A DNA stretch of 64,000 nt, from NCBI GenBank assembly GCA_019239415.1, contig JAFAZW010000062.1:62001-126000 (forward strand), given 5' to 3'. The stretch comes from Alphaproteobacteria bacterium. Lineage in GTDB: Bacteria; Pseudomonadota; Alphaproteobacteria; Sphingomonadales; Sphingomonadaceae. The notes under the pieces were generated by a model. That model was not told the DNA's origin. It ran no database searches and saw only the letters and a program-made list of their open reading frames with translations. Numbering within the stretch: position 1 is the first letter of the stretch; the number at the start of each line of letters is the position of its first letter. Positions 1-64,000 of this stretch are shown here, one piece after another. The position numbers were made by a program, and so were the translations under genes.

Positions 1-3000
1 CAGACCTGCGCGGAGATCGGCTTGGCGCGATCCTCCAGCAGTTGCGCCAGCGTCGGCAACGTGGTGTCGCCCGCCGCCGCGCCGCGCTTCTGGAAGCCGG
101 GGACGAGGAGGTCGCCGAGCGCGACCCCTGCGGGACGGCCGCCGTCGGCGCCGGAGAGGCGGCCGAGCGTGTCGAGGATCGCCGCCTTGCTCGCGATCGC
201 ATAATTGAGCGCCTGGACGGCGGCGGACGGCGTCAGGCGCTCCGCGACGCTGACGGTGCGTTCGACGAGACCGGCGATCGGCAGCTGCGCCTGGATGTCG
301 CGGCGGCCGAAGCGGTCGAGCGCGAGCTGGGAGGCGTTGACGGACAGCGCCGGCGCCTGGACCGGCCGGACGATCGTCGCCGGCAGGATCGCCGGCATCA
401 CCGTCAGGGGCAGCGACCGCACCCCCGGGAGAACGGCCTGGGTCTGCACGGCCGTGGCGATCAGGGGTGTACGCACCAACGTCCGCGCCGGCGGCGCCGG
501 CTGCGAAATCGGCCGGAGCACCGAGGGCCCCGTCATGTTGAGCGTCATGAATTGCGGCTGGAAGACGCGGCTCGGCGCGGCGACGCGCGGCGGCGGCGCG
601 GGCACCGCAAAGACCGGCGGCGCCGCGGGCGCGGGCGGCACCGGCTTGGTGTCGCGCGCCTTGGCGTCGAGCAGGAAGTCGGCGATGCCCTTGGCGGTCG
701 CGCGCGCCCCTTCGTCGCGGACGGCGAGATCGGCGAGGGAGGGCGAGGTGACGAGGCGCGAGGCGGCGTCGGCGCCCAGCATGATCTGGCGGACGCGGTA
801 GATATCGGCGCGGGCGCGCACGAAACCCAGGTCGATCGCGTCGTTCGTCGCCTTGAGGCGGGCGTCGACATGCTGGCAGAAGGCGGCGAGGCCGTCGTCG
901 TCGACGCGGGCGAGCTCGTCGGCGAGGAAGGGCTGGGTCCATTGCGCGCGAAAGTCGTCGAGCGCGCCGGCGCGGCGGACGCCCTTGTCTTCGATCGTGC
1001 CGAAGGCGGGGACGGCGACGTCCTCGCGCCCGGCCACCGGCGCCCACGGCCAGCCGGCGTCCTTCTGCCCAGAGACGCTGAGCGCGGCCCCGGCCGGCGC
1101 GTCGTCGGCGATGTAGGTATAGGTCATGCCCGTGGCGTCGCGCTTGCCGAACGAGCCCCATTCGACCTGGCCGCCCCGCTGCGTGAACTCGACCGCGTTG
1201 ATCGCGAAGCCGTCGAGGCCGCCGCCATCCGCCATCCAGGCATTCGAGGCGGGGATTTCGAGGCGCTGCCAGACGCCGGCTTCCGGAAGCTCGCCCATCT
1301 TGCGCGCGCCGGTGTCGCCGGCGAGCGGGGTGACGTCCGGCGCGCCCCAATAGACGCCGCCATAGACGTCGCCCTTGTCCGGCGCCGTGCCGGTGCCGCG
1401 GCCGACGCGGAGCGCGAGGCCGGTCATCTGCGCGTTCGAGTGGATGCGGACCCAGAACCACAAAGTATCCCCGGCGGCGACCGGCAGGCTGGCATGCGCG
1501 CCCATGATCGCGTGGGTGCGGGACGCGCTCTGCTCGTCGAAGCGGCGGGTGCGCGTGACGTCGACCGGCGTTGCGGTGCGCGGCGGCGGGCTGATCTCGT
1601 CGAGCGGGAGGTCGCGGTCGGGCCAGCCGACGGCGATGCCGGAGACGCTTTCGAGCAGCCGGTCGTAACGCCGCCTTGCCGCCTCGCGCCGCACCAGCCA
1701 GCCGGCGCGGTCGGCCCGCGCGGCCTTGATCGCCTGGACGAAGCGCGGATCCTCCACCTCGGTCTGGAGCAGCCGCGGATCGTAGGCGCTGTCCGGCACC
1801 GGCACGAGCAGGTCCACGAGGTCCGGCGCGCCGCGGTTGAAGCTGGCGAGCGGCGCCGCCTCGCGCACGGCGAGTTCGACGTTGCTGCGCGGGATCGGCA
1901 CCGCCGAGACGGCGTAGCTGCCGGGGAAGAAATGCTGGCGGCGCAGCAGCGGGTCGAACATCGCCTTCGGGAGCAGGCCGACCGGCGGCAGGCGCAGGAA
2001 CGCCGTGCGGAGAGACGCTTCGTCGAGATCCTTCATGTCGATCAGCTGGCCGACGAACTGGTCGATCCGCGCCTGCCACAGCCGCGGCTCGCCGCTGAGC
2101 GGCACGGGCGCGCCGGCGCCGCGGTGGGTGCCGCCGATGCGGGCGACGGCGGCGCGGTCGACGAATCTCAGCTTCCAGCCGTCGTCGAAGGCGACGAGGC
2201 CGAGGGGTAAGCCCCATTCCTCCCACGGGTGCATCTCGCCCGCCATCTGAATCTTCTCATTGTCGAAGACTCGGTAGGCCAAGCGATTGCGCAAAGCGTC
2301 GTCGTCCGGCGGCATGCTGTAATCGGGGCCGTCGCCGATCGCGGCCATTTCCGAGGGCCAGAGGTAGAGGGCGAGGCGGCAGCCGTCGACGCGGCGCAGG
2401 TCGGCATAGGGATCGTCGCGGGGATCGGGCCCGCACGGGTCCGGCGCGCGGCCGGAGATGGTGGCGGTCACCGGTTGGGCGAGCAGAACGGCGACGCGGG
2501 CGAGGCCGGCACCGGCCTTGTTCGCCGCGATGTCCGCCAGAACGGGACCCATCCCTCGCGGCAGGGCGGGGCGGAGGCGGGCGGCCATGCCGGCCCCGTC
2601 GCCATCGCTCTCGCTCCCGCCGACGCCCGGCGCGGGCAGGGGCGGCGGCGCCTTGCCGCCGGCGAGCGCATCGGCCTGGTCGGCGCGGAGGATGACCGGA
2701 AGCGCGCCGAAGGCGAGCCGGCGGCCGGCGGGGAGCGTCACGTCCTCGCCGGAACGGGTGATGCCGAGCCCGGCGCCGAGCTCGAAATAAGCGGCCTCCG
2801 CCGCCGCGCCGATCGCCTTGCGGTCGAGAAATATCTGCAGACCCTCGACGGTGCCCGGAGCGAGGCCGAGCCCGCGCAGCCGCTGCAGGCCGGAGCGGAC
2901 GTCCTGCTCCGCGGTGAGCGCCCGGTCCGAGACGGCGCGTCCGGCGAAGGCATGGATGCGACGCCGCCAGACGCCGGAAACGTCGGGACGGAGCGGCGGG

Positions 3001-3059
3001 TCGACCGCGAGGACATGCTCGTCGGCGAAGGACCGCCTGATCTTGCCGGTGACCTCCAT
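1..3059 (-). CDS. Large eCIS operon protein, 3' end beyond window
   Basis: Open frame of at least 1019 codons from ATG 3059 to the left edge without a stop, so the C-terminus is missing. It lies 20 bp after the previous eCIS gene. Residues about 30-110 hold a degenerate copy of a module also found in the next two upstream genes: LTAEQDV, then GTVEGLQI, then LGAGLGITRSGEDV. The middle has no motif I recognise. The part near the left edge is rich in Pro, Ala and Val (for example PAPAAPPVFAVPAPPPRVAAP), like a flexible linker. Position in the operon suggests a baseplate-periphery or fibre-type component. Its function is not known to me. That this is the coding frame is clear from codon pattern and operon continuity; the role is inference. 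Confidence 0.75.
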   Translation of the reverse strand, partial: MEVTGKIRRSFADEHVLAVDPPLRPDVSGVWRRRIHAFAGRAVSDRALTAEQDVRSGLQRLRGLGLAPGTVEGLQIFLDRKAIGAAAEAAYFELGAGLGITRSGEDVTLPAGRRLAFGALPVILRADQADALAGGKAPPPLPAPGVGGSESDGDGAGMAARLRPALPRGMGPVLADIAANKAGAGLARVAVLLAQPVTATISGRAPDPCGPDPRDDPYADLRRVDGCRLALYLWPSEMAAIGDGPDYSMPPDDDALRNRLAYRVFDNEKIQMAGEMHPWEEWGLPLGLVAFDDGWKLRFVDRAAVARIGGTHRGAGAPVPLSGEPRLWQARIDQFVGQLIDMKDLDEASLRTAFLRLPPVGLLPKAMFDPLLRRQHFFPGSYAVSAVPIPRSNVELAVREAAPLASFNRGAPDLVDLLVPVPDSAYDPRLLQTEVEDPRFVQAIKAARADRAGWLVRREAARRRYDRLLESVSGIAVGWPDRDLPLDEISPPPRTATPVDVTRTRRFDEQSASRTHAIMGAHASLPVAAGDTLWFWVRIHSNAQMTGLALRVGRGTGTAPDKGDVYGGVYWGAPDVTPLAGDTGARKMGELPEAGVWQRLEIPASNAWMADGGGLDGFAINAVEFTQRGGQVEWGSFGKRDATGMTYTYIADDAPAGAALSVSGQKDAGWPWAPVAGREDVAVPAFGTIEDKGVRRAGALDDFRAQWTQPFLADELARVDDDGLAAFCQHVDARLKATNDAIDLGFVRARADIYRVRQIMLGADAASRLVTSPSLADLAVRDEGARATAKGIADFLLDAKARDTKPVPPAPAAPPVFAVPAPPPRVAAPSRVFQPQFMTLNMTGPSVLRPISQPAPPARTLVRTPLIATAVQTQAVLPGVRSLPLTVMPAILPATIVRPVQAPALSVNASQLALDRFGRRDIQAQLPIAGLVERTVSVAERLTPSAAVQALNYAIASKAAILDTLGRLSGADGGRPAGVALGDLLVPGFQKRGAAAGDTTLPTLAQLLEDRAKPISAQV

Positions 3060-3079
3060 CGGGCCTCTCCCCTTGCGCC

Positions 3080-5209
3080 TCAGCGCATCTTGCCGATGAG
3101 CGCATCAAGCGCGCCCGCGTCCTGTTTGCCGGCCGCGTCCTTGAGAAGAGCGGCGAAATCGTCCGCCTGCTCCCCGGGTATGGCGCGGAAGGCCGCGTCG
3201 AGGTCGAGCGCCCGGCCGGTGCCGCCGAGCCACACTGCGTCCTTGACGCTCGGCCAGTCCTTGCCGAGGGACTGGCGGGCCCGAGCGAGGCCCTCGCCGA
3301 GATGCGGGCCGGAATAATCCTCGGCGATGTCGAGCACCTCGGCGGTGCTGAGCCCGAGCGGCGTGTCCTCGCGGCCGGCGGTGGAGGCGCCGAGCGCCGT
3401 CGCCAGCGCGATGCGGGTGAGGCCGATCCGCGCCGCCGCAAGGCTGGGCGGGACGATGCCGGTATTGCCCGCAGGGAGGGTGGCGGGCGCCGCCGTGGCT
3501 TCGGGGGCGGCGGCGCGCTCGAGATCGCTGACCACCGCCGCCGTGAGGATGTCCGACTCCGCGACCTGCGGCGCGCCCAGCAACGCGAGCGCCCGCGCCG
3601 CCGCCTGCGGGGTCGCCTTCCCGTCGACCGCCGCGACCCGCTTGGTGAGGCCGAGCCGGTCGAGATTGGCGGCGACGATGTTGCCGGTGACGATGTCGTC
3701 GCCGGCGAGCGCCACGGCCGCGCCGATGCCACGGCTGCGATAGGCGACGGCGCGCCGGCGGCTGTACCAGACCAGCGGCGGCTGCCCCTCGCCGTGGGGG
3801 AGCGCCGCGACCGCTTCCTGGAATGCGGCGTGCCAGGCATTGGTCTTCAGCGCTTCGGCGTCGGCCTGGCGCTGCGCCTCGGCGTCGCGCTCCGCCGCCT
3901 CGGCCGCCTTGATGCGGCGGTCGGAGATGCGGGCGAGGAGGTCGAGGGCGGGCTGCGCGCCCGGCGCGCCGGGATTGGCCGGCACGGGCATGGTGTCTCC
4001 CGGCAGCGAGGCCGCGAAGCGCTGGTAGCGCGCGCGCGTGACCGGCACGAGGATCAGGATCCCGGTCCCCTGCAGCGCGTCCGCGCCGGCGTCGAGGTCG
4101 ACCGGCGGCAGCGCGAGCGACTCCTCGACGACCGCCCCGATCTCGTCGGTCGGGACGAAGGCGAGGTCCACGGCCACGGTCGGCGGGAAGTAGATCTGCC
4201 GGAAGCCCAGCGGGTCCGGCTGCACGGCGGCCGCCGGCATCTGGCCGGCGGGCGGGAGCAGCCCGAACTGCCGGGCCGCCGGGAAGACCGGCGCCGGCCC
4301 CCGCGCCTGCATGTCGACGAGCAGGTCGACGAGATGCGCCCGATGCTGGGCGATATGGGCTTCGGCGAGGCTGCGGGGCCGGGCCGCGAAGCCGGCGTCG
4401 ACGACGGCGCTGCCGGCGCTGCGGCGGCGGACCATGTCGACGTCGATCCAGCGGACGGCGCCGCGCTCGAGGGCGATCATCGCCAGCGGCAGCGCGTCCT
4501 GCGGGACGCCGCGCCCGCCGCCGCGCTGCAGGAAGATGTCGCGCGCGGCGTGGCGCCGCGCCTCGCCGAGGTTCGCCGAGCCGCGATGCTCGGGGTAGGG
4601 GATGAGCGTGACGGCGGTCGCCTCGATGATGTCGCCGTCCTCGAACGTGCGCTGGCCGCTCAGCGTCCGCGGATAGGAGGCGATCGGGTTGGCCGTGAAC
4701 TCGACCGAGCGCAGCGCCAGGATGAACAGGCCGGTGTGGCGGCCGACCGGCACGCGCGGCTCCTCGCTGAGGCCGAGCGCGGCGTCGAGCTGGCGCGTCG
4801 AGGGCAGGTCCATCAGCGGCACGTCGCGCACCGTCGAGACCATGACGAGGTCGCCCGAAGGAGTGAGGCCGAGGCCCGGCTGGATGCGGATGGTCTGGCC
4901 GCGCGCCAGCGGCATGGTCCTGACCTCGAGCCCCTCGATGATGCCGGTGCCCGCGGCGCGCGCCATGTCGGCCTGGCGCTGCCGGACATAATCCTGGTCG
5001 CGCGTCAGGTCGGCGCCGGTGAGGAAGCGGCCGTCGAAGTAACGCGGCCGGCTGCGCAGGCCGTCGAGGATCAGCGGCCCCGTGGAGAGCTGGTCCTCGA
5101 TGGTCCCGCGGGCGACCATGTCGACGGCGCGGCCGGCGGCGCGGGCGATCTCGGCTTCGTCCATCACCTCGATGGCGATGCGGTCGGCGGGGCTGGAGAG
5201 GTCGTTCAT
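3080..5209 (-). CDS. eCIS-associated protein with N-terminal YF-GRFLT-DL module (709 aa)
   Basis: A 709-residue protein of the eCIS operon, starting 13 bp after its upstream neighbour. Residues about 50-130 carry the module YFDGRFLTGADLTRDQDY, GTGIIEGLEV, IQPGLGLTPSGDLV, which recurs in many phage-tail-like clusters and in both flanking genes. After this come long Ala/Glu-rich, probably helical stretches (for example around residues 420-460, with repeated AEAAERDAEAQRQ) and a C-terminal half with no motif I can name. There is no signal peptide or membrane segment. Likely a baseplate-periphery or fibre-linked protein, judged only from position and the shared module. Confidence 0.75.
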   Translation of the reverse strand: MNDLSSPADRIAIEVMDEAEIARAAGRAVDMVARGTIEDQLSTGPLILDGLRSRPRYFDGRFLTGADLTRDQDYVRQRQADMARAAGTGIIEGLEVRTMPLARGQTIRIQPGLGLTPSGDLVMVSTVRDVPLMDLPSTRQLDAALGLSEEPRVPVGRHTGLFILALRSVEFTANPIASYPRTLSGQRTFEDGDIIEATAVTLIPYPEHRGSANLGEARRHAARDIFLQRGGGRGVPQDALPLAMIALERGAVRWIDVDMVRRRSAGSAVVDAGFAARPRSLAEAHIAQHRAHLVDLLVDMQARGPAPVFPAARQFGLLPPAGQMPAAAVQPDPLGFRQIYFPPTVAVDLAFVPTDEIGAVVEESLALPPVDLDAGADALQGTGILILVPVTRARYQRFAASLPGDTMPVPANPGAPGAQPALDLLARISDRRIKAAEAAERDAEAQRQADAEALKTNAWHAAFQEAVAALPHGEGQPPLVWYSRRRAVAYRSRGIGAAVALAGDDIVTGNIVAANLDRLGLTKRVAAVDGKATPQAAARALALLGAPQVAESDILTAAVVSDLERAAAPEATAAPATLPAGNTGIVPPSLAAARIGLTRIALATALGASTAGREDTPLGLSTAEVLDIAEDYSGPHLGEGLARARQSLGKDWPSVKDAVWLGGTGRALDLDAAFRAIPGEQADDFAALLKDAAGKQDAGALDALIGKMR

Positions 5210-5221
5210 GGACGCATTCCT

Positions 5222-6118
5222 CTAGGGTTCGACGAGCGGTGCGGCGGCGGGCGCGAGGCCGAGCCACTTGCCGGGGAGGTAGATGAAAGGCCTGAGGCCG
5301 TTGTCGACGCGGGTCCGCTTGGTGAGGTCGAGCACCGGGCGGGTGCCGGTCGGCGCGTCGGCGGCGAGGGTGACGGGGATCGCGACGCGGGCGAGGAGGA
5401 CGGCGCTGAGATCGTTGCCCTCGACATGCTCCTGGAGCGGCTGCGGACCGTCATTGGCGCCGCCGGCGACGCCGGTGTCGAAGGCGCCGAGCACGGCCGC
5501 GAGCTTGTCCTCGGCCTTGGCATTGGGGGCCGGCCAGAAATTGGCCGGGGACGGGATGTCCCCGGGCCCGCCCTCGGCGCGCGGCACCAGGGTGAGCTGG
5601 GGCTGTTCGGCGAGGCGCGCGGGGACGAGAGCGTCGAGCGCGTCGAACGGACCGCTGGCGAAGCTCGGCGTCTTGCCGCGGCCGCAATCCGCGGCGGAGA
5701 GGAAGACGTCGGCGACCACCGCCACGTCGAGCGGCGTGCGCGGCTTGCGCTGGATGGCGGACCGCAGCAACGCCGTGTCCTGCGCCGCGAACCAGCGGGC
5801 GAGGCGGAGGCAATAGGGCTCGTCGATCTGGATCAGCCGCCCCAGCCGGTCCAGCGCAAGGCCCGGGTCGACGTGGATCTCCAGCTGCGCGTCCTTCTCG
5901 GCCGGCGCGCGGACGCGCAGCCCCGCGATGGTTCCGAAGCCGACCAGGTGGCGCAGCGCCATGGCGAGGCGGCCGCGATGATAGGTCTGCTCGTCCTGGA
6001 AATCCTCAGCCTGGAGGAGCACGCCGGTCGCGTAATTGACCCGCTCCGCGCGCAGCCCGGCGGCGGCAAGGGGATCGGGGACGGTCGGGGCGGGAGCGCT
6101 GGCCATGGGCTCATCCAT
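5222..6118 (-). CDS. eCIS-associated protein with GVLL-EDF--EQ-YH module (298 aa)
   Basis: A 298-residue protein whose ATG at 6118 overlaps the stop of the previous gene. Residues about 28-100 contain the best copy of the module shared by the last three genes of the visible operon: YATGVLLQAEDFQDEQTYH, GTIAGLRV, and VDPGLALDRLGRLIQID. This pattern is common in large proteins of phage-tail-like and eCIS clusters. The rest is predicted soluble, with mixed beta content and no enzyme motif. It most likely helps connect peripheral or fibre proteins to the baseplate. That role is inferred from context, not shown by the sequence. Confidence 0.78.
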   Translation of the reverse strand: MDEPMASAPAPTVPDPLAAAGLRAERVNYATGVLLQAEDFQDEQTYHRGRLAMALRHLVGFGTIAGLRVRAPAEKDAQLEIHVDPGLALDRLGRLIQIDEPYCLRLARWFAAQDTALLRSAIQRKPRTPLDVAVVADVFLSAADCGRGKTPSFASGPFDALDALVPARLAEQPQLTLVPRAEGGPGDIPSPANFWPAPNAKAEDKLAAVLGAFDTGVAGGANDGPQPLQEHVEGNDLSAVLLARVAIPVTLAADAPTGTRPVLDLTKRTRVDNGLRPFIYLPGKWLGLAPAAAPLVEP

Positions 6119-6410
6119 TGGTTCGGGTGCGGAGACGGTTGAGGAGGTTCGGATCGAGGACGACCGTCTTGTCGATGCCGAAGCGACCCCCGCCGGGGGG
6201 CGGCGGCGGCGGCGGTTGGTTCGGCGGTGGCGGCGGCGGCGGCGGGTTCAGAACGGTGACCAGGAGCTGCGCGGGGACGCTCGCATTGTCCGAATCGTCG
6301 ACCACGACGAGCTCGAACCGGTAAGAGCCGGGGGCGAGCCGGTTCTCGACCAGCAAGGCCGGCGAGGCACTCGCGAAGGGCTGTCCAGGCGTCAGCACCG
6401 GCATCGTCAT
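6111..6410 (-). CDS. Small Ig-like protein with polyproline stalk
   Basis: A 99-residue protein. Residues about 20-55 form a single beta-sandwich-like unit containing FELVVVDDSDNAS and QLLVTVL, a close paralogue of the unit in the gene just upstream (FQLVVVDDSGNIS ... LSVTIV). It is followed by two runs of eight and seven prolines separated by NQ, and a short basic tail. The start overlaps the upstream stop by 4 bp. The fold resembles Ig/cadherin-type decoration or adhesion units, and the proline runs would act as a stiff spacer. A fibre-tip or surface-decoration role in the injection system is plausible but unproven. Confidence 0.7.
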   Translation of the reverse strand: MTMPVLTPGQPFASASPALLVENRLAPGSYRFELVVVDDSDNASVPAQLLVTVLNPPPPPPPPNQPPPPPPPGGGRFGIDKTVVLDPNLLNRLRTRTNG

Positions 6411-6742
6411 CCCCGGTCGAGCAAAGTGAAGCGATATTCCTTGACCTTGCCCGGCGGGTTGTCGGTCGAGTGGATGCCGGAGAGGATGAAGGGCTGACCG
6501 AACGGCACCTTGGCGTCGAGCACCTTGCCCGCCCGGTCGACCACCTCGAGCACCGCCGTCGGCTTCTCCGTGTCGACGATGGTCACCGACAGGAAGGCGG
6601 GGTCGGAGATGTTACCGGAATCGTCGACCACAACCAGCTGGAACATGTGCTTGCCGAGCGGCAGCGGGTTGGCGGCGGTGACGTCGACGGTGACCGTCGG
6701 GTCCGCCTGGACCACCGGCACGTTGACCTTGAACTCAGCCAT
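6407..6742 (-). CDS. Small Ig-like protein of the eCIS operon
   Basis: A 111-residue protein with a good ribosome-binding site (GAAGGAG 7 bp before ATG 6742). The N-terminal half has the pattern LPLGKHMFQLVVVDDSGN then FLSVTIVD, typical of one Ig-like or cadherin-like beta-sandwich. The C-terminal half (KPTAVLEV ... PFILSGIHSTD) may form a second strand set. It is a paralogue of the next gene but lacks the proline stalk. No signal peptide is present, as expected for a component assembled in the cytoplasm. Likely a small baseplate-periphery or decoration protein; this is inference. Confidence 0.72.
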   Translation of the reverse strand: MAEFKVNVPVVQADPTVTVDVTAANPLPLGKHMFQLVVVDDSGNISDPAFLSVTIVDTEKPTAVLEVVDRAGKVLDAKVPFGQPFILSGIHSTDNPPGKVKEYRFTLLDRG

Positions 6743-6769
6743 GGTTCGTCTCCTTCGCGGCCATCGCCG

Positions 6770-9421
6770 TCACTCCCAGGTCCAGATGTGGCGCTCGACC
6801 CGCCGCCCCTCGGCGGCGCGCGAGCGGAGCGCGCTGATGGTGAAGCCGGTGCCGCTCCAGGCCTGGGGCGGACCGTCGGCGCGGGCGATGGGACGCGCGG
6901 CCGCCGGGCCGTCGGCGCGCGGGTCGAGACCGCCGGAGCCCATCACCTGGTCGCCGCGCCCGACGACCGTCCGGCCTACCCGGACGGGCCGTATCGGCGC
7001 CGTCTCGCCGAGCCAGGAATCGACGCCGACCAGGGCGGAGGCGCCGACGATGAGCGGATCGCGCGCCTGCAGCAGATGGGGCTCGACATGGGCGGGAATC
7101 GCCTCCGCAACGACATCCTGGAGCCGGCGCATCTCGGCGGGATCGTCGATGCCGCGGACGAGGATCAGGACGCTGTGGGCGAGGCGGGCGTAGAAGCGGA
7201 TGACCGCCTCGGTGTCGGCGCGGCCGCGGTCGATCTCGGGCCGATAGAGGGCGAACAGCTCGTCGCGGGCCTGGTCGCCGAGGATCAGGGTGTCGCCGAC
7301 GAAGCTGTTGCCGGACGCCGACAGGCCGAGGGTGAGCGGGTCCTGCTCGTCGGACAGGTCGGCGCCGAGAATGGTGGCGAAGGTGCGGCGCAGGCGGAAG
7401 CCTTCGACGATGACGATGTCGCCGCGCGTCACCGCGCCGCCGGCGAGGAGGGCAAGCGCTCCCGACGTGTCGGCGCCCAGCGCCAGCGCACGCAGCGTCG
7501 CGCCGCCCATGCGGGCGAGGGCGGCGGTTCCGGGGCGCGGCGGCGTGTGGCCGGGCGCGGCGGTGCCGCCGGTGACGAACAGGCCTCCCGTCGCCAGCTC
7601 GAGCGCGGCGGCGAGGCCGCCGAGCGTGCCGTTCAATCCCGCCGTGTAGGGCGCCGCGAGGAGGGCCTGGCGCAGGCGGGCGGGGCTGTCGTGCGGCTGG
7701 GCGGCGACCCCGATCCACTGGCCTAGCCACGGCAGGGCCGCGTCCGGCGCCGCGGCCGGATCGGTCAGCAGGAAGGCGCGGGCGATCCTCCCTTCGGCCT
7801 CGGTGAGTGCACCCTCGAACAGCCCGAGGAAGCGTTCCATGAAGTCGTGCGGAGTGGCGGCGCCCGGGGCGAGCGCGTCGCTCCCGCCGAGCGGCTCGCG
7901 ATAGAAAGCGGGGAGGTAGCGGTCGCGGTAGGAGAAGCGCCGGGCATAGGCGCGCATCGCGGCCAGCTCCGGCGACGCCTGACTGTCGCCGGTGAGCCGG
8001 ACATGGAGCCAGAGGTAACGGCCGGTGACGCGCCGTACCTTCGTCCCGCCGCGCTGGAGGAGGAGCGTGAACAGCCCGGCCCGGTCCGCCTGGGGCGCGC
8101 AGGCGAGCAGCGGCGGCGCGAAGGCAATTTCCGAGGGGGCGTCGCACCAGGCGGCGCGGGGCACGCCGTCGGGTTGCGGCGCGGCCCCGACGCGGTGCGG
8201 CGCCCAGTCGGGCGCATCCTTCGCGCCGGGCAGCGGCGGCACCGCGCGATCGTCGCGGGCGCACGCGGCGATCTCGATCGTCCCGTGCGCCGGCACCGCC
8301 GCCTCGACGTAGAGGCGATGCCAGACGCAGCCGACCATGCCGCTGTCGATCGGTCCGACGAGCACGGTCCCCTCCCGGCCGTAACGACCGCCGGAGAGGC
8401 CGCGCAGCGGCAGCAGGGATTCGCCGGCGCGGTAGAGCGGCTGCGGCGCCGGGGCATTGCAGAACTTGCCGGGCAGGGCGCCGATCAGCGGGTGGACCCG
8501 TCCGTCCGGCAGAAGGTGGGCGTCGGCCTGGGGCGCGAGGTCCAACGGGTAGACGAAGGCCTGCGGCGCGAGCGTCTTGCCGTCGGTCGCCAGGACTGCC
8601 GCCTCCGCCTCGCCGATCCACGCCACCGAGACCGGGAAGCGCAGCCCGGCGAGCCGGAAACGGAGCACGAGCCCCGCTTCCTCGAGCGTGAACAAGGCGG
8701 CGTCGGCACCGGCTTCCCAGGCAAGGAGAGCGAGCCGCCCCCGCAGCGAGGCGGCGAGGGCGACGGCGTCGAACCGCGCCGGCAGCCGGCCGCCGCGCGC
8801 GAGGATCAGGCGGGGCGGGTCGCGGTTCGGGTCGACCGGCGCGAAGCGGCTCGGCTCCGGCTCCGACAGCCCCTGGACGCGGAGCGGGCGCCCGGCGACA
8901 CGGGCGAGGCGGCGGGTCGTCTTGTCGAAAGCCCAGGCGCCGCCCGCGGCCCGCGGCGCGACGAGGTCGGCGCGGAAGCCGTCGCGCTTCGCCTCGCCGG
9001 CGGGCCATCGGCCGCGCAGATCCTTCATCACCACGGCGCCGTCGCGGGCGGCGTAGAGGACCGAGTCCGGCCCCAGCGCGAAATCGGTCGGCGCGACGAC
9101 GCTCGGCGGGTCCGGCACGGGGAGCGGGAGGTCGACCGCCCCGGGCAGGAAGCCGGACGCCTTGAGCTGCCGCTCGCCCGCGTCCCACCAGGCGACGCCG
9201 CCCATGCCGTCCGCCACCGGCGACGGCGCGGCCGCGAGGAGTCGGGCGAAGGTCTCGTCCTCGGCGATCGCCGGCGCCTCCAGCGCCCGCGCGAGGAGGA
9301 CATGGCCGGCCTCGTCCTTGAAGTGGAGGCCGGTGGCGACGTTGGGCGGGGCGCTCGCCGGCGACAGGCCGAAGGCGGCGCGGCCGGCGATCTGCCAGAA
9401 GGGGAGGCCGTTGACGTCCAT
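6770..9421 (-). CDS. Phage tail protein I-like baseplate component (TIGR02242-like)
   Basis: An 883-residue protein whose ATG overlaps the stop of the baseplate J gene (ATGA). The C-terminal third resembles the phage tail domain family TIGR02242: YLPAFYREPLGG, then DFMERFLGLFEGALTEAEGRI, then ALPWLGQWIGV and LLAAPYTAGLNGTLGGLAAALELATGG. The N-terminal two thirds look beta-rich, with repeated short sheet-like segments, possibly a propeller or sandwich array. In related clusters this protein follows the J-like protein and completes the baseplate wedge (compare Afp12/Pvc12). Family assignment is from remembered motifs. The start at 9421 is preferred because of the overlap. Confidence 0.85.
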   Translation of the reverse strand: MDVNGLPFWQIAGRAAFGLSPASAPPNVATGLHFKDEAGHVLLARALEAPAIAEDETFARLLAAAPSPVADGMGGVAWWDAGERQLKASGFLPGAVDLPLPVPDPPSVVAPTDFALGPDSVLYAARDGAVVMKDLRGRWPAGEAKRDGFRADLVAPRAAGGAWAFDKTTRRLARVAGRPLRVQGLSEPEPSRFAPVDPNRDPPRLILARGGRLPARFDAVALAASLRGRLALLAWEAGADAALFTLEEAGLVLRFRLAGLRFPVSVAWIGEAEAAVLATDGKTLAPQAFVYPLDLAPQADAHLLPDGRVHPLIGALPGKFCNAPAPQPLYRAGESLLPLRGLSGGRYGREGTVLVGPIDSGMVGCVWHRLYVEAAVPAHGTIEIAACARDDRAVPPLPGAKDAPDWAPHRVGAAPQPDGVPRAAWCDAPSEIAFAPPLLACAPQADRAGLFTLLLQRGGTKVRRVTGRYLWLHVRLTGDSQASPELAAMRAYARRFSYRDRYLPAFYREPLGGSDALAPGAATPHDFMERFLGLFEGALTEAEGRIARAFLLTDPAAAPDAALPWLGQWIGVAAQPHDSPARLRQALLAAPYTAGLNGTLGGLAAALELATGGLFVTGGTAAPGHTPPRPGTAALARMGGATLRALALGADTSGALALLAGGAVTRGDIVIVEGFRLRRTFATILGADLSDEQDPLTLGLSASGNSFVGDTLILGDQARDELFALYRPEIDRGRADTEAVIRFYARLAHSVLILVRGIDDPAEMRRLQDVVAEAIPAHVEPHLLQARDPLIVGASALVGVDSWLGETAPIRPVRVGRTVVGRGDQVMGSGGLDPRADGPAAARPIARADGPPQAWSGTGFTISALRSRAAEGRRVERHIWTWE

Positions 9422-11619
9422 CAGCAGAGCTCCGGCACGACCGGAATGGCGAGGCCGCCGTCGCCCGCCCCCCCGGGCGGCAGGCTCGCCGCGGCATCTG
9501 CGCCGACCCCGACGGCGAGCATGGCGAGCTCCGGAAGCTGCCACGGCTGGACCGCGATGGTGCGGCGGCCGTTCGCCTCCGCCACCGGCACCCAGCCGCC
9601 CGCCCCGCCGGGCCGGCGGGTGAACAGCCGCACCGGCGCCACGGTGCGCACCCCGGGCACCCGCGCCACCGCCGTCTCGATCAGCCGATCATCGACGGCG
9701 CGGCCGAGCGGCCAGCCCTGCCCGTCCGGCCCGCCCGGCGCGAGCGGCCAGAGATGCAGGCGGATTGCGTCGGAGACGAGGTCGAGCACCGCGTCGCGCT
9801 GGTCGGGGTCGCTGAGCTCGACCGCGGCGGAGACGCCGATCGGCACGTAATCGGGCGCGATCACGTACAATTCGGTGGCGAGGGGCCGGCGCTGGTCGAG
9901 CCAGCCGTAGACGGTCTCGAGCATCGGCCGGTCGGCGCGCGGGGCCGGCTTCAGCGTGCCGGCGCGGGCGGGGATCACCATCACCGAGACGACGCCCGGA
10001 ATGTCGAAACGGCGCTGCTGCGGCTTGAACCGCTCGAGCACTTCGACGCGGCCGACGGCGAGGCCGGGGGTGCGGAGCGCCAGCTCCCTGACGTCGCCGC
10101 GGGTGACGGCACGGCTGCCGTTGCGGATCGCGGCGGGAATGCGCGCCTCGGCATCGGCGAGCGCCTCGGCGTCGACGCCGCCGGTGGTCGGGAGGGGCTG
10201 CAGCACCTTGAGCTTCGGGGCCCCGGCGGGCGCCTCGACGGCACGGATGGCCCCGGGGGCAAGGTTGCCGGCCACGCCGCCGCCGGCCCGCATGTAGGCG
10301 ACCTGGATCGCCCGGCCGGGCTGCGGCACCGCGCCGCGCACCCCGTCGCCGAACGCGATCGTCCCAGCCTCGCTGTCGAGGCTGTAGACCCGCTCGCCCC
10401 GCGCCGCGGCGGCGACGTCGCCGACCTGCCGCCAGGCGCGCAGCCCCTCTTCCTCCTCGACCTCGACGATCAGAGTCGCCGGGTCGACGCCGGCGGTGCC
10501 GAGCGGGAGTGACTGGCCCGAGGCGCCGGTACCGCGGCCGATCTGTTGGCGGCCGAGGGTGCGGCGCTGCTCGATCGCGACCGCGTTGACGCCGGCCCAG
10601 GCGAGCTTGAACGAGCTGAGCTTCGCTTCCGGCAGCGGCCGCAGGCGGAGCCAGGCGACGAGCCGCGCCGCCGTCACCGGATCGTCGATTCGGGGCGGCC
10701 GTCCGCCGGTGCCGGCGCGATAGTCGCGCACGACGTCGTTGCCGGGCACGCCGAAATCGTCCGCGCCCGGGAGCAGCAGCCGGCAGATGCCGGCGCGGGC
10801 GAGCCCGCCGGTGCCGTCCGCGAGCAGCTCGAGCGGCAGATATTCGTCGCCCGCGCCGCGCCCGGTGCAGATTTCCCAGGCATAGGGAATCGGCGCGCGG
10901 GCGGTCACCGCCTCGAGGGGCGCCGGCGCGTCGAAGGCGGGGACGAGGCCCACGGAGAGCGCCACGCGGCGGTTCGACGTCCCGCCGCCGAGCGTTTTCG
11001 CCACCGCCGCCACCGTCGCCGGCTCCGGCGTCGGCGCGAGCAGAGCCAGCCACAGGCAGTGGTCGATCGAATCGGCGACGAAGTCGCGGCCCTCGGGTTC
11101 GGCGGCGCCTCCCACGAAGGCGGGGGTGGCGACGTAGCCGTTGCCCGAGGAGACCCCGTAAAGCTGCTGGAGATCGAACAGCAGGTCGCGCAGCTGCAAC
11201 GCTTCCGCCGTCGTCGGCCGCCGCTTCAGGAACGCGCGGCTCTCGACCGGCTCGATACTGAGCTCGGTCTCCGTCTCGAACCACACCGGCTTGGCGATGG
11301 CGGACCGCGCCGGCAGCGTCACCGGATCGGTGACGGCCGGGTTGTCGATCGACACCTGGATCAGCCCCCGCGCCGGCAGCGCCGGCCGCATCTGCTGGCC
11401 GAGCAGCCGCAGGAAGGCGAGCCGCTGGCGCTCGGGGATGAGGTTGGCGCGGTACAGGATGGTGTCGCCGAGCCAAGCGAACAGGTCGATGAGCGTGCGC
11501 CCCGGATCGCCTTCGCGCGCGTCGGTCCATTCGGGCGTGTGGGCGGGGATGCGGCGGACGAGATCGGCGACGAGGTCGTCGAACGAGCGGTCGTCGAGGG
11601 CGGGCGGACGGATCGGCAT
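9421..11619 (-). CDS. Baseplate J-like wedge protein
   Basis: A 732-residue baseplate assembly protein of the gpJ/Afp11 type (TIGR02243-like). The N-terminus has the usual pattern RTLIDLFAWLGDTILYRANLIPERQRLAFLRLLG, split here for length. The C-terminal half carries the J-type core: LDSEAGTIAFGDGVRG, ARIPAAIRNGSRAVTRGDV and VMVIPA. This protein builds the wedge ring that triggers sheath contraction. Both ends overlap neighbours (gp25 upstream, tail-protein gene downstream) by ATGA junctions, so the three baseplate genes are translationally coupled. Length and order fit phage-tail-like injection systems. Confidence 0.92.
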   Translation of the reverse strand: MPIRPPALDDRSFDDLVADLVRRIPAHTPEWTDAREGDPGRTLIDLFAWLGDTILYRANLIPERQRLAFLRLLGQQMRPALPARGLIQVSIDNPAVTDPVTLPARSAIAKPVWFETETELSIEPVESRAFLKRRPTTAEALQLRDLLFDLQQLYGVSSGNGYVATPAFVGGAAEPEGRDFVADSIDHCLWLALLAPTPEPATVAAVAKTLGGGTSNRRVALSVGLVPAFDAPAPLEAVTARAPIPYAWEICTGRGAGDEYLPLELLADGTGGLARAGICRLLLPGADDFGVPGNDVVRDYRAGTGGRPPRIDDPVTAARLVAWLRLRPLPEAKLSSFKLAWAGVNAVAIEQRRTLGRQQIGRGTGASGQSLPLGTAGVDPATLIVEVEEEEGLRAWRQVGDVAAAARGERVYSLDSEAGTIAFGDGVRGAVPQPGRAIQVAYMRAGGGVAGNLAPGAIRAVEAPAGAPKLKVLQPLPTTGGVDAEALADAEARIPAAIRNGSRAVTRGDVRELALRTPGLAVGRVEVLERFKPQQRRFDIPGVVSVMVIPARAGTLKPAPRADRPMLETVYGWLDQRRPLATELYVIAPDYVPIGVSAAVELSDPDQRDAVLDLVSDAIRLHLWPLAPGGPDGQGWPLGRAVDDRLIETAVARVPGVRTVAPVRLFTRRPGGAGGWVPVAEANGRRTIAVQPWQLPELAMLAVGVGADAAASLPPGGAGDGGLAIPVVPELC

Positions 11620-12038
11620 CAGGCGGCTCCCACCGGAACTCGGGCGGAGACGGCGCCGGCGGCGCCGGTCGCGCGGATTCGGTAGGCGATGGTGACGAGC
11701 AGCTCGCGCGGGTCGTCCCCGGCCTTCACCTCGACCCGGTCGAGCAGGATACGCGGCTCGTAGGTCCTGACGTGCTGGACCAGCGCCTCCTGGGTCCGCG
11801 CCCGCGTCTCGACGGTGTTGGGCTGGTGGATCAGCCGCTCGAGCCCGCCGCCGAAGCCCGGCCGCATCAACTGCTCGCCGGGGCTGGTGCGCAGCACGGT
11901 CTCGATCCGCTGCCGGATCGACGTTTCGAGGTCCGGGAAGAGCAGCCGTCCGTCGGCGTCCGGGACCGGCAGCAGCGGCCAGCAGAGCGGCGGCCGGGCG
12001 GCCGGCGCGCGCGAGGAGGAGAGGACCGGGCCCGCCAT
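11619..12038 (-). CDS. gp25-like baseplate wedge protein
   Basis: A 139-residue member of the gpW/gp25 family (Afp9-like). Visible family features are FPDLETSIRQRIETVL, then TSPGEQLMRPGFGGGL, then HVRTYEPRILLDRVEV and a final beta strand region. These proteins lock the sheath to the baseplate and nucleate its assembly. The size is normal for the family, although the N-terminal 30 residues (Ser/Ala/Pro-rich) extend beyond the usual start. The ATG at 12038 overlaps the upstream stop and the stop overlaps the J gene start. Confidence 0.92.
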   Translation of the reverse strand: MAGPVLSSSRAPAARPPLCWPLLPVPDADGRLLFPDLETSIRQRIETVLRTSPGEQLMRPGFGGGLERLIHQPNTVETRARTQEALVQHVRTYEPRILLDRVEVKAGDDPRELLVTIAYRIRATGAAGAVSARVPVGAA

Positions 12039-13600
12039 CACTTCTTCACCGGAATAGGGATGCAGATCTTGAGCAGGATCATCCACCTCAGCACGAGGTC
12101 GAACAGCCCGAGGAAGATGTTGAGGACGATGAAGGCGCACAGCGTGATGATCGGGATCGAGAAGCTGCACAGCCAGCCGAGCTGCAGCCCCGACGTGTCG
12201 CCGCCGCCGTCCTTGAGCTGCTTCGGGTCCTTGGCGAGCAGATTGGCGAGCGCGGGCGGCATCTCGAAGGCGACGCTCGGCTTGACCTTGCCGATCTGCG
12301 AGAGGTCCGGGAGGGCGATGCGGATCGGCGGGCCGTCGCCGTCCCACCAGGGCAGGATGCGGAAGGGCTCGCTCGCAGGGTCGGACCAGACCAGGGTGTC
12401 CGGGCAGCCGTCGTGGCCGGCGACCCGCACGAAGGCGCGGACCTGGAAGAGGTCGTCGCGGCCATCGAACTTGCCCGGCGCGGCGGTGAGGCGGGCGTGC
12501 TGGTCGGAGAGGCAGGCGAGGGCGGACTCGAACAACCGCGTGCCGGTCGCCTCGTCGACCCGCGGCCAGGACAGCGGCATCAGCACGCCGCCCGCATTGG
12601 GCTGGGCCTCGAGCAGGATCGGCGATGCCTCGCGCACGAAGCGGGCGGCGGTGGTGGCTCGGTTGCCGGGCAGGGGAAGCACGATCCCGTCCAGCAAGTT
12701 CATCAGCTGCCGCGCCGACGGCTTCGCCTCGAGCCCGCCGAGCTCGACGACCACCTGCTGGACGAATTGCGCGACGAGAAAGAGGCGGCCGCGGTCGACG
12801 TCGGTGCTGAACTTCTCGCCCAGCGCGTTGATCGTCGGGTCGAGCGGCGTGCCGGGATAGGGGAGCGAGGCCGCCGGACGCGCGCCGAGATAGGAGGAGA
12901 AATGGGCGGCGAGCTCGGCCCGGTCCTCGTTGGGAAGCGCGGCATAATCGAGCCGCTCGGGCGCGCCGTCGCTGCGCTCGCTGCTCACCACCGGGATGGG
13001 GGCGAAGAGGATCGTGCGGCCGCACGCCTCGCAGACGTCGCGCGGGGCGACGAACAGCGGCAGCACGTCCTCGGCGAGCGGCTGCGTCCGCCGGCGACCG
13101 GCGAGGATCGCGCGCACCGCGGCATTGGCGCCATGCTGGGGCCCGCGGCGGGCCGGGTCGGGATCGTCGCGCTCGGCAGTCGCCTGCCAGCCGGCGATGC
13201 TGCTCCCCGCCTTCATCCAGCCTTGCACCGCGCCGCCCGCAAGCCGCCGCAGCACGAGGCCCCGCGAGGCGATCTTCGCCGGATCGAGGCGCGGACGGCC
13301 GGGCGCGCGGCACGCCGCTTCGAAGAGGGCGATCTGGAATTGCTGGTGGGTCGGCAGACCGAGCTGGAGCGTGTCGGCGCGGTCGCTGCGCCGGCGGCGC
13401 ATCGCCGCGAGACGGGTCCGCCAGTCCGGTGCGCGCAGCGTCTCGAACAGCGCATCGACGAAATTCTGGGCGGTGCTGGTGACGATGATCGTGCGCCCAT
13501 CGCCGCCGCCGAGCGGCCGCAGCACGACGTCGTGCGGCGCCTCGGGCGGCATCATCGCCTCGATCCGGCGCCGCTCGGCGGGGTGGAGGGCGGCGCGCAT
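12038..13600 (-). CDS. eCIS operon protein with hydrophobic, membrane-type C-terminus
   Basis: A 520-residue protein sitting between the spike and gp25 genes and coupled to both by ATGA overlaps. Most of it is soluble and Ala-rich, with a CEACG pair near residue 192 that could bind a metal. The last ~47 residues are strongly hydrophobic (LCSFSIPIITLCAFIVLNI, then FLGLFDLVLRWMILLKI) and end in a basic tail VKK, typical of one or two C-terminal membrane helices. No signal peptide is seen. I do not recognise the family. A membrane anchor inside a baseplate operon suggests docking or release at the inner membrane, as reported for membrane-linked CIS in Streptomyces and cyanobacteria; that link is inference. 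Confidence 0.85.
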   Translation of the reverse strand: MRAALHPAERRRIEAMMPPEAPHDVVLRPLGGGDGRTIIVTSTAQNFVDALFETLRAPDWRTRLAAMRRRRSDRADTLQLGLPTHQQFQIALFEAACRAPGRPRLDPAKIASRGLVLRRLAGGAVQGWMKAGSSIAGWQATAERDDPDPARRGPQHGANAAVRAILAGRRRTQPLAEDVLPLFVAPRDVCEACGRTILFAPIPVVSSERSDGAPERLDYAALPNEDRAELAAHFSSYLGARPAASLPYPGTPLDPTINALGEKFSTDVDRGRLFLVAQFVQQVVVELGGLEAKPSARQLMNLLDGIVLPLPGNRATTAARFVREASPILLEAQPNAGGVLMPLSWPRVDEATGTRLFESALACLSDQHARLTAAPGKFDGRDDLFQVRAFVRVAGHDGCPDTLVWSDPASEPFRILPWWDGDGPPIRIALPDLSQIGKVKPSVAFEMPPALANLLAKDPKQLKDGGGDTSGLQLGWLCSFSIPIITLCAFIVLNIFLGLFDLVLRWMILLKICIPIPVKK

Positions 13601-14289
13601 CACCAGACGTTCCCGGCGCCGGGCGTGTAGCTCGACGAGATGACGCTGTTGGTGATCAAGGTGTCGCACTTCACGATACCGCTGAAGGTCGACATCGCGG
13701 CGCTGACGCTGACCGTGCTGGCGGTGACGCTGACCTGGGAGGCCTGGACGTCGCACTTGCCGGGCGTCTCGATCGAGACCCCGGAGGGGTTCAGCTTCAC
13801 CGTGTTGCCGGCCACCTCGATCTTCATCTCGCCGCCGGACGCGTCGGTCAGCGTCGCCTTGGCGCCGGCCGGAGTCGAAATCTCGACTTTCTCCTGGCCG
13901 TTCGATTCCTCGACGATGGCGATGCGGGTGCCGTTCTTGCCGGTCAGCGACCAGCGGTCCACATGATCGCCGCCGAGCGTCTCGGGAAGCGCGGTCGCGC
14001 CGTTCCACAGGGCGCCGACGACGATCGGCGAGGCGGTGTCGCCGGACGGAAAGGCGACGATCACCTCCTGGCCGACGTCGGGAAGCAGGAAGGCGCCGAA
14101 ATGGTCGCCCGCATAGGGCACCGCCACCCGCGCCCAGATCAGCGCGTCGCCGTCCGGGTCCGGGCCGAGCAGCTGGACCTGGACGCGGCCCTTGGCATCG
14201 GGATCCTGGACCGACTTGACGCGGGCGAGGTGGATGCCTTCCAGCCAGCGCGCCGGGGCGGGGAAGCGGCCGATGGCGTCCGTCATCAT
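13600..14289 (-). CDS. Baseplate spike protein (gpV/gp5-like)
   Basis: A 229-residue spike protein. Residues about 18-95 form an OB-fold: HLARVKSVQDPDAKGRVQVQL, split as HLARVKSV and KGRVQVQLLGP, then WARVAVPYAGDHFGAF, DVGQEVIVAFPSGD and PIVVGALWNG. These are the hallmarks of gpV/gp5 and of the VgrG C-terminal part. From about residue 115 a repetitive region with alternating Val/Ser (VSVTASTVSVSA) should form the triangular beta-helix needle, ending in SYTPGAGNVW. No PAAR gene is seen in this window, so the tip may be formed by this C-terminus. ATG 14289 overlaps the hub gene stop. Confidence 0.9.
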   Translation of the reverse strand: MMTDAIGRFPAPARWLEGIHLARVKSVQDPDAKGRVQVQLLGPDPDGDALIWARVAVPYAGDHFGAFLLPDVGQEVIVAFPSGDTASPIVVGALWNGATALPETLGGDHVDRWSLTGKNGTRIAIVEESNGQEKVEISTPAGAKATLTDASGGEMKIEVAGNTVKLNPSGVSIETPGKCDVQASQVSVTASTVSVSAAMSTFSGIVKCDTLITNSVISSSYTPGAGNVW

Positions 14290-15374
14290 TGGCCGGCCCC
14301 CAGATAGGCCGACTGCGCGTCGAAGTCGGTGAGATAGCCGTCCTTGCGGTCCCAGCGGTGGACGGCGCGGGTGACGGCATATTGGTTGGCGAATTGCGGG
14401 CTCACCGAGGAGAGCTCGATCCAGCTGCCGACGCGCAGGTCGCCATTGCCGATCGCGGTCCCGGTGACGGCGACGAAGGCGCGGGCGCGGCGGTCGGCTT
14501 CGTATTGCGCCCGCTTCTGGGCCTCGGCGTCCGACATCGGGCCGAGCCGCCCGACATGCATCGTCACCTCCGAGAAGCTTTGGGCAAGGACGTCCTTGCC
14601 GGTCTTGCCGCTGCCCGGCCCGAACCCCGCTGCGTCCTTGCTCGCGTCGACCGCGCTGCCCTGCTTCGGGTCCCAGGCGGCGAGGCGGATCTTGCTCACC
14701 TGGTCGGCGATGTCGGCGGTCATGCGCGCATATTTGAGGCCGACGCCCGGGGCGAGGGGGACGAGCGTGCGCCGGTCCTGGCCGATGCGGCCGACCTGCA
14801 GCTTGACGCCGACTACCTGCATGTCGGCGTCGGATGTGGCGAGGATGCGCCGCAGGAAGGCGAGGTCGGTCTCGTCGGTCTGCAGCCAGGTCCGCGCCGT
14901 CGTGTCGATGCCGTCGCGGACTTCCGGCGTGAGGCCGTAGTCGGACGCGACCTGCCGGATCACGTCCTCGAGGCTCTTGTCCTCGAAAACGCGCGTCCGC
15001 CGCTTGCGGCGCGCCGGGAACAGCCGATCCTCGGCAAGGATGGTGAAGAGCGGGGCGCCGGCGTCCCGCACCTCGGCTTCGATGCCGGTCACCTGGCCGT
15101 CGAATATCTCCTTGGCGTCGACCTCGGCCGAGCCGGCGAAGACCCGCACGCCCGCGCCGAGCTTCAGCGGCGAGGAAGCGCCCGAGGCGAAATCGGCGCT
15201 GCCGTCGTCGCGGGTCACGGCGTCGGTCAGCACGAGCTCGAGGCTGGAGAGGCCGCCCAGTGCCTCGCTCATCCGCATCCGCTCGAGGTTGCGCGCGACG
15301 ACGGGATAGCTCTGGCCGTCGATCTCGATCATCGGCGAGGTGCTGAGCAGCTTGGGGGGGTCGGCGAGGGCCAT
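14286..15374 (-). CDS. Baseplate hub protein (gpD/gp27-like)
   Basis: A 362-residue protein of the phage late control D/gp27 type, corresponding to the N-terminal part of VgrG or Afp8. Features are the N-terminal beta domain (MIEIDGQSYPVVARNLERM, then LELVLTD), FDGQVTGIEAEVRD, and the typical VIRQVASDYGLTPEV followed by WLQTDETDLAFLRRIL. It sits directly before the spike gene, so hub and spike are separate polypeptides. ATG 15374 overlaps the stop of the small 59-aa gene (TGATG). It forms the trimeric hub joining tube and spike. Confidence 0.9.
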   Translation of the reverse strand: MALADPPKLLSTSPMIEIDGQSYPVVARNLERMRMSEALGGLSSLELVLTDAVTRDDGSADFASGASSPLKLGAGVRVFAGSAEVDAKEIFDGQVTGIEAEVRDAGAPLFTILAEDRLFPARRKRRTRVFEDKSLEDVIRQVASDYGLTPEVRDGIDTTARTWLQTDETDLAFLRRILATSDADMQVVGVKLQVGRIGQDRRTLVPLAPGVGLKYARMTADIADQVSKIRLAAWDPKQGSAVDASKDAAGFGPGSGKTGKDVLAQSFSEVTMHVGRLGPMSDAEAQKRAQYEADRRARAFVAVTGTAIGNGDLRVGSWIELSSVSPQFANQYAVTRAVHRWDRKDGYLTDFDAQSAYLGAGQ

Positions 15375-15553
15375 CAGTCGGCGAACAGCCTGGCGCGGCG
15401 CTGCAGGGCGCGGCGGATCTGATAGTCGAGCTTGTCGAGATCGGGCTCGGCGCCGCCGCCCGCGCCGCCCCCGCCGCTGCCGCCGCCGCTGCCGCGCGAG
15501 GCCTGGGCCTCGGGAGCGACTTCGCTGCTGATCTCGTCGATGACGACCGCCAT
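15374..15553 (-). CDS. Small eCIS protein (59 aa), DUF5908/Afp6-like by position
   Basis: A 59-residue frame with ATG 15553 and a good ribosome-binding site (GGAGGG 8 bp upstream). The N-terminus MAVVIDEISSEV and the C-terminal helix LDYQIRRALQRRARLFAD flank a Gly/Ser/Ala-rich linker. Small proteins of this size lie beside the LysM/tube-cap gene in most eCIS clusters (Afp6/DUF5908 group), and the position here fits. I am not certain of real sequence similarity. Its stop overlaps the hub start (TGATG), which supports that it is translated. Confidence 0.78.
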   Translation of the reverse strand: MAVVIDEISSEVAPEAQASRGSGGGSGGGGAGGGAEPDLDKLDYQIRRALQRRARLFAD

Positions 15554-15565
15554 TTTCCCTCCCTC

Positions 15566-16900
15566 CTAGAAAAACGTCACGCCGCCGGCGGCCCAACTGG
15601 CGGCTACCTGCCCGTCCGCGGAGACGATGCGGCCGGTCTCGTCGAAGCGCGTTTCAATGCCGACGGCGGGACGCGGCGGCGGCAGCAGCCGCGCCGGGTC
15701 GAAGGCCGCCGACGGCAGCACCGTCTTCGACGCGCCGAGCCCCGCGAACGCCCCCGCGCTCGCCGCGACGCCGGCGCTGGCACGTCCGGAATCGACCGCG
15801 ACGATCGTCACCGAGGCGGTGCCGCCCGCCGGGCTTCGGGCAACCATCGCCGCGTTCGCGACGGCCGAGGCGCCGATGCTGGCGCCGGCGGCGGCGCGGA
15901 AGCCGGCCGCCGCCGACGCGCCGAATCCCGCACCGGCCGATGCGCCGAAAGCGGCGCCCGCCGAGGCGCCAAAGCCTGCGCCGGCCGAGGCTCCGAAAGC
16001 GGCGCCCGCCGATGCGCCGAATCCTGCGCCGGCGGACATGCCGATGCCGACGCTGGCCGAGAGCCCCGCCGCGGCGCTGGCGCCGATGCTGGCGCCGGCG
16101 CCGAATCCGATCGAGACGCCCGCGGAAATGCCGATCCCCGCGCTGACGCCGCCGCTGACCTGGAAGCTCGCGGCGGCGGAGAGGTTGATCGAAGCCGACG
16201 CGTCCAGTTCCGCGCCGGCGGGCGCGCGCATGTTCTCGAGGCCGTTGCTGGCGGCGAGGTAGCGGCCGGCGTCGGGGTCGCCCGCTTCGCTTGCCGCGCC
16301 GGTGGCGCCGGCGCCGTCCGGTGGCGCCGTGACGGCGGTGGACTGGGGCGGCGCCGGCGCCGGATCGGGTTTCTTGTAGCGCTGCGCGCCGGACGCGTAG
16401 GTGGCGTGCTCGCCGCCCGCGCCCTTCATCGCGATCTGCAGCGACGCGCGCAGCGGCACGCCGTCGGAGGACCAGTAATCGAGCGTCTCGGTCAGCGTCT
16501 CGATGATGCCGGTATAGCTCGACGTGCCCCAGAAGAAGCTCACCTTGGAGACGCTGCAATTGGGCTCCTTCTGCGCGCCGCCGCCGCTCTTGCCGCCCGT
16601 GCTCTGCTGCTTGGCGGTGGCGGTGGCGATGGTGAGGTCGTGGAGCTTCTGGGTCTTCTGACGGACGTCGTCGCCGGTCTCGGTCGTGTCGAAGACGAGC
16701 TCGACGTCGAGCTTCGCGCTGGTCGCGCGGGCATGCTGCTCGGGCGGGTCTTCGCCGAACTGGTTCGACAGCGTGATGCGGAGCGACGCCGGGTTGAAGT
16801 CCACCGCGATCTTGTCGCCCTTGCCGCCGGCGAGCTGGAAATAGGCGCGGCCTGGGGGCGGATCGCCGGCCGGCGGGGCGGGGGGCGGCGGCGCGGTCAT
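15566..16900 (-). CDS. Afp7-like tube-cap protein with LysM remnant and octapeptide repeat
   Basis: A 444-residue protein. Residues about 18-160 match the CIS_tube domain of Afp7/Pvc7-type proteins: KIAVDFNPASLRITLSNQ, LDVELVFDTTETGDDVRQKT, VSFFWGTSSYTGIIETL and GVPLRASLQIAMKG. This protein links tube to hub. Family members normally end in a LysM domain. Here residues 208-235 (AGRYLAASNGLENMRAPAGAEL) look like only the second half of a LysM. They are followed by a Gly/Ala/Ser repeat region (252-350) with strict eight-residue spacing of Phe (294, 302, 310, 318, 326, 334). ATG 16900 overlaps the upstream stop. Confidence 0.88.
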   Translation of the reverse strand: MTAPPPPAPPAGDPPPGRAYFQLAGGKGDKIAVDFNPASLRITLSNQFGEDPPEQHARATSAKLDVELVFDTTETGDDVRQKTQKLHDLTIATATAKQQSTGGKSGGGAQKEPNCSVSKVSFFWGTSSYTGIIETLTETLDYWSSDGVPLRASLQIAMKGAGGEHATYASGAQRYKKPDPAPAPPQSTAVTAPPDGAGATGAASEAGDPDAGRYLAASNGLENMRAPAGAELDASASINLSAAASFQVSGGVSAGIGISAGVSIGFGAGASIGASAAAGLSASVGIGMSAGAGFGASAGAAFGASAGAGFGASAGAAFGASAGAGFGASAAAGFRAAAGASIGASAVANAAMVARSPAGGTASVTIVAVDSGRASAGVAASAGAFAGLGASKTVLPSAAFDPARLLPPPRPAVGIETRFDETGRIVSADGQVAASWAAGGVTFF

Positions 16901-17445
16901 CCCGCCGCTCCGACGAGATCGAGGCCTTCGTGGACGAGGTGGATCTCCTCGACCGCGACCTCGCCGCCCTTGGCGTTGAGGTCGCCGATGCGGAACTTGA
17001 CCGGCATGGCGTTGCGCAGCCGCCAGGCGACGGCGGCGGTTCGCGCCTTCGCCGGCGACGGGTCGATCAGGGCGATGACGAGGTTGCACCGGTTCGCGGG
17101 CGTCGGCAGCCCGTCGCTCTTCCCGTCGGCGCCCGCGAACAGGGACCACCAGGCCCAGAGCGGCTGCGCGCGGACGATGCCGCGCTTGAGGATCACGGTA
17201 CCGAAGGTCACCGGGCCCGCCCGCAGCTGCGGGCCGTAATTGCGCCCGCCGACCTTGATGACCTTATGCTCCATCATTGCCTCGAGCCCCGAGACGTCGG
17301 AAAAGCCGCCGACGATACCGGGATCGACCGATCCGAACGGCCCGAAGCCCCCGCCCCCCGCCTCGAAGGCGACGTGGAAGGCGAAGCTCCCATAGGGAGT
17401 CTCGATCGTCTCGCCGGAGGGGATCGGGTAGCCGCCGTCGGGCAT
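16897..17445 (-). CDS. Tail tube protein 2 (gp19/Afp5-like)
   Basis: A 182-residue inner-tube protein. It has the usual tube pattern: YGSFAFHVAFE near the N-terminus, GGFSDVSGLEAMMEHKVI, TFGTVILKRGIVRAQPLWAW, CNLVIALID, RLRNAMPVKFRIGDLNAKGGEVAVEEIHLVHEGL. It is longer than tube 1 through an N-terminal extension (residues 1-15) and a Gly/Phe-rich loop. The start ATG 17445 overlaps the sheath 2 stop. In Afp-type particles a second tube protein of this kind adapts the tube to the hub; that specific role is inferred. Confidence 0.92.
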   Translation of the reverse strand: MPDGGYPIPSGETIETPYGSFAFHVAFEAGGGGFGPFGSVDPGIVGGFSDVSGLEAMMEHKVIKVGGRNYGPQLRAGPVTFGTVILKRGIVRAQPLWAWWSLFAGADGKSDGLPTPANRCNLVIALIDPSPAKARTAAVAWRLRNAMPVKFRIGDLNAKGGEVAVEEIHLVHEGLDLVGAAG

Positions 17446-19091
17446 CAGGCCGCCTCCCGCACGGCGGCGCCGCCGGCCGGTTCGAGCAGCAACAGGCTCA
17501 CCTCGACATGCTCGATCGGATAGGCGGCGGTGAATTCGACCCGGCAGATGACGCGGCCGTTGTCGATGTCGGCCTGGGTCATCACCGTCTCGTCGCAGCG
17601 CACCGAATAGCCGGGGCCGGCGGCGGAGACATCGAGGGCGCCGCGGGCGGCGAGGCGGGCGAGGAACCCCTCCATCGCCGCCCGGACCCGTGCCCACAGC
17701 AGCGGGCCGGACGGCTCGAAGACCAGCTCGTCGCCGAGCTGGCGCGCGGCGCGCAGCACGGTATCCATCAGCCGCGAGACGCCGCCCGCGCGCCATTTGC
17801 GCTCCTCCGCCATCGTCGCGTCGCTGACCAGGCCGATGCGGCCGCGGCGCGTGGCGATCAGGCAGAGGCGCTCGCCGAGCCAGTCGGCATAGGGGGCGAA
17901 GCCGCGGGCGATGTCGCTCTCGGCGAGATCGGGCTGGATGCGGCGGGCGCTGCGCAGCGGCTGGCCGGCGGCGCTGCGGAAGGCGCCGTCGGCGAGGGCA
18001 CGGGACGCGATGAGTCCGGCGAGCATCCCTTCGGGACTCTGGAGACCTTCGGGGAGAATGGCGGACGCCGCCGTCTCGACCCACGGATAGGCGAGCTGCA
18101 GGCGCGCGCTGCCGATCGCGGCATCGCCGAGCAGCGGCGTCTTGGGTCCGCCGAGACCGGGTCGCGCCAGGATCGCCAGCGGCCAATTCTCCTCGGCGGC
18201 GGTAAATCCGCCGTCGTCGAGTGGGAGCGGCAGCGCCGAGACCAGCATGACGTCGCGGCGGTGGGCGGGGCCCTTCGGCCGCCCGAGCAGGTCGAGCGCG
18301 TGGCGCAGCGCCGCGCCCCACAAGGCGTAGCCGTCGGCGTCCAGGCGCGGCGCCAGATAGTCCGGCCGCGCCGGCCGTGGCTCCGGCTCCGGCGGCGGCA
18401 CCGGCCGCGCGCAGGGCAGGAAGTCCTCGGGCGGCCCCGGCGGCTCCTCGAGAGGCGGCGCCGGTCGCGGCGCGCCGGCGGCGATGTCGGGAAGGTCCGG
18501 AAGGAGCAGCATCGCCGCGTCGTCGACCGCATAGACGGCGGCGGCGCCGGTCCACGTCGCGGGATCTCCCGGATCGGCCGCGTCGCCGCGCCCCTGGAAG
18601 CCGGGCAGGATCGGGACCCGCGGACCGTCCTCGGGCGGGGCGGCGGCGGGCCAGGACAGGAGCGCGCGGCTCGCCGCGGCCGCTGCCGCCGCGGTGGCGC
18701 CGACGAGCGCAAGCGGGTCGCCGGTCCGCACGACATAGGCCTTGGCGCCGCCTTCCTCGAAGAAGCTCTTTACGGCGAGGCCGAGCGCAGTCGGCAGCCG
18801 TTCGGCGGAGCCGGCCGCGGCCGGCCGCTCGTCCCAGGCGTAGAGCGCGTCGAAGGCGGACCAACTCGTCACCGGCACCGGCACGCCGAGGAGCGAGTCG
18901 AGCCGCGCTTCTGGCGTGGCGAAGAGGCCGTTGGGGCTCCACCCTCCGGCGATGAGCGTCTCCCGCACCGGCGCCGGCAGCGGCGCGGCGCGGCGGCCGA
19001 CGCAGCCGACGAACATCGCCACGTCGGCGCGCGTGCCGAGCGCCGCCGCATGCGGCTGCCGGGTGGTGAAGGTGACGCCGGGGACGAACAT
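17445..19091 (-). CDS. Tail sheath protein 2
   Basis: A 548-residue contractile-sheath subunit. The N-terminus PGVTFTTRQP and ADVAMFVGCVGRR resemble sheath starts. The C-terminal ~150 residues have the conserved sheath core: RLMDTVLRAARQLGDELVFEPSGPLLWARVRAAMEGFLARL (in pieces), then CDETVMTQADIDNGRVICRVEFTAAYPIEHVEVSLLL, which supplies the strand exchanged between subunits. The middle is divergent and Pro-rich. It is followed by its own tube gene with an ATGA overlap, matching the two sheath-tube pairs of the operon. It may form the baseplate-proximal sheath ring. Confidence 0.9.
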   Translation of the reverse strand: MFVPGVTFTTRQPHAAALGTRADVAMFVGCVGRRAAPLPAPVRETLIAGGWSPNGLFATPEARLDSLLGVPVPVTSWSAFDALYAWDERPAAAGSAERLPTALGLAVKSFFEEGGAKAYVVRTGDPLALVGATAAAAAAASRALLSWPAAAPPEDGPRVPILPGFQGRGDAADPGDPATWTGAAAVYAVDDAAMLLLPDLPDIAAGAPRPAPPLEEPPGPPEDFLPCARPVPPPEPEPRPARPDYLAPRLDADGYALWGAALRHALDLLGRPKGPAHRRDVMLVSALPLPLDDGGFTAAEENWPLAILARPGLGGPKTPLLGDAAIGSARLQLAYPWVETAASAILPEGLQSPEGMLAGLIASRALADGAFRSAAGQPLRSARRIQPDLAESDIARGFAPYADWLGERLCLIATRRGRIGLVSDATMAEERKWRAGGVSRLMDTVLRAARQLGDELVFEPSGPLLWARVRAAMEGFLARLAARGALDVSAAGPGYSVRCDETVMTQADIDNGRVICRVEFTAAYPIEHVEVSLLLLEPAGGAAVREAA

Positions 19092-19095
19092 CGGC

Positions 19096-19551
19096 TCAGG
19101 CCGGATCGCCGAACTCGAAGCCTTCGGCGGCGATGACGAGCTCCTCCATCGCCACGTCGGAGCCGCCCTTCGCGGCGAGGGTGGGGCCGGTCCACTTCAT
19201 CGGCCGCGCGTTGCGCAGCAGCCAGCGCATCACCGGATTGCGCTGCTCGTCCTGCAGCGTGATGACGACGGTGCGGGTAAGAGTCGGATCGGTGCGGGTC
19301 GCCGAGATCCATTCCCAGAAGTTGCGCTGGCCCATGATGCCGCGCTTCAGCGTCACGTCGCCGGCCTTGTGCATGCCGGGGATCTTGCGGACGTGGTTCT
19401 CCTTGTCGTTGCCCTGGCGGTATTCCATCAGCGTGATCTCGGTGCCGATCCCCGAGACGTCGGAGAAGCCGCCGAGGGCGGAGGTGGCCGGGTCGTTGCC
19501 GTCGAACTCGACGATGAAGTTATAGGCGCCGTACGGCGTGTCGCGTGGCAT
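19096..19551 (-). CDS. Tail tube protein 1 (gp19/Afp1-like)
   Basis: A 151-residue canonical inner-tube subunit: MPRDTPYGAYNFIVEFDG, GGFSDVSGIGTEITLMEYRQGN, VRKIPGMHKAGDVTLKRGIM, FWEWI, RTVVITLQDEQ and a final AMEELVIAAEGFEFG. Length and spacing are typical of TIGR02241/gp19 proteins. It sits between the two sheath genes, with a ribosome-binding site (AGGGAGTG) 15 bp after sheath 1. It should be the most abundant tube protein of the particle. Confidence 0.95.
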   Translation of the reverse strand: MPRDTPYGAYNFIVEFDGNDPATSALGGFSDVSGIGTEITLMEYRQGNDKENHVRKIPGMHKAGDVTLKRGIMGQRNFWEWISATRTDPTLTRTVVITLQDEQRNPVMRWLLRNARPMKWTGPTLAAKGGSDVAMEELVIAAEGFEFGDPA

Positions 19552-19565
19552 GGTGCTTCACTCCC

Positions 19566-21254
19566 TCATGAGCGCGCGTCGGCGGTCTTCTGGCCGATGC
19601 GGAAGATGACGAATTCGGCGGGTTTCAGCGCGGCGACGCCGACGAGGCAGATGAGGCGGCCGTTATCGAGGTCGTTCTGGGTCATCGTCGTGCGGTCGCA
19701 GCGCACGAAGAACGCCTCCTTGGGCGTGCCGCCGAGCAGGGCGCCGCTCACCCACTCGTTGTAGAGGAAGTCGGAGACGGTGGTGCGGACGTTCGCCCAC
19801 AGCGCCTCGCCGTTCGGCTCGAACACCGCCCACTGCGTGCCGCGGTCGATCGACGCCTCGAGATAGAGGAAGTAGCGGCGGATGTTGACGTACTTCCACT
19901 CCGGGTCGGAGCTGATCGTGCGGGCGCCCCAGACGCGGATGCCGCGATTGGGGAGGGCGCGGATGCAGTTGATGCCGAGCGGGTTCAGCACCTCCTGCTC
20001 GCCGAAGCGCACGTCGCGCTGCAGGGCGAGGGCGCCGGTGACGGTCTCGTTGGCCGGCGCCTTCCAGACCCCGCGCTGGACGTCGGTGCGGGCATAGATG
20101 CCGCAGACGGCGCCCGACGGCGGGACGTCCACCGTGCCCGGCAGCGTCGCGTCGACCGCCGCCGCCGGATTGGCGATGGTGATCCACGGATAGTAGAGCG
20201 CGGCATATTTGCTGTCGATCTTGCTCTTGAGCGCGCGGACGCCGGCGATGTCGGCGTTGGGCGGCGGGTCGAGCACGGCGATGCGGTAGGCCCGGCGCGC
20301 TTCGGCATGGCCGATCAGCGCCTGGTTGACGGCGGCGGCGACCGTGTCGCCGAAGGTCGACGCGCCGGGCGCGGCGACGATCGAGACGTCCTCGAGCGCG
20401 AGCAGCGAATCGAGAGCGGCCTGGTAATCGGCGGTCGACGGCGCCGCGCCGTCGCTGCCGCCGGTCAGCGTGATCGTGCGGACATTCTGGTCGTTGGCTC
20501 CATTCATGAGGGCCGCGGCGACGTCGGCGGCGCTCGCACTGGCCCCGATATCGATCGCCACCGGGTTGGTCAGGGCGTCGCCGGCCACGGGCGGCTTCGC
20601 GCCCATCACGGTCGCGATGTAGCGCGGGTGCTTCGGGTGGATGCCGAGCCCGCCGGCCTCGTAGACCGGCCCGGTCGAGTCCTCGACGAGGACGTTGTAG
20701 GTGAGGATCGCGCCGGCGGTGTCGTCGGCTGCGATCGTGTCGACGCCGACCACCGAGACGGCGTTGCCGACTTGGATCGCCGTGCCGGCCGGCTGCCTGA
20801 GCGCCAGCGCCTGCGTCGTCGCATGGGCGGACTGGCTGATCGTCACGCGATAGGCCGAGCCGTTGGCCGAGCGCGCCGACAACGTCACCTTCTTGGCGGC
20901 GGCCGGGCTCCCCGAATTGAGGACGACGGGCGTGGGCGCCGCGGCGCCGGCGCCGAGGATGCGCGCGACGTAGAGGCGGCCGCCGCCATTGTTGAAGAAG
21001 GCCTGGGCGGCGAGCGCGACGTAGTTGGTCGCCCGCGCGGTTCCGGCCGTCAGATCGTCCACCCCGCCATAATAACGCTCGAAGTCGCGGAAGCTGGTGA
21101 GGAGCGGCGGGGTCGGGTCGCTCGGCGTTACCGACACGGGGCCGCGCGCCGTCATGCCGACGAAGGCGGCGGTGCTGGTGCCGACGCCCTCGATCGACTT
21201 CGCGCGGAAGCTCGTCTCCTCGACGAAGACCGCGGGGGCGAGATATTCAGGCAT
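19566..21254 (-). CDS. Tail sheath protein 1
   Basis: A 562-residue main sheath protein. It begins MPEYLAPAVFVEETSFRAKSIEGVGTS, split as MPEYLAPAVFVEE and SIEGVGTSTAAFVG, which is the classical start of Afp/Pvc sheath proteins. It continues with PPLLTSFRDFERYYGG and AAQAFFNNGGGRLYVARI. The C-terminus has GINCIRALPNRGIRVWGART, RYFLYLEASIDRGTQWAVFEPN and CDRTTMTQNDLDNGRLICLVGVAALKPAEFVIFRIGQ (in parts). The large insertion at residues 130-300 should form the outer surface domain. ATG 21254 lies inside the stop of the preceding 20-codon frame. Confidence 0.96.
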   Translation of the reverse strand: MPEYLAPAVFVEETSFRAKSIEGVGTSTAAFVGMTARGPVSVTPSDPTPPLLTSFRDFERYYGGVDDLTAGTARATNYVALAAQAFFNNGGGRLYVARILGAGAAAPTPVVLNSGSPAAAKKVTLSARSANGSAYRVTISQSAHATTQALALRQPAGTAIQVGNAVSVVGVDTIAADDTAGAILTYNVLVEDSTGPVYEAGGLGIHPKHPRYIATVMGAKPPVAGDALTNPVAIDIGASASAADVAAALMNGANDQNVRTITLTGGSDGAAPSTADYQAALDSLLALEDVSIVAAPGASTFGDTVAAAVNQALIGHAEARRAYRIAVLDPPPNADIAGVRALKSKIDSKYAALYYPWITIANPAAAVDATLPGTVDVPPSGAVCGIYARTDVQRGVWKAPANETVTGALALQRDVRFGEQEVLNPLGINCIRALPNRGIRVWGARTISSDPEWKYVNIRRYFLYLEASIDRGTQWAVFEPNGEALWANVRTTVSDFLYNEWVSGALLGGTPKEAFFVRCDRTTMTQNDLDNGRLICLVGVAALKPAEFVIFRIGQKTADARS

Positions 21255-21309
21255 AGAAGGTCTCCCAGGTTCGGCGGCGCGGCGGCCGCCCGCGAGCGTT
21301 CAGGATCAT
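21247..21309 (-). CDS. Twenty-residue peptide coupled between two eCIS genes
   Basis: A frame of 20 codons plus stop. Its ATG (21309) overlaps the stop of the 269-aa gene (ATGA) and its TGA (21247-21249) lies just inside the start of sheath 1. It starts MILNARG, has a proline/arginine stretch and ends WETFYA. The exact coupling at both ends looks deliberate. It could be a leader that lets ribosomes reach the sheath start, or a real small protein with arginine-rich character. No Shine-Dalgarno of its own is apparent. Coding status is uncertain. Confidence 0.5.
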   Translation of the reverse strand: MILNARGRPPRRRTWETFYA

Positions 21310-22115
21310 GCGGGACTCCAGGCGATGGCGAGCGCGCGGCGGGCACCGGCCGCGAGGGTGACGGCTGTGCCGGCGGCAAAGGCGGCCGGCGCGGCACCGG
21401 CGAAGGCGTCGGGATCGGGATGCCCGGCGGTGCGCGCCGCGGCGGCATCCTGGGCGGCGGCGATGTCCGCCGGGGCATGGAAGAGTGCCGTGGAAGGATC
21501 GACGGCGACGGTCGCCCGGGCGTCGCAGACGGGCTGCACGCCGCCGCCCGACTTCGCGAAGGCGAGGGGAAGGCCGGTGAACACCAGGCACGCCTCGCCG
21601 CGCGCATCGGTGAGCGCGCGGGCGGCGAAGGCGCCATTGTCGCTGCGGCCCCGCACGAGCGCGTGCTCGATCAGCCGCCCGTCGTCGGCGCGGCGGACCG
21701 TCACCCGGACCGAGCAGCCGCCGGGGGGCGCTTCCGCCGATGCTCCCGGCAGGAGCTCGACGGGAACCGGCAGGAACACGGAGTCGGCCGCGTCGCGGCG
21801 CGTCGGGTCGGGATCGCGCGGGAGCGGGAGGACGAAGCTGCGCGGCGCGACGTCGGACGACGCCGGCGTTACGTCGAGCCGGAGCTTGACCGTGCCGGGA
21901 GCGGGGCTGCCCGGTGCGGCATCGAACGCTGCGGTGTAGGCCTCCAGGTCCCGAGCCGAGAGCAAGGCATAGTCGCCGGCCGACTTGGCGACGAGGCGCA
22001 CCGCGGCGCCCTCGATGCGCAGCGGCGCGCGCACCGGCGCCCCGGCGACGTCGACGAAGCGGAGCAGCGCCAGCGCCCGCCGGTCGAGCAGGTCCGGGGC
22101 CAGCATCGCGGTCAC
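21306..22115 (-). CDS. eCIS operon protein of unknown function (269 aa)
   Basis: A 269-residue protein with ATG 22115 overlapping the DUF4255 gene stop. The first 120 residues contain beta-strand-like segments (LLRFVDVAGAPVRAPLRIEG, VKLRLDVTPA, SFVLPLPRDPDP). Residues about 120-190 (CSVRVTVRRADDGRLIEHALVRG ... ALTDARGEACLVFTGLPL) read like a carboxypeptidase-regulatory/Ig-type sandwich. The C-terminus is Ala-rich and helical (DIAAAQDAAAARTAGH). No signal peptide is present. Similar beta-sandwich proteins are found next to sheath genes in some eCIS clusters. I cannot name the family. Confidence 0.78.
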   Translation of the reverse strand: MTAMLAPDLLDRRALALLRFVDVAGAPVRAPLRIEGAAVRLVAKSAGDYALLSARDLEAYTAAFDAAPGSPAPGTVKLRLDVTPASSDVAPRSFVLPLPRDPDPTRRDAADSVFLPVPVELLPGASAEAPPGGCSVRVTVRRADDGRLIEHALVRGRSDNGAFAARALTDARGEACLVFTGLPLAFAKSGGGVQPVCDARATVAVDPSTALFHAPADIAAAQDAAAARTAGHPDPDAFAGAAPAAFAAGTAVTLAAGARRALAIAWSPA

Positions 22116-22720
22116 AGCGCCGGCTCCGCGGCAGGGTCGCCATGCGCGAAGGCGAAGCGGCTCGCGACCACCGGAGGCCCGTCCGCCACGTCCCCATAGC
22201 CGATGCGAACGATCCGCGCCTTGAACAGGGCGCTCAGGCGCAGCCGCTGCTTCAGCGCATCCCAGATGCGGAAGATCCGCTCGGGGTCCGGGTCCTCGGG
22301 CACGATCTGGATGGTCTCGCCGCGCGCCCAGCCGGCGCCCTGGAGCTGGCCGGCGGCAAGCACCGGGTAGCGATCGAGCTCGAGCATCGCCCAGCTGAGC
22401 AGCGCCTGCTCCTCCTCGGAGACCGACGACCAGCTCACCATCAGATAGGAGAGTTCGAGCGAGATGCCGATCCCGCGCGCCGGATCCTCCATCGCGCGCC
22501 GCCCGAGCGGGTGATCCGAGCGTGCGACATGATAGCAGCTGATCGAGAGGCCGGACGATGGCGGGGAGGCGCCGGCGATGGCGGCGAGCGTCAGGTGCTT
22601 GATGTCCTGGGAAGCGGGGACCGGGGCCAGGCGGCCTTCGCTCGCCAGCAGCTCCCGCCGGGCGCGCAGCAGCGCCGCGACCGACTCGCCGACGAGGTTG
22701 ACGGCGCCGAGCTCAGCCAC
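22112..22720 (-). CDS. DUF4255/Pvc16-type protein (tail terminator candidate)
   Basis: A 202-residue protein read from GTG 22720, which overlaps the upstream stop. An upstream in-frame ATG at 22798 would lie inside the previous gene. Pattern of the Pvc16 N-terminal family (DUF4255): VGESVAALLRARRELL, then ISCYHVARSDHPLG, GIGISLELSYLMVSWS, EEQALLSWAMLELDRYPVL, and a C-terminal IWDALKQRLRLSALFKARIVRI. Afp16/Pvc16 proteins cap the tube and set its length, and this gene is placed first among the recognisable structural genes as in Afp-like clusters of this type. Both ends overlap neighbours. Confidence 0.87.
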   Translation of the reverse strand: MAELGAVNLVGESVAALLRARRELLASEGRLAPVPASQDIKHLTLAAIAGASPPSSGLSISCYHVARSDHPLGRRAMEDPARGIGISLELSYLMVSWSSVSEEEQALLSWAMLELDRYPVLAAGQLQGAGWARGETIQIVPEDPDPERIFRIWDALKQRLRLSALFKARIVRIGYGDVADGPPVVASRFAFAHGDPAAEPAL

Positions 22721-23000
22721 GGCCCTTCGCCTCGATCTCCCCGGCGAGGCCGCCCTCGGCAATCGCGCCGAAGCGCGTTTCGTAGAGATCCACCGCACAG
22801 CCGATTCGCTGGCGCATGCCGGCGAGATAGTCGGGGCTGGTGACGAAGCGGCCCTTGACGTCCGGCTCCGCGGCGCCCGCCGCCACCTGCCCGACGTCGA
22901 TGCGGACTTCCGACAGGGTCACTTCGAGCCGCATATGGTTGATGAAGACGCGGGCGCCGTCGTTGCCGCTGCCGGCGCTCTCATCCGCTGCCTCCCCCAT
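22713..23000 (-). CDS. First gene of the eCIS operon, unknown function (95 aa)
   Basis: A 95-residue acidic protein. I start it at ATG 23000, which has GGGAGA 5 bp upstream. A longer frame could begin at GTG 23042, but the expected start of transcription from the sigma-54 promoter (about 23032) lies downstream of that codon. The sequence (INHMRLEVTLSEVRIDVGQV, then FVTSPDYLAGMRQRIGCAVD) has no motif I recognise. It overlaps the DUF4255 gene by 8 bp. Position suggests an assembly or chaperone role, but nothing in the sequence proves it. Confidence 0.75.
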   Translation of the reverse strand: MGEAADESAGSGNDGARVFINHMRLEVTLSEVRIDVGQVAAGAAEPDVKGRFVTSPDYLAGMRQRIGCAVDLYETRFGAIAEGGLAGEIEAKGRG

Positions 23001-23043
23001 GCCGGTCTCCCGCGGCGCGCCGCGCACGCCGCCAGGACGCACC

Positions 23044-23059
23044 GCAAGCGGCGTGCCAA
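23044..23059 (-). promoter_or_regulatory. Sigma-54 (-24/-12) promoter of the eCIS operon
   Basis: On the minus strand the sequence is TTGGCACGCCGCTTGC. It has GG and GC separated by exactly ten bases and matches the RpoN consensus TGGCAC-N5-TTGC at every conserved position. Transcription should start near 23032, leaving a leader of about 32 bases before ATG 23000. A sigma-54 activator gene lies immediately upstream in the same direction. Confidence 0.88.
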
Positions 23060-23121
23060 TCAGCGGATGACAAGCGTTTCAGGGACTTGCGGCGGGATCG
23101 CCCGCGGGAAGGCGTCGCGGC

Positions 23122-23164
23122 TGAGACGCCGGGGCGTCACAGGCCCGCACCAGGCCGTTACAGG
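23122..23164. promoter_or_regulatory. Candidate activator (enhancer) sites
   Basis: The gap between the EBP stop and the -24/-12 promoter holds a near-perfect palindrome at 23122-23141 (TGAGACGCC-GG-GGCGTCACA, one mismatched pair). It also holds two direct repeats on the minus strand, CCTGTAACG (23156-23164) and CCTGTGACG (23135-23143), spaced 21 bp, which is two helical turns. They lie about 90-130 bp upstream of the expected transcription start, the normal distance for sigma-54 activators. Binding by the neighbouring EBP is inference. Confidence 0.5.
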
Positions 23165-24481
23165 TCAATCCGCGCGGGGCGCGCCGTCCGTGTCGAGGCC
23201 CACGCGATCGAGCCGCCGGTAGAACGTCATGCGCGAGCATTTGAGCGCTCGCGCCGCCTCCGCTTTGCTGCCGTCGGCGCGGGCGAGCGCCCGCAGCAGC
23301 ACCGCGCGTTCGCGTTCCCGGGCATCGTCGCCCGTTGGCGCCGACGCGACGATCGCCGGCAGGTCGAGCGGGTCGAGCAGGCCCGGGCGCTCGGCCGTGA
23401 CGAGCGCGTGCTCCAGGGCGTTGCGCATCTCGCGGACGTTGCCCGGCCAGTCGTGTCGTCCCAACGCATCGAGGAACGCCGTGGGGACGATCGGGGACGG
23501 CAGGCGCAGGTCGTCGCAGATGCGCTCGACGAGGCAGCGGGCGATCGGCGCGATGTCTTCGCGCCGCTCCCTGAGCGGCGGGATGACGAGTTGGATCACC
23601 GCCAGGCGGTAGAACAGGTCGGCCCGGAAGGCGCCGCGGGCGACCTCCTCGGCGAGGTCGCGGTTGGTCGCGGCGAGAATGCGCACGTCGGCGCGCTGCG
23701 GCCGTGCCGCGCCGATCGGGAAGACCTCGCCCGATTCGATCGTCCGCAGCAATTTGGCCTGGGCGGCGAGGCTGAGCTCGCCCACTTCGTCGAGGAACAA
23801 CGTGCCCCCGTCGGCCAGGCGGAACTTGCCCGGATAGGAACGCGACGCGCTGGAGAAGGAACCCTTCTCATATCCGAACAGCTCGCCCTCGATCAGCGTT
23901 TCGGGAATCGCCGCGCAGTTGATCGGCACCAGCGGTCCCGCCGCGCGGGCACTGGCGCGGTGCAGCATCAGCGCGACCAGCTCCTTGCCCGTCCCGGTCT
24001 CGCCGCGGATCAACGTCGTGCTGCCGGACCGCGCGAGCCGACGCACGAGCGCCTTGATTCCCTTCACCGCGCGGCTGGTGCCGACGAATCCGCAATCGTC
24101 GGTCGCGGCCGCGGCGGTGCGGGCGAGGTGCCGGCGCAGGCGCTCGGCCGCAGCGTCGGCGTCGCCGCTGAGCCGCAGGAAATCGTCGGCACCGGCGCGG
24201 ATCGCGGCGAGCGCGGCCTCTTCGCCGCCGTCGCCGGCACAGGCGAGCAGCGCGGCATCGGGAAAGGCCGCGCGCAGCCGCGTGAGCGCGCGCGGCACCG
24301 CACCCGCGGCGACGAGCACCGCTGCGGCGCCGTCTGCGCCGGCTTCCTCCACGGCGAAGAACGGCGCGCCGACTCGCGCGGCGAGCGCACGCGCCTTTGC
24401 TTCGGTCTCGCGCGGAAGCTCCGCAAACGCGACTGCGCCTTTTCGATCGAGCCCCATCCCCACGTCATCCCGCAATGACAT
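23165..24481 (-). CDS. Sigma-54-dependent activator (EBP) with altered GAFTGA loop
   Basis: A 438-residue regulator from ATG 24481; TTG 24526 and ATG 24457 are alternative starts. Residues ~15-120 look like a receiver fold without the phospho-acceptor Asp (ALLACAGDGGEEAALAAIRAGADDF keeps only the C-terminal half). The AAA+ domain has Walker A GETGTGKE (160-167), Walker B GGTLFLDEVGE (225-235) and arginine finger FRADLFYRL (285-293). The sigma-54 contact loop is GSFSSA (207-212) in place of GAFTGA. The C-terminus is a Fis-type HTH (KAEAARALKCSRMTFYRRL). It precedes the eCIS operon in the same orientation and probably controls it. Confidence 0.9.
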   Translation of the reverse strand: MSLRDDVGMGLDRKGAVAFAELPRETEAKARALAARVGAPFFAVEEAGADGAAAVLVAAGAVPRALTRLRAAFPDAALLACAGDGGEEAALAAIRAGADDFLRLSGDADAAAERLRRHLARTAAAATDDCGFVGTSRAVKGIKALVRRLARSGSTTLIRGETGTGKELVALMLHRASARAAGPLVPINCAAIPETLIEGELFGYEKGSFSSASRSYPGKFRLADGGTLFLDEVGELSLAAQAKLLRTIESGEVFPIGAARPQRADVRILAATNRDLAEEVARGAFRADLFYRLAVIQLVIPPLRERREDIAPIARCLVERICDDLRLPSPIVPTAFLDALGRHDWPGNVREMRNALEHALVTAERPGLLDPLDLPAIVASAPTGDDARERERAVLLRALARADGSKAEAARALKCSRMTFYRRLDRVGLDTDGAPRAD

Positions 24482-25109
24482 CAGCAACTTGGCTGGTGCA
24501 GGGCCAGGGAGAGGCGCCGCTGCCAATGGAGAATCGTCGCTTCGGACCCCACGATTTCCGCAAGTGCCGATTGTCTCCGCCGACAGATGCTATTGCAAAA
24601 GATCGCAGAGTCAATGTCGCAACCGTTAGGTCTATGAAATAACGTCCGCCGTTGCTGCGGCCACGTTACCAAGGTGATTGCCGCATTAACCGAATTCGAC
24701 TGGCTGGGCGTGACGCGGCTGCGCCGCCAATCAGCGATGCCGCCGTCGCGCGACATGGTTGTTCTACGCGATTGGCGCCTAGGGGCGGGTCGGCCGCGCT
24801 CGTTTCGGCGCGTGATCTCATTGGATTCGAAGGACAAGTTTTCGGCTCGGCACGTGTCCGCAAGAGGGGAAGGCACTTTTCTGTGGAAAACCGCGCGGCC
24901 TCCCATCAACCCCTTGAGCTGCAATCAGTTTCCTGCGGTACCTGTGTCCTCGGGGTGACACTGCGGCCGCGAGGCGCAGCACGACCGATTTTCCCGTTGC
25001 CGATGGACTCGAAGTTTGATTCATTCCTGAATGGGGAGCGGGGATTTGGTTAAGCGGTTGGTAACCGTCTGATTCCTATGATCTCTGCCGGGGTGTGAGG
25101 AGTGGGATC
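24482..25109. other. Intergenic region, about 630 bp
   Basis: No convincing gene. GC content is visibly lower than on both sides. Open frames on both strands lack the third-position GC bias of the neighbours. It must contain the promoter of the EBP gene (leftward) and of the 182-aa gene (rightward), but I could not identify clear -35/-10 elements. Confidence 0.5.
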
Positions 25110-25658
25110 ATGGCGACGAACACCAAGCCTGCCGACGGGGCGCTGACGTTGGTCGAGATGAAGGAGTTCGCGGGCTTCTCGCCGGCGACCCAGCGCTACA
25201 TCCGCCGCGCGCTCGACATCGGCCTCGGCCGCCGCGACGCCATGCGCCGCTGGTCGCGCGATGCCGGCGAGGCCGCGTCGATCCGCGCGCAGGAGCGGAT
25301 CTACCGCCGCCTCGATCAGGTTCGCGCCAACGTTCCCGACGACAGCGGCCTCGACGAGATGGAACCGATGATGGGCCTGCTCGTCACGATGACCGCCTTC
25401 GACCTCGGCCAGGACCGGCTCCCCGATTTCGCGTCCTACCGCTTCCTCTACGAGCGGCTGATCGGCGCCGCGGTCCGCCCGTGGCTGCCGGGCGCCTTCT
25501 GCGCCGCCGCCGCGCTGCCGCACCTCCACCCGGAGAAGCGCCGCGCCCTGCTCCAGTCGATCAGCGAAGCCGCCGCTACCGCGCCGGGCTGGTCGAACCG
25601 CGAGCCGGCCTTCTTCCCGGAATGGGTGGACAAGGTCGACCTGACCGTCGCCGGCTGA
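25110..25658 (+). CDS. Hypothetical protein (182 aa)
   Basis: A 182-residue soluble protein starting at ATG 25110 with GAGGAG about 8 bp upstream. It is mainly helical and charged at the N-terminus (LTLVEMKEFAGFSPATQRYIRRALDIGLGRRDAMRRW), split here by position 10-45, followed by MEPMMGLLVTMTAFDLG and a Pro/Trp-rich C-terminus (WLPGAFCAAAALPHLHPEKRRALLQ). I do not recognise a family. It stands alone, followed by a strong hairpin terminator. It is separated from the eCIS regulator by 600 bp and need not be linked to it. Confidence 0.82.
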   Translation: MATNTKPADGALTLVEMKEFAGFSPATQRYIRRALDIGLGRRDAMRRWSRDAGEAASIRAQERIYRRLDQVRANVPDDSGLDEMEPMMGLLVTMTAFDLGQDRLPDFASYRFLYERLIGAAVRPWLPGAFCAAAALPHLHPEKRRALLQSISEAAATAPGWSNREPAFFPEWVDKVDLTVAG

Positions 25659-25684
25659 GCCGGCGCTCCTGAAAATCCAGGGAG

Positions 25685-25710
25685 CGGCGGGCCTTCGGGG
25701 TCCGCCGTTT
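25685..25710. terminator. Intrinsic terminator between convergent genes
   Basis: A nine-pair stem CGGCGGGCC / GGTCCGCCG with one G-T pair and loop TTCGG, followed by TTT on the plus strand. It ends the 182-aa gene and sits 6 bp from the end of the convergent Mur ligase gene, so it may act for both. Confidence 0.75.
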
Positions 25711-25715
25711 CCGTT

Positions 25716-27104
25716 TCAGAGGGCGTCCATCACCTCCCGCGCGAAGGCGGGGAGGGTGTCGTCGCGGGCGCCCATGACGACGATGCGGTCCCCCGGCCGC
25801 GCGAGCTCGGCGAGGCGGCGGCCGGCGGCGGCGCGGTCCGGGACATGCTCGGCGCGGCGGCCGCCTTGCGCGACGGCGGCAACGATCTCGCCGCTGCCGA
25901 CGCTGCGCTCGACCGTGCCGCCATAATAGACCGGATCGGGCATGATCAGCAGGTCCTCGGTCGCCATCTCCTCGATCAAGGTCTGGGTGAGCTCGCGGCC
26001 CATCGTCCGTAGCGGTCCGTAGCCGTGCGGCTGGAAGAAGAGGAGGAGCCGGCCGGGGAAGGCGTGCAGCGTCCGCAGCGTCGCGGCGATCTTGTCCGGA
26101 TTGTGCGCGAAATCGTCGATGACCGCGACCCCGCTCTGCGTGCCGACCACCTCGAAGCGGCGGCGCAGCCCCTCGAAGCCGGCGAGCGCCGCCGCCGCCT
26201 CGGGGAGCGCGACGCCCGCGGCGCGCGCGGCGGCGAGGGCGGCGAGGGCGTTGGCGACATTGTGGCGACCCGGGACCTGCAGCCGCACCGGCACCGGGAT
26301 CCCGCCGAGTTCGCGGACGGCAAAGGAGACCGCCAGCGGCTCCTCGACGATCGCGGAGGCGCTGAAGTCGGCGGCGGGATCCGCGAGGCTGTAGCCGATC
26401 GCCCCCGGCAGCCGTGCTGCCAGCGAACGGGTCTCGGGATCGTCGAGGTTGACGATCGCCGTCTTCGCCTTGGTCGCGAAGCCGAGGAACAGGCCGCGCA
26501 GCTCGTCCAGGCCCTTATGGTCGAGCGTCACGTTGTTCAGCACGGCGACGGTGGGCGCGTAGAGGGCGATCGAGCCGTCGCTCTCGTCCACCTCGCTGAC
26601 GAAGGCGTCGCCGGTGCCGACGAGGGCGCTGGCGAAGGGCGTGTCCGGACCGGCGAAACTCTTCATTACCGCGCCGTTCATCACCGTCGGATCGCGCCCC
26701 TCGGCGTGGAGGATCCAGGCGATCATCCCGGTCACCGTCGACTTGCCCGACGTCCCGGCGACGCCGATCGACAGCGGCGCGGCGTTGAACAGGCGGGCGA
26801 GGAGCTCGGCGCGAGTGATCCGCGCCGCGCCGACGCGCTTCGCCGCGACGACGTCGGGAACCGTGTCCTCGACGGCGGCTGAGGCGACGAGAAGTTGGTC
26901 TCCGGAGACGATGCCGCTGCCGTCCTGCGGATAGAGGCGGATGCCGCGGCGTTCGAGGAAAGCGAATTTGTCGCCGATCCGGCCCTGGTCGAGCGCCCGG
27001 TCCGAACCCGCCACCTCGGCACCGCGGGCGCGGACGATACAGGCGAGGGGGAGCATGCCGCTGCCGCCGATGCCGCAGAAGAAATAGGATTTGGTCTCCG
27101 TCAT
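25716..27104 (-). CDS. mpl: Mur ligase, MurC/Mpl type
   Basis: A 462-residue ATP-dependent amide ligase of the Mur family. The N-terminal nucleotide-sugar-binding part begins YFFCGIGGSGMLPLA. The ATP loop is GTSGKSTVTG where MurC and Mpl usually read GTHGK(T/S)T. It has NNVTLDHKGL, GRHNVANALAALAAA and a C-terminal VIDDFAHNPDKIAATL and QPHGYGP. MurC adds L-Ala to UDP-MurNAc; Mpl reattaches recycled tripeptide. A divergent LD-carboxypeptidase gene 50 bp away favours a recycling role, so I lean to Mpl, but sequence alone does not separate the two. The length (462) fits Mpl (about 457). Confidence 0.8.
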   Translation of the reverse strand: MTETKSYFFCGIGGSGMLPLACIVRARGAEVAGSDRALDQGRIGDKFAFLERRGIRLYPQDGSGIVSGDQLLVASAAVEDTVPDVVAAKRVGAARITRAELLARLFNAAPLSIGVAGTSGKSTVTGMIAWILHAEGRDPTVMNGAVMKSFAGPDTPFASALVGTGDAFVSEVDESDGSIALYAPTVAVLNNVTLDHKGLDELRGLFLGFATKAKTAIVNLDDPETRSLAARLPGAIGYSLADPAADFSASAIVEEPLAVSFAVRELGGIPVPVRLQVPGRHNVANALAALAAARAAGVALPEAAAALAGFEGLRRRFEVVGTQSGVAVIDDFAHNPDKIAATLRTLHAFPGRLLLFFQPHGYGPLRTMGRELTQTLIEEMATEDLLIMPDPVYYGGTVERSVGSGEIVAAVAQGGRRAEHVPDRAAAGRRLAELARPGDRIVVMGARDDTLPAFAREVMDAL

Positions 27105-27154
27105 CGCGCCGCCCTATTGAGGTCGCTCCACCTTTTCAAACGGGGAGAGGCGCT

Positions 27155-27973
27155 TTGCGGATCGCGGTCGTGGCCCCGAGCACGCCGATCGCGAGGACGA
27201 CCGCGGCACGGGTGCAAAGCTTCGCCTCCCGCGCCTTCCCCGGCGTCGAGATCGTCTTCCACCCGCAATGCTTCGACCGCCACAACCATTTCGCGGGGAC
27301 CGACGCCGCTCGGGCGGAGGCGTTCGTCGCCACGGCCAACGATGCCGCCTTCGACGTCCTCTGGTTCGCCCGCGGCGGCTACGGCTGCTGCCGCGTCGCC
27401 GAGGATGTGCTGGAGCGGCTCGGCCCCGCCGCGCGCGACAAGATCTATCTGGGGTACAGCGACGCCGGCTTCCTGCTCGCCGGCCTTTATCGGCGCGGGA
27501 TCGGCACGGTCGCCCACGGGCCGATGCCCAACGACATCCTGCGCGTCGGCGGCGAAGCGGCGGTGCGGCGCGCGCTCGCCTGGTTGACATCGCGCGATCC
27601 CGGCGCGGTGGAAGGAGGCCTCGACGAGCGGCCGGCCATGGCGTTCAACCTCACCGTGTTGGGCCACCTGCTCGGCACGCCGCTCGCGCCGGACCTGTCG
27701 GGCCACGTCCTGCTGCTCGAGGACGTGTCCGAGCATATGTACCGCACCGATCGCGCCATGTTCCACGTCACCTCGTCGCCGGCGGTCCAGTCCGTCGCCG
27801 GCATCCGCCTCGGGCGGTGCAGCGAGGTGCCGGTCAACGATCCGGACTTCGGCGAGAGCGAGGAGGAGGTGTTCCGCTTCTGGTGCGCGCGCGCGGGAAT
27901 TGCCTATCTCGGCCGCGCCGACATCGGCCACGACGCCGACAACAAGATCGTCCCGTTCGGCGCCCGAAAATAA
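27155..27973 (+). CDS. ldcA: LD-carboxypeptidase (family S66)
   Basis: A 272-residue cytoplasmic muropeptide LD-carboxypeptidase that trims the terminal D-Ala from recycled tetrapeptides. The start is TTG 27155 with GGGGAGAGG just upstream. Family marks: VVAPSTPI at the N-terminus, WFARGGYGCCRV, nucleophile Ser in YLGYSDAG, Glu in LLLEDVSEHMYRTDRAM, and His in IGHDADNKIVPFGA. The products of this enzyme are the substrates of Mpl, whose likely gene is divergent with a 50-bp spacer, so the two probably share regulation. Confidence 0.9.
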   Translation: MRIAVVAPSTPIARTTAARVQSFASRAFPGVEIVFHPQCFDRHNHFAGTDAARAEAFVATANDAAFDVLWFARGGYGCCRVAEDVLERLGPAARDKIYLGYSDAGFLLAGLYRRGIGTVAHGPMPNDILRVGGEAAVRRALAWLTSRDPGAVEGGLDERPAMAFNLTVLGHLLGTPLAPDLSGHVLLLEDVSEHMYRTDRAMFHVTSSPAVQSVAGIRLGRCSEVPVNDPDFGESEEEVFRFWCARAGIAYLGRADIGHDADNKIVPFGARK

Positions 27974-28045
27974 TTCTGCGGGCCGCTCATCCGATCGCGC
28001 CTCCGCCTGCGTCTGGCATGCAGGAACAGTCGAGGAGGGAAGCCA

Positions 28046-28417
28046 ATGGAAGCGGATATCGTAGCCTTCATCGCGATCGCGGTCGCCGTGATGGTGGGGA
28101 TCGTGCAGCTGGGACGCGTGCTGCGCGCGATGATGCTGCACAAGACGGTGCGCGAGGCGCTGACCCGCGAGAACGCGCTCGGGCCCGCCCTGCTCGACAA
28201 GCTGGACGAGCCGAAGGCTTCGGGTGGCGGGCTCGGCGACGACCGGATCGGCCTCGTCCTCCTCGCCATCGGGTTCGCGGCGATCGGCTTCGCCCTGATC
28301 CAGGGCAGCGCGGATACGATCCGCAACGTCAGCGGCATGGCGCTCTTCCCCCTGTTCGTGGGCGCCGTGCTGCTGGGCCGCTTCATCTGGAACGCGCGCC
28401 GCGGAGCGGAGGGCTGA
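28046..28417 (+). CDS. Small membrane protein, DUF6249-like
   Basis: A 123-residue protein with an N-terminal membrane helix (IVAFIAIAVAVMVGIVQLG), a central basic/acidic cytoplasmic stretch (MLHKTVREALTRENALGPALLDKL), and two C-terminal helices (IGLVLLAIGFAAIGFALI and GMALFPLFVGAVLLGRFIW). This is the layout of DUF6249 proteins. It has a good ribosome-binding site (GAGGAGGGAAG). It is the first gene of a three-gene operon with an ECF sigma factor, which suggests envelope sensing or signalling; that is inference. Confidence 0.82.
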   Translation: MEADIVAFIAIAVAVMVGIVQLGRVLRAMMLHKTVREALTRENALGPALLDKLDEPKASGGGLGDDRIGLVLLAIGFAAIGFALIQGSADTIRNVSGMALFPLFVGAVLLGRFIWNARRGAEG

Positions 28418-28926
28418 GCGACGCCGACGATCGCGCCCTCGCCCGCGCCGCGGCGGCGGGAGACGTCGCCGCCTTCGCGACGCTGGTGCGCCGGCACGAG
28501 CGGCGGGTGCGCGGCTTTCTCGCCCGGCTCACCCGCGGCGACGGCGCGGACGATCTCGCCCAGGAGACGTTCCTCAAGGCGTGGCGGAGCGCCGGTGCGT
28601 GGCGCGGCGACGGCAGCTACGAAGGCTGGCTGCTCCGCATCGCCTGGCGCACCTTCCTCTCCAGCCGGCGCGGACGGCGCGAGGAACCGGTCGCGGAGAT
28701 CGAGGACCGGCCCGCGCCCGGCCACGCCCCGGAGGCGCGGCTCGACGTCGAGCGGGCTTTGGGGCGGCTGCCGGCGCGGGAGCGGGCGGCGGCCCTGCTC
28801 TGCTTCGGCGAGGGCTATTCTCATGCCGAGGCCGCGGCGATAATGGCGCTGCCGCTCGGCACGGTGAAGAGCCTGGCGGCGCGGGCCAAGGCCGCGCTCG
28901 GCCAGGCGTTGGAGGAGCATCGATGA
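28414..28926 (+). CDS. ECF-type RNA polymerase sigma factor
   Basis: A sigma-70 family ECF factor of about 170 residues. Region 2: ALARAAAAGDVAAFATLVRRHERRVRGFLARL and DDLAQETFLKAWR. Region 4: RLPARERAAALLCFGEGYSHAEAAAIMALPLGTVKSLAARAKAALG (both in part). No ATG, GTG or TTG gives a complete region 2. The best start is CTG 28414, which overlaps the upstream stop (CTGA) and begins LSDADD. The next gene overlaps by ATGA. It probably works with the membrane proteins on both sides as a signalling unit. Confidence 0.85.
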   Translation: MSDADDRALARAAAAGDVAAFATLVRRHERRVRGFLARLTRGDGADDLAQETFLKAWRSAGAWRGDGSYEGWLLRIAWRTFLSSRRGRREEPVAEIEDRPAPGHAPEARLDVERALGRLPARERAAALLCFGEGYSHAEAAAIMALPLGTVKSLAARAKAALGQALEEHR

Positions 28927-29249
28927 GCGACGAACTCGACCGGCGGCTCCGGACTTTGCTGGCGCCTCCCGAGCGCGCGCCGGACGAAGCGTTCGCGGCC
29001 CGGATGACGCGCCTCGTCATGGCCGAGGCGCGGCTGCGCGCCGCCCGCCGCGCAGCCATGACCCGGCTGGCGACGGTGATGGCGGCGACGGCGTCGCTCA
29101 TTCTGCTGTTCGTCCTGCTGGCGCGCGCGGCGCCGGGCGACTCGGGTTCGGTGGTGGCACCCTCCAGCCCCGCCGCCGCGGGATTGCTCCTCCTCGCTCT
29201 CTGGGCCGGCGTTGCGACGGCGCCCGTAACGATGCGTCGCGGCCACTAA
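28923..29249 (+). CDS. Membrane protein after ECF sigma factor (anti-sigma candidate)
   Basis: A 108-residue protein. The N-terminal 45 residues are charged (MSDELDRRLRTLLAPPERAPDEAFAARMTRLVMAE). Two membrane helices follow: ATVMAATASLILLFVLLA and AAAGLLLLALWAGVATAPV. ATG 28923 overlaps the stop of the sigma gene. Small two-helix proteins in this position are often anti-sigma factors, and the cytoplasmic N-terminus would be the sigma-binding part. There is no zinc-binding HxxxCxxC motif. The anti-sigma role is inferred from position. Confidence 0.75.
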   Translation: MSDELDRRLRTLLAPPERAPDEAFAARMTRLVMAEARLRAARRAAMTRLATVMAATASLILLFVLLARAAPGDSGSVVAPSSPAAAGLLLLALWAGVATAPVTMRRGH

Positions 29250-29373
29250 TCCACATCATTCTACGCGCCGGGGCGCCCGATGCGCCCGACAGAGCGAATC
29301 TCCCCTTCTAATCTCTTGCGCTCGTCCCGCGTTTCGGCTGTATCAGGGCGCAACATCAACAGGGAGGGCATCC

Positions 29374-29640
29374 ATGGCCAAAGGTACTTCGGGTGGCGCG
29401 CGCGGCGGTCTGGCGCGGCCGGTGACGCCGTCGGCGGATCTCGCGCCGATCACGGGCAAGGACCCGCTGCCGCGCAGCCAGGTCGTGTCGAAGGTGTGGG
29501 ACCATATCCGCAAGCACAACCTGCAGAATCCGCAGAACAAGCGCGAGATCATGGCGGACGACATTCTCAAGAAGATTTTCGGCAAGGACCGCGCCACCAT
29601 GTTCGAGATGAACAAGCTGCTCTCGAACCACCTGAAATAA
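29374..29640 (+). CDS. SWIB/MDM2 domain protein
   Basis: An 88-residue protein. Residues ~15-88 form a SWIB/MDM2 domain: DLAPITGKDPLPRSQVVSKVWDHIRKHNLQ (in part), NPQNKREIMADDILKKIFG and MFEMNKLLSNHLK. Stand-alone SWIB proteins are common in alphaproteobacteria and in chlamydiae and are thought to bind DNA or topoisomerase, but their role is poorly defined. The start is ATG 29374 with AGGGAGG 9 bp upstream. It is a single gene. Confidence 0.93.
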   Translation: MAKGTSGGARGGLARPVTPSADLAPITGKDPLPRSQVVSKVWDHIRKHNLQNPQNKREIMADDILKKIFGKDRATMFEMNKLLSNHLK

Positions 29641-29712
29641 GCCGCACCCCACGGGAAGCGCAGACGGTCGGCCTCGCCCCACGGCGGGGCCGATCGCGTT
29701 TCGGCCCGGTGA

Positions 29713-30297
29713 CTAGGAGAAGGGCGGTCCGTCGCAGCTCCAATGCGCGGCAGCGGCCCGTTTCGCAAAGTGGAAGAGGGTGAGCTCGTTCTCCCGGATC
29801 CTCGCCAGCGCGTCGCGCAGCGGCGTGTCCGCGGGCGCCTCGCTGCGCGAGACGTCGAAGACCTCGGTGGCGATCGCGCCATGGTATTCGCGCACGAGAA
29901 GGGCGGCGTAGGGCAGCCCGGCAGCCTCGAGGTCGCGCAGCACCGCCGTCCACAGCTCGAGGCTGTCGCCGCCGCCACCGCGCGGCCGCGCGTCGGCCTT
30001 GCGGCGATCCTCGAGGGCGCGCGCGATCTTGGCGGGAGACCAGCCGCGCCGCCGCAGCCGCTCCGCTTCCTCGCCGAGCTTCTTGTCGAACGCCGCCGCG
30101 TCGGGGTGGCGCGCGGCGAGGATCGTGCCGCAGTCGCAATGGCCCTTGGTGGTCAGCATCTGCCTCTCGCCAGGGAGCATCGCCCGGCCGATCGACGGAT
30201 TGTCGGTCGGCTCGGCGGCGCGGCCGTGGCGCGCCATCACCGCTCGCACCGCCGCCATGTCGCAGGACGGCACGACGAGGGTGATGAAGTGGCACAT
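29713..30297 (-). CDS. Hypothetical protein (194 aa)
   Basis: A 194-residue soluble protein beginning MCHFITLVVPSCDMAAVRAVM. Residues 50-62 hold KGHCDCGTILA, and there are two further His/Cys near the N-terminus, so metal binding is possible. The middle (KKLGEEAERLRRRGWSPAKIARALEDRRKA) is helical and basic. The C-terminal half may form an alpha/beta domain (ELWTAVLRDLEAAGLPYAALLVREY). I know similar proteins only as uncharacterised. It is convergent with the SWIB gene. Confidence 0.82.
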   Translation of the reverse strand: MCHFITLVVPSCDMAAVRAVMARHGRAAEPTDNPSIGRAMLPGERQMLTTKGHCDCGTILAARHPDAAAFDKKLGEEAERLRRRGWSPAKIARALEDRRKADARPRGGGGDSLELWTAVLRDLEAAGLPYAALLVREYHGAIATEVFDVSRSEAPADTPLRDALARIRENELTLFHFAKRAAAAHWSCDGPPFS

Positions 30298-30338
30298 CGC
30301 CCGACGCTAGCGCCAGCGCGTCACGGCGTCATCACCGC

Positions 30339-31070
30339 TCACCGGCAGCTACGCCAGCCCCAGGCGCCCTTGCCGGCCTCGTCGAGGTGGAGGTGGTCGC
30401 GATGGGCGGCGTTGTAGTCGGGCGAGAGGGTGTGGGTGAACAGCCGGCAGGCACCGTCGCGCACGTCGTGGAGAAAGTGCTGCCTGGCGCCGCCGTCGCG
30501 CCAGTCGGCAGAGACGCTGACCAGCTCGCCGTCGTCGAGGCGGAAGCCGGCGACGTCCACCGCGTTGGCGCGGGCATGCTCGCTCCAGTCGCCCCCGGCG
30601 CGGCCGTACATCCGGCGGCAATTGTAGCTGCCGAACGTCTCGACCTCGCGGACGCGATGGCCGAAGCGCTTCAGCGCCGCCGGCTGGACGACGTGCCATT
30701 CCCACAGAGCGAGGGCGGCGGCGACCGGGCAGCTGGTTGCCAGTCCTGCCGGCCGATAGGCGAGCGTCGCCGCGCCGGCGTCGCTGAGCTCGACGCCGTC
30801 GAAATAGCCGCATTGCGGCCTGTCGACCCGCCGCGGGACGGCGACGAAGCGAATGCCGGCGCGGGCGAGCAAGGCGCGGCAGCGGACGCCGTCGCCGTGC
30901 AGACCCGCCAGCTTGGCGCGCGTGAACGCGCCAACCGGTCGGGTGAGGTCGAGCTTCGTCCACGGCACGTCCTCGGGATGCTTGCGGCCGTAGCCCCACA
31001 GCAGCAGCGCGGCCAAGGCGAGCGGCGCGAGCAGGAGCAGGCGTGGCGTCCAGCGCAAAGCGGTGCTCAC
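30339..31070 (-). CDS. Extensin-like C-terminal domain protein
   Basis: A 243-residue protein from GTG 31070, which overlaps the NUDIX stop (GTGA). It has one N-terminal membrane helix (LLLLAPLALAALLLWGYG) and an extensin-like C domain in the periplasm. Marks are the four spaced cysteines in VRCRALL, RPQCGYFDG, ATSCPVAAALALWEW and NCRRMYG; SEHARANAVDVAGFRL; and the C-terminal AHRDHLHLDEAG. SEHARA and DHLHLD resemble the metal site of D-Ala-D-Ala carboxypeptidase-like folds (VanY/PF06904 group), so a peptidoglycan role is plausible. Confidence 0.85.
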   Translation of the reverse strand: MSTALRWTPRLLLLAPLALAALLLWGYGRKHPEDVPWTKLDLTRPVGAFTRAKLAGLHGDGVRCRALLARAGIRFVAVPRRVDRPQCGYFDGVELSDAGAATLAYRPAGLATSCPVAAALALWEWHVVQPAALKRFGHRVREVETFGSYNCRRMYGRAGGDWSEHARANAVDVAGFRLDDGELVSVSADWRDGGARQHFLHDVRDGACRLFTHTLSPDYNAAHRDHLHLDEAGKGAWGWRSCR

Positions 31071-31822
31071 CGGCGCCGCGCGCTTTCGTAGGGTTCGGCG
31101 GTGACCGGGTAGCCGATTCCCTCCGGAATGCAGACGAAGCGGCGGTCGCCCCGCGCCTCCACCCACGGCGTGATCCGCGTCACCGGATGCTCCGCCGCGT
31201 CGGCCCGCGCGTCATCGAGCGAGGCGAAGCGGGCGAGCCGTTCGAGGTTGCGGCGGGTCGGGAATATGGCGTGGGCGCGGCCCGCCTCCACGGCCGCGAG
31301 GACGGTGGCGGCGGTGGCCCAAAAGCTGTGCACCGCCTCGGCCGCGTCGGCCCGCGGCGGGTCGGCGCCGGCAGGGGCGTGGGCGAGATAGAACAAGGTG
31401 TCGAACCGCCGCGCCTCGCGGAAATTGGGACACCAGCGGGCGAAGGGCGTGAGGGCAGCCAGGTCGGGCGTCAGGCCGAACTGCGCCAGGAGCGGCCCGA
31501 ACGATGCGCCGGCGGCGAGCGCCGCCCGCAGGGCGCCGACGTCCGCCCCAGCCGGCAGTGCCGGCGCGATCCCAGTCTCCTCGATCGTCTCGCGGATCGC
31601 GGCGAAGCGGGCGGCGCCGTCCGCGATCCCCGGCGCCAGCAGGGCCGCCGCCTCGTGATCCTCAGGATCGATCCGCCCGCCGGGGAAGACGAGGGCGCCG
31701 GCCGCGAAAGCCATCGTCTTCGCGCGTTCGAGGAACAGGATCTCCGGCGGTCCGCCCGCGGGCGACGGCCGCATCAGGATCAACGTCGCGGCGGGGATCG
31801 GCGGCGGAAGCTCCTCGTCCAT
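31067..31822 (-). CDS. NUDIX hydrolase, NUDT19-like
   Basis: A 251-residue NUDIX hydrolase of the NUDT19/CoA-pyrophosphatase-like group. The N-terminal strand ATLILMRP and EILFLERAKTMAFAAGALVFPGG lead into a Nudix box interrupted by an insertion: GGRIDPEDHEAAALLA ... RFAAIRETIEETGIAP. The insertion is usual in this subgroup. The second half has FARWCPNFREARRFDTLFYLAHAP. It presumably cleaves acyl-CoA or nucleotide diphosphates; the substrate cannot be told. It is coupled to the extensin-like gene. Confidence 0.88.
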   Translation of the reverse strand: MDEELPPPIPAATLILMRPSPAGGPPEILFLERAKTMAFAAGALVFPGGRIDPEDHEAAALLAPGIADGAARFAAIRETIEETGIAPALPAGADVGALRAALAAGASFGPLLAQFGLTPDLAALTPFARWCPNFREARRFDTLFYLAHAPAGADPPRADAAEAVHSFWATAATVLAAVEAGRAHAIFPTRRNLERLARFASLDDARADAAEHPVTRITPWVEARGDRRFVCIPEGIGYPVTAEPYESARRR

Positions 31823-31940
31823 GCACGCGGCTTAGGCGCCCGAGATAAGGGAGGGAAGTCCGCGCGGCGGCGGCTGAGGAGGAAGCCCGCCTTCGCCTCG
31901 CTTGGCTCCGGCCGGCTCGCCAGCCGTAGCTGCGCCGCGG

Positions 31941-32005
31941 ATGATCAGGTCGCCGTGTCCCCCCGGACACGGCTAAGCAGTCCGGGGGACTACTTACCTG
32001 ATCAT
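31941..32005. repeat. Branched inverted-repeat structure at the left att border
   Basis: A perfect 10-bp inverted repeat ATGATCAGGT / ACCTGATCAT (31941-31950 and 31996-32005) encloses two hairpins: CCGTGTCC-CCCC-GGACACGG (31953-31972) and GTCC-GGG-GGAC (31980-31990). Together they can fold as a three-way junction in RNA or a cruciform in DNA. It ends on the first base of the att core. Before integration it would have lain directly behind the tRNA-Ala gene, so a terminator or processing role is possible; there is no T-run. Confidence 0.6.
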
Positions 32006-32061
32006 GGCTGGTGGAGCTGAGGGGAATCGAACCCCTGACCTCTGCAGTGCGATTGCAGCGC
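32005..32061. repeat. attL: displaced 3' fragment of tRNA-Ala
   Basis: 57 bp identical to 41046-41102. On the minus strand it holds the anticodon arm and all 3' parts of tRNA-Ala including CCA. The 5' half is missing, so it is not a functional tRNA gene. It is the chromosomal end left behind by integration. Confidence 0.93.
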
Positions 32062-32151
32062 AGCTAAACAACCGTGGACACGACCGGACTCCAAAAGGCG
32101 CGGAAATCCTTGACTTTCTGTCGCGGAGTGTCCACCAAAGTCCACGCATAT

Positions 32152-32173
32152 TTTCCGTATATTCTCCGTACGG
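32152..32173 (+). repeat. Candidate integrase arm-type site, left
   Basis: TTTCCGTA-N5-TCCGTACGG, lying 91 bp inside the left att core and 22 bp before the integrase start. The same pattern with the same spacer length and orientation occurs at 40994-41015, just inside the right att core. Such end-specific repeats typically bind tyrosine integrase or excisionase. It may also let the integrase repress its own gene. Confidence 0.6.
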
Positions 32174-32194
32174 AAAGGCGGTGGAGGCGAACCG

Positions 32195-33349
32195 ATGACC
32201 CTAGACCTAAGCCGGGTGAAGGATCGGGAGGGGTTGAAGTCGCGGCGCGAGCCCTACTGGCAGCGGCTCCGCCCTGGTTGCTTTCTTGGCTATCGTCCGT
32301 CCGTTCGCGAGGGGTGCGGGACCTGGATCGCCCGCGCCTATGACGAGACGACGCAGAGCTACCGGCTGAAGGCCCTCGGCGATTTCGGACCCATCCCCGG
32401 GCGCGACAAATTCGCTGCGGCGAAGCGTGAGGCCGAGGCCTTCGCGGAGACGATCGAGTCGGGCGGCGCCACCAAGGTGGAGACAGTTGAGGAAGCCTGC
32501 CGCCAGTATGCCAAGGCGCACCCCGAGGCCGAGGGCCGCTTCCGGCGGTATGTCTATTCAGACCCCATCGCGAAGCTGAAGCTGGCCAAGGTGCGGCGCA
32601 GCCATGTCCGGGCGTGGCGTGAGCGGTTGGAGGAGACGCCGGCGCTCGTCAGTCGGCGCAAGGATGGGGAGCGGTCGACCCGCCCCCGTTCCCCCTCGAC
32701 GGTAAACCGGGACGTGGCGATCGTGCGAGCGGCGCTGGGAAGGTTCCTCGCGCCCGGCTCCCCCGATACCGAGGCGGCATGGCAGGAGCCTCTCAAGCCG
32801 ATCAAAAACGCGACGAAGCGGCGCACCCTGTACCTGGACCGCGGGCAGCGAAAGGCCCTGCTCGAGCGCACAAGCGACGAAGCGGCCCCCTTTGTACGAG
32901 CGCTCTGTCTCCTGCCGCTGCGGCCGGGCGCCATGGCAGGGCTGAATGCCGGCGACTTTGACAAGAGGACGTCGGAGCTGACCATTGGCGAGGACAAGTC
33001 GGGCAAGCCCCGCCGCATTCTCCTGCCACCCGCCACGGCGGCGCTGATCGCGGACCAGGCGAAGAACAAGCTGCCAGGCGCGCCTCTATTCATGCGAGGG
33101 AATGGGGGGCGATGGGACAAGGAAACTTGGAAGAAGCCGATCACCGCCGCGGTGCGCGCGGCAGGGCTTCCTACCGGCGCGACCGCCTACACTTTGCGTC
33201 ACAGCACCATCACGGACCTGGTAGCCGCCGGGCTCCCTTTGCTGACGATCGCCCAGCTGAGCGACACCAGCGTGGAAATGATCGAACGGCATTACGGGCA
33301 CTTGACCCAACACGAAGCGATGCAGGCGCTCGCCAGCCTCGGGCTGTAA
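32195..33349 (+). CDS. int: Tyrosine-type site-specific integrase
   Basis: A 384-residue phage-type integrase. It has an N-terminal DNA-binding part (GTWIARAYDETTQSYRLKALG), a core-binding SAM-like domain (~95-200) and a catalytic domain with Arg243 (LLPLRPGAM), Arg335-His336 (YTLRHSTIT), His366 and nucleophile Tyr367 (IERHYGHL). It starts at ATG 32195 with GGAGGCGAACC upstream. It lies at the attL end, opposite the intact tRNA, and would catalyse integration and excision at tRNA-Ala. Confidence 0.95.
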   Translation: MTLDLSRVKDREGLKSRREPYWQRLRPGCFLGYRPSVREGCGTWIARAYDETTQSYRLKALGDFGPIPGRDKFAAAKREAEAFAETIESGGATKVETVEEACRQYAKAHPEAEGRFRRYVYSDPIAKLKLAKVRRSHVRAWRERLEETPALVSRRKDGERSTRPRSPSTVNRDVAIVRAALGRFLAPGSPDTEAAWQEPLKPIKNATKRRTLYLDRGQRKALLERTSDEAAPFVRALCLLPLRPGAMAGLNAGDFDKRTSELTIGEDKSGKPRRILLPPATAALIADQAKNKLPGAPLFMRGNGGRWDKETWKKPITAAVRAAGLPTGATAYTLRHSTITDLVAAGLPLLTIAQLSDTSVEMIERHYGHLTQHEAMQALASLGL

Positions 33350-33699
33350 ACGCCGGTACGTCCGCACAACCTTCCACGGACGCTTATTGACTTTGCTCCG
33401 CTACTGGGAAAGAAGTGACCCCACGAGCGGCGCCATATGCCGGCCGGAACGGTGTCGCGGCGCTAGATCGCGGCATCGGGCGAGTTAACTGTTCGGGGGG
33501 CCTCCTGGCCCCGTCCGCCCTCGCCCAAAAGTGACCGAGCGTGCGCGATCTGCGCAACGTGTCCGGGACCGTTTCCGAAACTTGCTCTAAATTCCTGGAG
33601 AGCTGGCGCGTGGGCGCCGGCCGCCTGAAGGAAGCCCCAATACCAACCGCACCCCGCCACTGAACCGGCGGGGTTTTTTGCGTCCGAAGGAGAAGCCCC
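33350..33699. other. Non-coding gap after the integrase, 350 bp
   Basis: No convincing gene. It holds a strong terminator (33652-33679) that does not directly follow the integrase, so a short RNA starting within this gap, or a long integrase 3' UTR, is possible. It ends with AGAAGCCCC before the AlpA-like gene. Confidence 0.5.
33652..33679 (+). terminator. Intrinsic terminator
   Basis: Seven-pair stem CCCCGCC / GGCGGGG with an 8-base loop, directly followed by six T residues. It faces the plus strand, 300 bp after the integrase stop and 20 bp before the next gene. Confidence 0.88.
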
Positions 33700-33873
33700 A
33701 TGAACGTGCCTATCACCTGCTCCGTTCAAGACGCGACGAAGCTCAGCGGGCTCAGTCGCTCGTATCTCTATGAGCTGATCGCCGCCGATCGCATCATTAC
33801 GAAGAAGCTCGGCCGGCGTCGGCTGGTCCTCGTCTCCAGCCTCCGGGATTTCCTGGAACACGGCGGCCAGTGA
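33700..33873 (+). CDS. AlpA/MerR-like helix-turn-helix protein (57 aa)
   Basis: A 57-residue protein with a winged-helix pattern typical of excisionase or AlpA-type regulators: CSVQDATKLSGLSRSYLYEL, IAADRIITKKLGRRRLVLVSS, LRDFLEH. ATG 33700 has GAAGGAGAAG 6 bp upstream. In phage and satellite elements this class controls excision or early genes. It is followed one base after its stop by the next gene (GTG 33875). Confidence 0.85.
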   Translation: MNVPITCSVQDATKLSGLSRSYLYELIAADRIITKKLGRRRLVLVSSLRDFLEHGGQ

Positions 33874-33874
33874 A

Positions 33875-34687
33875 GTGAGCTGGTCCCTGCTCGCCGCCGC
33901 CTGGGCGAGTGACACCCCGCACATAGACCGCTTCGTCCTGGTTGCGTTGGCCGATTGGGCCGACGAAACCGGCCGGTGCTGGCCGTCGCTCCCGCGCATA
34001 GCGGGGAAGACGGGGCTCGACGTGCGCACCATCCGCCGCGCGATCGGGCGGCTGGTGGCGGCCGGGCATATGAGCCGGGAAGAGCGGTCGGGGAAAGGTG
34101 TCGTCTATACCGTCCACCCCGGTCACTGTGACCCCGGTCAGGCTGACCCCGGTCAGGCTGACCCCCGGTCAGGGAGTTCCCTGACCCCGGTCACTGTGAC
34201 CCCCAATACCTTAAGAACCACCATACCTCAGAAGGCTTCGCCTTCTTCGGTGGGCGCACGGCTGGAAATGCGGGCCGAGGCGGCAATCGAAATCTGGAAC
34301 GCTATGGCCGATCGAACGGGGTTGCCGAAGGCGCTCGCCGCCACCGGCAAACGGCTGGCTCTGCTCAAGAAGAGGCTCGCCGAGCATGGCGAAGAAGGTT
34401 TCCGGGTAGCCGTGGAAGCGGTCGAGCGATCGCCATTCTGCCGCGGCGAGAACCAGCGCGGCTGGCGGGCTGATATCGGGTTCCTTCTAAGGCCGGACAA
34501 CTTCCAGAAGCTGATCGAGGGCGGCTACGACGCGCCTGGCTCAGCGAAGCCGAGGCGGGTCGACACGCCGATGACGCCCGACCAGATACAGAACGCAATC
34601 CGGTTCAATGAGGACCAGGGCAACCCCGCTCGTGTCGCCGAGCTCCGCGCCATGCTCGCCAGCGTCACTCGGAGCCTGGCAGCGTGA
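33875..34687 (+). CDS. HTH replication-type protein (270 aa)
   Basis: A 270-residue protein starting at GTG 33875. Residues ~1-90 form a winged HTH like phage replication protein O/DnaD-type: FVLVALADWADETGRCWPSLPRIAGKTGLDVRTIRRAIGRLVAAGHMSRE (in part). A linker follows with direct repeats of DPGQA and Pro/Thr-rich sequence. The second half (IEIWNAMADRTGLPKALAATGKRLALLKKRL) and GWRADIGFLLRPDNFQKLIEGGY is the common C-terminal region of phage replisome organisers. It probably recruits the host helicase to the element's origin; the origin itself was not found. Confidence 0.8.
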   Translation: MSWSLLAAAWASDTPHIDRFVLVALADWADETGRCWPSLPRIAGKTGLDVRTIRRAIGRLVAAGHMSREERSGKGVVYTVHPGHCDPGQADPGQADPRSGSSLTPVTVTPNTLRTTIPQKASPSSVGARLEMRAEAAIEIWNAMADRTGLPKALAATGKRLALLKKRLAEHGEEGFRVAVEAVERSPFCRGENQRGWRADIGFLLRPDNFQKLIEGGYDAPGSAKPRRVDTPMTPDQIQNAIRFNEDQGNPARVAELRAMLASVTRSLAA

Positions 34688-34893
34688 GCGAGGCGCCCGA
34701 CTACGCACCGCAACCCGGCCGGCGATGGGGGCCGTTGGGGGTCATGCTGTCTCAGCTCAGCCGCCAGCTCGAGGATCGGATTGATGCGGCCGACGTCGAC
34801 CAGGCTAACCTCGACATGAAGCGCCTTGGCTGTCGCACCCGCTACCGACCGGACGGCACGCCCTACCAACTTGACGGAGGAGGGGGCTGGTAA
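34684..34893 (+). CDS. Small element protein (69 aa)
   Basis: A 69-residue protein from GTG 34684, overlapping the previous stop (GTGA). The pattern LGVMLSQLSRQLEDRIDAAD suggests one amphipathic helix. The C-terminus CRTRYRPDGTPYQLDGGGGW is typical of small phage proteins of unknown role. Coding status rests on coupling and codon pattern. Confidence 0.65.
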   Translation: MSEAPDYAPQPGRRWGPLGVMLSQLSRQLEDRIDAADVDQANLDMKRLGCRTRYRPDGTPYQLDGGGGW

Positions 34894-34952
34894 CGTCAGA
34901 GCGACCGCCGGGCCGGCAGCGGCCGGGCCGCGCCAGCCGAAGGGAGGACCGC

Positions 34953-35198
34953 GTGGAGATTGCGGACATGCTGAAGGCGACGTGGGCGCGGATCAACGCC
35001 CGGCACTCACCGCCGGGGACGGTGCGGCTGCGCCGCGCCAACGACAACCCCGCCGCCCGGACGCCGCTCGAGCGCGTCGTCCTGGCGATGGGCGAGGCAG
35101 CGCGCACGGCCAGCCCGGCGCCCCTGGAGCGCGTGCTGGCGGAGCTGATCGGATCGGCCGGCGCGGGCGGCGAGACCCCCCCTGCCGAGGCGCCCTAG
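34953..35198 (+). CDS. Small element protein (81 aa)
   Basis: An 81-residue frame from GTG 34953 with an excellent ribosome-binding site (GAAGGGAGGACC). MEIADMLKATWARINARHSPP may be a helix; PLERVVLAMGEAARTA and PLERVLAELIGSAG repeat a PLERV motif. No family is recognised. It is the last gene before a terminator and the 510-bp gap ahead of the capsid gene. Confidence 0.62.
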   Translation: MEIADMLKATWARINARHSPPGTVRLRRANDNPAARTPLERVVLAMGEAARTASPAPLERVLAELIGSAGAGGETPPAEAP

Positions 35199-35708
35199 AT
35201 TGTACCCCAAAGTTTAAAGACGGGGGTGCCCTAGACCGGTCCGGTCCTTTTTTTTCATCGCGCGCAGGTTTTCGGCCATTTTTTCGGCGGCGGTCCCGAG
35301 AGGCCTTTGGCGCCCCGGCCGGCTGACTTGCTCGCTCGGCCGCGCGCCGGCGCGCCACCCTGCCTTCCACCCCCCTACGCCCGCCCGCCGGCCGCGCGAC
35401 CTCGAGCACCAGCTCGAGCTGCGGCGCGGGGGCGGCTGGATAGTGAGGCCGCCCGGGCACGTCCGGCCGGCCGCACGGCGTCGACCACCCGTTCCCCCCG
35501 CGTTCCTAACGCGGCTGGACGGGGAGCCCCGCTTTGTGCTATGCCCCGGCTTCAGGCGCGACCTCCGGCCCTTCCGGTTCTGGTCGCGAACGACGCCTCC
35601 GGCATAGCGCCCTTTGCGCGGCTCATAGCGTCGGCACGGTGACGGCTCCCGCCGTCTGTCTCAACGTGCCGGCGAATGTGAGCCGGCGACTCTGAAGGGA
35701 ATTTCGCT
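35199..35708. other. Non-coding gap before the capsid gene, 510 bp
   Basis: No convincing gene. It holds a terminator (35234-35255) for the early genes and an inverted repeat CTCGAG-CACCAG-CTCGAG near 35400. It must hold the late promoter for the capsid gene, whose ribosome-binding site is GAAGGGA. I see no clear -35/-10 pair. Confidence 0.5.
35234..35255 (+). terminator. Intrinsic terminator of the early gene block
   Basis: Stem GACCG / CGGTC with loop GTC, one C, then eight T residues, 35 bp after the stop of the 81-aa gene. Confidence 0.75.
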
Positions 35709-37070
35709 ATGCCGAACCGGGGAATCCAGGATTGCCGCGAAGCAATCGCCGCCGCCCAACAGGCCCTTCTCAAGGCCGATGGGACCTTTTTCACCAACCT
35801 CGCCAACCGTTACCAGCAGCTCTCGGCGAAGTCGCAACATCCGGCCGACTTCCGCCGCCTCCGCGGCGACGTGGCGGCTTGGGCCAACACCTTCATCAAC
35901 CGCGACGGCTGGAACGCCACGAACGACCAGGCCGCCTATGACGGCGTCATGGCCTGGGTGGACATGATCGACAACCACATCGAGCGGCTGGTCGTCGCCG
36001 GCGACGCCGTGGGCGACCTCAACGCGTCCGGTGCCTCCGACGCCGTGTCGGGATGGGTGAACGCCGAAACCGGCCAGCCGGTGCGGCTGTTCGGCCCGCA
36101 AGCGAGCATCCGGGCGGCGGCCGGACCGTTCCGCGATCCGAACCAGCCGACGCTCGGGGCGATCCTCACCGGGATTCTGCTCGGCCCGAAGACGGACGCC
36201 GTTCGCAACGCGCTCTCGACGGGCACGGACTCGGCGGGCGGCTATGCGGTGCCGACCTTCATCCTGCCGGAGTTCATCGACCGGCTGCGGGCGGCGACCC
36301 AGTTCGTCAAGGCGGGCGCGCGCACCCTCATCCTCGAGGGGCAGAAGGTCGCGATCCTGCGGACGGAAACGGACCCGGCGGCGACGTGGCGGGCCGAAAA
36401 CGACGCCTTCAACGTCGATGACCCCTCGTTCAGCCGCCTGGACTTCCATGCTCGCTCGCTCGGCGTCCTGGTGAAGGTGCCGTACGAAATGATCATGGAC
36501 GCGGTGAACATCGACGCCGTGTTGGTGGCCTCGCTCATCGGCGCCCTGTCGGTCGAGCTGGACCGCGCGTGCTTCTTCGGCTCCGGCACCGGGAACGAGC
36601 CCCTGGGGCTCTACAACACGCCCGGGATCAACGAAGTGTCGCTCGGCACGAACGGCGCCGTCCCGAGCAGCTATGACCCCCTGGTCGACATGCTGTTCGA
36701 GCTCGAAAACGACAACGTGACGGCGCCGACCGCCGCGGTGTGGAACCCCCGGACGGCCCGGACCTTCCGCAAGCTGAAGGACTCGACGGGCCAGCCGTTG
36801 GAGGCGCCGGCGCCGATCGACACCATGCCGATGCTGAGCACCACGTCGTTCCCGACGAACCAGACGCAGGGGACGGCCAACAACTGCTCGACGGTCATCA
36901 TGGGCGACTTCGGCCAGGCGATCCTCGGCATCCGGGAGCACCTGACGATTACGCGGCTGGACCAGACGTTCGCCGCCAACGGCCAGGTGGGCTTCCTCGC
37001 CCGGATGCGCGCGGACGTCGGGTTCGCCCATTCGCAGAGCTTCTGCCGCCTGGTCGGCGTGAAGCCCTAG
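35709..37070 (+). CDS. HK97-type major capsid protein
   Basis: A 453-residue capsid protein of the HK97 fold. Recognisable stretches: STGTDSAGGYAVPTFILPEFID (in part), the E-loop/P-domain region TLILEGQKVAILRTETDPAATWRAENDAF (in part), FHARSLGVLVKVPYEMIMDAVN, SVELDRACFFGSGTGNEPLGLYNTPG and the C-terminal VGFLARMRADVGFAHSQSFCRL. The first ~150 residues would be the scaffolding-like delta domain, normally removed by a head protease, yet no protease gene is seen. It is preceded by GAAGGGA. It packages DNA if a helper supplies portal and terminase. Confidence 0.92.
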   Translation: MPNRGIQDCREAIAAAQQALLKADGTFFTNLANRYQQLSAKSQHPADFRRLRGDVAAWANTFINRDGWNATNDQAAYDGVMAWVDMIDNHIERLVVAGDAVGDLNASGASDAVSGWVNAETGQPVRLFGPQASIRAAAGPFRDPNQPTLGAILTGILLGPKTDAVRNALSTGTDSAGGYAVPTFILPEFIDRLRAATQFVKAGARTLILEGQKVAILRTETDPAATWRAENDAFNVDDPSFSRLDFHARSLGVLVKVPYEMIMDAVNIDAVLVASLIGALSVELDRACFFGSGTGNEPLGLYNTPGINEVSLGTNGAVPSSYDPLVDMLFELENDNVTAPTAAVWNPRTARTFRKLKDSTGQPLEAPAPIDTMPMLSTTSFPTNQTQGTANNCSTVIMGDFGQAILGIREHLTITRLDQTFAANGQVGFLARMRADVGFAHSQSFCRLVGVKP

Positions 37071-37223
37071 AACGGAAACGGGCCGGGGACTCCTGCCCCG
37101 GCTTCCGGCGGCGGCGGCGAATGACGCCGCCGGACCTCGGGGGGGGCTTCGCCTGAATGGGCCCCCCCCGCAGGCGTCGCCCCGGCCGGCGCGCCGGCCG
37201 TCTCCCATCAAAGGAACGCTCCC

Positions 37224-40208
37224 ATGCCAGGCTCCACGATCGGCCAGCTTCGCGTCATCCTCGGCCTGGAGACGGCCGAGTTCGAAAAGAAGGCCGACCA
37301 CGCGACCGAGTCGATGCACCGATTCGAGGGCGCAACCGAGCTGGCGAAGCACGCGCTGGAGGCCTTCGGCGTCGTCATGGCGGCGCAGGAGGTCATGGAG
37401 TTCACGAAGGAGGCCTTCGAATACGCCGCCTCCCTCGAAAACGTGGCGCGGCAGCTCGGGACGAACGTCGAGCAATACCAGGTGCTAACGCGCACGGCGA
37501 AGGAACACGGCGTCGAGCAAGCCAAGCTCGAGGCCGGGATGAAGAAGCTCGGAATCACCCTCGGCGACGCCAAGCGCGGCAGCGCCGAGGCGATCAAGGC
37601 TTTCGCGGCGATCGGCATTTCGAAGGACCAGCTGGACTCGTTCCACGACGCCGGCGACGCGCTGCCCTACGTCGCCGAGGGGCTGAAAAACTCCGGGGAC
37701 GCGGCCGTGGAGGCGTCGAAGGGGAAGCGGCTCTTCGGGAAGTCGGTCGGCGACCTCATTCCGCTGTTGAACCTCGGCAAAGAGGGGATGGACGAAGCGA
37801 CCGAATCGGCGCGGAAGCACGGCCTTATCACCGAAGAGCAGGCCGAGAAGGCGCACCGGGCGCATGTCGCAATCGAGGACTTCGCCACGTCGTTGAAGAC
37901 GAAGCTGGCGATCGCGGTCCTGGACAACACCAGCGACGTGAAGGGCTTGGTCGATGTTTTCGAGGACCTGCTCGGCACCCTCGAGACGACCATGCAGGAG
38001 TTGAAGGCGATCGGCGCGTACGGCCCCGGTGTCTTCCTCCGCCTCAAAGAGGGCCTGGTCATGGCGGGGGTCGGCTCCGGCCTGGTCCCGTACAGCACCC
38101 TTCTCCAAACTCAGCTCGAGCTGCGCGGCGCCAAGGTCGGCGAGAAGGCCTTTCAATACGAATCCGACATGGGCGCGGCGGCGAAGTCGGTCGAGGGGAT
38201 GCGCAAGGAAGCGGAGCTTTTTCGCCGCCAGGCGCACTCGGCCGCCGAGGCGATGGGGTATTACAAGCCCGGGACGACGGTCGCTCAGAAGCAGCAAATC
38301 CTCCAAATGCCGGAGGTCCGCGCCGCGCTCGACAAAACGAAGTCGCTACTCGCCGACGCCGCCTCGCTGGCGACCCGCGAGAAGGAGGAACGGGAGAGGC
38401 GCGCGGCCGGCGACGTCGACCAGGACCTCGAGAAGAAGAAGAAGGAGAAGACGGTCAAGCCGGGGGACGAGATAGAGGCCGCCCGGCGCGCCGACCTTCT
38501 GGCGGCTGCGCAAGGGTACACCGGCGCGAACGAGCATACGAAAATCGGCAAGAGCACCTTGGGCGAGCTGTTCAAGGGCGCCGGGATCACGATCGACCCG
38601 GAGAAGCTGGCCTGGTGCGCCGCCTTCCTCAACGCCGTGCTCTTCTCAAAGGGCTACCCCATGGCGACCGATGCGGCCGGACACCCGACGCTCAGCGCCT
38701 CCTCGTTCCTCAAATACGGCTCGGCGACCAACGACCCGAAGCCGGGCGATATCGTCGTCTTGGACCTCCACGGCAAACACAAGGCCGACCACGTGGCGTT
38801 CTTCGCCGGCTTCGACGCGAAGGGGAACGTCAAATACACCGGCGGCAACCAGAGCGCGCCCGGGAGCCACGGCGACGGCGTGACGGTGAACACGCACACC
38901 GCGGCGCGTAGCAAGGTGCTCTCGTTCCGCCGCGTCCCGGACGCGGCCGACGCGATCGGCCAGGTGGAGGACCAGCACGCGAAGGCGCTCCGGGAGGAGC
39001 ACGACCGCGACCAGCAGCTCCGCACCCTGGACGAGGAAATCCTTCGGGAGAAGCTGGCGCAGACGCACGACCTCCACGAGCGCACGGTTCTTTCCGGCCA
39101 AATCCTGGACCTCGAGCGCGAACAACAGAAGAAGGACAACCAGCTCGCGGTTGAGCTCGAGCCCGGCCGCGCGGCCGAGATTCAGGCGAAGGACGAGAAG
39201 CAGCAACAGCTCTACCTCGAGAAGAAGGCGACCCTGCGGCTCCAGGAATCCTATGCCGTGAAGCAGGAGGCCATGCAGGCCGCCGAGGACGAGCTACAGG
39301 CGCACCGGGACCGGCTGGAGAAGGAACGCCAGCTCGCGACGACGGCCGAGGACCGGCGGCGCGTGGAGCTGGAGATTCTGGACCTCGCCTATGCCGAGAA
39401 GCGGCAGAGGCTCCAGGATATCATAGACGACGAACGCACCAGCACCCGGAAGCGGCAGGCCGCGCGCGACGCGCTGGCGAACCTGAATGGCGCGTACGGC
39501 ACCGATCGGGAGATCGTCCTTCGCGGCACCAGGTCGCCCCTCGAGGAATTGTCGGCTGGCATCCCCAACACCGCCGCGAAGATGAACGAGGCGCTGGAGG
39601 AGGTCGTGGCGGGCGGCATCCGCGACATGAACGACGGGCTCGCCGAGACCGCCCTGGCGTGGCTGAAGATCGGCGGCACGGCCGGCCAGGCAATCAAGCA
39701 AATCCTCGCCGGGATTCTCCGCCTCTACATGGCGATGGAGGTTGAGCGGCCGGCCGCGAATTGGCTGCAGAAGCTCTTCCACGGCGGCTCGTCCATCCTC
39801 CAGGCGTTCAAGTTCGGCCAGGATGGAGCGGGTTTCGGCGGTGGCGGTGACGGCGGCGGCGACGGGGGCGGGTATGTGCCCTTCGACTCCGATTTGCCCG
39901 GCTTCGCCAGCGGCGGGTCTTTCCTGGTCGGCGGCATGGCGGGGATCGACAAGAACGTCATGTCCATCAACGACCAGCCCGTCGCGAAGGTCATGCAGGG
40001 CGAGAGGGTGAGCATCAGCCGGACCAACGACCGCGGGCCAGCCGGTGGCAACACGTACAATTTCAAGGGCAACCTGATGACGCCCGAATGGTGGGACCAG
40101 ATTCACGCGGGCGACGACGCCGCGGCTGTGCGCGGCGCGGCCGGCGGTGCCTTCCTCGGCCGGGAACAGCTCGTCAGGAGGGCGCGCCGCAGGATGGGCC
40201 GCTATTGA
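37224..40208 (+). CDS. Tape-measure protein with embedded cell-wall hydrolase
   Basis: A 994-residue tail tape-measure protein. The N-terminus (IGQLRVILGLETAEFEKKA ... YAASLENVARQLG) is typical of siphophage tape measures. It includes TLGETMQEL-type helices and a long coiled-coil zone at ~560-760 (EREQQKKDNQL, QAAEDELQAHRDRLEKERQL). Residues ~440-570 form a CHAP/NlpC-like hydrolase (TIGR02594-like): Cys465 in LAWCAAFLNAV, His523 in KADHVAFFAGF, and KYTGGNQS. The C-terminus is Gly-rich with SFLVGGMAGIDKN. It sets tail length and digests peptidoglycan at entry. No tail tube or tip genes accompany it. Confidence 0.88.
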   Translation: MPGSTIGQLRVILGLETAEFEKKADHATESMHRFEGATELAKHALEAFGVVMAAQEVMEFTKEAFEYAASLENVARQLGTNVEQYQVLTRTAKEHGVEQAKLEAGMKKLGITLGDAKRGSAEAIKAFAAIGISKDQLDSFHDAGDALPYVAEGLKNSGDAAVEASKGKRLFGKSVGDLIPLLNLGKEGMDEATESARKHGLITEEQAEKAHRAHVAIEDFATSLKTKLAIAVLDNTSDVKGLVDVFEDLLGTLETTMQELKAIGAYGPGVFLRLKEGLVMAGVGSGLVPYSTLLQTQLELRGAKVGEKAFQYESDMGAAAKSVEGMRKEAELFRRQAHSAAEAMGYYKPGTTVAQKQQILQMPEVRAALDKTKSLLADAASLATREKEERERRAAGDVDQDLEKKKKEKTVKPGDEIEAARRADLLAAAQGYTGANEHTKIGKSTLGELFKGAGITIDPEKLAWCAAFLNAVLFSKGYPMATDAAGHPTLSASSFLKYGSATNDPKPGDIVVLDLHGKHKADHVAFFAGFDAKGNVKYTGGNQSAPGSHGDGVTVNTHTAARSKVLSFRRVPDAADAIGQVEDQHAKALREEHDRDQQLRTLDEEILREKLAQTHDLHERTVLSGQILDLEREQQKKDNQLAVELEPGRAAEIQAKDEKQQQLYLEKKATLRLQESYAVKQEAMQAAEDELQAHRDRLEKERQLATTAEDRRRVELEILDLAYAEKRQRLQDIIDDERTSTRKRQAARDALANLNGAYGTDREIVLRGTRSPLEELSAGIPNTAAKMNEALEEVVAGGIRDMNDGLAETALAWLKIGGTAGQAIKQILAGILRLYMAMEVERPAANWLQKLFHGGSSILQAFKFGQDGAGFGGGGDGGGDGGGYVPFDSDLPGFASGGSFLVGGMAGIDKNVMSINDQPVAKVMQGERVSISRTNDRGPAGGNTYNFKGNLMTPEWWDQIHAGDDAAAVRGAAGGAFLGREQLVRRARRRMGRY

Positions 40209-40650
40209 CGGGCGCGCGGCCGGCGGCGGGTGGGCGGCCGGCGGCTGGACGCGGCGATCGGGGCGAGGAAATGGGGCAGCTCGAGCGGCTGGACGGCGGC
40301 GGCCGTGCGACGTCGGCGGCTGGCGCGCCGGCGCGCGGCGCCGGCCCCGTAGGGCTCTTGCGCGCGATTCGCGGATGAGGCATTTCGTTCGTGGGTGTCG
40401 AAACCCTGACCGAAGATAGGCGGCCTTTCCCGTTGGCGTGGGATGGTCGCTGAGTGACGAGCTTGGCGGCTCGTCGTGCGACGGCGCTTAGCGGCGCGTC
40501 GAACCTGGCTATGTAAGCCGGGGGCGGCGGTGCTGTCCAGAGCGTCCGCGCTTAAAAGCCGCCGACCTGTCTCTTCGGCAGGTTTCGACCCCCCGGTGAA
40601 CCGGCCGGCCCGGTTCGCGGTTGTCGAAAGCCGAACCGAGGAGAGCAACC
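40209..40650. other. Non-coding gap after the tape-measure gene, 440 bp
   Basis: Very GC-rich at first, with no frame I trust. It contains hairpin GACGAGC-TTGGCG-GCTCGTC near 40460 and a second weak hairpin around CCTGTCTCTTCGGCAGG. It ends with the ribosome-binding site GAGGAG of the next gene. Confidence 0.5.
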
Positions 40651-40968
40651 ATGATGACGAACCGATTTGAGACCAGGCGTAGGGCAACCTTCGCCCGCCG
40701 CCTTCGCGCCTATGAGCAGGCCTGGACCGCCGCGAACGCGGACGGGCTCGGCGAGGCTGAGTGCGATCGGCTGGCCGACATTGCCGAGCAGCGACGGTTG
40801 GAGCTCGTGGCGACGCCAGCGCCCGACGCGTGGGCGGCCGGCCAGAAGTTGCGCACGCTGGTGACCGAAGGGACGATTCTCGCCGCGGCGCCCGGGGTGC
40901 GGGAAATCCTCACCGAAGCGCTCGAGTTCCTGGTGGGCGCGCCGGAGCGGGAGGCGGCGCACAGCTAA
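40651..40968 (+). CDS. Last gene of the element, unknown (105 aa)
   Basis: A 105-residue helical protein from ATG 40651 with GAGGAGAGCAACC upstream. RRRATFARRLRAYEQAWTAANADG and AECDRLADIAEQRRLELVATP suggest a helical bundle. No family is recognised. It lies 78 bp from the right att core. It may be a cargo or late gene of the element. Confidence 0.7.
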   Translation: MMTNRFETRRRATFARRLRAYEQAWTAANADGLGEAECDRLADIAEQRRLELVATPAPDAWAAGQKLRTLVTEGTILAAAPGVREILTEALEFLVGAPEREAAHS

Positions 40969-40993
40969 GGTCCAGGCGGCCCGGGCGGGCCTG

Positions 40994-41015
40994 TTTCCGT
41001 AGGTATTCCGTACGG
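40994..41015 (+). repeat. Candidate integrase arm-type site, right
   Basis: TTTCCGTA-N5-TCCGTACGG, the same 22-bp pattern, spacer and orientation as at 32152-32173. It lies 31 bp inside the right att core. This supports element-specific recombination sites at both ends. Confidence 0.6.
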
Positions 41016-41045
41016 GCCGCCGGCTCTGTTGCTAAGTGCTTGTTT

Positions 41046-41102
41046 TGGCTGGTGGAGCTGAGGGGAATCGAACCCCTGACCTCTGCAGTGCGATTGCAGC
41101 GC
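41046..41102. repeat. attR core within tRNA-Ala
   Basis: 57 bp identical to 32005-32061. On this side the 3' part of the tRNA comes from the element and the 5' part from the chromosome, so integration restored a complete tRNA. Identity stops after 41102, in the anticodon-stem/D-arm side of the gene. Confidence 0.93.
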
Positions 41103-41125
41103 TCTCCCATCTGAGCTACAGCCCC
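41050..41125 (-). tRNA. tRNA-Ala (anticodon CGC)
   Basis: A 76-nt cloverleaf including encoded CCA. Acceptor GGGGCTG pairs with CAGCTCC, D arm GCTC/GAGC, anticodon stem CTGCA/TGCAG with loop ATCGCAG (T33, anticodon CGC reading GCG codons), and T arm AGGGG-TTCGATT-CCCCT. All stems are intact, so it is functional despite serving as the integration site. Confidence 0.95.
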
Positions 41126-41374
41126 GCGCCGGTAACGAGGCCGCCCCATGGGAAGGGCGGCGGCCCGAGAAGGCGCCCAGATAGCGGCCTCGGCCGCCTT
41201 TCGCAATGCGGCATTTACGCCCGCCGCGCCTCTCGATTTCGTTTCGCCCGACACCCCGAACGCCCCGGCTTCGGGCTCGGAACGGGTGCGGCCCGAGCGC
41301 CGTTCCTGTCTCGGCTCGCGGCGCGCGGATGGGCCGCGCCTGTCGCCGCGGGCATCGCATCAGAGGAGACGAAG

Positions 41375-42703
41375 ATGGGTTATTCCGGCGACGACCGCAG
41401 CGGCGGTGGCGATCGATGGCAGGGCCGCGACCAGTATCGCGATCACCATCAGGGGCGCAGGCGCGAGCAAGGCCGCGGCGGCGATGGCGGCTATCGCGAT
41501 GACGACGATCGCGGCTTCCTGGAGCGGGCGGGCGACGAGGTCCGTTCGTGGTTCGGCGACGACGAAGCCCAGCACCGGCGGGAGCTGGACCAGCGCCGCT
41601 GGGAGCAGGAGCAGCGCATGACCGGCCGCCGCGATAACGATTACGGCCGCGGCGGCTCCGGCCGGGGCAGCTTCGGCGGCGGCTGGGGGAACCAGCGCGG
41701 CGAGAGCTGGAACCGTGAGCGACCCGGCGAACGCGGCTGGTACGGCGCCGAGGCGCCCGAGCGCTCCTATGGCGGCGAACGCCACTACGCCCGCGGCGAG
41801 CGCGAAGGCTGGTTCAGCGACTCGCGCGGCGGCGAGCGCGGCGAGCGCTATGGCGGCCCGGGCGGCGGCGGTGGCGCCAATTACGGCTCCCGCTACGGCG
41901 GCGGCGAGCCCGAGCTGTGGGGCGGCTCCGGCTATGGCGGCGATTCCGACCGCGGCCGCCGCTTCGACCGGGTCGACGCCGGCTCGACCGGCACCCACGG
42001 CGCGCATCCGATGTCGGCCGCGACCGGCGGCGGCATGGGCGGCGCGTACGGCGCGTCCTCCCATGGCTCCGGCAGTTCGTCCCGCTACGCGGCGGCGATG
42101 CGCGAGCGCGGCGGCGGGGACGACCGCTCCCCTGGGTTCGGCGGCGATGCGCTGCGCGGCGGCGCCGGCGGCCCTCGCGGCCTCCACGATCCGCATTATT
42201 CCGAGTGGCGCCAGCGGCAGATCGAGGATCTCGACCGCGACTATGACGAATATCGCCGCGAGCACCAGTCGAAGTTCGAGAGCGAGTTCGGCTCGTGGCG
42301 TTCGAAGCGGCAGTCGCAGCGCCAGTCGCTGAACCGGGTCGCCGAGCATATGGAAGTGGTCGGCGCGGACGGCAGCCATGTCGGCACCGTCGACAAGGTG
42401 CGCGGCGACCGCATCCTTCTCACCAAGTCCGACCCGTCGGCCGGCGGCATCCATCATTCGGTGCCCTGCTCGTGGGTGGAGAGCGTCGACGACAAGGTGA
42501 CGCTGAACAAGAGCGCCGACGACGCACGCGCGGCCTGGCGGAGCGAGGAGCGCAACCAGGCGCTGTTCGGCGACGGCAGCGACGGCAGCGACGGCAGCGA
42601 CGGCGATGGCGGCGCAGGCGGCGAGGGCCCCCGCAACCTCAACCGCAGCTTCTCCGGCACTTATGACGAAAGCGGCAGCGGCGACGAGAGCCGCGACGGC
42701 TAG
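41375..42703 (+). CDS. SWFGD-motif and DUF2171-like protein
   Basis: A 442-residue protein from ATG 41375 (AGAGGAGACGAAG upstream). The N-terminal part is rich in Arg/Asp/Gly with FLERAGDEVRSWFGDDEAQHRR, the SWFGD motif known from BON-domain and related stress proteins. Residues ~80-260 are a Gly/Tyr/Arg low-complexity region, probably disordered. The C-terminal ~120 residues hold a coiled segment (RQRQIEDLDRDYDEYRREHQ) and a DUF2171/PRC-like beta-barrel (MEVVGADGSHVGTVDKVRGDRILLTK, in part). Likely an abundant stress or storage-type protein; its role is unknown. Confidence 0.85.
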   Translation: MGYSGDDRSGGGDRWQGRDQYRDHHQGRRREQGRGGDGGYRDDDDRGFLERAGDEVRSWFGDDEAQHRRELDQRRWEQEQRMTGRRDNDYGRGGSGRGSFGGGWGNQRGESWNRERPGERGWYGAEAPERSYGGERHYARGEREGWFSDSRGGERGERYGGPGGGGGANYGSRYGGGEPELWGGSGYGGDSDRGRRFDRVDAGSTGTHGAHPMSAATGGGMGGAYGASSHGSGSSSRYAAAMRERGGGDDRSPGFGGDALRGGAGGPRGLHDPHYSEWRQRQIEDLDRDYDEYRREHQSKFESEFGSWRSKRQSQRQSLNRVAEHMEVVGADGSHVGTVDKVRGDRILLTKSDPSAGGIHHSVPCSWVESVDDKVTLNKSADDARAAWRSEERNQALFGDGSDGSDGSDGDGGAGGEGPRNLNRSFSGTYDESGSGDESRDG

Positions 42704-42709
42704 TGGGAT

Positions 42710-42773
42710 GGGACGGTCTATCTGACTGTCCCCTTTCGACCGCACCAGCGGGGACAGCCAATAGGCTGTCCCC
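42710..42773. repeat. REP-like double palindrome
   Basis: Two related hairpins in tandem. The first (42710-42732) is GGGACGGTC-TATCT-GACTGTCCC with one G-T pair. The second (42750-42773) is GGGGACAGCC-AATA-GGCTGTCCCC, a perfect 10-bp stem. They share the GGGGACAG core, as in repetitive extragenic palindromes mobilised by REP-type transposases. No other copy is obvious in this window. They may also end the upstream transcript. Confidence 0.6.
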
Positions 42774-42880
42774 GTCCTTGCCCTGAACGTCGCCGGCGTT
42801 CGATCCTTTGACATCCGTCTCCAGCGCGGCGAAGGCTTGATCCGCACCGCCCGCGAACCGTCGGGAGGGGGAGGGACGTC

Positions 42881-43870
42881 ATGACCAATCGCGCCTGGCA
42901 TTTGAAGTCGCGGCCGCAGGGCCTGCCGACCATGGACAATTTCGAGCTGAAGCCGTTGGACGACCGGGCACTGGCCGACGGTGAGGTCAGGGTCCGCAAC
43001 GGGTGGCTGTCCGTCGATCCGTACATGCGCGGGCGGATGAACGACGTGAAGTCGTACGTGCCGCCGTTCGAGGTCGGCGCGCCCATGGAAGGCGGCGCGG
43101 TCGGCAAGGTGGTCGAGAGCCGCTCGCCCCATTTCGCCGAGGGCGAGACCGTCTTCCACATGATGGGCTGGCGCGAAGAGGCGGTCGCGGCGGCGGAGAG
43201 GTTCAACAAGGTGCCGCCGCTGCCCGTCGCGGATCAGGAATGGCTCGGCAATCTCGGCCTGACCGGCGCCACCGCCTATTTCGGCCTGCTGCGGGTGGCT
43301 CAGGCGAAGGAGGGCGACATCGTCTTCGTCTCCGCCGCGGCGGGCGCGGTCGGCTCCGCGGTGGTGCAGATCGCCAAGGCCAAGGGGATGACCGTCATCG
43401 GCTCCGCCGGCGGGGCGGAGAAGGTCGCCTGGGTCGAGGCGCTCGGTGCCGACGCGGCCATCGACTACAAGGCCGAGCCGGTCGTCCAGGGGCTGCAGCG
43501 CGCGGCGCCGAAGGGGATCGACGTCTATTTCGATAATGTCGGCGGCGAGCATCTCGACGCTGCGTTCGCCGCCGCACGCAACAATGCCCGCTTCGCCATC
43601 TGTGGGATGATCGAATCCTACAATAGCGGTTCCGGCCACGCCTTCCGTTACATCATGCGCGTCATCGCAGCCCGCATCATGCTCAAGGGCTTTATCTACA
43701 CCGACTATCTGCCGGAGATGGGCGACTTCTACCGGGACATGGGCGGCTGGGTCGCGTCGGGCAAGGTGAAGGGGCGGGAGACGGTGCGGGACGGCATCGA
43801 GGCGGCGCCGGAGGCGTTCCTCGACCTCTTCCGCGGCGGCAATATCGGCAAGATGCTGGTGAAGCTCTGA
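42881..43870 (+). CDS. NADP-dependent oxidoreductase, MDR family (CurA/PTGR-like)
   Basis: A 329-residue medium-chain reductase without zinc, of the leukotriene B4 dehydrogenase/curcumin reductase group. Pattern: GWLSVDPYMRGRMND, GAPMEGGAVGKVVES, WLGNLGLTGATAYFGLL, nucleotide-binding VSAAAGAVGSAVVQIAKAKG, ALGADAAIDYKAE, GIDVYFDNVGGEHLDAA and IMLKGFIYTDYLP. Such enzymes reduce the double bond of enones with NADPH. It starts at ATG 42881 with GGGAGGGGGAGG upstream. It is likely the first gene of a short operon with the next two genes. Confidence 0.93.
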   Translation: MTNRAWHLKSRPQGLPTMDNFELKPLDDRALADGEVRVRNGWLSVDPYMRGRMNDVKSYVPPFEVGAPMEGGAVGKVVESRSPHFAEGETVFHMMGWREEAVAAAERFNKVPPLPVADQEWLGNLGLTGATAYFGLLRVAQAKEGDIVFVSAAAGAVGSAVVQIAKAKGMTVIGSAGGAEKVAWVEALGADAAIDYKAEPVVQGLQRAAPKGIDVYFDNVGGEHLDAAFAAARNNARFAICGMIESYNSGSGHAFRYIMRVIAARIMLKGFIYTDYLPEMGDFYRDMGGWVASGKVKGRETVRDGIEAAPEAFLDLFRGGNIGKMLVKL

Positions 43871-43886
43871 CCGGGAGGGACGAGGG

Positions 43887-45350
43887 ATGGATCCGCGGCT
43901 GGCGACCTTCGTCGCTCTCGCGCTCGCTGGGGCGGCGCCCGCCGCTGCGGAACCGGTCGAGGCGGGCGGCGGCACGCTGTCGCGGACCGAGACGCCCGCC
44001 TGCCACACCGATCTTGTCTACCTGAACCAGCTGTTCGGCTGGCAGGTACGCTGGCCGCGCGAATGGGCGTCGCTTGCCGGATCGTCCGACGGCGAGGTCC
44101 GCGATGCGATCGCGCGGTGGCGGACCGCGCCGGCCGCTCTCGCCGCCGACACCGCCGCGCTCGCCGCCACGCGGCCCGCCGGGGGGCGCGCCCCCCGTGA
44201 AGTCGTGGAGCGGGTGCTGGCTCAGGTGCGAGCGCTGGAGGGAAGCCTCGGCGCCGGTCCGCCCCCGCTCGCCGCCACGGTCGACCCGGCGCTGCGGGTC
44301 GAATGGACCCGGCTTTTCAACGAGCAGATCGCGCCCTCCGTCGTCGCCTACCGCCGGTTTCTGGCGGAAGCCTATCTGCCGGGGGCCGCGCGCTCGCCCG
44401 GACTCCTCGCCACGCCGGACGGGCCGCAATGCTTCCGCGCGCTGGTCAGGAGCTTCACGACCGCCGACCTGGCGTCCGAGGAGGTGGAGGCGATCGGCTG
44501 GCGCCTGCTCCGCGCGACCGAGGCGGACATGGCGAAGACCAACCGGCTCAGCGTCGCCGAGCTGCCGGCCTTCCTCGAAACGCTGCGCCACCGTCAGGAT
44601 CCGGCTTTCACCGCGGAGGTGCTGACCCGCACCTCGCAGGCCGCGATCGCCCGCGCCGCCGCTGCGATGCCCCGCATCTTCCGCGGCCCGGTTCGCAAAC
44701 CGATTCTCGTCAAGCCGCTCCCCAAGGCCATGGAAGAGTCCTTCCCGGCCGGGCTTTACCAGCCGGCGACCGGCACTGCGCCGGCCGCCTACGTGATCAA
44801 CCTGTCGCGGCCGATGGACCGGCAGCTGATGGCGGAAGTGATCGCCTTTCATGAAGGCCTGCCGGGCCACCATGCCAGCCATGCGCTCGGCTATCCGTTC
44901 GGCACCTTCAACTCCGGCTTCCTCGAAGGCTGGGGCCTCTATGCCGAATATGTCGCCGACGAACTCGGCCTCTACAGCGGGCCGCGCGACCGCACCGGCA
45001 TGATGGCCAAGCATCTGTGGGCGGCGAGCCGGCTGATCGTCGAGCCCGGCCTGCACGTGCGCGGCTGGAGCCGCGAGCAGGCGGTCGCCTTCATGCGCCG
45101 CCATACCGCCCTCAGCGAGCCCGAGATCGCCCTCGAGGTCGACCGTTACATCGCCACCCCCGGCCAGTCGCTCTCCTACATGATCGGCTACGACCGCATC
45201 CGCGCCGCGCGCGATTATGCTCAGGCGAAGCTCGGCAGGCGCTTCGACGTGCGGGATTTCCACGACGTCGTTCTCCGCGGCGGCTCGCGTCCGCTCGCCG
45301 CCATGTATGCGGACGTCGTGCGCTGGGCGGATGCGCGCGCGCGCGGCTGA
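43887..45350 (+). CDS. DUF885 family protein, putative metallopeptidase
   Basis: A 487-residue protein with an N-terminal signal peptide (LATFVALALAGAAPAAAEP), so it is exported. The DUF885 pattern is clear: LVYLNQLFGWQVRWPREW is unusual at the start, but ECF-like SFTTADLASEEVEAIGW, VIAFHEGLPGHHASHAL (HEG-PGH around His322), GFLEGWGLYAEYVADELGLY and PGQSLSYMIGY are standard. The family is related to M32/M3-type zinc peptidases through the HExxxH-like and EGW motifs. Substrate unknown. It is 16 bp after the reductase gene. Confidence 0.88.
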   Translation: MDPRLATFVALALAGAAPAAAEPVEAGGGTLSRTETPACHTDLVYLNQLFGWQVRWPREWASLAGSSDGEVRDAIARWRTAPAALAADTAALAATRPAGGRAPREVVERVLAQVRALEGSLGAGPPPLAATVDPALRVEWTRLFNEQIAPSVVAYRRFLAEAYLPGAARSPGLLATPDGPQCFRALVRSFTTADLASEEVEAIGWRLLRATEADMAKTNRLSVAELPAFLETLRHRQDPAFTAEVLTRTSQAAIARAAAAMPRIFRGPVRKPILVKPLPKAMEESFPAGLYQPATGTAPAAYVINLSRPMDRQLMAEVIAFHEGLPGHHASHALGYPFGTFNSGFLEGWGLYAEYVADELGLYSGPRDRTGMMAKHLWAASRLIVEPGLHVRGWSREQAVAFMRRHTALSEPEIALEVDRYIATPGQSLSYMIGYDRIRAARDYAQAKLGRRFDVRDFHDVVLRGGSRPLAAMYADVVRWADARARG

Positions 45351-45362
45351 CGGAGAGGGACG

Positions 45363-45794
45363 ATGGCGAACGAGGACGAGGCGGCGATCCGCGGCCTGAT
45401 CGACGAGCGGGTCTCGGCGCTGAGGGAACGGGACGCGGCGCGGGCGGTCGCCATGCTCGCGCCGGACCTCGTCGCCTTCGAGCTCGCGCCGCCGCTCGTC
45501 GCCGACCGCCCGACCGACGCGGCGGCGACGCAAGCCTGGTTCGACGGCTTGGCGGGACCGGTCGAAACGGAGGTGCGGGACCTGACGGTGCACGTCTGCG
45601 GCGATGTCGCCTTCGCCCACAGCCTCAACCGCCTCCGCGTGGTTCGAAAGGGCGGTGCCGTCGGCGCGTTCTGGATGCGCTCGACGCTGGGTTTTCGAAA
45701 GCGCGACGGCGAGTGGAAGATCGTCCACGCCCACACCTCCGTGCCGATGCGGATGGACGGGACTTTCACGGCGGCGATGGATCTGGAGCCTTGA
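45363..45794 (+). CDS. SnoaL-like/NTF2-fold protein
   Basis: A 143-residue protein of the NTF2-like, ketosteroid-isomerase fold (DUF4440/SnoaL group): EAAIRGLIDERVSALRERDAARAVAMLAPDLVAFEL (in part), DAAATQAWFDGLAG, VRDLTVHVCGDVAFAHSLNRL and FWMRSTLGFRKRDGEWKIVHAHTSVPM. The fold binds small hydrophobic ligands; the activity is unknown. It follows the DUF885 gene by 12 bp with GGAGAGGGACG as ribosome-binding site. Confidence 0.92.
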   Translation: MANEDEAAIRGLIDERVSALRERDAARAVAMLAPDLVAFELAPPLVADRPTDAAATQAWFDGLAGPVETEVRDLTVHVCGDVAFAHSLNRLRVVRKGGAVGAFWMRSTLGFRKRDGEWKIVHAHTSVPMRMDGTFTAAMDLEP

Positions 45795-45921
45795 CCGTCG
45801 CCCCGGACTTGATTGTCTGGGTCGCCATGTCCCCCGGCCATGGCTGCGATCCTCCACGGGAGGTTCGCACCTAGGCAATGGGTCCGCCTTCTGCGATTGG
45901 GAGGAAAGGCGGCATGACGGG

Positions 45922-47310
45922 TCAGGACAGCTCCGTCAGCCGCTCCTTCACCCGCACGAGATCCTCGACGAAGCGGGCATATTCCGCCTCCTTGTTGTCC
46001 TGCACCCGCAGCAGGAAGCTCGGGTGCACGGTGACCCAGGCTTCGCCGCCCTCGGGCAGCGCGTGGGCGCGTCCGCGATAGCCGGCGATGGTGATCGCCT
46101 TGCCGAACAGCGAGCGGCCGGCGGTGGCGCCCAGCGCGACGGTGAGGGCCGGCCGGAGGATCGACCGCTCCTGCTCGATCCACCAGCGGCACGCCTCGAT
46201 CTCGCCGGCGTCCGGCTTGGAGTGGATGCGGCGCTTGCCACGGCGTTCGAACTTGAAATGCTTGACCGCGTTGGTGACATAGGCCTGACTCCGGTCGATG
46301 CCGGCGTCGCCGAGGGCGCGGTCGAACAGCTGGCCGGCGGGACCGACGAACGGCTTGCCGGCAAGATCCTCCTGATCGCCCGGTTGCTCGCCGACGAACA
46401 TCAGCGGCGCGGTGACGGGCCCTTCCCCGAACACGGTCTGCATCGCGCATTCGAACAGGTGGCAGCGGGTGCAGCCGCGCGCTTCCTCGCGCACCGCCTG
46501 CCAGGCCGCCAGGGCATTCGATCCGACCTGCGTGCCCGACTTCTCCACCATGCTCGCCTCGCGCGCCTGCGCGCCTGCCACCAGTTCCCCGACCAACGCC
46601 GTCTCCGGCATGTTTTTCCAATATTTCTTCGGCATTTCCTTCAGCATCGCGCCGACCTTCAGCCGCGCCGGATTGAAGATGGAGGCGTAATAGGTTCTCC
46701 AGACGGCCTCGACGGGATCGTCTGCGGGCGCATCGGCGCGGGACGCGGCGGGACCTTCGACGAGGCGCACGCCGTCCCAATGGACCGACAGCTGCGGCGT
46801 CAGGATCGACCAGCGCATCGCGGCGAAGCGGCGGACGAAGAAGCCGCTCGCCGCGCGGACGATATGGTGCTCCGGCTCGAACCAGGCGACGAAGCGGGGG
46901 CCGTCGTCATCCTCGATCTCGCGGAAGCGCAGGAAGGCGTGCATCTTGTGAATGTCGCGACGCACCGCCTTGGCCAACGCCTCGACCCGTCGCACGAGTG
47001 GATCCGCTCCGTCCTCCAGCGCTCGCGGGGCGCCGCGGAGACGCAGGAGCAGGGTGTAGAGAAATGCGAACCGTTGGGGGTCGGAGTGGCAGACGACGGT
47101 GCGAGCAAGGTCGATAAAGGCGCGGGGCACGGCAAAGTGCGGCACGGCGGCAGGTGTGAGCGCCGCGGCATCGCCAAACAGTTCGCCGCCGCTCTCGCCG
47201 ACTCGCCATGTTACGTCCGCGGCCGCGATTCCCGCCGCCGCCAGCGCCCGCGCCGCGTCGCGCCAGCCGTCGAAATCGTCCTCGCCAGCAAGGGCGACCG
47301 TTTTCATCAT
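45922..47310 (-). CDS. DUF4130-UdgX fusion, uracil-DNA-binding protein
   Basis: A 462-residue fusion. Residues 1-245 are DUF4130 (TIGR03915-like: FAFLYTLLLR, VRRDIHKMHAFLRFRE, FVAWFEPEHHIVRAASGFFVRRFAAMRWSILTP, in part, and YWKNMPE). Residues ~255-462 are a UdgX-type uracil-DNA glycosylase: Fe-S cysteines at 280 and 283 and near 288, GEQPGDQED (307-315), GPAGQLFD, the UdgX-specific KRRIH loop at 359-363, and HPSFLLR. In UdgX the His of this loop forms a covalent bond to the DNA after uracil removal. It lies 43 bp after the radical SAM gene on the same strand, so they form one operon, probably SOS-controlled. Confidence 0.93.
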   Translation of the reverse strand: MMKTVALAGEDDFDGWRDAARALAAAGIAAADVTWRVGESGGELFGDAAALTPAAVPHFAVPRAFIDLARTVVCHSDPQRFAFLYTLLLRLRGAPRALEDGADPLVRRVEALAKAVRRDIHKMHAFLRFREIEDDDGPRFVAWFEPEHHIVRAASGFFVRRFAAMRWSILTPQLSVHWDGVRLVEGPAASRADAPADDPVEAVWRTYYASIFNPARLKVGAMLKEMPKKYWKNMPETALVGELVAGAQAREASMVEKSGTQVGSNALAAWQAVREEARGCTRCHLFECAMQTVFGEGPVTAPLMFVGEQPGDQEDLAGKPFVGPAGQLFDRALGDAGIDRSQAYVTNAVKHFKFERRGKRRIHSKPDAGEIEACRWWIEQERSILRPALTVALGATAGRSLFGKAITIAGYRGRAHALPEGGEAWVTVHPSFLLRVQDNKEAEYARFVEDLVRVKERLTELS

Positions 47311-47353
47311 GGGGCCTCGACGGGACCTCGGCTAGTCCACTCGCACCCGTTGC

Positions 47354-48598
47354 TCAACCTGCGAACAGCTCGAGCTGCGTCTGCGCCGGCTTCACCCACG
47401 CCGAGAGATCGGCGCGGTCGGCGAGCAGGGTCGGTCGCCAGCCCACGGCGATGAGGAACGGCCGCACTTTCGCGAGCGAGGCGGTGACGCGGGCGACGTC
47501 CTCGAGGCGGAGCCGCCGCCACTTGCGGCTGGCGACGAGGCGGTCGACTGCTTTGACGCCGAGGCCCGGGACGCGGAGCAAGGCCTCGCGCGGCGCCCGA
47601 TTGACATCGACTGGAAAGTGGTCGCGAAATTTGAGCGCCCAGGCAAGCTTCGGATCCATGTCCAGCGGCAGCATGCCGGACGCATCGGCGGCCGCGGCGA
47701 CCTCCGCGGCGCGGAAGCCGTAGAAGCGCATCAGCCAGTCCGACTGGTAGAGCCGGTGCTCGCGCATCAGCGGCGGCCGCTTCAGGGGCAGGACGGCCGA
47801 CGCGTCGGGGATCGGCGAGAAGGCGGAATAATAGACGCGGCGGAGGCGGAAGCGGTCGTAGAGCTGGCTCGCCCGTCCGATGATCTCGCCGTCGGACGCG
47901 CTGTCCGCGCCGACGATCATCTGCGTCGATTGCCCGGCCGGCGCGAAAGCGGGCGCGGACCGGTAGCGCCGCCTGGCGTCGCCCCCGTCGTCGATCGCCG
48001 CTTTCATGCCGGCCATCGCGCGTTCGATGCGAGCCCCATCCTTCTCGGGTGCCAGGCGCTGCAGCCCCCGCGCGGTCGGCAATTCGACGTTGATCGAGAC
48101 GCGATCGGCATGGCGTCCCGCCAGCCGCACCAGCTCCGGATCCGCGTCCGGGATCGTCTTCAGGTGGATGTAGCCGCGGAAATCGTGGTCCTCGCGCAGG
48201 CTGCGCGCCACTTCGACGATCTGCTCCATCGTGTAATCGGGCGAGCGGATGATGCCGGAGGACAGGAACAGGCCCTCGATATAGTTGCGTTTGTAGAAAG
48301 CGAGGGTGAGCCGGACGACCTCCTCGGCGGTGAAGCGCGCCCGCCGGACGTTCGAGCTCTTGCGGTTGATGCAATAATGGCAGTCGAAGATGCAGCTGTT
48401 GGTCAGCAGGATCTTCAGCAGCGAGATGCAGCGACCGTCCGGAGCATAGGCATGGCAGATGCCCATGCCCTCGGTCGAGCCGATGCCCTTGCCGCCGCGG
48501 CTGTCGCGCTTCGCGCTGCCCGAGGAGGCGCAGGAGGCGTCGTACTTCGCCGCGTCCGCGAGGATGGCGAGCTTCTGCTGGACGTCGAGCTGCGGCAT
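47354..48598 (-). CDS. Radical SAM protein linked to UdgX (TIGR03916-like)
   Basis: A 414-residue radical SAM protein from ATG 48598. It carries the cluster motif C-IFD-C-HY-C in LLTNSCIFDCHYCINRKS, an upstream C pair (KYDASCASSG), GLFLSSGIIRSPDYTMEQIVE (in part), GYIHLKTIPDA and INVELPT. The C-terminus has a helix-hairpin-helix (LLRVPGLGVKAVDRLVASRKW) for DNA binding. It matches the putative DNA modification/repair radical SAM family known to pair with DUF4130/UDG-fold proteins, as here. The chemistry is unknown. A LexA-type box lies 3 bp before the start codon. Confidence 0.92.
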   Translation of the reverse strand: MPQLDVQQKLAILADAAKYDASCASSGSAKRDSRGGKGIGSTEGMGICHAYAPDGRCISLLKILLTNSCIFDCHYCINRKSSNVRRARFTAEEVVRLTLAFYKRNYIEGLFLSSGIIRSPDYTMEQIVEVARSLREDHDFRGYIHLKTIPDADPELVRLAGRHADRVSINVELPTARGLQRLAPEKDGARIERAMAGMKAAIDDGGDARRRYRSAPAFAPAGQSTQMIVGADSASDGEIIGRASQLYDRFRLRRVYYSAFSPIPDASAVLPLKRPPLMREHRLYQSDWLMRFYGFRAAEVAAAADASGMLPLDMDPKLAWALKFRDHFPVDVNRAPREALLRVPGLGVKAVDRLVASRKWRRLRLEDVARVTASLAKVRPFLIAVGWRPTLLADRADLSAWVKPAQTQLELFAG

Positions 48599-48600
48599 GC

Positions 48601-48615
48601 GTTCGAGATATGTTC
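48601..48615. promoter_or_regulatory. LexA (SOS) box GTTC-N7-GTTC
   Basis: GTTCGAGATATGTTC fits the alphaproteobacterial LexA-binding site exactly (GTTC, seven bases, GTTC). It lies 3 bp upstream of the radical SAM gene, which is read leftward. LexA bound here would block transcription, so the pair should be induced by DNA damage. Confidence 0.75.
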
Positions 48616-49059
48616 GATTTGACGCGGCCGCAATATGGGCGAAGGGAGGGGGTGGGCAGAACGCTCGGCGGCGGTATCGCTGCCTCTGGATCGACCGCAG
48701 CGCCGCGCCGGTCGGCGAGATGCTGGTCCATGCCTGCTGGGGGAGTGGAGGAGCGGGCCGGAACAAGTTGAAGGGCCGCCGGACCTGCGCCCGACGACCC
48801 TCCGAACATGGTCAGCGGCCGGAAGCTCCAGCCCGGAAGACCCGGAAACCTTAGGCTTCCAGCTCCCGAACGAGCAGAACCGACCTCACTGCTGAACCAT
48901 GAGACATCGGATCACCTCCTTTCGCTTGTTGATTGGCAGAACCGAGGATGAATCATCGTGAATCGCCCCGCAAGGCTTGTTTTGAACTTTTTTGTGGATA
49001 AGATTCCCGCCTTCCGCGGCGCGCCCATTGCGTCGCATGTCCAGCTCTCGGGGCGCGCA
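48616..49059. other. Intergenic region, about 440 bp
   Basis: No convincing gene. The part before 48900 is GC-rich, the last 150 bp less so (CTTTTTTGTGGATAAG). It must hold the leftward promoter of the SOS-linked operon and the rightward promoter of the lipoprotein. A frame can be extended upstream to 48958 but lacks a signal-peptide start. Confidence 0.45.
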
Positions 49060-49614
49060 ATGCTGCGGTTCCTCTTGCCCGGCCTCGCCTTGCTCGTTGC
49101 CGCCTGCACCAGGCCCGCCATCGACATGATGCAGGCCCCGACGGCGCCGCTCGCCGGCTCTGTCTATATCTACGACATCGACCTCAGCCTCGGTCCCGAC
49201 GCGAAGAAGGAGGTCGCGGCCGCCGATGCGCGGGTCGCGGCGAAAGCGCCGGGTCGCGGTTACGCGACGATGGCCTTCGCGCCGATGCTGCGCGACATGT
49301 TCAAGCAAGGCGCCGCCGCGCGCGGCCTTTCAGCCGGACGGGCCCTGACCATCGTCGTCGAGCTCGACCACCTGCGCGTCCCGGCGGCGGGCGGCGCCTT
49401 GATGGGCAAGCACGATCGGCTGGCGGGCCTCGTCCGCGTCGCCGACGCTCGTACCGGCCAGGCTCTCGCCACCTTCTACGTCGACGTCGATCAACATTAT
49501 CCGGGGCTGATCGGCCTCGCCGTCCGGGAGGGAAATGGCGGCGTCCGCGAGCGGCTGGCGGCCGCCTTCGTGCGCCACGTCCTCGATCAGATCGCGCCGG
49601 CGGCGAAGCGCTAG
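49060..49614 (+). CDS. Lipoprotein of unknown function (184 aa)
   Basis: From ATG 49060: MLRFLLPGLALLVAAC is a lipoprotein signal with lipobox LVAAC. The mature part (SVYIYDIDLSLGPDAKK, GYATMAFAPMLRDMFKQG, ALTIVVELDHLRVPAAGG, DVDQHYPGLIGLAVREGN) resembles outer-membrane lipoproteins of the DUF4410/DUF4136 style, but I am not sure of the family. Its stop overlaps the convergent lipoprotein gene at a shared CTAG. Confidence 0.82.
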   Translation: MLRFLLPGLALLVAACTRPAIDMMQAPTAPLAGSVYIYDIDLSLGPDAKKEVAAADARVAAKAPGRGYATMAFAPMLRDMFKQGAAARGLSAGRALTIVVELDHLRVPAAGGALMGKHDRLAGLVRVADARTGQALATFYVDVDQHYPGLIGLAVREGNGGVRERLAAAFVRHVLDQIAPAAKR

Positions 49615-50138
49615 GGCTCCGGCCGGCATTCCTCGACGACCCGCGCGGGCTCGGGCCAGGTCGGCAGGGTGAGCGGCGGCAGCCCCGGCGCCTCGATGGC
49701 GACGCGGCCGCGGCTCGCGACCAGCTCGTCGAGGAGGGAATCGCTTGCGGGCAGCGCCACCGCGCCGTCCGCCGCGACGGTGAGCGCACGCGATCCGTAG
49801 CTGGTGCGCACCGTCAGAGCCGCCCCCGGCGCGGTGTCGCTGCGGACGAGGAGGAGGCGCTGCCCCGGCGCGTCGCAACGCAGGACGAGGAGGGGCACGC
49901 CCGCCTCGCCGTAATCCGCCTCGGCCGCCGGCGCCGCGACGAAGCGCCAATCGCCCGGGGTCGGCATCCTGTCATCCCAGTTCAGGGAGGCCGGCGGCGC
50001 CGGCGGGGAAGGCGCCGCGGCGGTCGGGGGCGGGGCGGGCGGGGCAGGGGGCGCGACGCCGGGCGCTTCCGGTGCGGTGGCGCAGCCGCCAATCAGCAGC
50101 GCCGCCGCGCCGCCGGCCAGCCAGGTTGCTCGCGCCAT
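49611..50138 (-). CDS. Proline-rich lipoprotein (175 aa)
   Basis: From ATG 50138 (GGGGAGACGGCG upstream): MARATWLAGGAAALLIGGCAT is a lipoprotein signal (lipobox LIGGC; first part of the string). A long Pro/Ala linker (residues ~25-65) precedes a globular domain: GDWRFVAAPAAEADYG, PLLVLRCDAPGQRLLLVR, ALTVRTSYGSRAL and DSLLDELVASRGRVAIEA. I recognise this only as a common sphingomonad lipoprotein type. It is probably anchored in the outer membrane, with the linker spanning toward peptidoglycan. Confidence 0.82.
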   Translation of the reverse strand: MARATWLAGGAAALLIGGCATAPEAPGVAPPAPPAPPPTAAAPSPPAPPASLNWDDRMPTPGDWRFVAAPAAEADYGEAGVPLLVLRCDAPGQRLLLVRSDTAPGAALTVRTSYGSRALTVAADGAVALPASDSLLDELVASRGRVAIEAPGLPPLTLPTWPEPARVVEECRPEP

Positions 50139-50259
50139 CGCCGTCTCCCCTACGCGTTCTTGCGCCAAGCGCGCGGACGGTGGAAAGTTCCGCAAGGCTT
50201 CCGGCCGGCCGCGGGGACATTCATGCGCTATTCAATGGTCCAATTCTATCTCGTGCCGC

Positions 50260-50577
50260 ATGCGTAACGCGTCCCAGTCCCGCTTCCTCGTCGCCGTCCT
50301 CGCCGCCGGCAGCGTCCTCGTGCCGGCCGCCGGCGCGCATCCGCCGCGACCGCGCGAGCAGGACGAGGCGTTCCGCGGCCGCGAGCAGGGGCGGTTCATG
50401 CCCCTGCGCGCCATCGAGGATCGGATCGTGCCGCGGATGCGCGGCTTCGACTATCTCGGCCCCGAACTCGAACACGGGGCTGCGCGCTATCGCCTGAAGT
50501 TCATGCGTGGCCAGCAGGTGGTCTGGGTGGACGTCGACGCACGCACCGGCGAGATCCTCGCCCGCTCCGGCTTTTGA
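50260..50577 (+). CDS. PepSY-like periplasmic protein
   Basis: A 105-residue exported protein from ATG 50260 with signal peptide SRFLVAVLAAGSVLVPAAGA. The mature part ends with a PepSY-type strand pattern: RIVPRMRGFDYLGPELEHGAARYRLKFMR, then QQVVWVDVDARTGEILARSGF (each in part). It lies 113 bp before a PhoPQ-like two-component system; small PepSY proteins in this position often modulate the sensor kinase. That role is inferred. Confidence 0.8.
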   Translation: MRNASQSRFLVAVLAAGSVLVPAAGAHPPRPREQDEAFRGREQGRFMPLRAIEDRIVPRMRGFDYLGPELEHGAARYRLKFMRGQQVVWVDVDARTGEILARSGF

Positions 50578-50689
50578 CAGCGGCGCCGCCGCGCGCCACA
50601 GCGTCGTTCCGCAACGCCTGCGCAATGAAACCATTGGCGCGGGCGTGCGCTTGGGGCGTAAATGCACCCGCCACGGACAGGGGATCGAA

Positions 50690-51355
50690 ATGCGTGTTCT
50701 GATCGTCGAGGACGAGCCGAACCTGGGCCGCCAGCTGCGCGCGACGCTGGAGGGCGCCGGCTATGCCGTCGACCTCGCGACCGACGGCGAGGACGGCCAT
50801 TATCTCGGCTCGACCGAAAGCTATGACGCGATCGTCCTCGATCTCGGCCTGCCCGAGATCGACGGCCTCACCGTGCTCGACCGGTGGCGCAAGGAGGGCA
50901 GGACCATGCCCGTCCTCGTTCTCACCGCGCGCGACAGCTGGTCCGACAAGGTCGCCGGGCTCGATGCGGGGGCCGACGACTATCTCGCCAAGCCGTTCCA
51001 GACCGAGGAGTTGATCGCCCGCCTGCGGGCGCTCATCCGCCGCGCCTCGGGCAATGCATCGTCGGAGCTCACCGCCGGCGACGTGCGCCTCGATACGCGC
51101 TCGGGCAAGGTGACGCTGGACGGCGAGCCGGTGAAGCTCACCGCGCAGGAATATAAATTGCTCTCCTACCTCATGCACCACAAGGGCAAGGTGGTGAGCC
51201 GCACCGAGTTGATCGAGCATATCTACGACCAGGATTTCGATCGCGATTCCAATACGATCGAGGTGTTCGTGACGCGCATCCGCAAGAAGCTCGGACCCGA
51301 CGTGATCACCACCATCCGCGGCCTTGGCTATAGCCTCGAAGAGCCGCGCTCATAG
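50690..51355 (+). CDS. OmpR-family response regulator, PhoP-like
   Basis: A 221-residue regulator from ATG 50690. The receiver has the acidic pocket VEDEPNLG, phospho-acceptor Asp51 in IVLDLGLP, Thr in VLTARDSW and Lys in LAKPF. The OmpR winged helix is at the C-terminus (LTAQEYKLLSYLMHHKGKVVSRTELIEHIYD, in part, and NTIEVFVTRIRKKLG). It is followed 55 bp later by a PhoQ-like kinase. It probably controls envelope or cation-stress genes. Confidence 0.95.
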   Translation: MRVLIVEDEPNLGRQLRATLEGAGYAVDLATDGEDGHYLGSTESYDAIVLDLGLPEIDGLTVLDRWRKEGRTMPVLVLTARDSWSDKVAGLDAGADDYLAKPFQTEELIARLRALIRRASGNASSELTAGDVRLDTRSGKVTLDGEPVKLTAQEYKLLSYLMHHKGKVVSRTELIEHIYDQDFDRDSNTIEVFVTRIRKKLGPDVITTIRGLGYSLEEPRS

Positions 51356-51410
51356 AAGTGGCCGGAGGCGGTTCAGCGGAGACTAAGGCGAACCGGCCTT
51401 GGATCGACCG

Positions 51411-52814
51411 ATGAAGCCGCCCCGCTCCTTGCCCCACGCGCGCCGCGGCGGGGGTTCACTCGCGCGGCGGCTGATCTTCGTCTCGGTGGCGTGGATCCTG
51501 ATCCTCCTCGCGGCCGGAGGCTTCGCGCTCGACCGGGTGTTGACCTCGGCGCTGACGCGCAATTTCGACGCGCAGATCAGCTATGTGCTCACCGCCCTCA
51601 TCGGCTCTGCGGAGATCGGCCCGGAAGGCGAGGTCTTCCTCAACCGCCCGCCCGCGGACCAGCGCTTCCTCGAGCCCAATTCGGGAGCCTATTTCCAGAT
51701 CAGCGCGATCGGCCAGAGGGCGGGGCCGGGGCGGCAGGACCTCGACCTTCCGTCGCGATCGCTGTGGGACCGCCGGCTCAAGGTCACCGCCGGCCATAAC
51801 GACTACCATATCCACTCCTACGACAGCACCGAGTTCGTCACCGGTGCCGACAAGGAGAAGCTGCGCGTCATGGAGCGGGACGTGCGCTTGCCGGGATCGC
51901 CGTTGCGCTGGCGCTTTCAGGTGGCGCAGACCCGCGAGGAGCTCGACGCGCAGATCCGGGTGGTACGCGCGACGATGATCCGCAGCTTCGCGATCCTCGG
52001 CCTCGGCCTCGTCATCCTGGCGGTGCTGCAGGCCTTTTACGGCCTTTGGCCGCTGCGCCGCGTCCGTCGCGCGATCGCGGCCATCCGCTCGGGTGCCAAG
52101 TCGCGTATCGAGGACCGGTTTCCGCGCGAGATCGCGCCGTTGACGGAGGAGCTCAACGATCTCCTCGCCCATAACGAGACCCAGGCCGAGGAGGCGCGGC
52201 GCCACGCGGGCAACCTCGCCCACGCGCTGAAGACGCCGCTCACCGTGATCACCAACGCCGCCACCGCGCAGGCGCCGGACCTTGCCGACACCGTCTGCCG
52301 GGAGGCGACGACGATGCGGCGCCAGGTCGACCACCATCTCGCCCGCGCCCGCGCCATCGGCCGCCGCTCCTCGGCCCAGGCACGCTCGGAGGTCTGGCCC
52401 TCGCTCGAATCGGTCGAGCGGGCGGTGTCGCGGCTCTACAATAACGTCACCGTCGACCTGGCCGGCGACAAGGGGGCCTTCGTCCGGGTCGAGCGGCAGG
52501 ATCTCGACGAGATGCTCGGCAACCTCATCGAGAATGCCGCGAAATATGGCGGCGGCCGCGTCTTCGTCACGGTCAGGACGATGGCCGAATGCGTCGAGGT
52601 CGAGGTCGAGGACGACGGTCGCGGCATCCCCGAGAGCGAGCGGGCCACGATCTTCGACCGCGGCGCACGCCTCGATACCGGCAAGCCGGGCACCGGCCTC
52701 GGCCTCGCCATCGTCCGCGACGTTGCCCACATTTACGGCGGCTCGGTGCACCTCGAGGAAAGCGAGGATCTGGGCGGCCTCCTCGTCCGCCTGAAGCTGC
52801 CCTTGGGGGGGTAG
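51411..52814 (+). CDS. Sensor histidine kinase, PhoQ-like
   Basis: A 467-residue kinase from ATG 51411. Membrane helices lie at ~19-42 and ~192-212, with a periplasmic sensor domain between them (LNRPPADQRFLEPNSGAYFQI). A HAMP-like linker is followed by the dimerisation helix with His271 in NLAHALKTPLTVI, a PhoQ-type H-box rather than HExRTP. The ATP domain has N box (LGNLIENAAKYGG), G1 VEDDGRGIP and G2 GTGLGLAIV. It phosphorylates the upstream regulator. The PepSY protein upstream may be a partner. Confidence 0.94.
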   Translation: MKPPRSLPHARRGGGSLARRLIFVSVAWILILLAAGGFALDRVLTSALTRNFDAQISYVLTALIGSAEIGPEGEVFLNRPPADQRFLEPNSGAYFQISAIGQRAGPGRQDLDLPSRSLWDRRLKVTAGHNDYHIHSYDSTEFVTGADKEKLRVMERDVRLPGSPLRWRFQVAQTREELDAQIRVVRATMIRSFAILGLGLVILAVLQAFYGLWPLRRVRRAIAAIRSGAKSRIEDRFPREIAPLTEELNDLLAHNETQAEEARRHAGNLAHALKTPLTVITNAATAQAPDLADTVCREATTMRRQVDHHLARARAIGRRSSAQARSEVWPSLESVERAVSRLYNNVTVDLAGDKGAFVRVERQDLDEMLGNLIENAAKYGGGRVFVTVRTMAECVEVEVEDDGRGIPESERATIFDRGARLDTGKPGTGLGLAIVRDVAHIYGGSVHLEESEDLGGLLVRLKLPLGG

Positions 52815-52908
52815 GTTTTCGGGACTGGCTACTGGCGGGAAAGACAGAACCCCAACCCCCCAACCCCTCTCTTGCCTTTCCCCCGCCTCCGTCGCAGGAG
52901 GCGCGGCC

Positions 52909-53922
52909 ATGAGCGCCACTCTCCACGCCATCGGGCCTGCCCGCGCGCCTTCGCTCGAGCCGATGATCCAGCTCGTCGCGGGCGACCTCAACCACGTCAA
53001 TGCGGCGATCCTCGAGCGGATGCAGAGCCCGGTCGCTTTGATCCCGGAGCTCGCCGGTCATCTCATCGCCGGCGGCGGCAAGCGGATGCGGCCGATGCTC
53101 ACGCTCGCGTCCGCTCGGCTGCTCGATTATCCGGGATCGCGGCATCACAAGCTCGCGGCGGCGGTCGAGTTCATCCACACCGCCACCTTGCTGCACGACG
53201 ACGTCGTCGACGGCTCCGGCCTGCGCCGCGGCCGCCGCACCGCCAACGTCATCTGGGGCAACCCGGCCAGCGTGCTCGTCGGCGACTTCCTCTTCTCGCG
53301 CGCTTTCGAGCTGATGGTGGAGGACGGCTCCCTCAGGGTCCTGCGCATCCTCTCGCGTGCCTCCGCGGTGATTGCCGAGGGAGAAGTCGACCAACTCACC
53401 GCCCAGCGCCGGGTCGAAACCGGCGAGGACCATTATCTCGCCATCATCGGCGCCAAGACCGCGGCCTTGTTCGCCGCCGCCTGCCGCATCGCGGCCGTCG
53501 TCGCCGAGCGCGACGAGCGGGTCGAGGAGGCGCTCGACGGCTACGGTCGCAACCTCGGCATCGCCTTCCAGCTCGTCGACGACGCGATCGACTATGCGAG
53601 CGACGAGGCGACGATGGGCAAGGACGCCGGCGACGATTTCCGCGACGGCAAGGTGACCTTGCCGGTAATTCTCGCCTACGCCCGCGGGTCGCAGGATGAC
53701 CGGCAGTTCTGGCGCGCCGCGATCGAGGAAGGGGTGAACGACGACCCGGCGCTGGCCCGCGCCACCCGCCTGATCCGCGACAGCGGCGCCCTCGACGACA
53801 CGCTCGCCCGCGCCCGCACGTACGGCCAGCGCGCGATCGACGCGCTGGGTCCGTTCCCGGCGGGCAAGGCGAAGGCCGCGCTCATCGAAGCCGTCGAGTT
53901 CGCCATCGCGCGGGCCTATTGA
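52909..53922 (+). CDS. ispB: Polyprenyl (octaprenyl-type) diphosphate synthase
   Basis: A 337-residue trans-prenyl synthase. First Asp-rich motif LLHDDVVDGS (Asp97, 98, 101) with LRRGRRTANVIWG, and second motif QLVDDAIDYASD. GGGKRMRPMLTLAS is the usual substrate loop. The length fits IspB-type synthases, which make the side chain of ubiquinone. Ends at 53922, overlapping the convergent Tai4-like gene by 7 bp. Confidence 0.95.
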   Translation: MSATLHAIGPARAPSLEPMIQLVAGDLNHVNAAILERMQSPVALIPELAGHLIAGGGKRMRPMLTLASARLLDYPGSRHHKLAAAVEFIHTATLLHDDVVDGSGLRRGRRTANVIWGNPASVLVGDFLFSRAFELMVEDGSLRVLRILSRASAVIAEGEVDQLTAQRRVETGEDHYLAIIGAKTAALFAAACRIAAVVAERDERVEEALDGYGRNLGIAFQLVDDAIDYASDEATMGKDAGDDFRDGKVTLPVILAYARGSQDDRQFWRAAIEEGVNDDPALARATRLIRDSGALDDTLARARTYGQRAIDALGPFPAGKAKAALIEAVEFAIARAY

Positions 53923-54293
53923 GCGGCGCCGTGGCGGGCGGCGCGGACGGCGCGGTCGAGCGTCGAACCGTGATACAGGTCCAGGCACTGGAGCAGCGAA
54001 TAGGAGCCCGGCACCGAGCCGCCATAAGGCTTGGCGAGCTGGGCGCGGACCAGTCTGTCGATCGCGTCATACGTTTCGATACCGTAATCGCCTCGCTCCA
54101 GCAGCGCTCCGGCCGTCCGGGTCGCGTCCGCGCCCGCCGCCTCGCCTTCGAAAGCGATGGCGACGCACCGGCTCAGCGCCCAATCCTTGAGCCGCTGCTG
54201 CTGCTCGGACCGGTGGGAGGGTGGCGGAGCCGCGCGCGCTTCGGCGTGGCCGGCCAGCAGCAGCGGCAGCAGCGCGAGCGCCGAGCGGATCAT
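53916..54293 (-). CDS. Tai4-like immunity protein to amidase effector
   Basis: A 125-residue protein from ATG 54293, which overlaps the Tae4 stop (ATGA). It has a signal peptide (MIRSALALLPLLLAGHAEARA), so it acts in the periplasm, where Tae4 cuts peptidoglycan. The mature part fits the Tai4 family: RLKDWALSRCVAIAFEGE, TAGALLERGDYGIETYDAI, KPYGGS and LLQCLDLYHGSTLD, with a likely disulfide between Cys43 and Cys103. It protects the cell from its own or sister-cell Tae4. Base composition is high-GC as in the host, unlike the effector. Confidence 0.87.
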   Translation of the reverse strand: MIRSALALLPLLLAGHAEARAAPPPSHRSEQQQRLKDWALSRCVAIAFEGEAAGADATRTAGALLERGDYGIETYDAIDRLVRAQLAKPYGGSVPGSYSLLQCLDLYHGSTLDRAVRAARHGAAQ

Positions 54294-54778
54294 TTGAGCA
54301 ACCAGAGCGACGCCGTCTCGGGCGTGAACGCGCCGTTGTCGGGGTCCTGCGCGAGGTGGCAGCTGTCCTGACACATGGCGCCGTTCCAGAGCGTGACGTG
54401 GCCGGCTGCATCTGACCAGCCATGGCCTTTCACGATGAGCAGGCCTTTGGAACCGCTAAAATCTGCAGGTTTGGGAGAAGCGACGGTCTTATCAGGCTTT
54501 CCAAACGTGTTGGTGACAAAAGACATCATGTCCTTCACCCGGTATATGTACCATTTTTTATCGGCGCCACTCACCGAGTCGTAGCCGGCCTTCGGAATAA
54601 GTACACCTGAATAGTTCAGAACATAGCTTATCCTGATCGGGCAAGCGTTCACGAAGATTTTTTCATCAATATTATACTGTACTTTGCCACCTATTTTTTT
54701 ACCCACCTTCGCAACGCTTACGTTCACATCCCGGAACTTGCTCCAAGCGATATCGAACGATGGTCGATTCACTGACAC
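54290..54778 (-). CDS. Tae4-family peptidoglycan amidase effector
   Basis: A 162-residue protein from GTG 54778 with GGGGGAGG 5 bp upstream; ATG 54817 is less likely. It matches Tae4 (type VI amidase effector 4): RPSFDIAWSKFRD, the catalytic Cys46 in NACPIRISYVLNYSGV, YIYRVKDMMSFV and FGKPD, catalytic His127 in AAGHVTLWNG, and a Cys136-Cys140 pair (CQDSC) where Tae4 has a disulfide. It cleaves the D-Glu/mDAP bond of peptidoglycan. No secretion signal or type VI genes are near. The gene is clearly lower in GC than its surroundings, suggesting recent transfer. Confidence 0.92.
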   Translation of the reverse strand: MSVNRPSFDIAWSKFRDVNVSVAKVGKKIGGKVQYNIDEKIFVNACPIRISYVLNYSGVLIPKAGYDSVSGADKKWYIYRVKDMMSFVTNTFGKPDKTVASPKPADFSGSKGLLIVKGHGWSDAAGHVTLWNGAMCQDSCHLAQDPDNGAFTPETASLWLLK

Positions 54779-54970
54779 GGCTGCCTCCCCCGGTAAATCG
54801 AATGGGTTTGATAACATACGAAGGTCAAGCAGGCCACTCTGTCCCTGCTGTTGAGAAGTATCCGTTTTTTCAGAACGTATCTCTGACTGTCCGCACGACC
54901 GCACCCTTCCGATCCGCCGCCGACCCGCACTTGGTTGCCCCCGCGGCCGCCGTCGAGGTACGGCGCGCAG

Positions 54971-57508
54971 GTGAGCGAACTTCCAATCCACGCCGTCCTC
55001 CCCGAGCTTCTCGCCGGCCTGCGCGATCGCTCCTCGGCCGTGCTCGTCGCGCCGCCGGGCGCCGGCAAGACGACCGCCGTCGCGCCTGCTCTCCTCGCCG
55101 AACCGTGGTGCGGCGGGGAAATCCTCCTCCTCTCGCCTCGCCGCCTCGCCGCCCGCGCCGCGGCGGAGCGCATGGCCGAGCTCGCCGGGGAGCGGGTGGG
55201 AGAGACGATCGGCTACGCGACGCGCCTCGATACGAAGCGCTCCGCCCGAACCCGCGTCCTGGTTCTCACCGAAGGCATCTTCCGCAGCCGAATCCAGGCC
55301 GATCCGGAGTTGGCCGGCGTCTCCGCCGTGCTGTTCGACGAGGTGCACGAGCGCAGCCTCGACAGCGATTTCGGCCTCGCCCTCGCCCTCGACGCGCAGG
55401 CGGCGCTGCGGCCGGATCTCCGGCTCGTCGCCATGTCGGCGACGCTCGACGGGGAGCGTTTCGCCACGCTCATGGACGACGCGCCGGTAATCGCCAGCGA
55501 AGGCCGCGCCTATCCGATCGCGCTGCGCTATCTCGGCCGTGCGGCGGAAAAGCGGATCGAAGAGGAGGTCGCCGCGGCGATCCGGCGCGCCCTCAGCGAG
55601 ACCGAAGGGGGTCTGCTCGCCTTCCTGCCCGGCGTCGCCGAGATCGAGCGCACCGCCGAGCGCCTCGCGCCGCTTCCGCCCGGGGTCGCGCTCCACCGCC
55701 TCCATGGCAGCCTGGAGCCGCGCGAGCAGCGGGCGGCGATCGCTCCGCCGCCGGCGGGCGTGCGCAAGCTGGTGCTCGCCACCTCGATCGCGGAGACCAG
55801 CCTCACCCTCGACGGCGTCCGCGTCGTCGTCGACAGCGGGCTCGCCCGCCGCCCGCGCTACGACCGCGCGGCCGGGATCACGCGCCTGGTCACCGAACGG
55901 GCCAGCCAGGCCGCCGTCGCCCAGCGCGCCGGCCGCGCCGGTCGGCAGGCGCCGGGCGTGGTCTACCGGCTGTGGGAGGAGGCGGCGAACGCGGCGCTGC
56001 CGCGCTTCGACCCGCCCGAAATCCTCGAAGCCGATCTGTCCGCCCTCGTCCTCGACTGCGCGCTGTGGGGCGTCCCCGACCCGCGCCAGCTGCGCTGGCT
56101 CGATCCGCCGTCGGCCGCGGCGGTGGCGGAAGCGAAGCGGCGGCTCGTCGCGCTCGGCGCCGTCGAGGCGGACGGGCGGCCGACGCCGCATGGCCGCGCC
56201 GTCGCCGCTTTGCCCCTCCCCCCGCGCCTCGCCCACATGCTGATCGAAGCCGAGGCGCGCGGCTGGGGCGGCACCGCGGCAGAGGTGGCGGTGCTGCTGT
56301 CCGAGCGGGGGCTGGGCGGCAACGACGCGGACCTGGAGATTCGGCTGAGGCGCTGGCGCGGCGACAAAGGGCAGCGCGCCGACGCGGCGCGGGGGTTGGC
56401 ACGGCGGTGGCGCAAGATGATCCCCCTGCCCGCAAGGGAAGGGCCAAGGGTGGGTTCCGGCGGCGCCGGCCGAAACTCGGGCTCATCGGAGGCGCTGCGC
56501 GCACCCACCGCCGGACCCTCCCTTGCAGGGAGGGACAGCGAGATCGGCCTGTGCGTCGTCCTCGCTTACCCGGATCGCGTGTCCCGGCGCCGTGCCGCAT
56601 CGGGCGAGGACTGGGTCTCGGTCGGCGGCCGCGGCTTCCGCCTCGATCCAGCCTCGCCGCTCGCCCGCGCCCAATGGCTCGCGGTGGCGGAAGTCTCGGG
56701 CACCGCCGCCGGCGCCCGCATCCTGTCCGCCGCGGCGATCGAGGAGGCCGAGGTCCTCGCCCTGTTCGCCGACCGGATCGAGACCGGCGCCAGTCTCGCT
56801 TTCGACCCGGCCACCGGCACCGTGCGAGCGCGTTCCGGCCGCCGGCTCGGCGCGATCACCCTATCCGAAGGCCGCGACGCCCGGGCGTCTCCAGAGCAGG
56901 TCGCCGCCGCGCTGGTCGAGGGCGTCCGCACCCATGGGCTCGACCTGCTCCCGTGGAGCGAGGGCGCCCGGTCGCTGCGGCGCCGCGCCGCCTTCGCGCG
57001 GCGATTCGACCCGGCACTTCCCGACCTGTCCGACGAAGCCCTGCTCGCCACCCTCGATGCTTGGCTGCCGTTGCTCGTCGCGGGCAAGGCTTCGCTGCGG
57101 GCCATTGACCCGGCGGCGCTCTCCGGAACGCTCGACGCGCTGCTCGGCTGGGAGGGGCGGAAGGCCGTCGATCGCCTCGCCCCCCAAGCCTTCGAAACGC
57201 CCGCGGGCAGCAGCCACGTCATCGACTATGAAGCCGAAGCGGGCCCGACGGCGACCGCCCGCGTCCAGGCGCTGTTCGGTCTCGACGAACAGCCCGCGGT
57301 CGCCGGCGGCGCCGTCCCGCTCGTGCTAAGCCTCACCTCGCCGGCGGGGCGGCCGATCCAGACCACCCGCGATCTTCCGGGCTTCTGGCGAGGGAGCTGG
57401 ACGGCGGTCGCGAAGGAGATGCGGGGCCGCTATCCCAAACATCCCTGGCCGGACGATCCGGCGCGGGCGGACGCGACGCTGCGGACGAAGAAAGCCCAGA
57501 AGCGTTGA
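54971..57508 (+). CDS. hrpB: ATP-dependent RNA helicase HrpB
   Basis: A DEAH-box helicase of 845 residues from GTG 54971. Motifs: Walker A APPGAGKTT, DEVH in VLFDEVHERSLDSDF, SAT in AMSATLDGERF, LAFLPGVAEIE, ATSIAETSLTLDGVRVVVDSG and QRAGRAGRQAPGVVYRLW. The HrpB-specific C-terminal half ends with LPGFWRGSWTAVAKEMRGRYPKHPWPDDP (in part). Residues ~484-521 are encoded by a palindromic repeat inserted in frame. Length is slightly above the family norm for that reason. Function in RNA metabolism is not well defined. Confidence 0.95.
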   Translation: MSELPIHAVLPELLAGLRDRSSAVLVAPPGAGKTTAVAPALLAEPWCGGEILLLSPRRLAARAAAERMAELAGERVGETIGYATRLDTKRSARTRVLVLTEGIFRSRIQADPELAGVSAVLFDEVHERSLDSDFGLALALDAQAALRPDLRLVAMSATLDGERFATLMDDAPVIASEGRAYPIALRYLGRAAEKRIEEEVAAAIRRALSETEGGLLAFLPGVAEIERTAERLAPLPPGVALHRLHGSLEPREQRAAIAPPPAGVRKLVLATSIAETSLTLDGVRVVVDSGLARRPRYDRAAGITRLVTERASQAAVAQRAGRAGRQAPGVVYRLWEEAANAALPRFDPPEILEADLSALVLDCALWGVPDPRQLRWLDPPSAAAVAEAKRRLVALGAVEADGRPTPHGRAVAALPLPPRLAHMLIEAEARGWGGTAAEVAVLLSERGLGGNDADLEIRLRRWRGDKGQRADAARGLARRWRKMIPLPAREGPRVGSGGAGRNSGSSEALRAPTAGPSLAGRDSEIGLCVVLAYPDRVSRRRAASGEDWVSVGGRGFRLDPASPLARAQWLAVAEVSGTAAGARILSAAAIEEAEVLALFADRIETGASLAFDPATGTVRARSGRRLGAITLSEGRDARASPEQVAAALVEGVRTHGLDLLPWSEGARSLRRRAAFARRFDPALPDLSDEALLATLDAWLPLLVAGKASLRAIDPAALSGTLDALLGWEGRKAVDRLAPQAFETPAGSSHVIDYEAEAGPTATARVQALFGLDEQPAVAGGAVPLVLSLTSPAGRPIQTTRDLPGFWRGSWTAVAKEMRGRYPKHPWPDDPARADATLRTKKAQKR
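56421..56536. repeat. In-frame palindromic element inside hrpB
   Basis: About 116 bp with arms of ~34 bp in inverted orientation (left 56421-56455, right 56502-56536). The arms share GCAAGGGA...GGTGGGT after inversion. The right arm also folds as CCCTCCCTTGCAGGGAGGG. It adds about 38 residues (LPAREGPRVGSGG ... AGPSLAGRDS) between two conserved parts of the helicase without breaking the frame. Similar short palindromes are common between genes in sphingomonads; finding one inside a gene is unusual. Confidence 0.65.
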
Positions 57509-57557
57509 TTTGCGCGGCGCGCTCGGGCAATCGGCGCGGCGAACGAAGGAGCAGGCC

Positions 57558-57842
57558 ATGGCGGCGGCGCGGATATTCCAGCGGTCGAAGAATGCGATGC
57601 AGTCGGGCCAGGCGCGCGCCGGCGAGTGGATCCTGCAATATGAGAGCCACCGTCCGCACAGCCCCGACCCGTTGATGGGCTGGTCCGGCGGCGGCGACAC
57701 GCAGAGTCAGGTGACGATCGGCTTCCCCACGCTGGACGCCGCCAGGGCGTATGCCGAGCGCCACGGCCTTGCCGCGCACGTCGTGCCGCCGCCACCCGCG
57801 CGCAAGCTGCGGCTCCAGAGCTACGCCGACAATTTCAAGTAA
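57558..57842 (+). CDS. NDUFS4-type accessory subunit of complex I
   Basis: A 94-residue protein of the ETC complex I subunit (NDUFS4) family, found in alphaproteobacteria as in mitochondria: ARIFQRSKNAMQSGQARAGEWILQYE (in part), DPLMGWSGGGDTQSQVTIGFPTLDAA and AYAERHGLAAHVV, then KLRLQSYADNFK. ATG 57558 has AAGGAGCAGGCC upstream. It stabilises the NADH-binding arm of respiratory complex I. Confidence 0.94.
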   Translation: MAAARIFQRSKNAMQSGQARAGEWILQYESHRPHSPDPLMGWSGGGDTQSQVTIGFPTLDAARAYAERHGLAAHVVPPPPARKLRLQSYADNFK

Positions 57843-57853
57843 GCGCCGGCCGG

Positions 57854-58384
57854 TCAGCCCAGCAGGCGGCCCGCCAGCAGCAGCAACAGCTTGACATCGG
57901 CGCAGGCACCCTCGGCGCGCTTCGCCTCGAGGAAGACGTCGACCTGATCGAGCGCGATGCGGTGGACCTCGATCTGTTCGTGCGCGTCGACGCCGCCGCC
58001 TTCGCCGACCTTCGTCAGCTCCTCCGCGCGCAGCAGGGTAAAGGCTTCCGACGACATGCCGGGTGAGGCGTGGAAGCGGCCGAGGTCGACCATGCGCCCG
58101 GCCCGGTAGCCGGTTTCCTCCTCGAGCTCGCGGATCGCGGCGGCGGCGATCTCCTCCCCCGCGGTCTCGTCGCCGACGAGGCCGGCCGGGAGCTCGACGC
58201 ACTTCGCCCCGACCGGCACCCGATATTGCTCGACGAGGATGACGTGGCCGTCGTCGATGGCCAGGATCACCGCCGCGGTCACGCCGCGGGTGCGCGAGAC
58301 ATATTCCCACGTCCCCTGCTTCGCGACCTTGAGGTACTTGCCTTCCCAGACGATCTGCTTGGGCCCGTCGCTGCCCGCGGTCAA
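57854..58384 (-). CDS. NUDIX hydrolase, ADP-ribose pyrophosphatase-like
   Basis: A 176-residue NudF-like protein from TTG 58384, which overlaps the stop of the upstream TPM gene (TTGA). It has KQIVWEGKYLKVAKQGTWEYV at the start, the full Nudix box (G-DETAGE ... AAIRELEEETGYRAG, fitting GX5EX7REUXEEXGU), ILVEQYRVPVGAKCVELPAG before it and FHASPGMSSEAFTLL after it, the usual ADP-ribose pyrophosphatase region. It hydrolyses nucleotide-sugar diphosphates. It is the last gene of the LemA/TPM operon. Confidence 0.9.
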   Translation of the reverse strand: MTAGSDGPKQIVWEGKYLKVAKQGTWEYVSRTRGVTAAVILAIDDGHVILVEQYRVPVGAKCVELPAGLVGDETAGEEIAAAAIRELEEETGYRAGRMVDLGRFHASPGMSSEAFTLLRAEELTKVGEGGGVDAHEQIEVHRIALDQVDVFLEAKRAEGACADVKLLLLLAGRLLG

Positions 58385-59058
58385 AGCTCGATCACTCCGT
58401 CGGGTATCTCGTTGGGGTTGTCGCCCGGCACGGCCGGCACGTGGGCGGCAAGGACCGCGCCGATCCCGGCGACGGCCTGTGCCATGCCCTCGCCGGGCCG
58501 CCCCGCCTTCACCTCGGCGACGAGGGCAGCCATCGCCTCGCCCCACGCGGACGATTCGACATTGGCGTGCACGGTCTCGTCGACCACGATCTCGGCCTGC
58601 CGCTCCGCCAGCGACACGTAGAGGAGGACGGCCGTCTTGCGCTTGGTGCGGCCGAGGCAGGTGGCGCGGAACAGCTCGCTTGCCCGCCGGCGCACGCGAC
58701 GGACCTTCGTCGAGCGGGGGGTCAGCGCCATCCGCCACGGCAAGTAGGCGAGCGCGTAGCGCACGACGAGGAACAGGAAGATCATCTTGGCGAAGATCAG
58801 CAGCATCAGCAGGTGCAGCCCCGCCGACGCGTTCCAGCCGAACACGAGGGTCATCCACCAGTCGATCCAGGCGACCGGCGTCACCGCGGTGCCGGCGGGC
58901 ACCAGCAGCATCGCCAGCACGGCGTAATGCAGCCCGACGTCGTGATAGGCGTCCGACTGCGGCGCGACGATGGTGACGATCTCCGCATCCGTGTGCCGCT
59001 CCGCCGCGGCCACCGCCTCGGCGATGCGCTGCCGATCCTGATCCGAAAAGCTCACCAT
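58381..59058 (-). CDS. TPM-domain membrane protein (YgcG/LemA-linked)
   Basis: A 225-residue protein from ATG 59058. The N-terminal TPM half begins SFSDQDRQRIAEAVAAAERHTDAEIVTIVA. Two to three membrane helices follow (YAVLAMLLVPAGTAV, WMTLVFGWNA, LLMLLIFAKMIFLFLVV), then KTAVLLYVSLAERQAEIVVD, and a C-terminal amphipathic part. The TPM fold is close to that of YgcG. It overlaps the neighbouring TPM gene and the NUDIX gene. With LemA it forms a conserved envelope-linked operon of unknown role. Confidence 0.88.
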   Translation of the reverse strand: MVSFSDQDRQRIAEAVAAAERHTDAEIVTIVAPQSDAYHDVGLHYAVLAMLLVPAGTAVTPVAWIDWWMTLVFGWNASAGLHLLMLLIFAKMIFLFLVVRYALAYLPWRMALTPRSTKVRRVRRRASELFRATCLGRTKRKTAVLLYVSLAERQAEIVVDETVHANVESSAWGEAMAALVAEVKAGRPGEGMAQAVAGIGAVLAAHVPAVPGDNPNEIPDGVIEL

Positions 59059-59855
59059 GATCCCGACGCTCCCCCGCCGCCGAACGAGCCGCCGCCGCCC
59101 GAGAAGCCGCCGCCTCCGCCGCCGCCCCAGCCGCCGCCGCCGGAGCCCCAGCTCCCGCCGCCGCTTCCCCAGCCGCCGAGGCCCGGTCCCCACAGGAACA
59201 CGCCCGGCGAGCGGCCGTAGCGCCGGCCGTAGGTCTTCCTGCGCTTCCGGAACATCGACAGGATGACGAAGAGGATGATCACCCCCCAGAAGATCAGCGG
59301 CACGAACGAGCCGCTGCTCCGCCGCGCGTGCGTCGCCTTCTGCCCGGCCGCGGCCGCGCGCTTTTCCGCTTGCTCCTGCGGCGCCTGGAGCTGCTGGACC
59401 AGCGCGTCGACGCCGGCATTGATGCCGCCCGGATAGTCCCCGCTCTTGAAGGCGGGAACGATCTTCTCGTCGATCACGTCCTTGTTGAAGGCGTCGGTGA
59501 GGATCGGCTCGAGCCCGTAGCCGACCTCGATCCGCACCTTATGCTCCTTCGGCGCCACGAGCAGCAGGGCGCCGTTGTTCGCGCCCTTCTGGCCGATGCC
59601 CCAGGCCCGGCCGAGCTTGTAGCCGTAATCCTCGATCGGATAGCCTTGCAGGTCCGGCACCGTCGCGACGACCAGCTGGCGGCTCGACGCCTGCTCCAGC
59701 CCGGCGAGCTTCTGAGTCAGCGCCTGTTGCTGCTGCGCATTGAGCAGCCCCGCCGTGTCGACGACGCGGCCGCTGAGCGGCGGGAACTTCTGTGCGAGGG
59801 CCGGCGACGCGACGATCGCGACCAGGAGCAGCAGGAAGCGCAGGATCCGGTTCAT
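59052..59855 (-). CDS. TPM-domain protein with glycine-rich tail (YgcG-like)
   Basis: A 267-residue exported membrane protein: signal peptide FLLLLVAIVASPALA, TPM domain (GRVVDTAGLLNAQQQQAL, RQLVVATVPDLQGYPIEDYGYKLG, NGALLLVAPKEHKVRIEVGYGLE; each within limits), a membrane helix FVPLIFWGVIILFVILSMF, and a cytoplasmic Gly-rich tail (GGGSWGSGGGGWGGGG). This is the YgcG layout. Its stop overlaps the next TPM gene. Confidence 0.92.
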   Translation of the reverse strand: MNRILRFLLLLVAIVASPALAQKFPPLSGRVVDTAGLLNAQQQQALTQKLAGLEQASSRQLVVATVPDLQGYPIEDYGYKLGRAWGIGQKGANNGALLLVAPKEHKVRIEVGYGLEPILTDAFNKDVIDEKIVPAFKSGDYPGGINAGVDALVQQLQAPQEQAEKRAAAAGQKATHARRSSGSFVPLIFWGVIILFVILSMFRKRRKTYGRRYGRSPGVFLWGPGLGGWGSGGGSWGSGGGGWGGGGGGGFSGGGGSFGGGGASGSW

Positions 59856-60439
59856 CGGCGGGCCTCTCGTGGCGGCTGTGGACGCCGCGTGTCGCGTGCG
59901 AGGACGGCGGCGATCCGGGCGACGCCCGCCTCGGCGGCGGCATCGTAGCGCGACGCCTTGAGCAGGGGGAGGAGGGGGTCGCGGACGATCGCGGCGCTCC
60001 TCGCCGGCGTCAGCAGTCCTTCGAGCCCGCAGCCGACCTCGATCCTCACCTTGCGGTCGTTGGGCGCGACGACGAGCAGGACGCCGTTATCCAGGCCTCT
60101 GCGCCCGATCCGCCAGCCGTTGCCCAGCGCGCGACCCCAGGCCTCGATCGTGCGGCCGCGCAGGTCCGGGAGGGTCACGACGACGAGTTGGTCGCTGGTC
60201 GCCGCCTCCAGCCGTGCGAGCCGGCGCGTCAGCGATGCCCGCGCCGGCGCCGACAGGATGTGCGCCTCGTCCACCACCCGGCCGGTGAGGCGCGGGAGGG
60301 TCGCGTCGCCTGGTGCCGCGCTCGTCGCCCCCTTGCACGCTCCGGCGGAGAAGGTCGCCGATACCCGGTCGGAGGCCGGCGCGGCTGCGGGCCAGGCGAC
60401 GAGCGCCAGCGAGAGGGCGAGGGCGGCGGTGCGGCGCAC
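59852..60439 (-). CDS. Short TPM-domain protein
   Basis: A 195-residue exported protein from GTG 60439 with signal peptide TAALALSLALVAWPAAAPA. It carries a single TPM domain (RLTGRVVDEAHILSAPARASL, QLVVVTLPDLRGRTIEAWG, NGVLLVVAPNDRKVRIEVGCGLEG) and no membrane tail. It is the third TPM protein in the operon, between LemA and the YgcG-like gene. Its ATGA overlap with the next gene shows coupling. Confidence 0.88.
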   Translation of the reverse strand: MRRTAALALSLALVAWPAAAPASDRVSATFSAGACKGATSAAPGDATLPRLTGRVVDEAHILSAPARASLTRRLARLEAATSDQLVVVTLPDLRGRTIEAWGRALGNGWRIGRRGLDNGVLLVVAPNDRKVRIEVGCGLEGLLTPARSAAIVRDPLLPLLKASRYDAAAEAGVARIAAVLARDTRRPQPPREARR

Positions 60440-60450
60440 CGGCGGGCCGA

Positions 60451-61056
60451 TCAGTGGCCGGACGTGTTGGTGTCGAAGTTCACCGTCGGCGCGGCTTCCG
60501 CGTTCGGGGTCGTCGCCTGGTACGGGACCTTCGGCTTGGCGCCGTAGAAGACCTTGGCGCCGATCACGTCAGGGAAGGTGCGGATGCGCGTATTGTAGGA
60601 TTGCACGGCCGAATTGTAGTCGCGGATCGCGATCGCGATGCGGTTCTCGGTGCCTTCGAGCTCGGTGATCAGGGTCTTGAAATTGCCCTGGCTCTGGAGC
60701 TGCGGATAGGCTTCCTGGAGCCGCTGCAGCGACAGGGTCAGGCGGTTCTGCGCCTCGGCGAAGCGCTGCATCGCCGCCGGGTCGGAGAGCTGGTCGCCCG
60801 TCACCTGGATCTTGGTCGCGTCGGCGCGCGCCTGGGTGACGCCGGTCAGGATCTTCTCCTCGGACGCGGCGGCGCCTTTCACGGTCGAGACGATGTTCGG
60901 GATGAGGTTGGCGCGGCGCTGATAGTCGGCCTGGACGTCCGCCCAGCGCGCCTTCACATTCTCCTCCGCCGTCGGGATCGAGTTGATCCCGCAGCCCGCG
61001 AGCGAGGCGGCGGCGACGGGCGCGAGCAGCAGGGCGGCGATACGGTTGCGGGTCAT
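60451..61056 (-). CDS. lemA: LemA family lipoprotein
   Basis: A 201-residue protein from ATG 61056. The N-terminus is a lipoprotein signal (LLLAPVAAASLAGCG). The LemA core is a helical bundle: NVKARWADVQADYQRRANLIPNIV, AASEEKILTGVTQARADA, FAEAQNRLTLSLQRLQEAYPQL, and ENRIAIAIRDYNSAVQSYN (each part of longer helices). Known LemA proteins have an N-terminal membrane helix or, as here, a lipobox. It heads the operon with three TPM proteins and a NUDIX hydrolase. Confidence 0.94.
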   Translation of the reverse strand: MTRNRIAALLLAPVAAASLAGCGINSIPTAEENVKARWADVQADYQRRANLIPNIVSTVKGAAASEEKILTGVTQARADATKIQVTGDQLSDPAAMQRFAEAQNRLTLSLQRLQEAYPQLQSQGNFKTLITELEGTENRIAIAIRDYNSAVQSYNTRIRTFPDVIGAKVFYGAKPKVPYQATTPNAEAAPTVNFDTNTSGH

Positions 61057-61081
61057 CGAGAAGTCCCCTCCCTCAGGTGTG

Positions 61082-61093
61082 TTACACGTGTAA
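61082..61093. promoter_or_regulatory. Palindromic operator candidate before lemA
   Basis: A perfect 12-bp palindrome TTACACGTGTAA, 26 bp upstream of the lemA start and 36 bp before the ssrA promoter. Sites of this form often bind dimeric regulators. The regulator is unknown. Confidence 0.45.
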
Positions 61094-61128
61094 GTAGGCG
61101 GTCCGCTCGGGCGCCGCAACTCCGCCCC

Positions 61129-61157
61129 TTCAAAAATCGTGCGCCGGCGCCTATATC
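61129..61157 (+). promoter_or_regulatory. Likely sigma-70-type promoter of ssrA
   Basis: TTCAAA and TATATC separated by 17 bp, just upstream of the tmRNA acceptor piece. The -10 is good, the -35 only moderate. Transcription would start near 61164. Confidence 0.55.
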
Positions 61158-61162
61158 GGCGC

Positions 61163-61440
61163 TGCCGGGTTCGCCCGGCTATGGCGATAAAGTGTTGCGT
61201 GCAATAGGCGCAGCGGACCCGGGGGCAGTACCCGGCGGCTCCACCACTTAAGCCGAGCGGCCAGCACGCGTGAAGCGTGCCGGCCGAGCGGCTCAGCTGA
61301 TGGGGCCGAACCAGGATCGACGTGTGTTGAAAAGCGCAGCTTTCGCCCGGAATGGGACCACCGCAACGGCCCATCACACAAGTGCCAACGATAACGAGGC
61401 GCTCGCGATTGCTGCGTAACTGAAGCCTCACGGCTAAGGT
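61163..61440 (+). ncRNA. ssrA: Permuted two-piece tmRNA
   Basis: The acceptor piece comes first and ends in CGGCTCCACCA (61236-61246), with T arm CCGGG-GGCAGTA-CCCGG. The coding piece begins GGGGCCG at 61302, which pairs with CGGCTCC of the first piece. The tag frame at 61384-61419 reads ANDNEALAIAA and stop. The 55-base linker between the pieces is removed in maturation. This permuted layout is typical of alphaproteobacteria. The exact 5' and 3' ends are estimates. It rescues stalled ribosomes and tags the product for degradation. Confidence 0.93.
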
Positions 61441-61570
61441 TACAAAGTCAAAAGCGCGGTCGGGCCGCACCGGGCAACAGAAGCGGACACCAGCGGCCGG
61501 GGGAGGGCCGGGCAACAGAACCTCCCCACTTCCCTCTTTTCGGAACGCCGCGCGCCTGCGATGAGGCGCT

Positions 61571-61870
61571 ATGGCGTATCGCTTCGTCCTTGCCCTCGCC
61601 GCCGCGCTGCTCGTCGCGGGCTGCCACAAGGCGCAGGAAGAGAATGTCGAGGCGCAGGCGGCCAACGCCTCGCGCGATCTGCAGGAGCGCTACAACGCCC
61701 TCGCGGCCGAGGCGGAGAACGGCGCCGACGCGGCCGCCGCCCCGTATGACAACGAAGCCGACGCCCTTCTCAACCAGATGTCGGCCAATGCCGCCCGCGC
61801 CACCGGGGCGATCGTGGTGAGCCCCCCGACGGCCCCGCCGCCCGTCAGCGGCGCTCGTCCGCGCCGCTGA
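61571..61870 (+). CDS. Small lipoprotein (99 aa)
   Basis: From ATG 61571: MAYRFVLALAAALLVAGCHK is a lipoprotein signal (lipobox LVAGC). The mature part is an alanine-rich helix (ENVEAQAANASRDLQERYNAL, split, then NEADALLNQMSANAARATG) with a Pro-rich C-terminus. The pattern resembles small Lpp-like or entericidin-like envelope lipoproteins of sphingomonads. No known function. Confidence 0.85.
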   Translation: MAYRFVLALAAALLVAGCHKAQEENVEAQAANASRDLQERYNALAAEAENGADAAAAPYDNEADALLNQMSANAARATGAIVVSPPTAPPPVSGARPRR

Positions 61871-62005
61871 CCACGTTCCTCCGGCGGGAAGCCGAAGGCG
61901 GGGCCCCACGCCCCCTCCTTCGACCCCAGCGCCAGAGTCGAAACTCTGCCCCCGCGCGCAGCCTAACATAAAATTGATCTGCCGCCAGTCGAACAAATCA
62001 CGTGC

Positions 62006-62188
62006 TCAGTCGGCGGTGCGTGGCGCGACGCCCGCCGTGCGCAACCTCCGCGCCGGCTGCTTGCGGAGCGCCTCCCTCAGCAGCAGCAGACGGGCGCGAT
62101 AGTCGGCGACGACGGCACGGCTGCGCGCAAGGCCGCGTTCAAGGCGCCTCGCCGCCCGTTCGCTCCTTTCTGCCTGCTCCTGCGCCAC
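62006..62188 (-). CDS. Small helical protein (60 aa), uncertain
   Basis: A 60-codon frame from GTG 62188 with AAGGA about 8 bp upstream. It encodes a basic helix: QAERSERAARRLERGLARSR then VVADYRARLLLLREALRK. An FNR/FixK-type box lies 12 bp before the start, which favours a real, oxygen-regulated gene. No family is recognised. Coding status is moderate. Confidence 0.5.
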   Translation of the reverse strand: MAQEQAERSERAARRLERGLARSRAVVADYRARLLLLREALRKQPARRLRTAGVAPRTAD

Positions 62189-62199
62189 CGCACATTTCC

Positions 62200-62213
62200 T
62201 TGATCCAAATCAG
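62200..62213. promoter_or_regulatory. FNR/FixK-type box
   Basis: TTGATCCAAATCAG matches the TTGAT-N4-ATCAA consensus at nine of ten positions. It lies 12 bp upstream of the 60-codon frame (leftward) and 160 bp before the 159-aa gene (rightward). Confidence 0.5.
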
Positions 62214-62373
62214 GGTGAAAACCGCCCGCATCGCGGGAGGTTGCCGCAGTTCCACTGGCGAAACGGCCTTTGTGCTGTATCGGCACCGCCGCCCCGGCCT
62301 GCGTTAGCGGCCGTGGTCCGCTCTTGACCGGCCGCGCGCGGCTGGATGTTATGGAGACGAGGGGGGACATGCG

Positions 62374-62853
62374 ATGATCGACCTGCTCCTGTCGGCCGCC
62401 GCCGCCGCGGCCGCGCCGTTGCTCGCGGGACCGCTGGCGCCCATGGCGCCGCTCGTCGGCCATTGCTGGGCGGCGGACCTCCCGGGCGGCCGGCGTGACG
62501 TGCATTGCTTCGAGGCGATGTACGGCGGCCGGTTCGTCCGCGACCGGCACGAGGTCGGCGGCGGCGGCGCCCATTATCTGGGTGAAACGATCTACGGCGT
62601 CGAGCACGGCGAAATTGCCTTCACCTATTGGAGCAGCGACGGGGAGACGGTCCGCGGCACGATGCGCGGCGATGGTCGCCGTCTGGACTTTGGCGAAACC
62701 GCCGTCCGCAATGCGGCGGGCCGGGAGACCGGGTTGCGGACGGTATGGCTGCTCGCCGATGACGCCTACGACGTGCGCTGGAACAGCGACGATCCGCGCC
62801 TCAACCGGACGATGCATTATGTGCGCGTCGGGGCGTCGGCCTTGGCAAGGTGA
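62374..62853 (+). CDS. Exported protein of unknown function (159 aa)
   Basis: A 159-residue protein with a signal-like N-terminus (LLLSAAAAAAAPLLAGPLA) and a beta-rich mature part: MAPLVGHCWAADLPGG, DVHCFEAMYGGRFVRDRHEV, YLGETIYGVEHGEIAFTYWS and GTMRGDGRRLDFGET. Two cysteines (GHCWA, VHCFE) may pair. The lipocalin/THAP4-like strand order suggests a small ligand-binding barrel, but I cannot name the family. Confidence 0.8.
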   Translation: MIDLLLSAAAAAAAPLLAGPLAPMAPLVGHCWAADLPGGRRDVHCFEAMYGGRFVRDRHEVGGGGAHYLGETIYGVEHGEIAFTYWSSDGETVRGTMRGDGRRLDFGETAVRNAAGRETGLRTVWLLADDAYDVRWNSDDPRLNRTMHYVRVGASALAR

Positions 62854-62944
62854 TGCCTGTTCCGTCTCGCCGCCGGAACATGCCGGGGGCCGCGTCGTTC
62901 GAGACCCTTGCCCGCGACTTGACGGGCTCAGGGAGATGGACGCC

Positions 62945-63244
62945 ATGAAGAAACTGCTCCTGGCCGCCACCGCCGCCTCCGCGTTGATGGTGTCGGCGTG
63001 CGGCGACAAGAACAAGGACGCCGCCCAGGCGGTCAACGAGAGCCAGAACGCCGCCGCGGCCGCGGATGCGGCTTCGCTGGAGGCGAACGCCGCGGCGAAC
63101 GCGACGATGAACGCCGTTACCAACGGCTCGGACAAGGCCAAGGAAGCCGCCGGCAGCGCCGCCGCGGCCGCCGGGGAGAAAGCCGAGAAAGCGGGCAAGG
63201 CGGCCGAGAAGGCCGGCGACAAGGCGAAGGACGCCACCCACTGA
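62945..63244 (+). CDS. Small Ala/Lys-rich lipoprotein
   Basis: A 99-residue protein from ATG 62945 (ATG 62936 is also in frame). MKKLLLAATAASALMVSACG is a lipoprotein signal. The mature part is almost entirely helical, made of Ala/Lys/Glu-rich short repeats (AEKAGKAAEKAGDKAKDAT), like Lpp-type or late-embryogenesis-like proteins. Probably an envelope spacer or stress protein. A strong hairpin follows the stop. Confidence 0.85.
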   Translation: MKKLLLAATAASALMVSACGDKNKDAAQAVNESQNAAAAADAASLEANAAANATMNAVTNGSDKAKEAAGSAAAAAGEKAEKAGKAAEKAGDKAKDATH

Positions 63245-63259
63245 GTCGTCTCGAATGCG

Positions 63260-63296
63260 GCAGCGACCCGGGGCCCGGCGGGCCGCGGGTCGCTGC
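63260..63296. terminator. Hairpin between convergent genes
   Basis: An 11-bp perfect stem GCAGCGACCCG / CGGGTCGCTGC with a GC-rich loop that can pair further. It has no T-run. It lies between the lipoprotein gene and the convergent DUF2383 gene and probably stops both transcripts. Confidence 0.6.
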
Positions 63297-63319
63297 GCTT
63301 GCGCGCCCCGCGGCGCCGC

Positions 63320-63778
63320 TCAGGTGGCGGCGCTGAGGCTCTTGTTGAGCTGCTCCCACTGCATCCGGCCCTCGCGGACCGAGCCGTAGCAGGACTGGAG
63401 GAGCGCGCGCGTCTCCGGCGACAGCTCGGCGTCGTTCAGCGCCGCCTGCCATTTCTCGTCGAGATAGGATTCGCCGCGGTCGACCTCGGCGACCACCGCC
63501 TTGTCGTCCGAGCCCGTGACCTTGTCGCGGAGCGAGAGGAACTGGCGGTGCATCGCCGCGAGGATGCCGCCGTCATGCTCCGGCTCGCCGCCGAGCGCGC
63601 GGACGCGATCCCGAAGCCTGGTCACCACCTGCTCGCGGTCCTTGGCCCAGTTCCGGAAGCTCTCGCTGAACCGCTGGTTGGAGGCTTCGTTCGCCGCGTG
63701 GCGATAGCCGTCGACGCTGTCGATCGTCGTCTCGATGAGGCTGTTGAGGACGGAGATGTCGTGGCTCTGGTCGAACAT
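63320..63778 (-). CDS. DUF2383/PA2169-type four-helix protein
   Basis: A 152-residue ferritin-like helical protein from ATG 63778 (AGGAGCAATGC upstream): HDISVLNSLIETTIDSVDGYRHA is the typical start, then FRNWAKDREQVVTRLRDRVRALGGEPEHDGGILAAMHR (in parts), TGSDDKAVVAEVDRGESYLDEKW and the C-terminal LQSCYGSVREGRMQWEQL. These proteins are stress-induced in proteobacteria; function unknown. Confidence 0.92.
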   Translation of the reverse strand: MFDQSHDISVLNSLIETTIDSVDGYRHAANEASNQRFSESFRNWAKDREQVVTRLRDRVRALGGEPEHDGGILAAMHRQFLSLRDKVTGSDDKAVVAEVDRGESYLDEKWQAALNDAELSPETRALLQSCYGSVREGRMQWEQLNKSLSAAT

Positions 63779-63902
63779 GCATTGCTCCTTGTCGAAGGGT
63801 ACGAGGGCGGCAACGCGCGGCGCGGCGCGGCGGGTGCGCGCGTCCGGCGCGGGAACGCCTCGCTCCGGCGCGACGTTCAACCCGCGAAAGGAGCGTCTCC
63901 TC

Positions 63903-64000
63903 ATGGACGATAGCGAACGCGGCAAGCCGGCGAGCTTCGATCGCCGCACCGGCGAGGTGCACGGCAGCGGCTCGGGCGCCGGCGGCGGCGGCAATCCGAA
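63903..64000 (+). CDS. Partial small protein at right edge
   Basis: ATG 63903 with AAAGGAGCGTCTCCTC upstream starts a frame that is open to the window edge. It encodes at least 32 residues: MDDSERGKPASFDRRTGEVH, then a Gly/Ser-rich stretch. It is divergent from the DUF2383 gene. Too little is visible for a function. Confidence 0.6.
   Translation, partial: MDDSERGKPASFDRRTGEVHGSGSGAGGGGNP

What the first reader, a model, noticed from the sequence alone, without database searches (positions are those of the whole stretch)
23044..23164. Contractile injection system under sigma-54 control with its own activator
A complete -24/-12 promoter (TTGGCACGCCGCTTGC) sits 44 bp ahead of the first eCIS gene, and an EBP gene ends about 105 bp upstream of it. 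A palindrome and two 21-bp-spaced direct repeats lie between them. This gives a self-contained regulatory switch for the whole 23-kb operon. Sigma-54 control is well known for type VI secretion, less so for eCIS.
Basis: partly seen in the sequence, partly recalled or inferred. Interest (0 to 1): 0.72.

Follow-up and report, generated by a model that had tools for sequence, protein, structure and literature searches.

The report
Sigma-54 switch for injection-machine operon
A Sphingomonas-like bacterium appears to turn on a phage-tail-like injection machine through its own dedicated sigma-54 activator, and the same control cassette sits in front of a quite different peptidase operon in relatives.

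Summary
Confirmed as sequence, and strongly supported as a promoter by conservation; there are no expression data. TTGGCAC-N5-TTGC lies at 23044-23059 (-), 43 bp before the ATG of the first operon gene and 106 bp after an enhancer-binding protein (EBP) gene. The operon encodes an extracellular contractile injection system (eCIS). All 9 loci with the order EBP-DUF3467-Pvc16 have a -24/-12 element there (8 exact, 1 with one change), against 1 of 38 Pvc16 loci without an EBP. TGTnAC/GTnACA half-sites are enriched upstream, and recur in three loci examined afterwards. The window's 21-bp repeats are two of these; its palindrome is not conserved. The loop is GSFSSA/GAFSSA/GAFSGA, not GAFTGA, in these nine EBPs. 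The receiver domain is degenerate or gone. EBP, boxes, promoter and a DUF3467 leader gene also precede a non-eCIS papain-like-peptidase operon in three relatives, so the cassette is portable. Sigma-54 control is known for type VI secretion; I saw no report of it for eCIS, but most eCIS papers listed were not opened. Not shown: RpoN dependence, DNA binding, the inducing signal, and the role of DUF3467.

The parts
23165..24526 (-). EBP gene (453 aa; TTG start uncertain, ATG possible at 24481): AAA+ sigma-54 interaction domain, loop GSFSSA, Fis-type HTH, N terminus without a recognisable receiver
24587..24614 (-). weak sigma-70-like promoter (TTGACT-16-TAGCAT) that may drive the EBP gene
   Evidence: 1 found, 0.1 expected
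23157..23162 (-). half-site TGTAAC, -104 from the T of TGGCAC
23136..23141 (-). half-site TGTGAC, -83
23111..23130 (.). palindrome GGCGTC-N8-GACGCC; not conserved as such; overlaps GTCTCA (23122-23127), perhaps a degenerate half-site at the place of the relatives' -69 box
   Evidence: the overlap is read by eye
23044..23059 (-). -24/-12 (sigma-54) promoter TTGGCACGCCGCTTGC
22713..23000 (-). first operon gene, DUF3467-like, 95 aa (Pfam match below the curated cut-off)
22112..22720 (-). Pvc16_N protein
21306..22115 (-). 269-aa protein of unknown family, conserved in related eCIS loci
19566..21254 (-). sheath
19096..19551 (-). tube (gp19-like)
17445..19091 (-). second sheath-like protein (C-terminal domain match just below the cut-off)
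15566..17149 (-). CIS_tube protein
14286..15596 (-). baseplate hub (Phage_GPD)
13600..14289 (-). spike/OB domain (Phage_base_V)
11619..13313 (-). protein with gp25 baseplate wedge domain
9421..11619 (-). baseplate J / TIGR02243
6770..9544 (-). Tail_P2_I protein with a CIS12 match below that model's cut-off
5222..6118 (-). protein with a partial CIS13 match below cut-off
3080..5209 (-). second protein with a partial CIS13 match below cut-off

Best explanation
A dedicated EBP, made from its own (probably housekeeping) promoter, binds TGTnAC/GTnACA half-sites about 50-115 bp upstream of a -24/-12 promoter and uses ATP to open RpoN-RNA polymerase there, switching on the eCIS operon that begins with the DUF3467 gene. 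Shown by sequence: gene order, promoter, boxes, their conservation, RpoN in the genome, co-occurrence. Inferred: RpoN dependence, binding of this EBP to these boxes, transcription of the whole operon from this start. The receiver domain is missing or poorly conserved, and six EBPs carry Ser at the second Gly of the sigma-54 loop (in NorR that change gave activity without the signal, PMC2941729). I therefore infer that activity is set by EBP amount or by a partner, with DUF3467 a candidate, and not by phosphorylation.
For: -24/-12 element in 9 of 9 EBP-DUF3467 eCIS loci, 1 of 38 Pvc16 loci without EBP. In the 9-way alignment of the intergenic region the two longest runs of invariant columns are TGGCA and TTGC of the element. 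Half-sites: 50 in 10 loci against a shuffle mean of 3.9 (maximum 13 of 1000) and 1.6 in random segments (maximum 14 of 1000); in three loci examined after the motif was set, 4, 6 and 3. RpoN encoded. The four best matches of the EBP among 298 family genomes are the four with an EBP-type eCIS. Of 48 loci, EBP in 10 and DUF3467 in 9, the 9 inside the 10. A DUF3467 search in 204 genomes found 7, of which 6 lie beside an EBP with element and boxes. L073, from another family of the class, has a GAFTGA EBP and TGGCATGAGTCTTGC upstream of its sheath gene.
Against: No expression or binding data. The loop is GSFSSA, which is not among the variants listed as active in PMC4641369; PMC3162934 says single changes in the motif mostly abolish activity, and loss of the motif makes some relatives sigma-70 regulators (also PMC12421884). 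The window has only two exact half-sites. The half-site motif was picked by eye, so the test is post hoc apart from the three later loci. The 9 eCIS loci are related and L030-L032 are near copies. L060 has the element but no EBP in the stretch fetched and none of this type in its genome.
Confidence: 0.86

Rival explanations
1. The EBP relative no longer contacts sigma-54 because of its altered loop, and regulates the operon at a sigma-70 promoter, as TyrR, HupR or Caulobacter NtrC do; the -24/-12 match is a remnant.
For: Loop GSFSSA in the window and GAFSSA in five relatives. EBP relatives with a defective motif working with sigma-70 are on record, and single changes in it mostly abolish activity (PMC3162934, PMC12421884, passages).
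Against: The element is kept in 9 of 9 loci while the sequence around it diverges. GAFSGA, GAFSEA and GSFTGA are listed as variants expected to stay active (PMC4641369, passages), and NorR with Ser at the second Gly still activates (PMC2941729, passages). No sigma-70-like site was found between EBP and first gene.
Confidence: 0.07
2. The element is real, but another EBP of the cell drives it, or it drives only the DUF3467 leader gene while the structural genes have their own promoters.
For: L060 has the element and no dedicated EBP. One sigma-70-like site lies at 20190-20218 inside the operon (0.4 expected). Two gaps of about 290 bp exist.
Against: EBP and element co-occur tightly. No terminator-like site was found at 3100-22980.
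Confidence: 0.05
3. The match is a chance hit in a GC-rich genome.
For: Four exact matches in the genome against 1 for the control pattern.
Against: Present at the same place in 9 of 9 loci; background about 8e-4 per 200-bp stretch on one strand, counted over coding and non-coding DNA, three of the eight background hits having been fetched for matching.
Confidence: 0.01

Closest known systems
Sigma-54/EBP-controlled type VI secretion clusters (Bernard et al. 2011, seen only as a reference-list entry; PMC3804575 and PMC10482370, search listing only)
   Same: A contractile injection machine whose genes are under RpoN and, by the title of Bernard et al., cognate EBPs.
   Different: Here an eCIS, a different machine; EBP with altered loop and degenerate or lost receiver; DUF3467 leader gene; cassette also found before a peptidase operon.
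eCIS regulators on record: GerE/LuxR-type next to 25.8% of loci, RfaH, BTAD (PMC8213781, passages)
   Same: A regulator gene adjacent to an eCIS operon.
   Different: None of these is an EBP; the words sigma and enhancer do not occur in that main text. LuxR-type regulators do sit beside other eCIS loci of the same family (L061, L066; named by eye).
EBPs without an N-terminal signal domain, such as PspF and four D. vulgaris EBPs (PMC4641369, passages)
   Same: AAA+ and HTH only (L029-L032); a partner protein or a cascade is thought to control them.
   Different: Linked to eCIS and DUF3467; GAFSSA loop; TGTnAC boxes.

Membership tests
sigma-54 (-24/-12) promoter | GG-N10-GC core with TGGCAC-N5-TTGC flanks | tested here: met
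sigma-54 (-24/-12) promoter | conserved in orthologous intergenic regions | tested here: met
sigma-54 (-24/-12) promoter | RpoN in the genome | tested here: met
sigma-54 (-24/-12) promoter | transcript start about 12 bp downstream; RpoN dependence | not testable with these tools
   needs RNA work
bacterial enhancer-binding protein | sigma-54 interaction AAA+ domain and Fis-type HTH | tested here: met
bacterial enhancer-binding protein | GAFTGA sigma-54 contact loop | tested here: inconclusive
   GSFSSA in the window; GAFSSA in 5 and GAFSGA in 3 eCIS relatives, GAFTGA in L073
bacterial enhancer-binding protein | upstream binding boxes | tested here: inconclusive
   half-sites enriched and recurrent; binding not shown
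NtrC-type response regulator | phosphorylatable receiver domain | tested here: not met
   window EBP: no Response_reg match even at E 5; phospho-acceptor, Thr/Ser and Lys positions not kept (alignment partly uncertain)
eCIS | sheath, tube, CIS_tube, hub, spike, gp25, J, Tail_P2_I, Pvc16 | tested here: met
eCIS | AAA+ ATPase (Afp15/Pvc15 type) | tested here: inconclusive
   none among the window and adjoining ORFs scanned; not every ORF was scanned

The most novel reading that the evidence does not exclude
EBP, TGTnAC boxes, -24/-12 promoter and a DUF3467 leader gene form a portable control cassette in which DUF3467 is the EBP's partner (sensor or feedback anti-activator), replacing phosphorylation after the receiver domain decayed; unrelated operons (an eCIS, a papain-like-peptidase cluster) have been placed under it.
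Probability: 0.33. Interest if true: 0.66.

Novelty: new variant of a known kind. Interest (0 to 1): 0.52.

Why it matters
How eCIS particles are switched on is largely open; the survey seen here calls the signals 'yet unknown' (PMC8213781, passage). A conserved sigma-54 start with a dedicated activator gives a directly testable on-switch, with named Sphingomonas isolates that carry it. If RpoN dependence holds, it adds a second class of contractile machine to the RpoN regulon. The shared cassette also points to a role for DUF3467, which Pfam describes as a protein of unknown function.

Tried and rejected
The other exact TGGCAC-N5-TTGC sites of the genome were looked at for a wider regulon: two lie inside ORFs; one is intergenic before a methyltransferase/TolC-like pair (named by eye), with no EBP in the 9-kb stretch and one half-site in 190 bp; I do not link it. 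A leader hairpin suggested by the alignment was folded in 8 loci: only 1 of 8 was clearly below its shuffles (z -3.2), one was above them (z +1.9); dropped. The DUF3467 protein was modelled: mean pLDDT 53.5, too low for a fold search, which was not run; no solved relative at E 1. A search around the L073 genome found no other held genome in its order. The palindrome as a conserved operator is rejected.

Limits of the counts. Genomes were even draws of larger groups and the draws overlap. In one search at most five first-look candidates were scored per genome, so the ranking could have missed a match; one search scored all candidates in 8 genomes and agrees. The half-site count lets TGTnACA count twice, in data and controls alike. 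The DUF3467 and EBP profiles were built from these same loci, so the presences are by construction and the absences are the result. The window's own DUF3467 match is below the Pfam cut-off (22 against 25 bits). In the EBP tree L011, L014 and L122 were dropped because my motif filter did not match them; support for the nine-member eCIS clade is 92/89, below the tool's starred level, and L073 is a long branch. One search leaves out L073 beforehand, because its EBP lies upstream of the sheath and not of Pvc16. Among the 38, L071, L074 and L093 showed no sheath or tube match and L096 a tube match only, so not all are proven eCIS; L074 has only about 485 bp upstream of the Pvc16 match.

Changes made on re-checking: the third non-eCIS operon (G030) has a C92, not C70, papain-like domain; its EBP had already been listed; confidence in the best explanation lowered by 0.01 and the sigma-70 rival raised by 0.01 because the loop papers speak more against the loop than I had first written.

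Full report
What is there. On the minus strand the order is: EBP gene (23165-24526), a 164-bp gap, then a 95-aa gene with a weak DUF3467 match (22713-23000), Pvc16 (22112-22720), a 269-aa gene, sheath, tube, second sheath-like protein, CIS_tube, hub, spike, gp25, J, a Tail_P2_I/CIS12-like gene and two genes with partial CIS13 matches. This is an eCIS. A 1485-aa ORF starts at window 3059 and runs past the window's left edge, followed on the same strand by ORFs of 494 and 3551 aa, the last with a MafB19-like deaminase match; that these belong to the operon is inferred. An AAA+ ATPase of the Pvc15 type was not seen among the ORFs scanned. The genome is an unnamed 3.49-Mb draft in 103 contigs; the nearest named loci found are from Sphingomonas.

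The element. TTGGCACGCCGCTTGC at 23044-23059 is 106 bp after the EBP stop and 43 bp before the ATG. RpoN is encoded elsewhere in the genome. One exact match is weak evidence on its own: 4 in the genome against 1 for the control pattern.

Conservation. I collected Pvc16-anchored loci from draws of 298 family, 396 order, 385 class, 398 phylum and 5 genus genomes and from one named-genome scan: 48 loci with the window. EBPs were sought by profile in all six frames of the stretches fetched: 10 of 48. Nine share EBP-DUF3467-Pvc16 (window, L024, L025, L026, L029, L030, L031, L032, L058). The tenth, L073, from another family of the class, has an EBP before its sheath gene and no DUF3467. In the nine, TGGCA[C/T]-N5-TTGC lies 296-360 bp upstream of Pvc16 and 30-80 bp before the likely start of the DUF3467 gene. 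Of 38 loci without an EBP, one (L060) has it within 1 kb. Eight of the nine are exact; L058 has TGGCAT. In the alignment of the nine intergenic regions the two longest runs of invariant columns are the two halves of the element. L073 has TGGCATGAGTCTTGC between EBP and sheath. G191 (L023) and G957 (L081) have related sheath and tube genes (66/76% and 53/60% identity) but lack EBP, DUF3467 and element, as expected if the three travel as a unit.

Boxes. In the 190 bp before the element, ten loci (the nine and L073) hold 50 TGTnAC/GTnACA half-sites against a shuffle mean of 3.9 (maximum 13 of 1000) and 1.6 in random segments of the same loci (maximum 14 of 1000). The motif was picked by eye from these sequences, so this is post hoc; three loci examined later, L128, L129 and L134, hold 4, 6 and 3. 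Recurrent positions are about -104, -93, -83, -69 and -61; L073 is an outlier at -133 and -110. A TGTnAC-N18-GTnACA pair recurs at -85 to -93 in six loci (L025, L026, L030, L031, L032, L058; three of them near copies). L029 has TGTCAC-N6-GTGACA.

The activator. P0001 has the sigma-54 AAA+ domain and a Fis-type HTH. Its loop reads GSFSSA; L029-L032 and L058 read GAFSSA, L024-L026 GAFSGA, L073 GAFTGA. A Response_reg match, weak or strong, appears only in L024 (E 2e-4), L025 (0.04), L026 (0.002) and L073 (2e-9), and in none of the window, L029-L032 and L058 at E 5. So Gly at the second loop glycine goes with a remaining receiver (4 of 4) and Ser with its absence (6 of 6): a small sample of related proteins. 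In the alignment with receivers of other EBPs, L024-L026 and L073 do not keep the aspartate, Thr/Ser and Lys positions (alignment partly uncertain). In NorR, Ser at this glycine gave activity without the signal, still partly regulated (PMC2941729, passages). GAFSGA, GSFTGA and similar variants are listed as expected to remain active, GAFSSA and GSFSSA are not in that list (PMC4641369, passages), and single changes in the motif are said mostly to abolish activity (PMC3162934, passages). In a tree of 35 EBPs the nine eCIS EBPs group together (92/89), with L073 and two others (L103, L104) next (98/97 for all twelve).

The cassette elsewhere. L103 and L104 lie in L128 (G260) and L129 (G066). There the EBP is followed by TGTnAC boxes, TGGCACGGGGCTTGC or TGGCACGCATCCTGC, a DUF3467 gene and a papain-like Peptidase_C70 protein, then further genes including a subtilase (profile in L128; homologue in L129). 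A search by the DUF3467 model in 204 family genomes gave 7 hits; 6 lie beside an EBP with element and boxes. Five of the six were known to me; the sixth, G030 (L134, L141), had appeared only as an EBP row. Its next gene shares 42% over 192 residues with the C70 protein of L128 and carries a papain-like C92 domain. The seventh (G012, L137) has no EBP or element. No sheath or tube match was found in L128, L129, L132, L133, L134 or L141. Together, 12 of 12 EBP-DUF3467 pairs seen have the element between them: 10 exact, L058 and L129 with one change each.

Specificity. Among 298 family genomes the four best matches of P0001 (945, 320, 295, 288 bits) are the four genomes whose eCIS has the EBP; the next is 262 (at most five candidates scored per genome). 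EBPs of some kind match in 293 of 298, so this depends on rank, not presence.

Mechanism and what is not shown. The anatomy is that of an EBP acting from upstream boxes on RpoN polymerase. RpoN dependence, binding, transcript start and operon length are untested. A weak sigma-70-like site precedes the EBP. The input signal is unknown; DUF3467 as partner is an inference from linkage.

Literature. Passages of PMC8213781 name GerE, RfaH and BTAD as eCIS regulators; 'sigma' and 'enhancer' do not occur in its main text. Searches for contractile injection with sigma-54, RpoN, enhancer-binding protein or regulation listed type VI secretion papers, unrelated papers and eCIS papers on Streptomyces and Photorhabdus. 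Searches showed 20 of 219 and 15 of 199. Apart from PMC8213781 I opened none of those eCIS papers. The one apparent lead, PMC10599522, has the phrase only in its reference list. Chen et al. 2019 was not held and no preprints are held, so absence from print is not proven. The one paper listed for DUF3467 (listing only) is on chlorhexidine and Porphyromonas.

Noticed in passing
L033:684-11339 (-), G000:C65, left of the window: A 3551-aa ORF on the operon's strand with a MafB19-like deaminase match near its C terminus, possibly a cargo or polymorphic toxin at the operon's 3' end.
   Followed up: partly
L128, L129, L132, L133, L141: A cluster with papain-like peptidase (C70 or C92), in two of three genomes also a subtilase and several mutually similar ~400-aa proteins, under the same EBP/DUF3467 cassette; function unknown.
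   Followed up: partly
L023:10508-10864, L027:7982-8500, L067:7438-8094: eCIS loci without the EBP carry a receiver-like ORF directly before Pvc16 (judged by eye), perhaps another control protein.
   Followed up: no
L060, oriented coordinate 7091: A good -24/-12 element upstream of an eCIS with no dedicated EBP in the stretch fetched or, in the genome.
   Followed up: partly
window 32195-40208 (+): Integrase, HTH, major capsid and CHAP-domain matches: a likely prophage or phage-like element some 8 kb from the EBP gene.
   Followed up: no
window 23001-23043 (-) and relatives: GC-rich inverted repeat in the leader between promoter and DUF3467 start; folding support weak (1 of 8 loci).
   Followed up: yes
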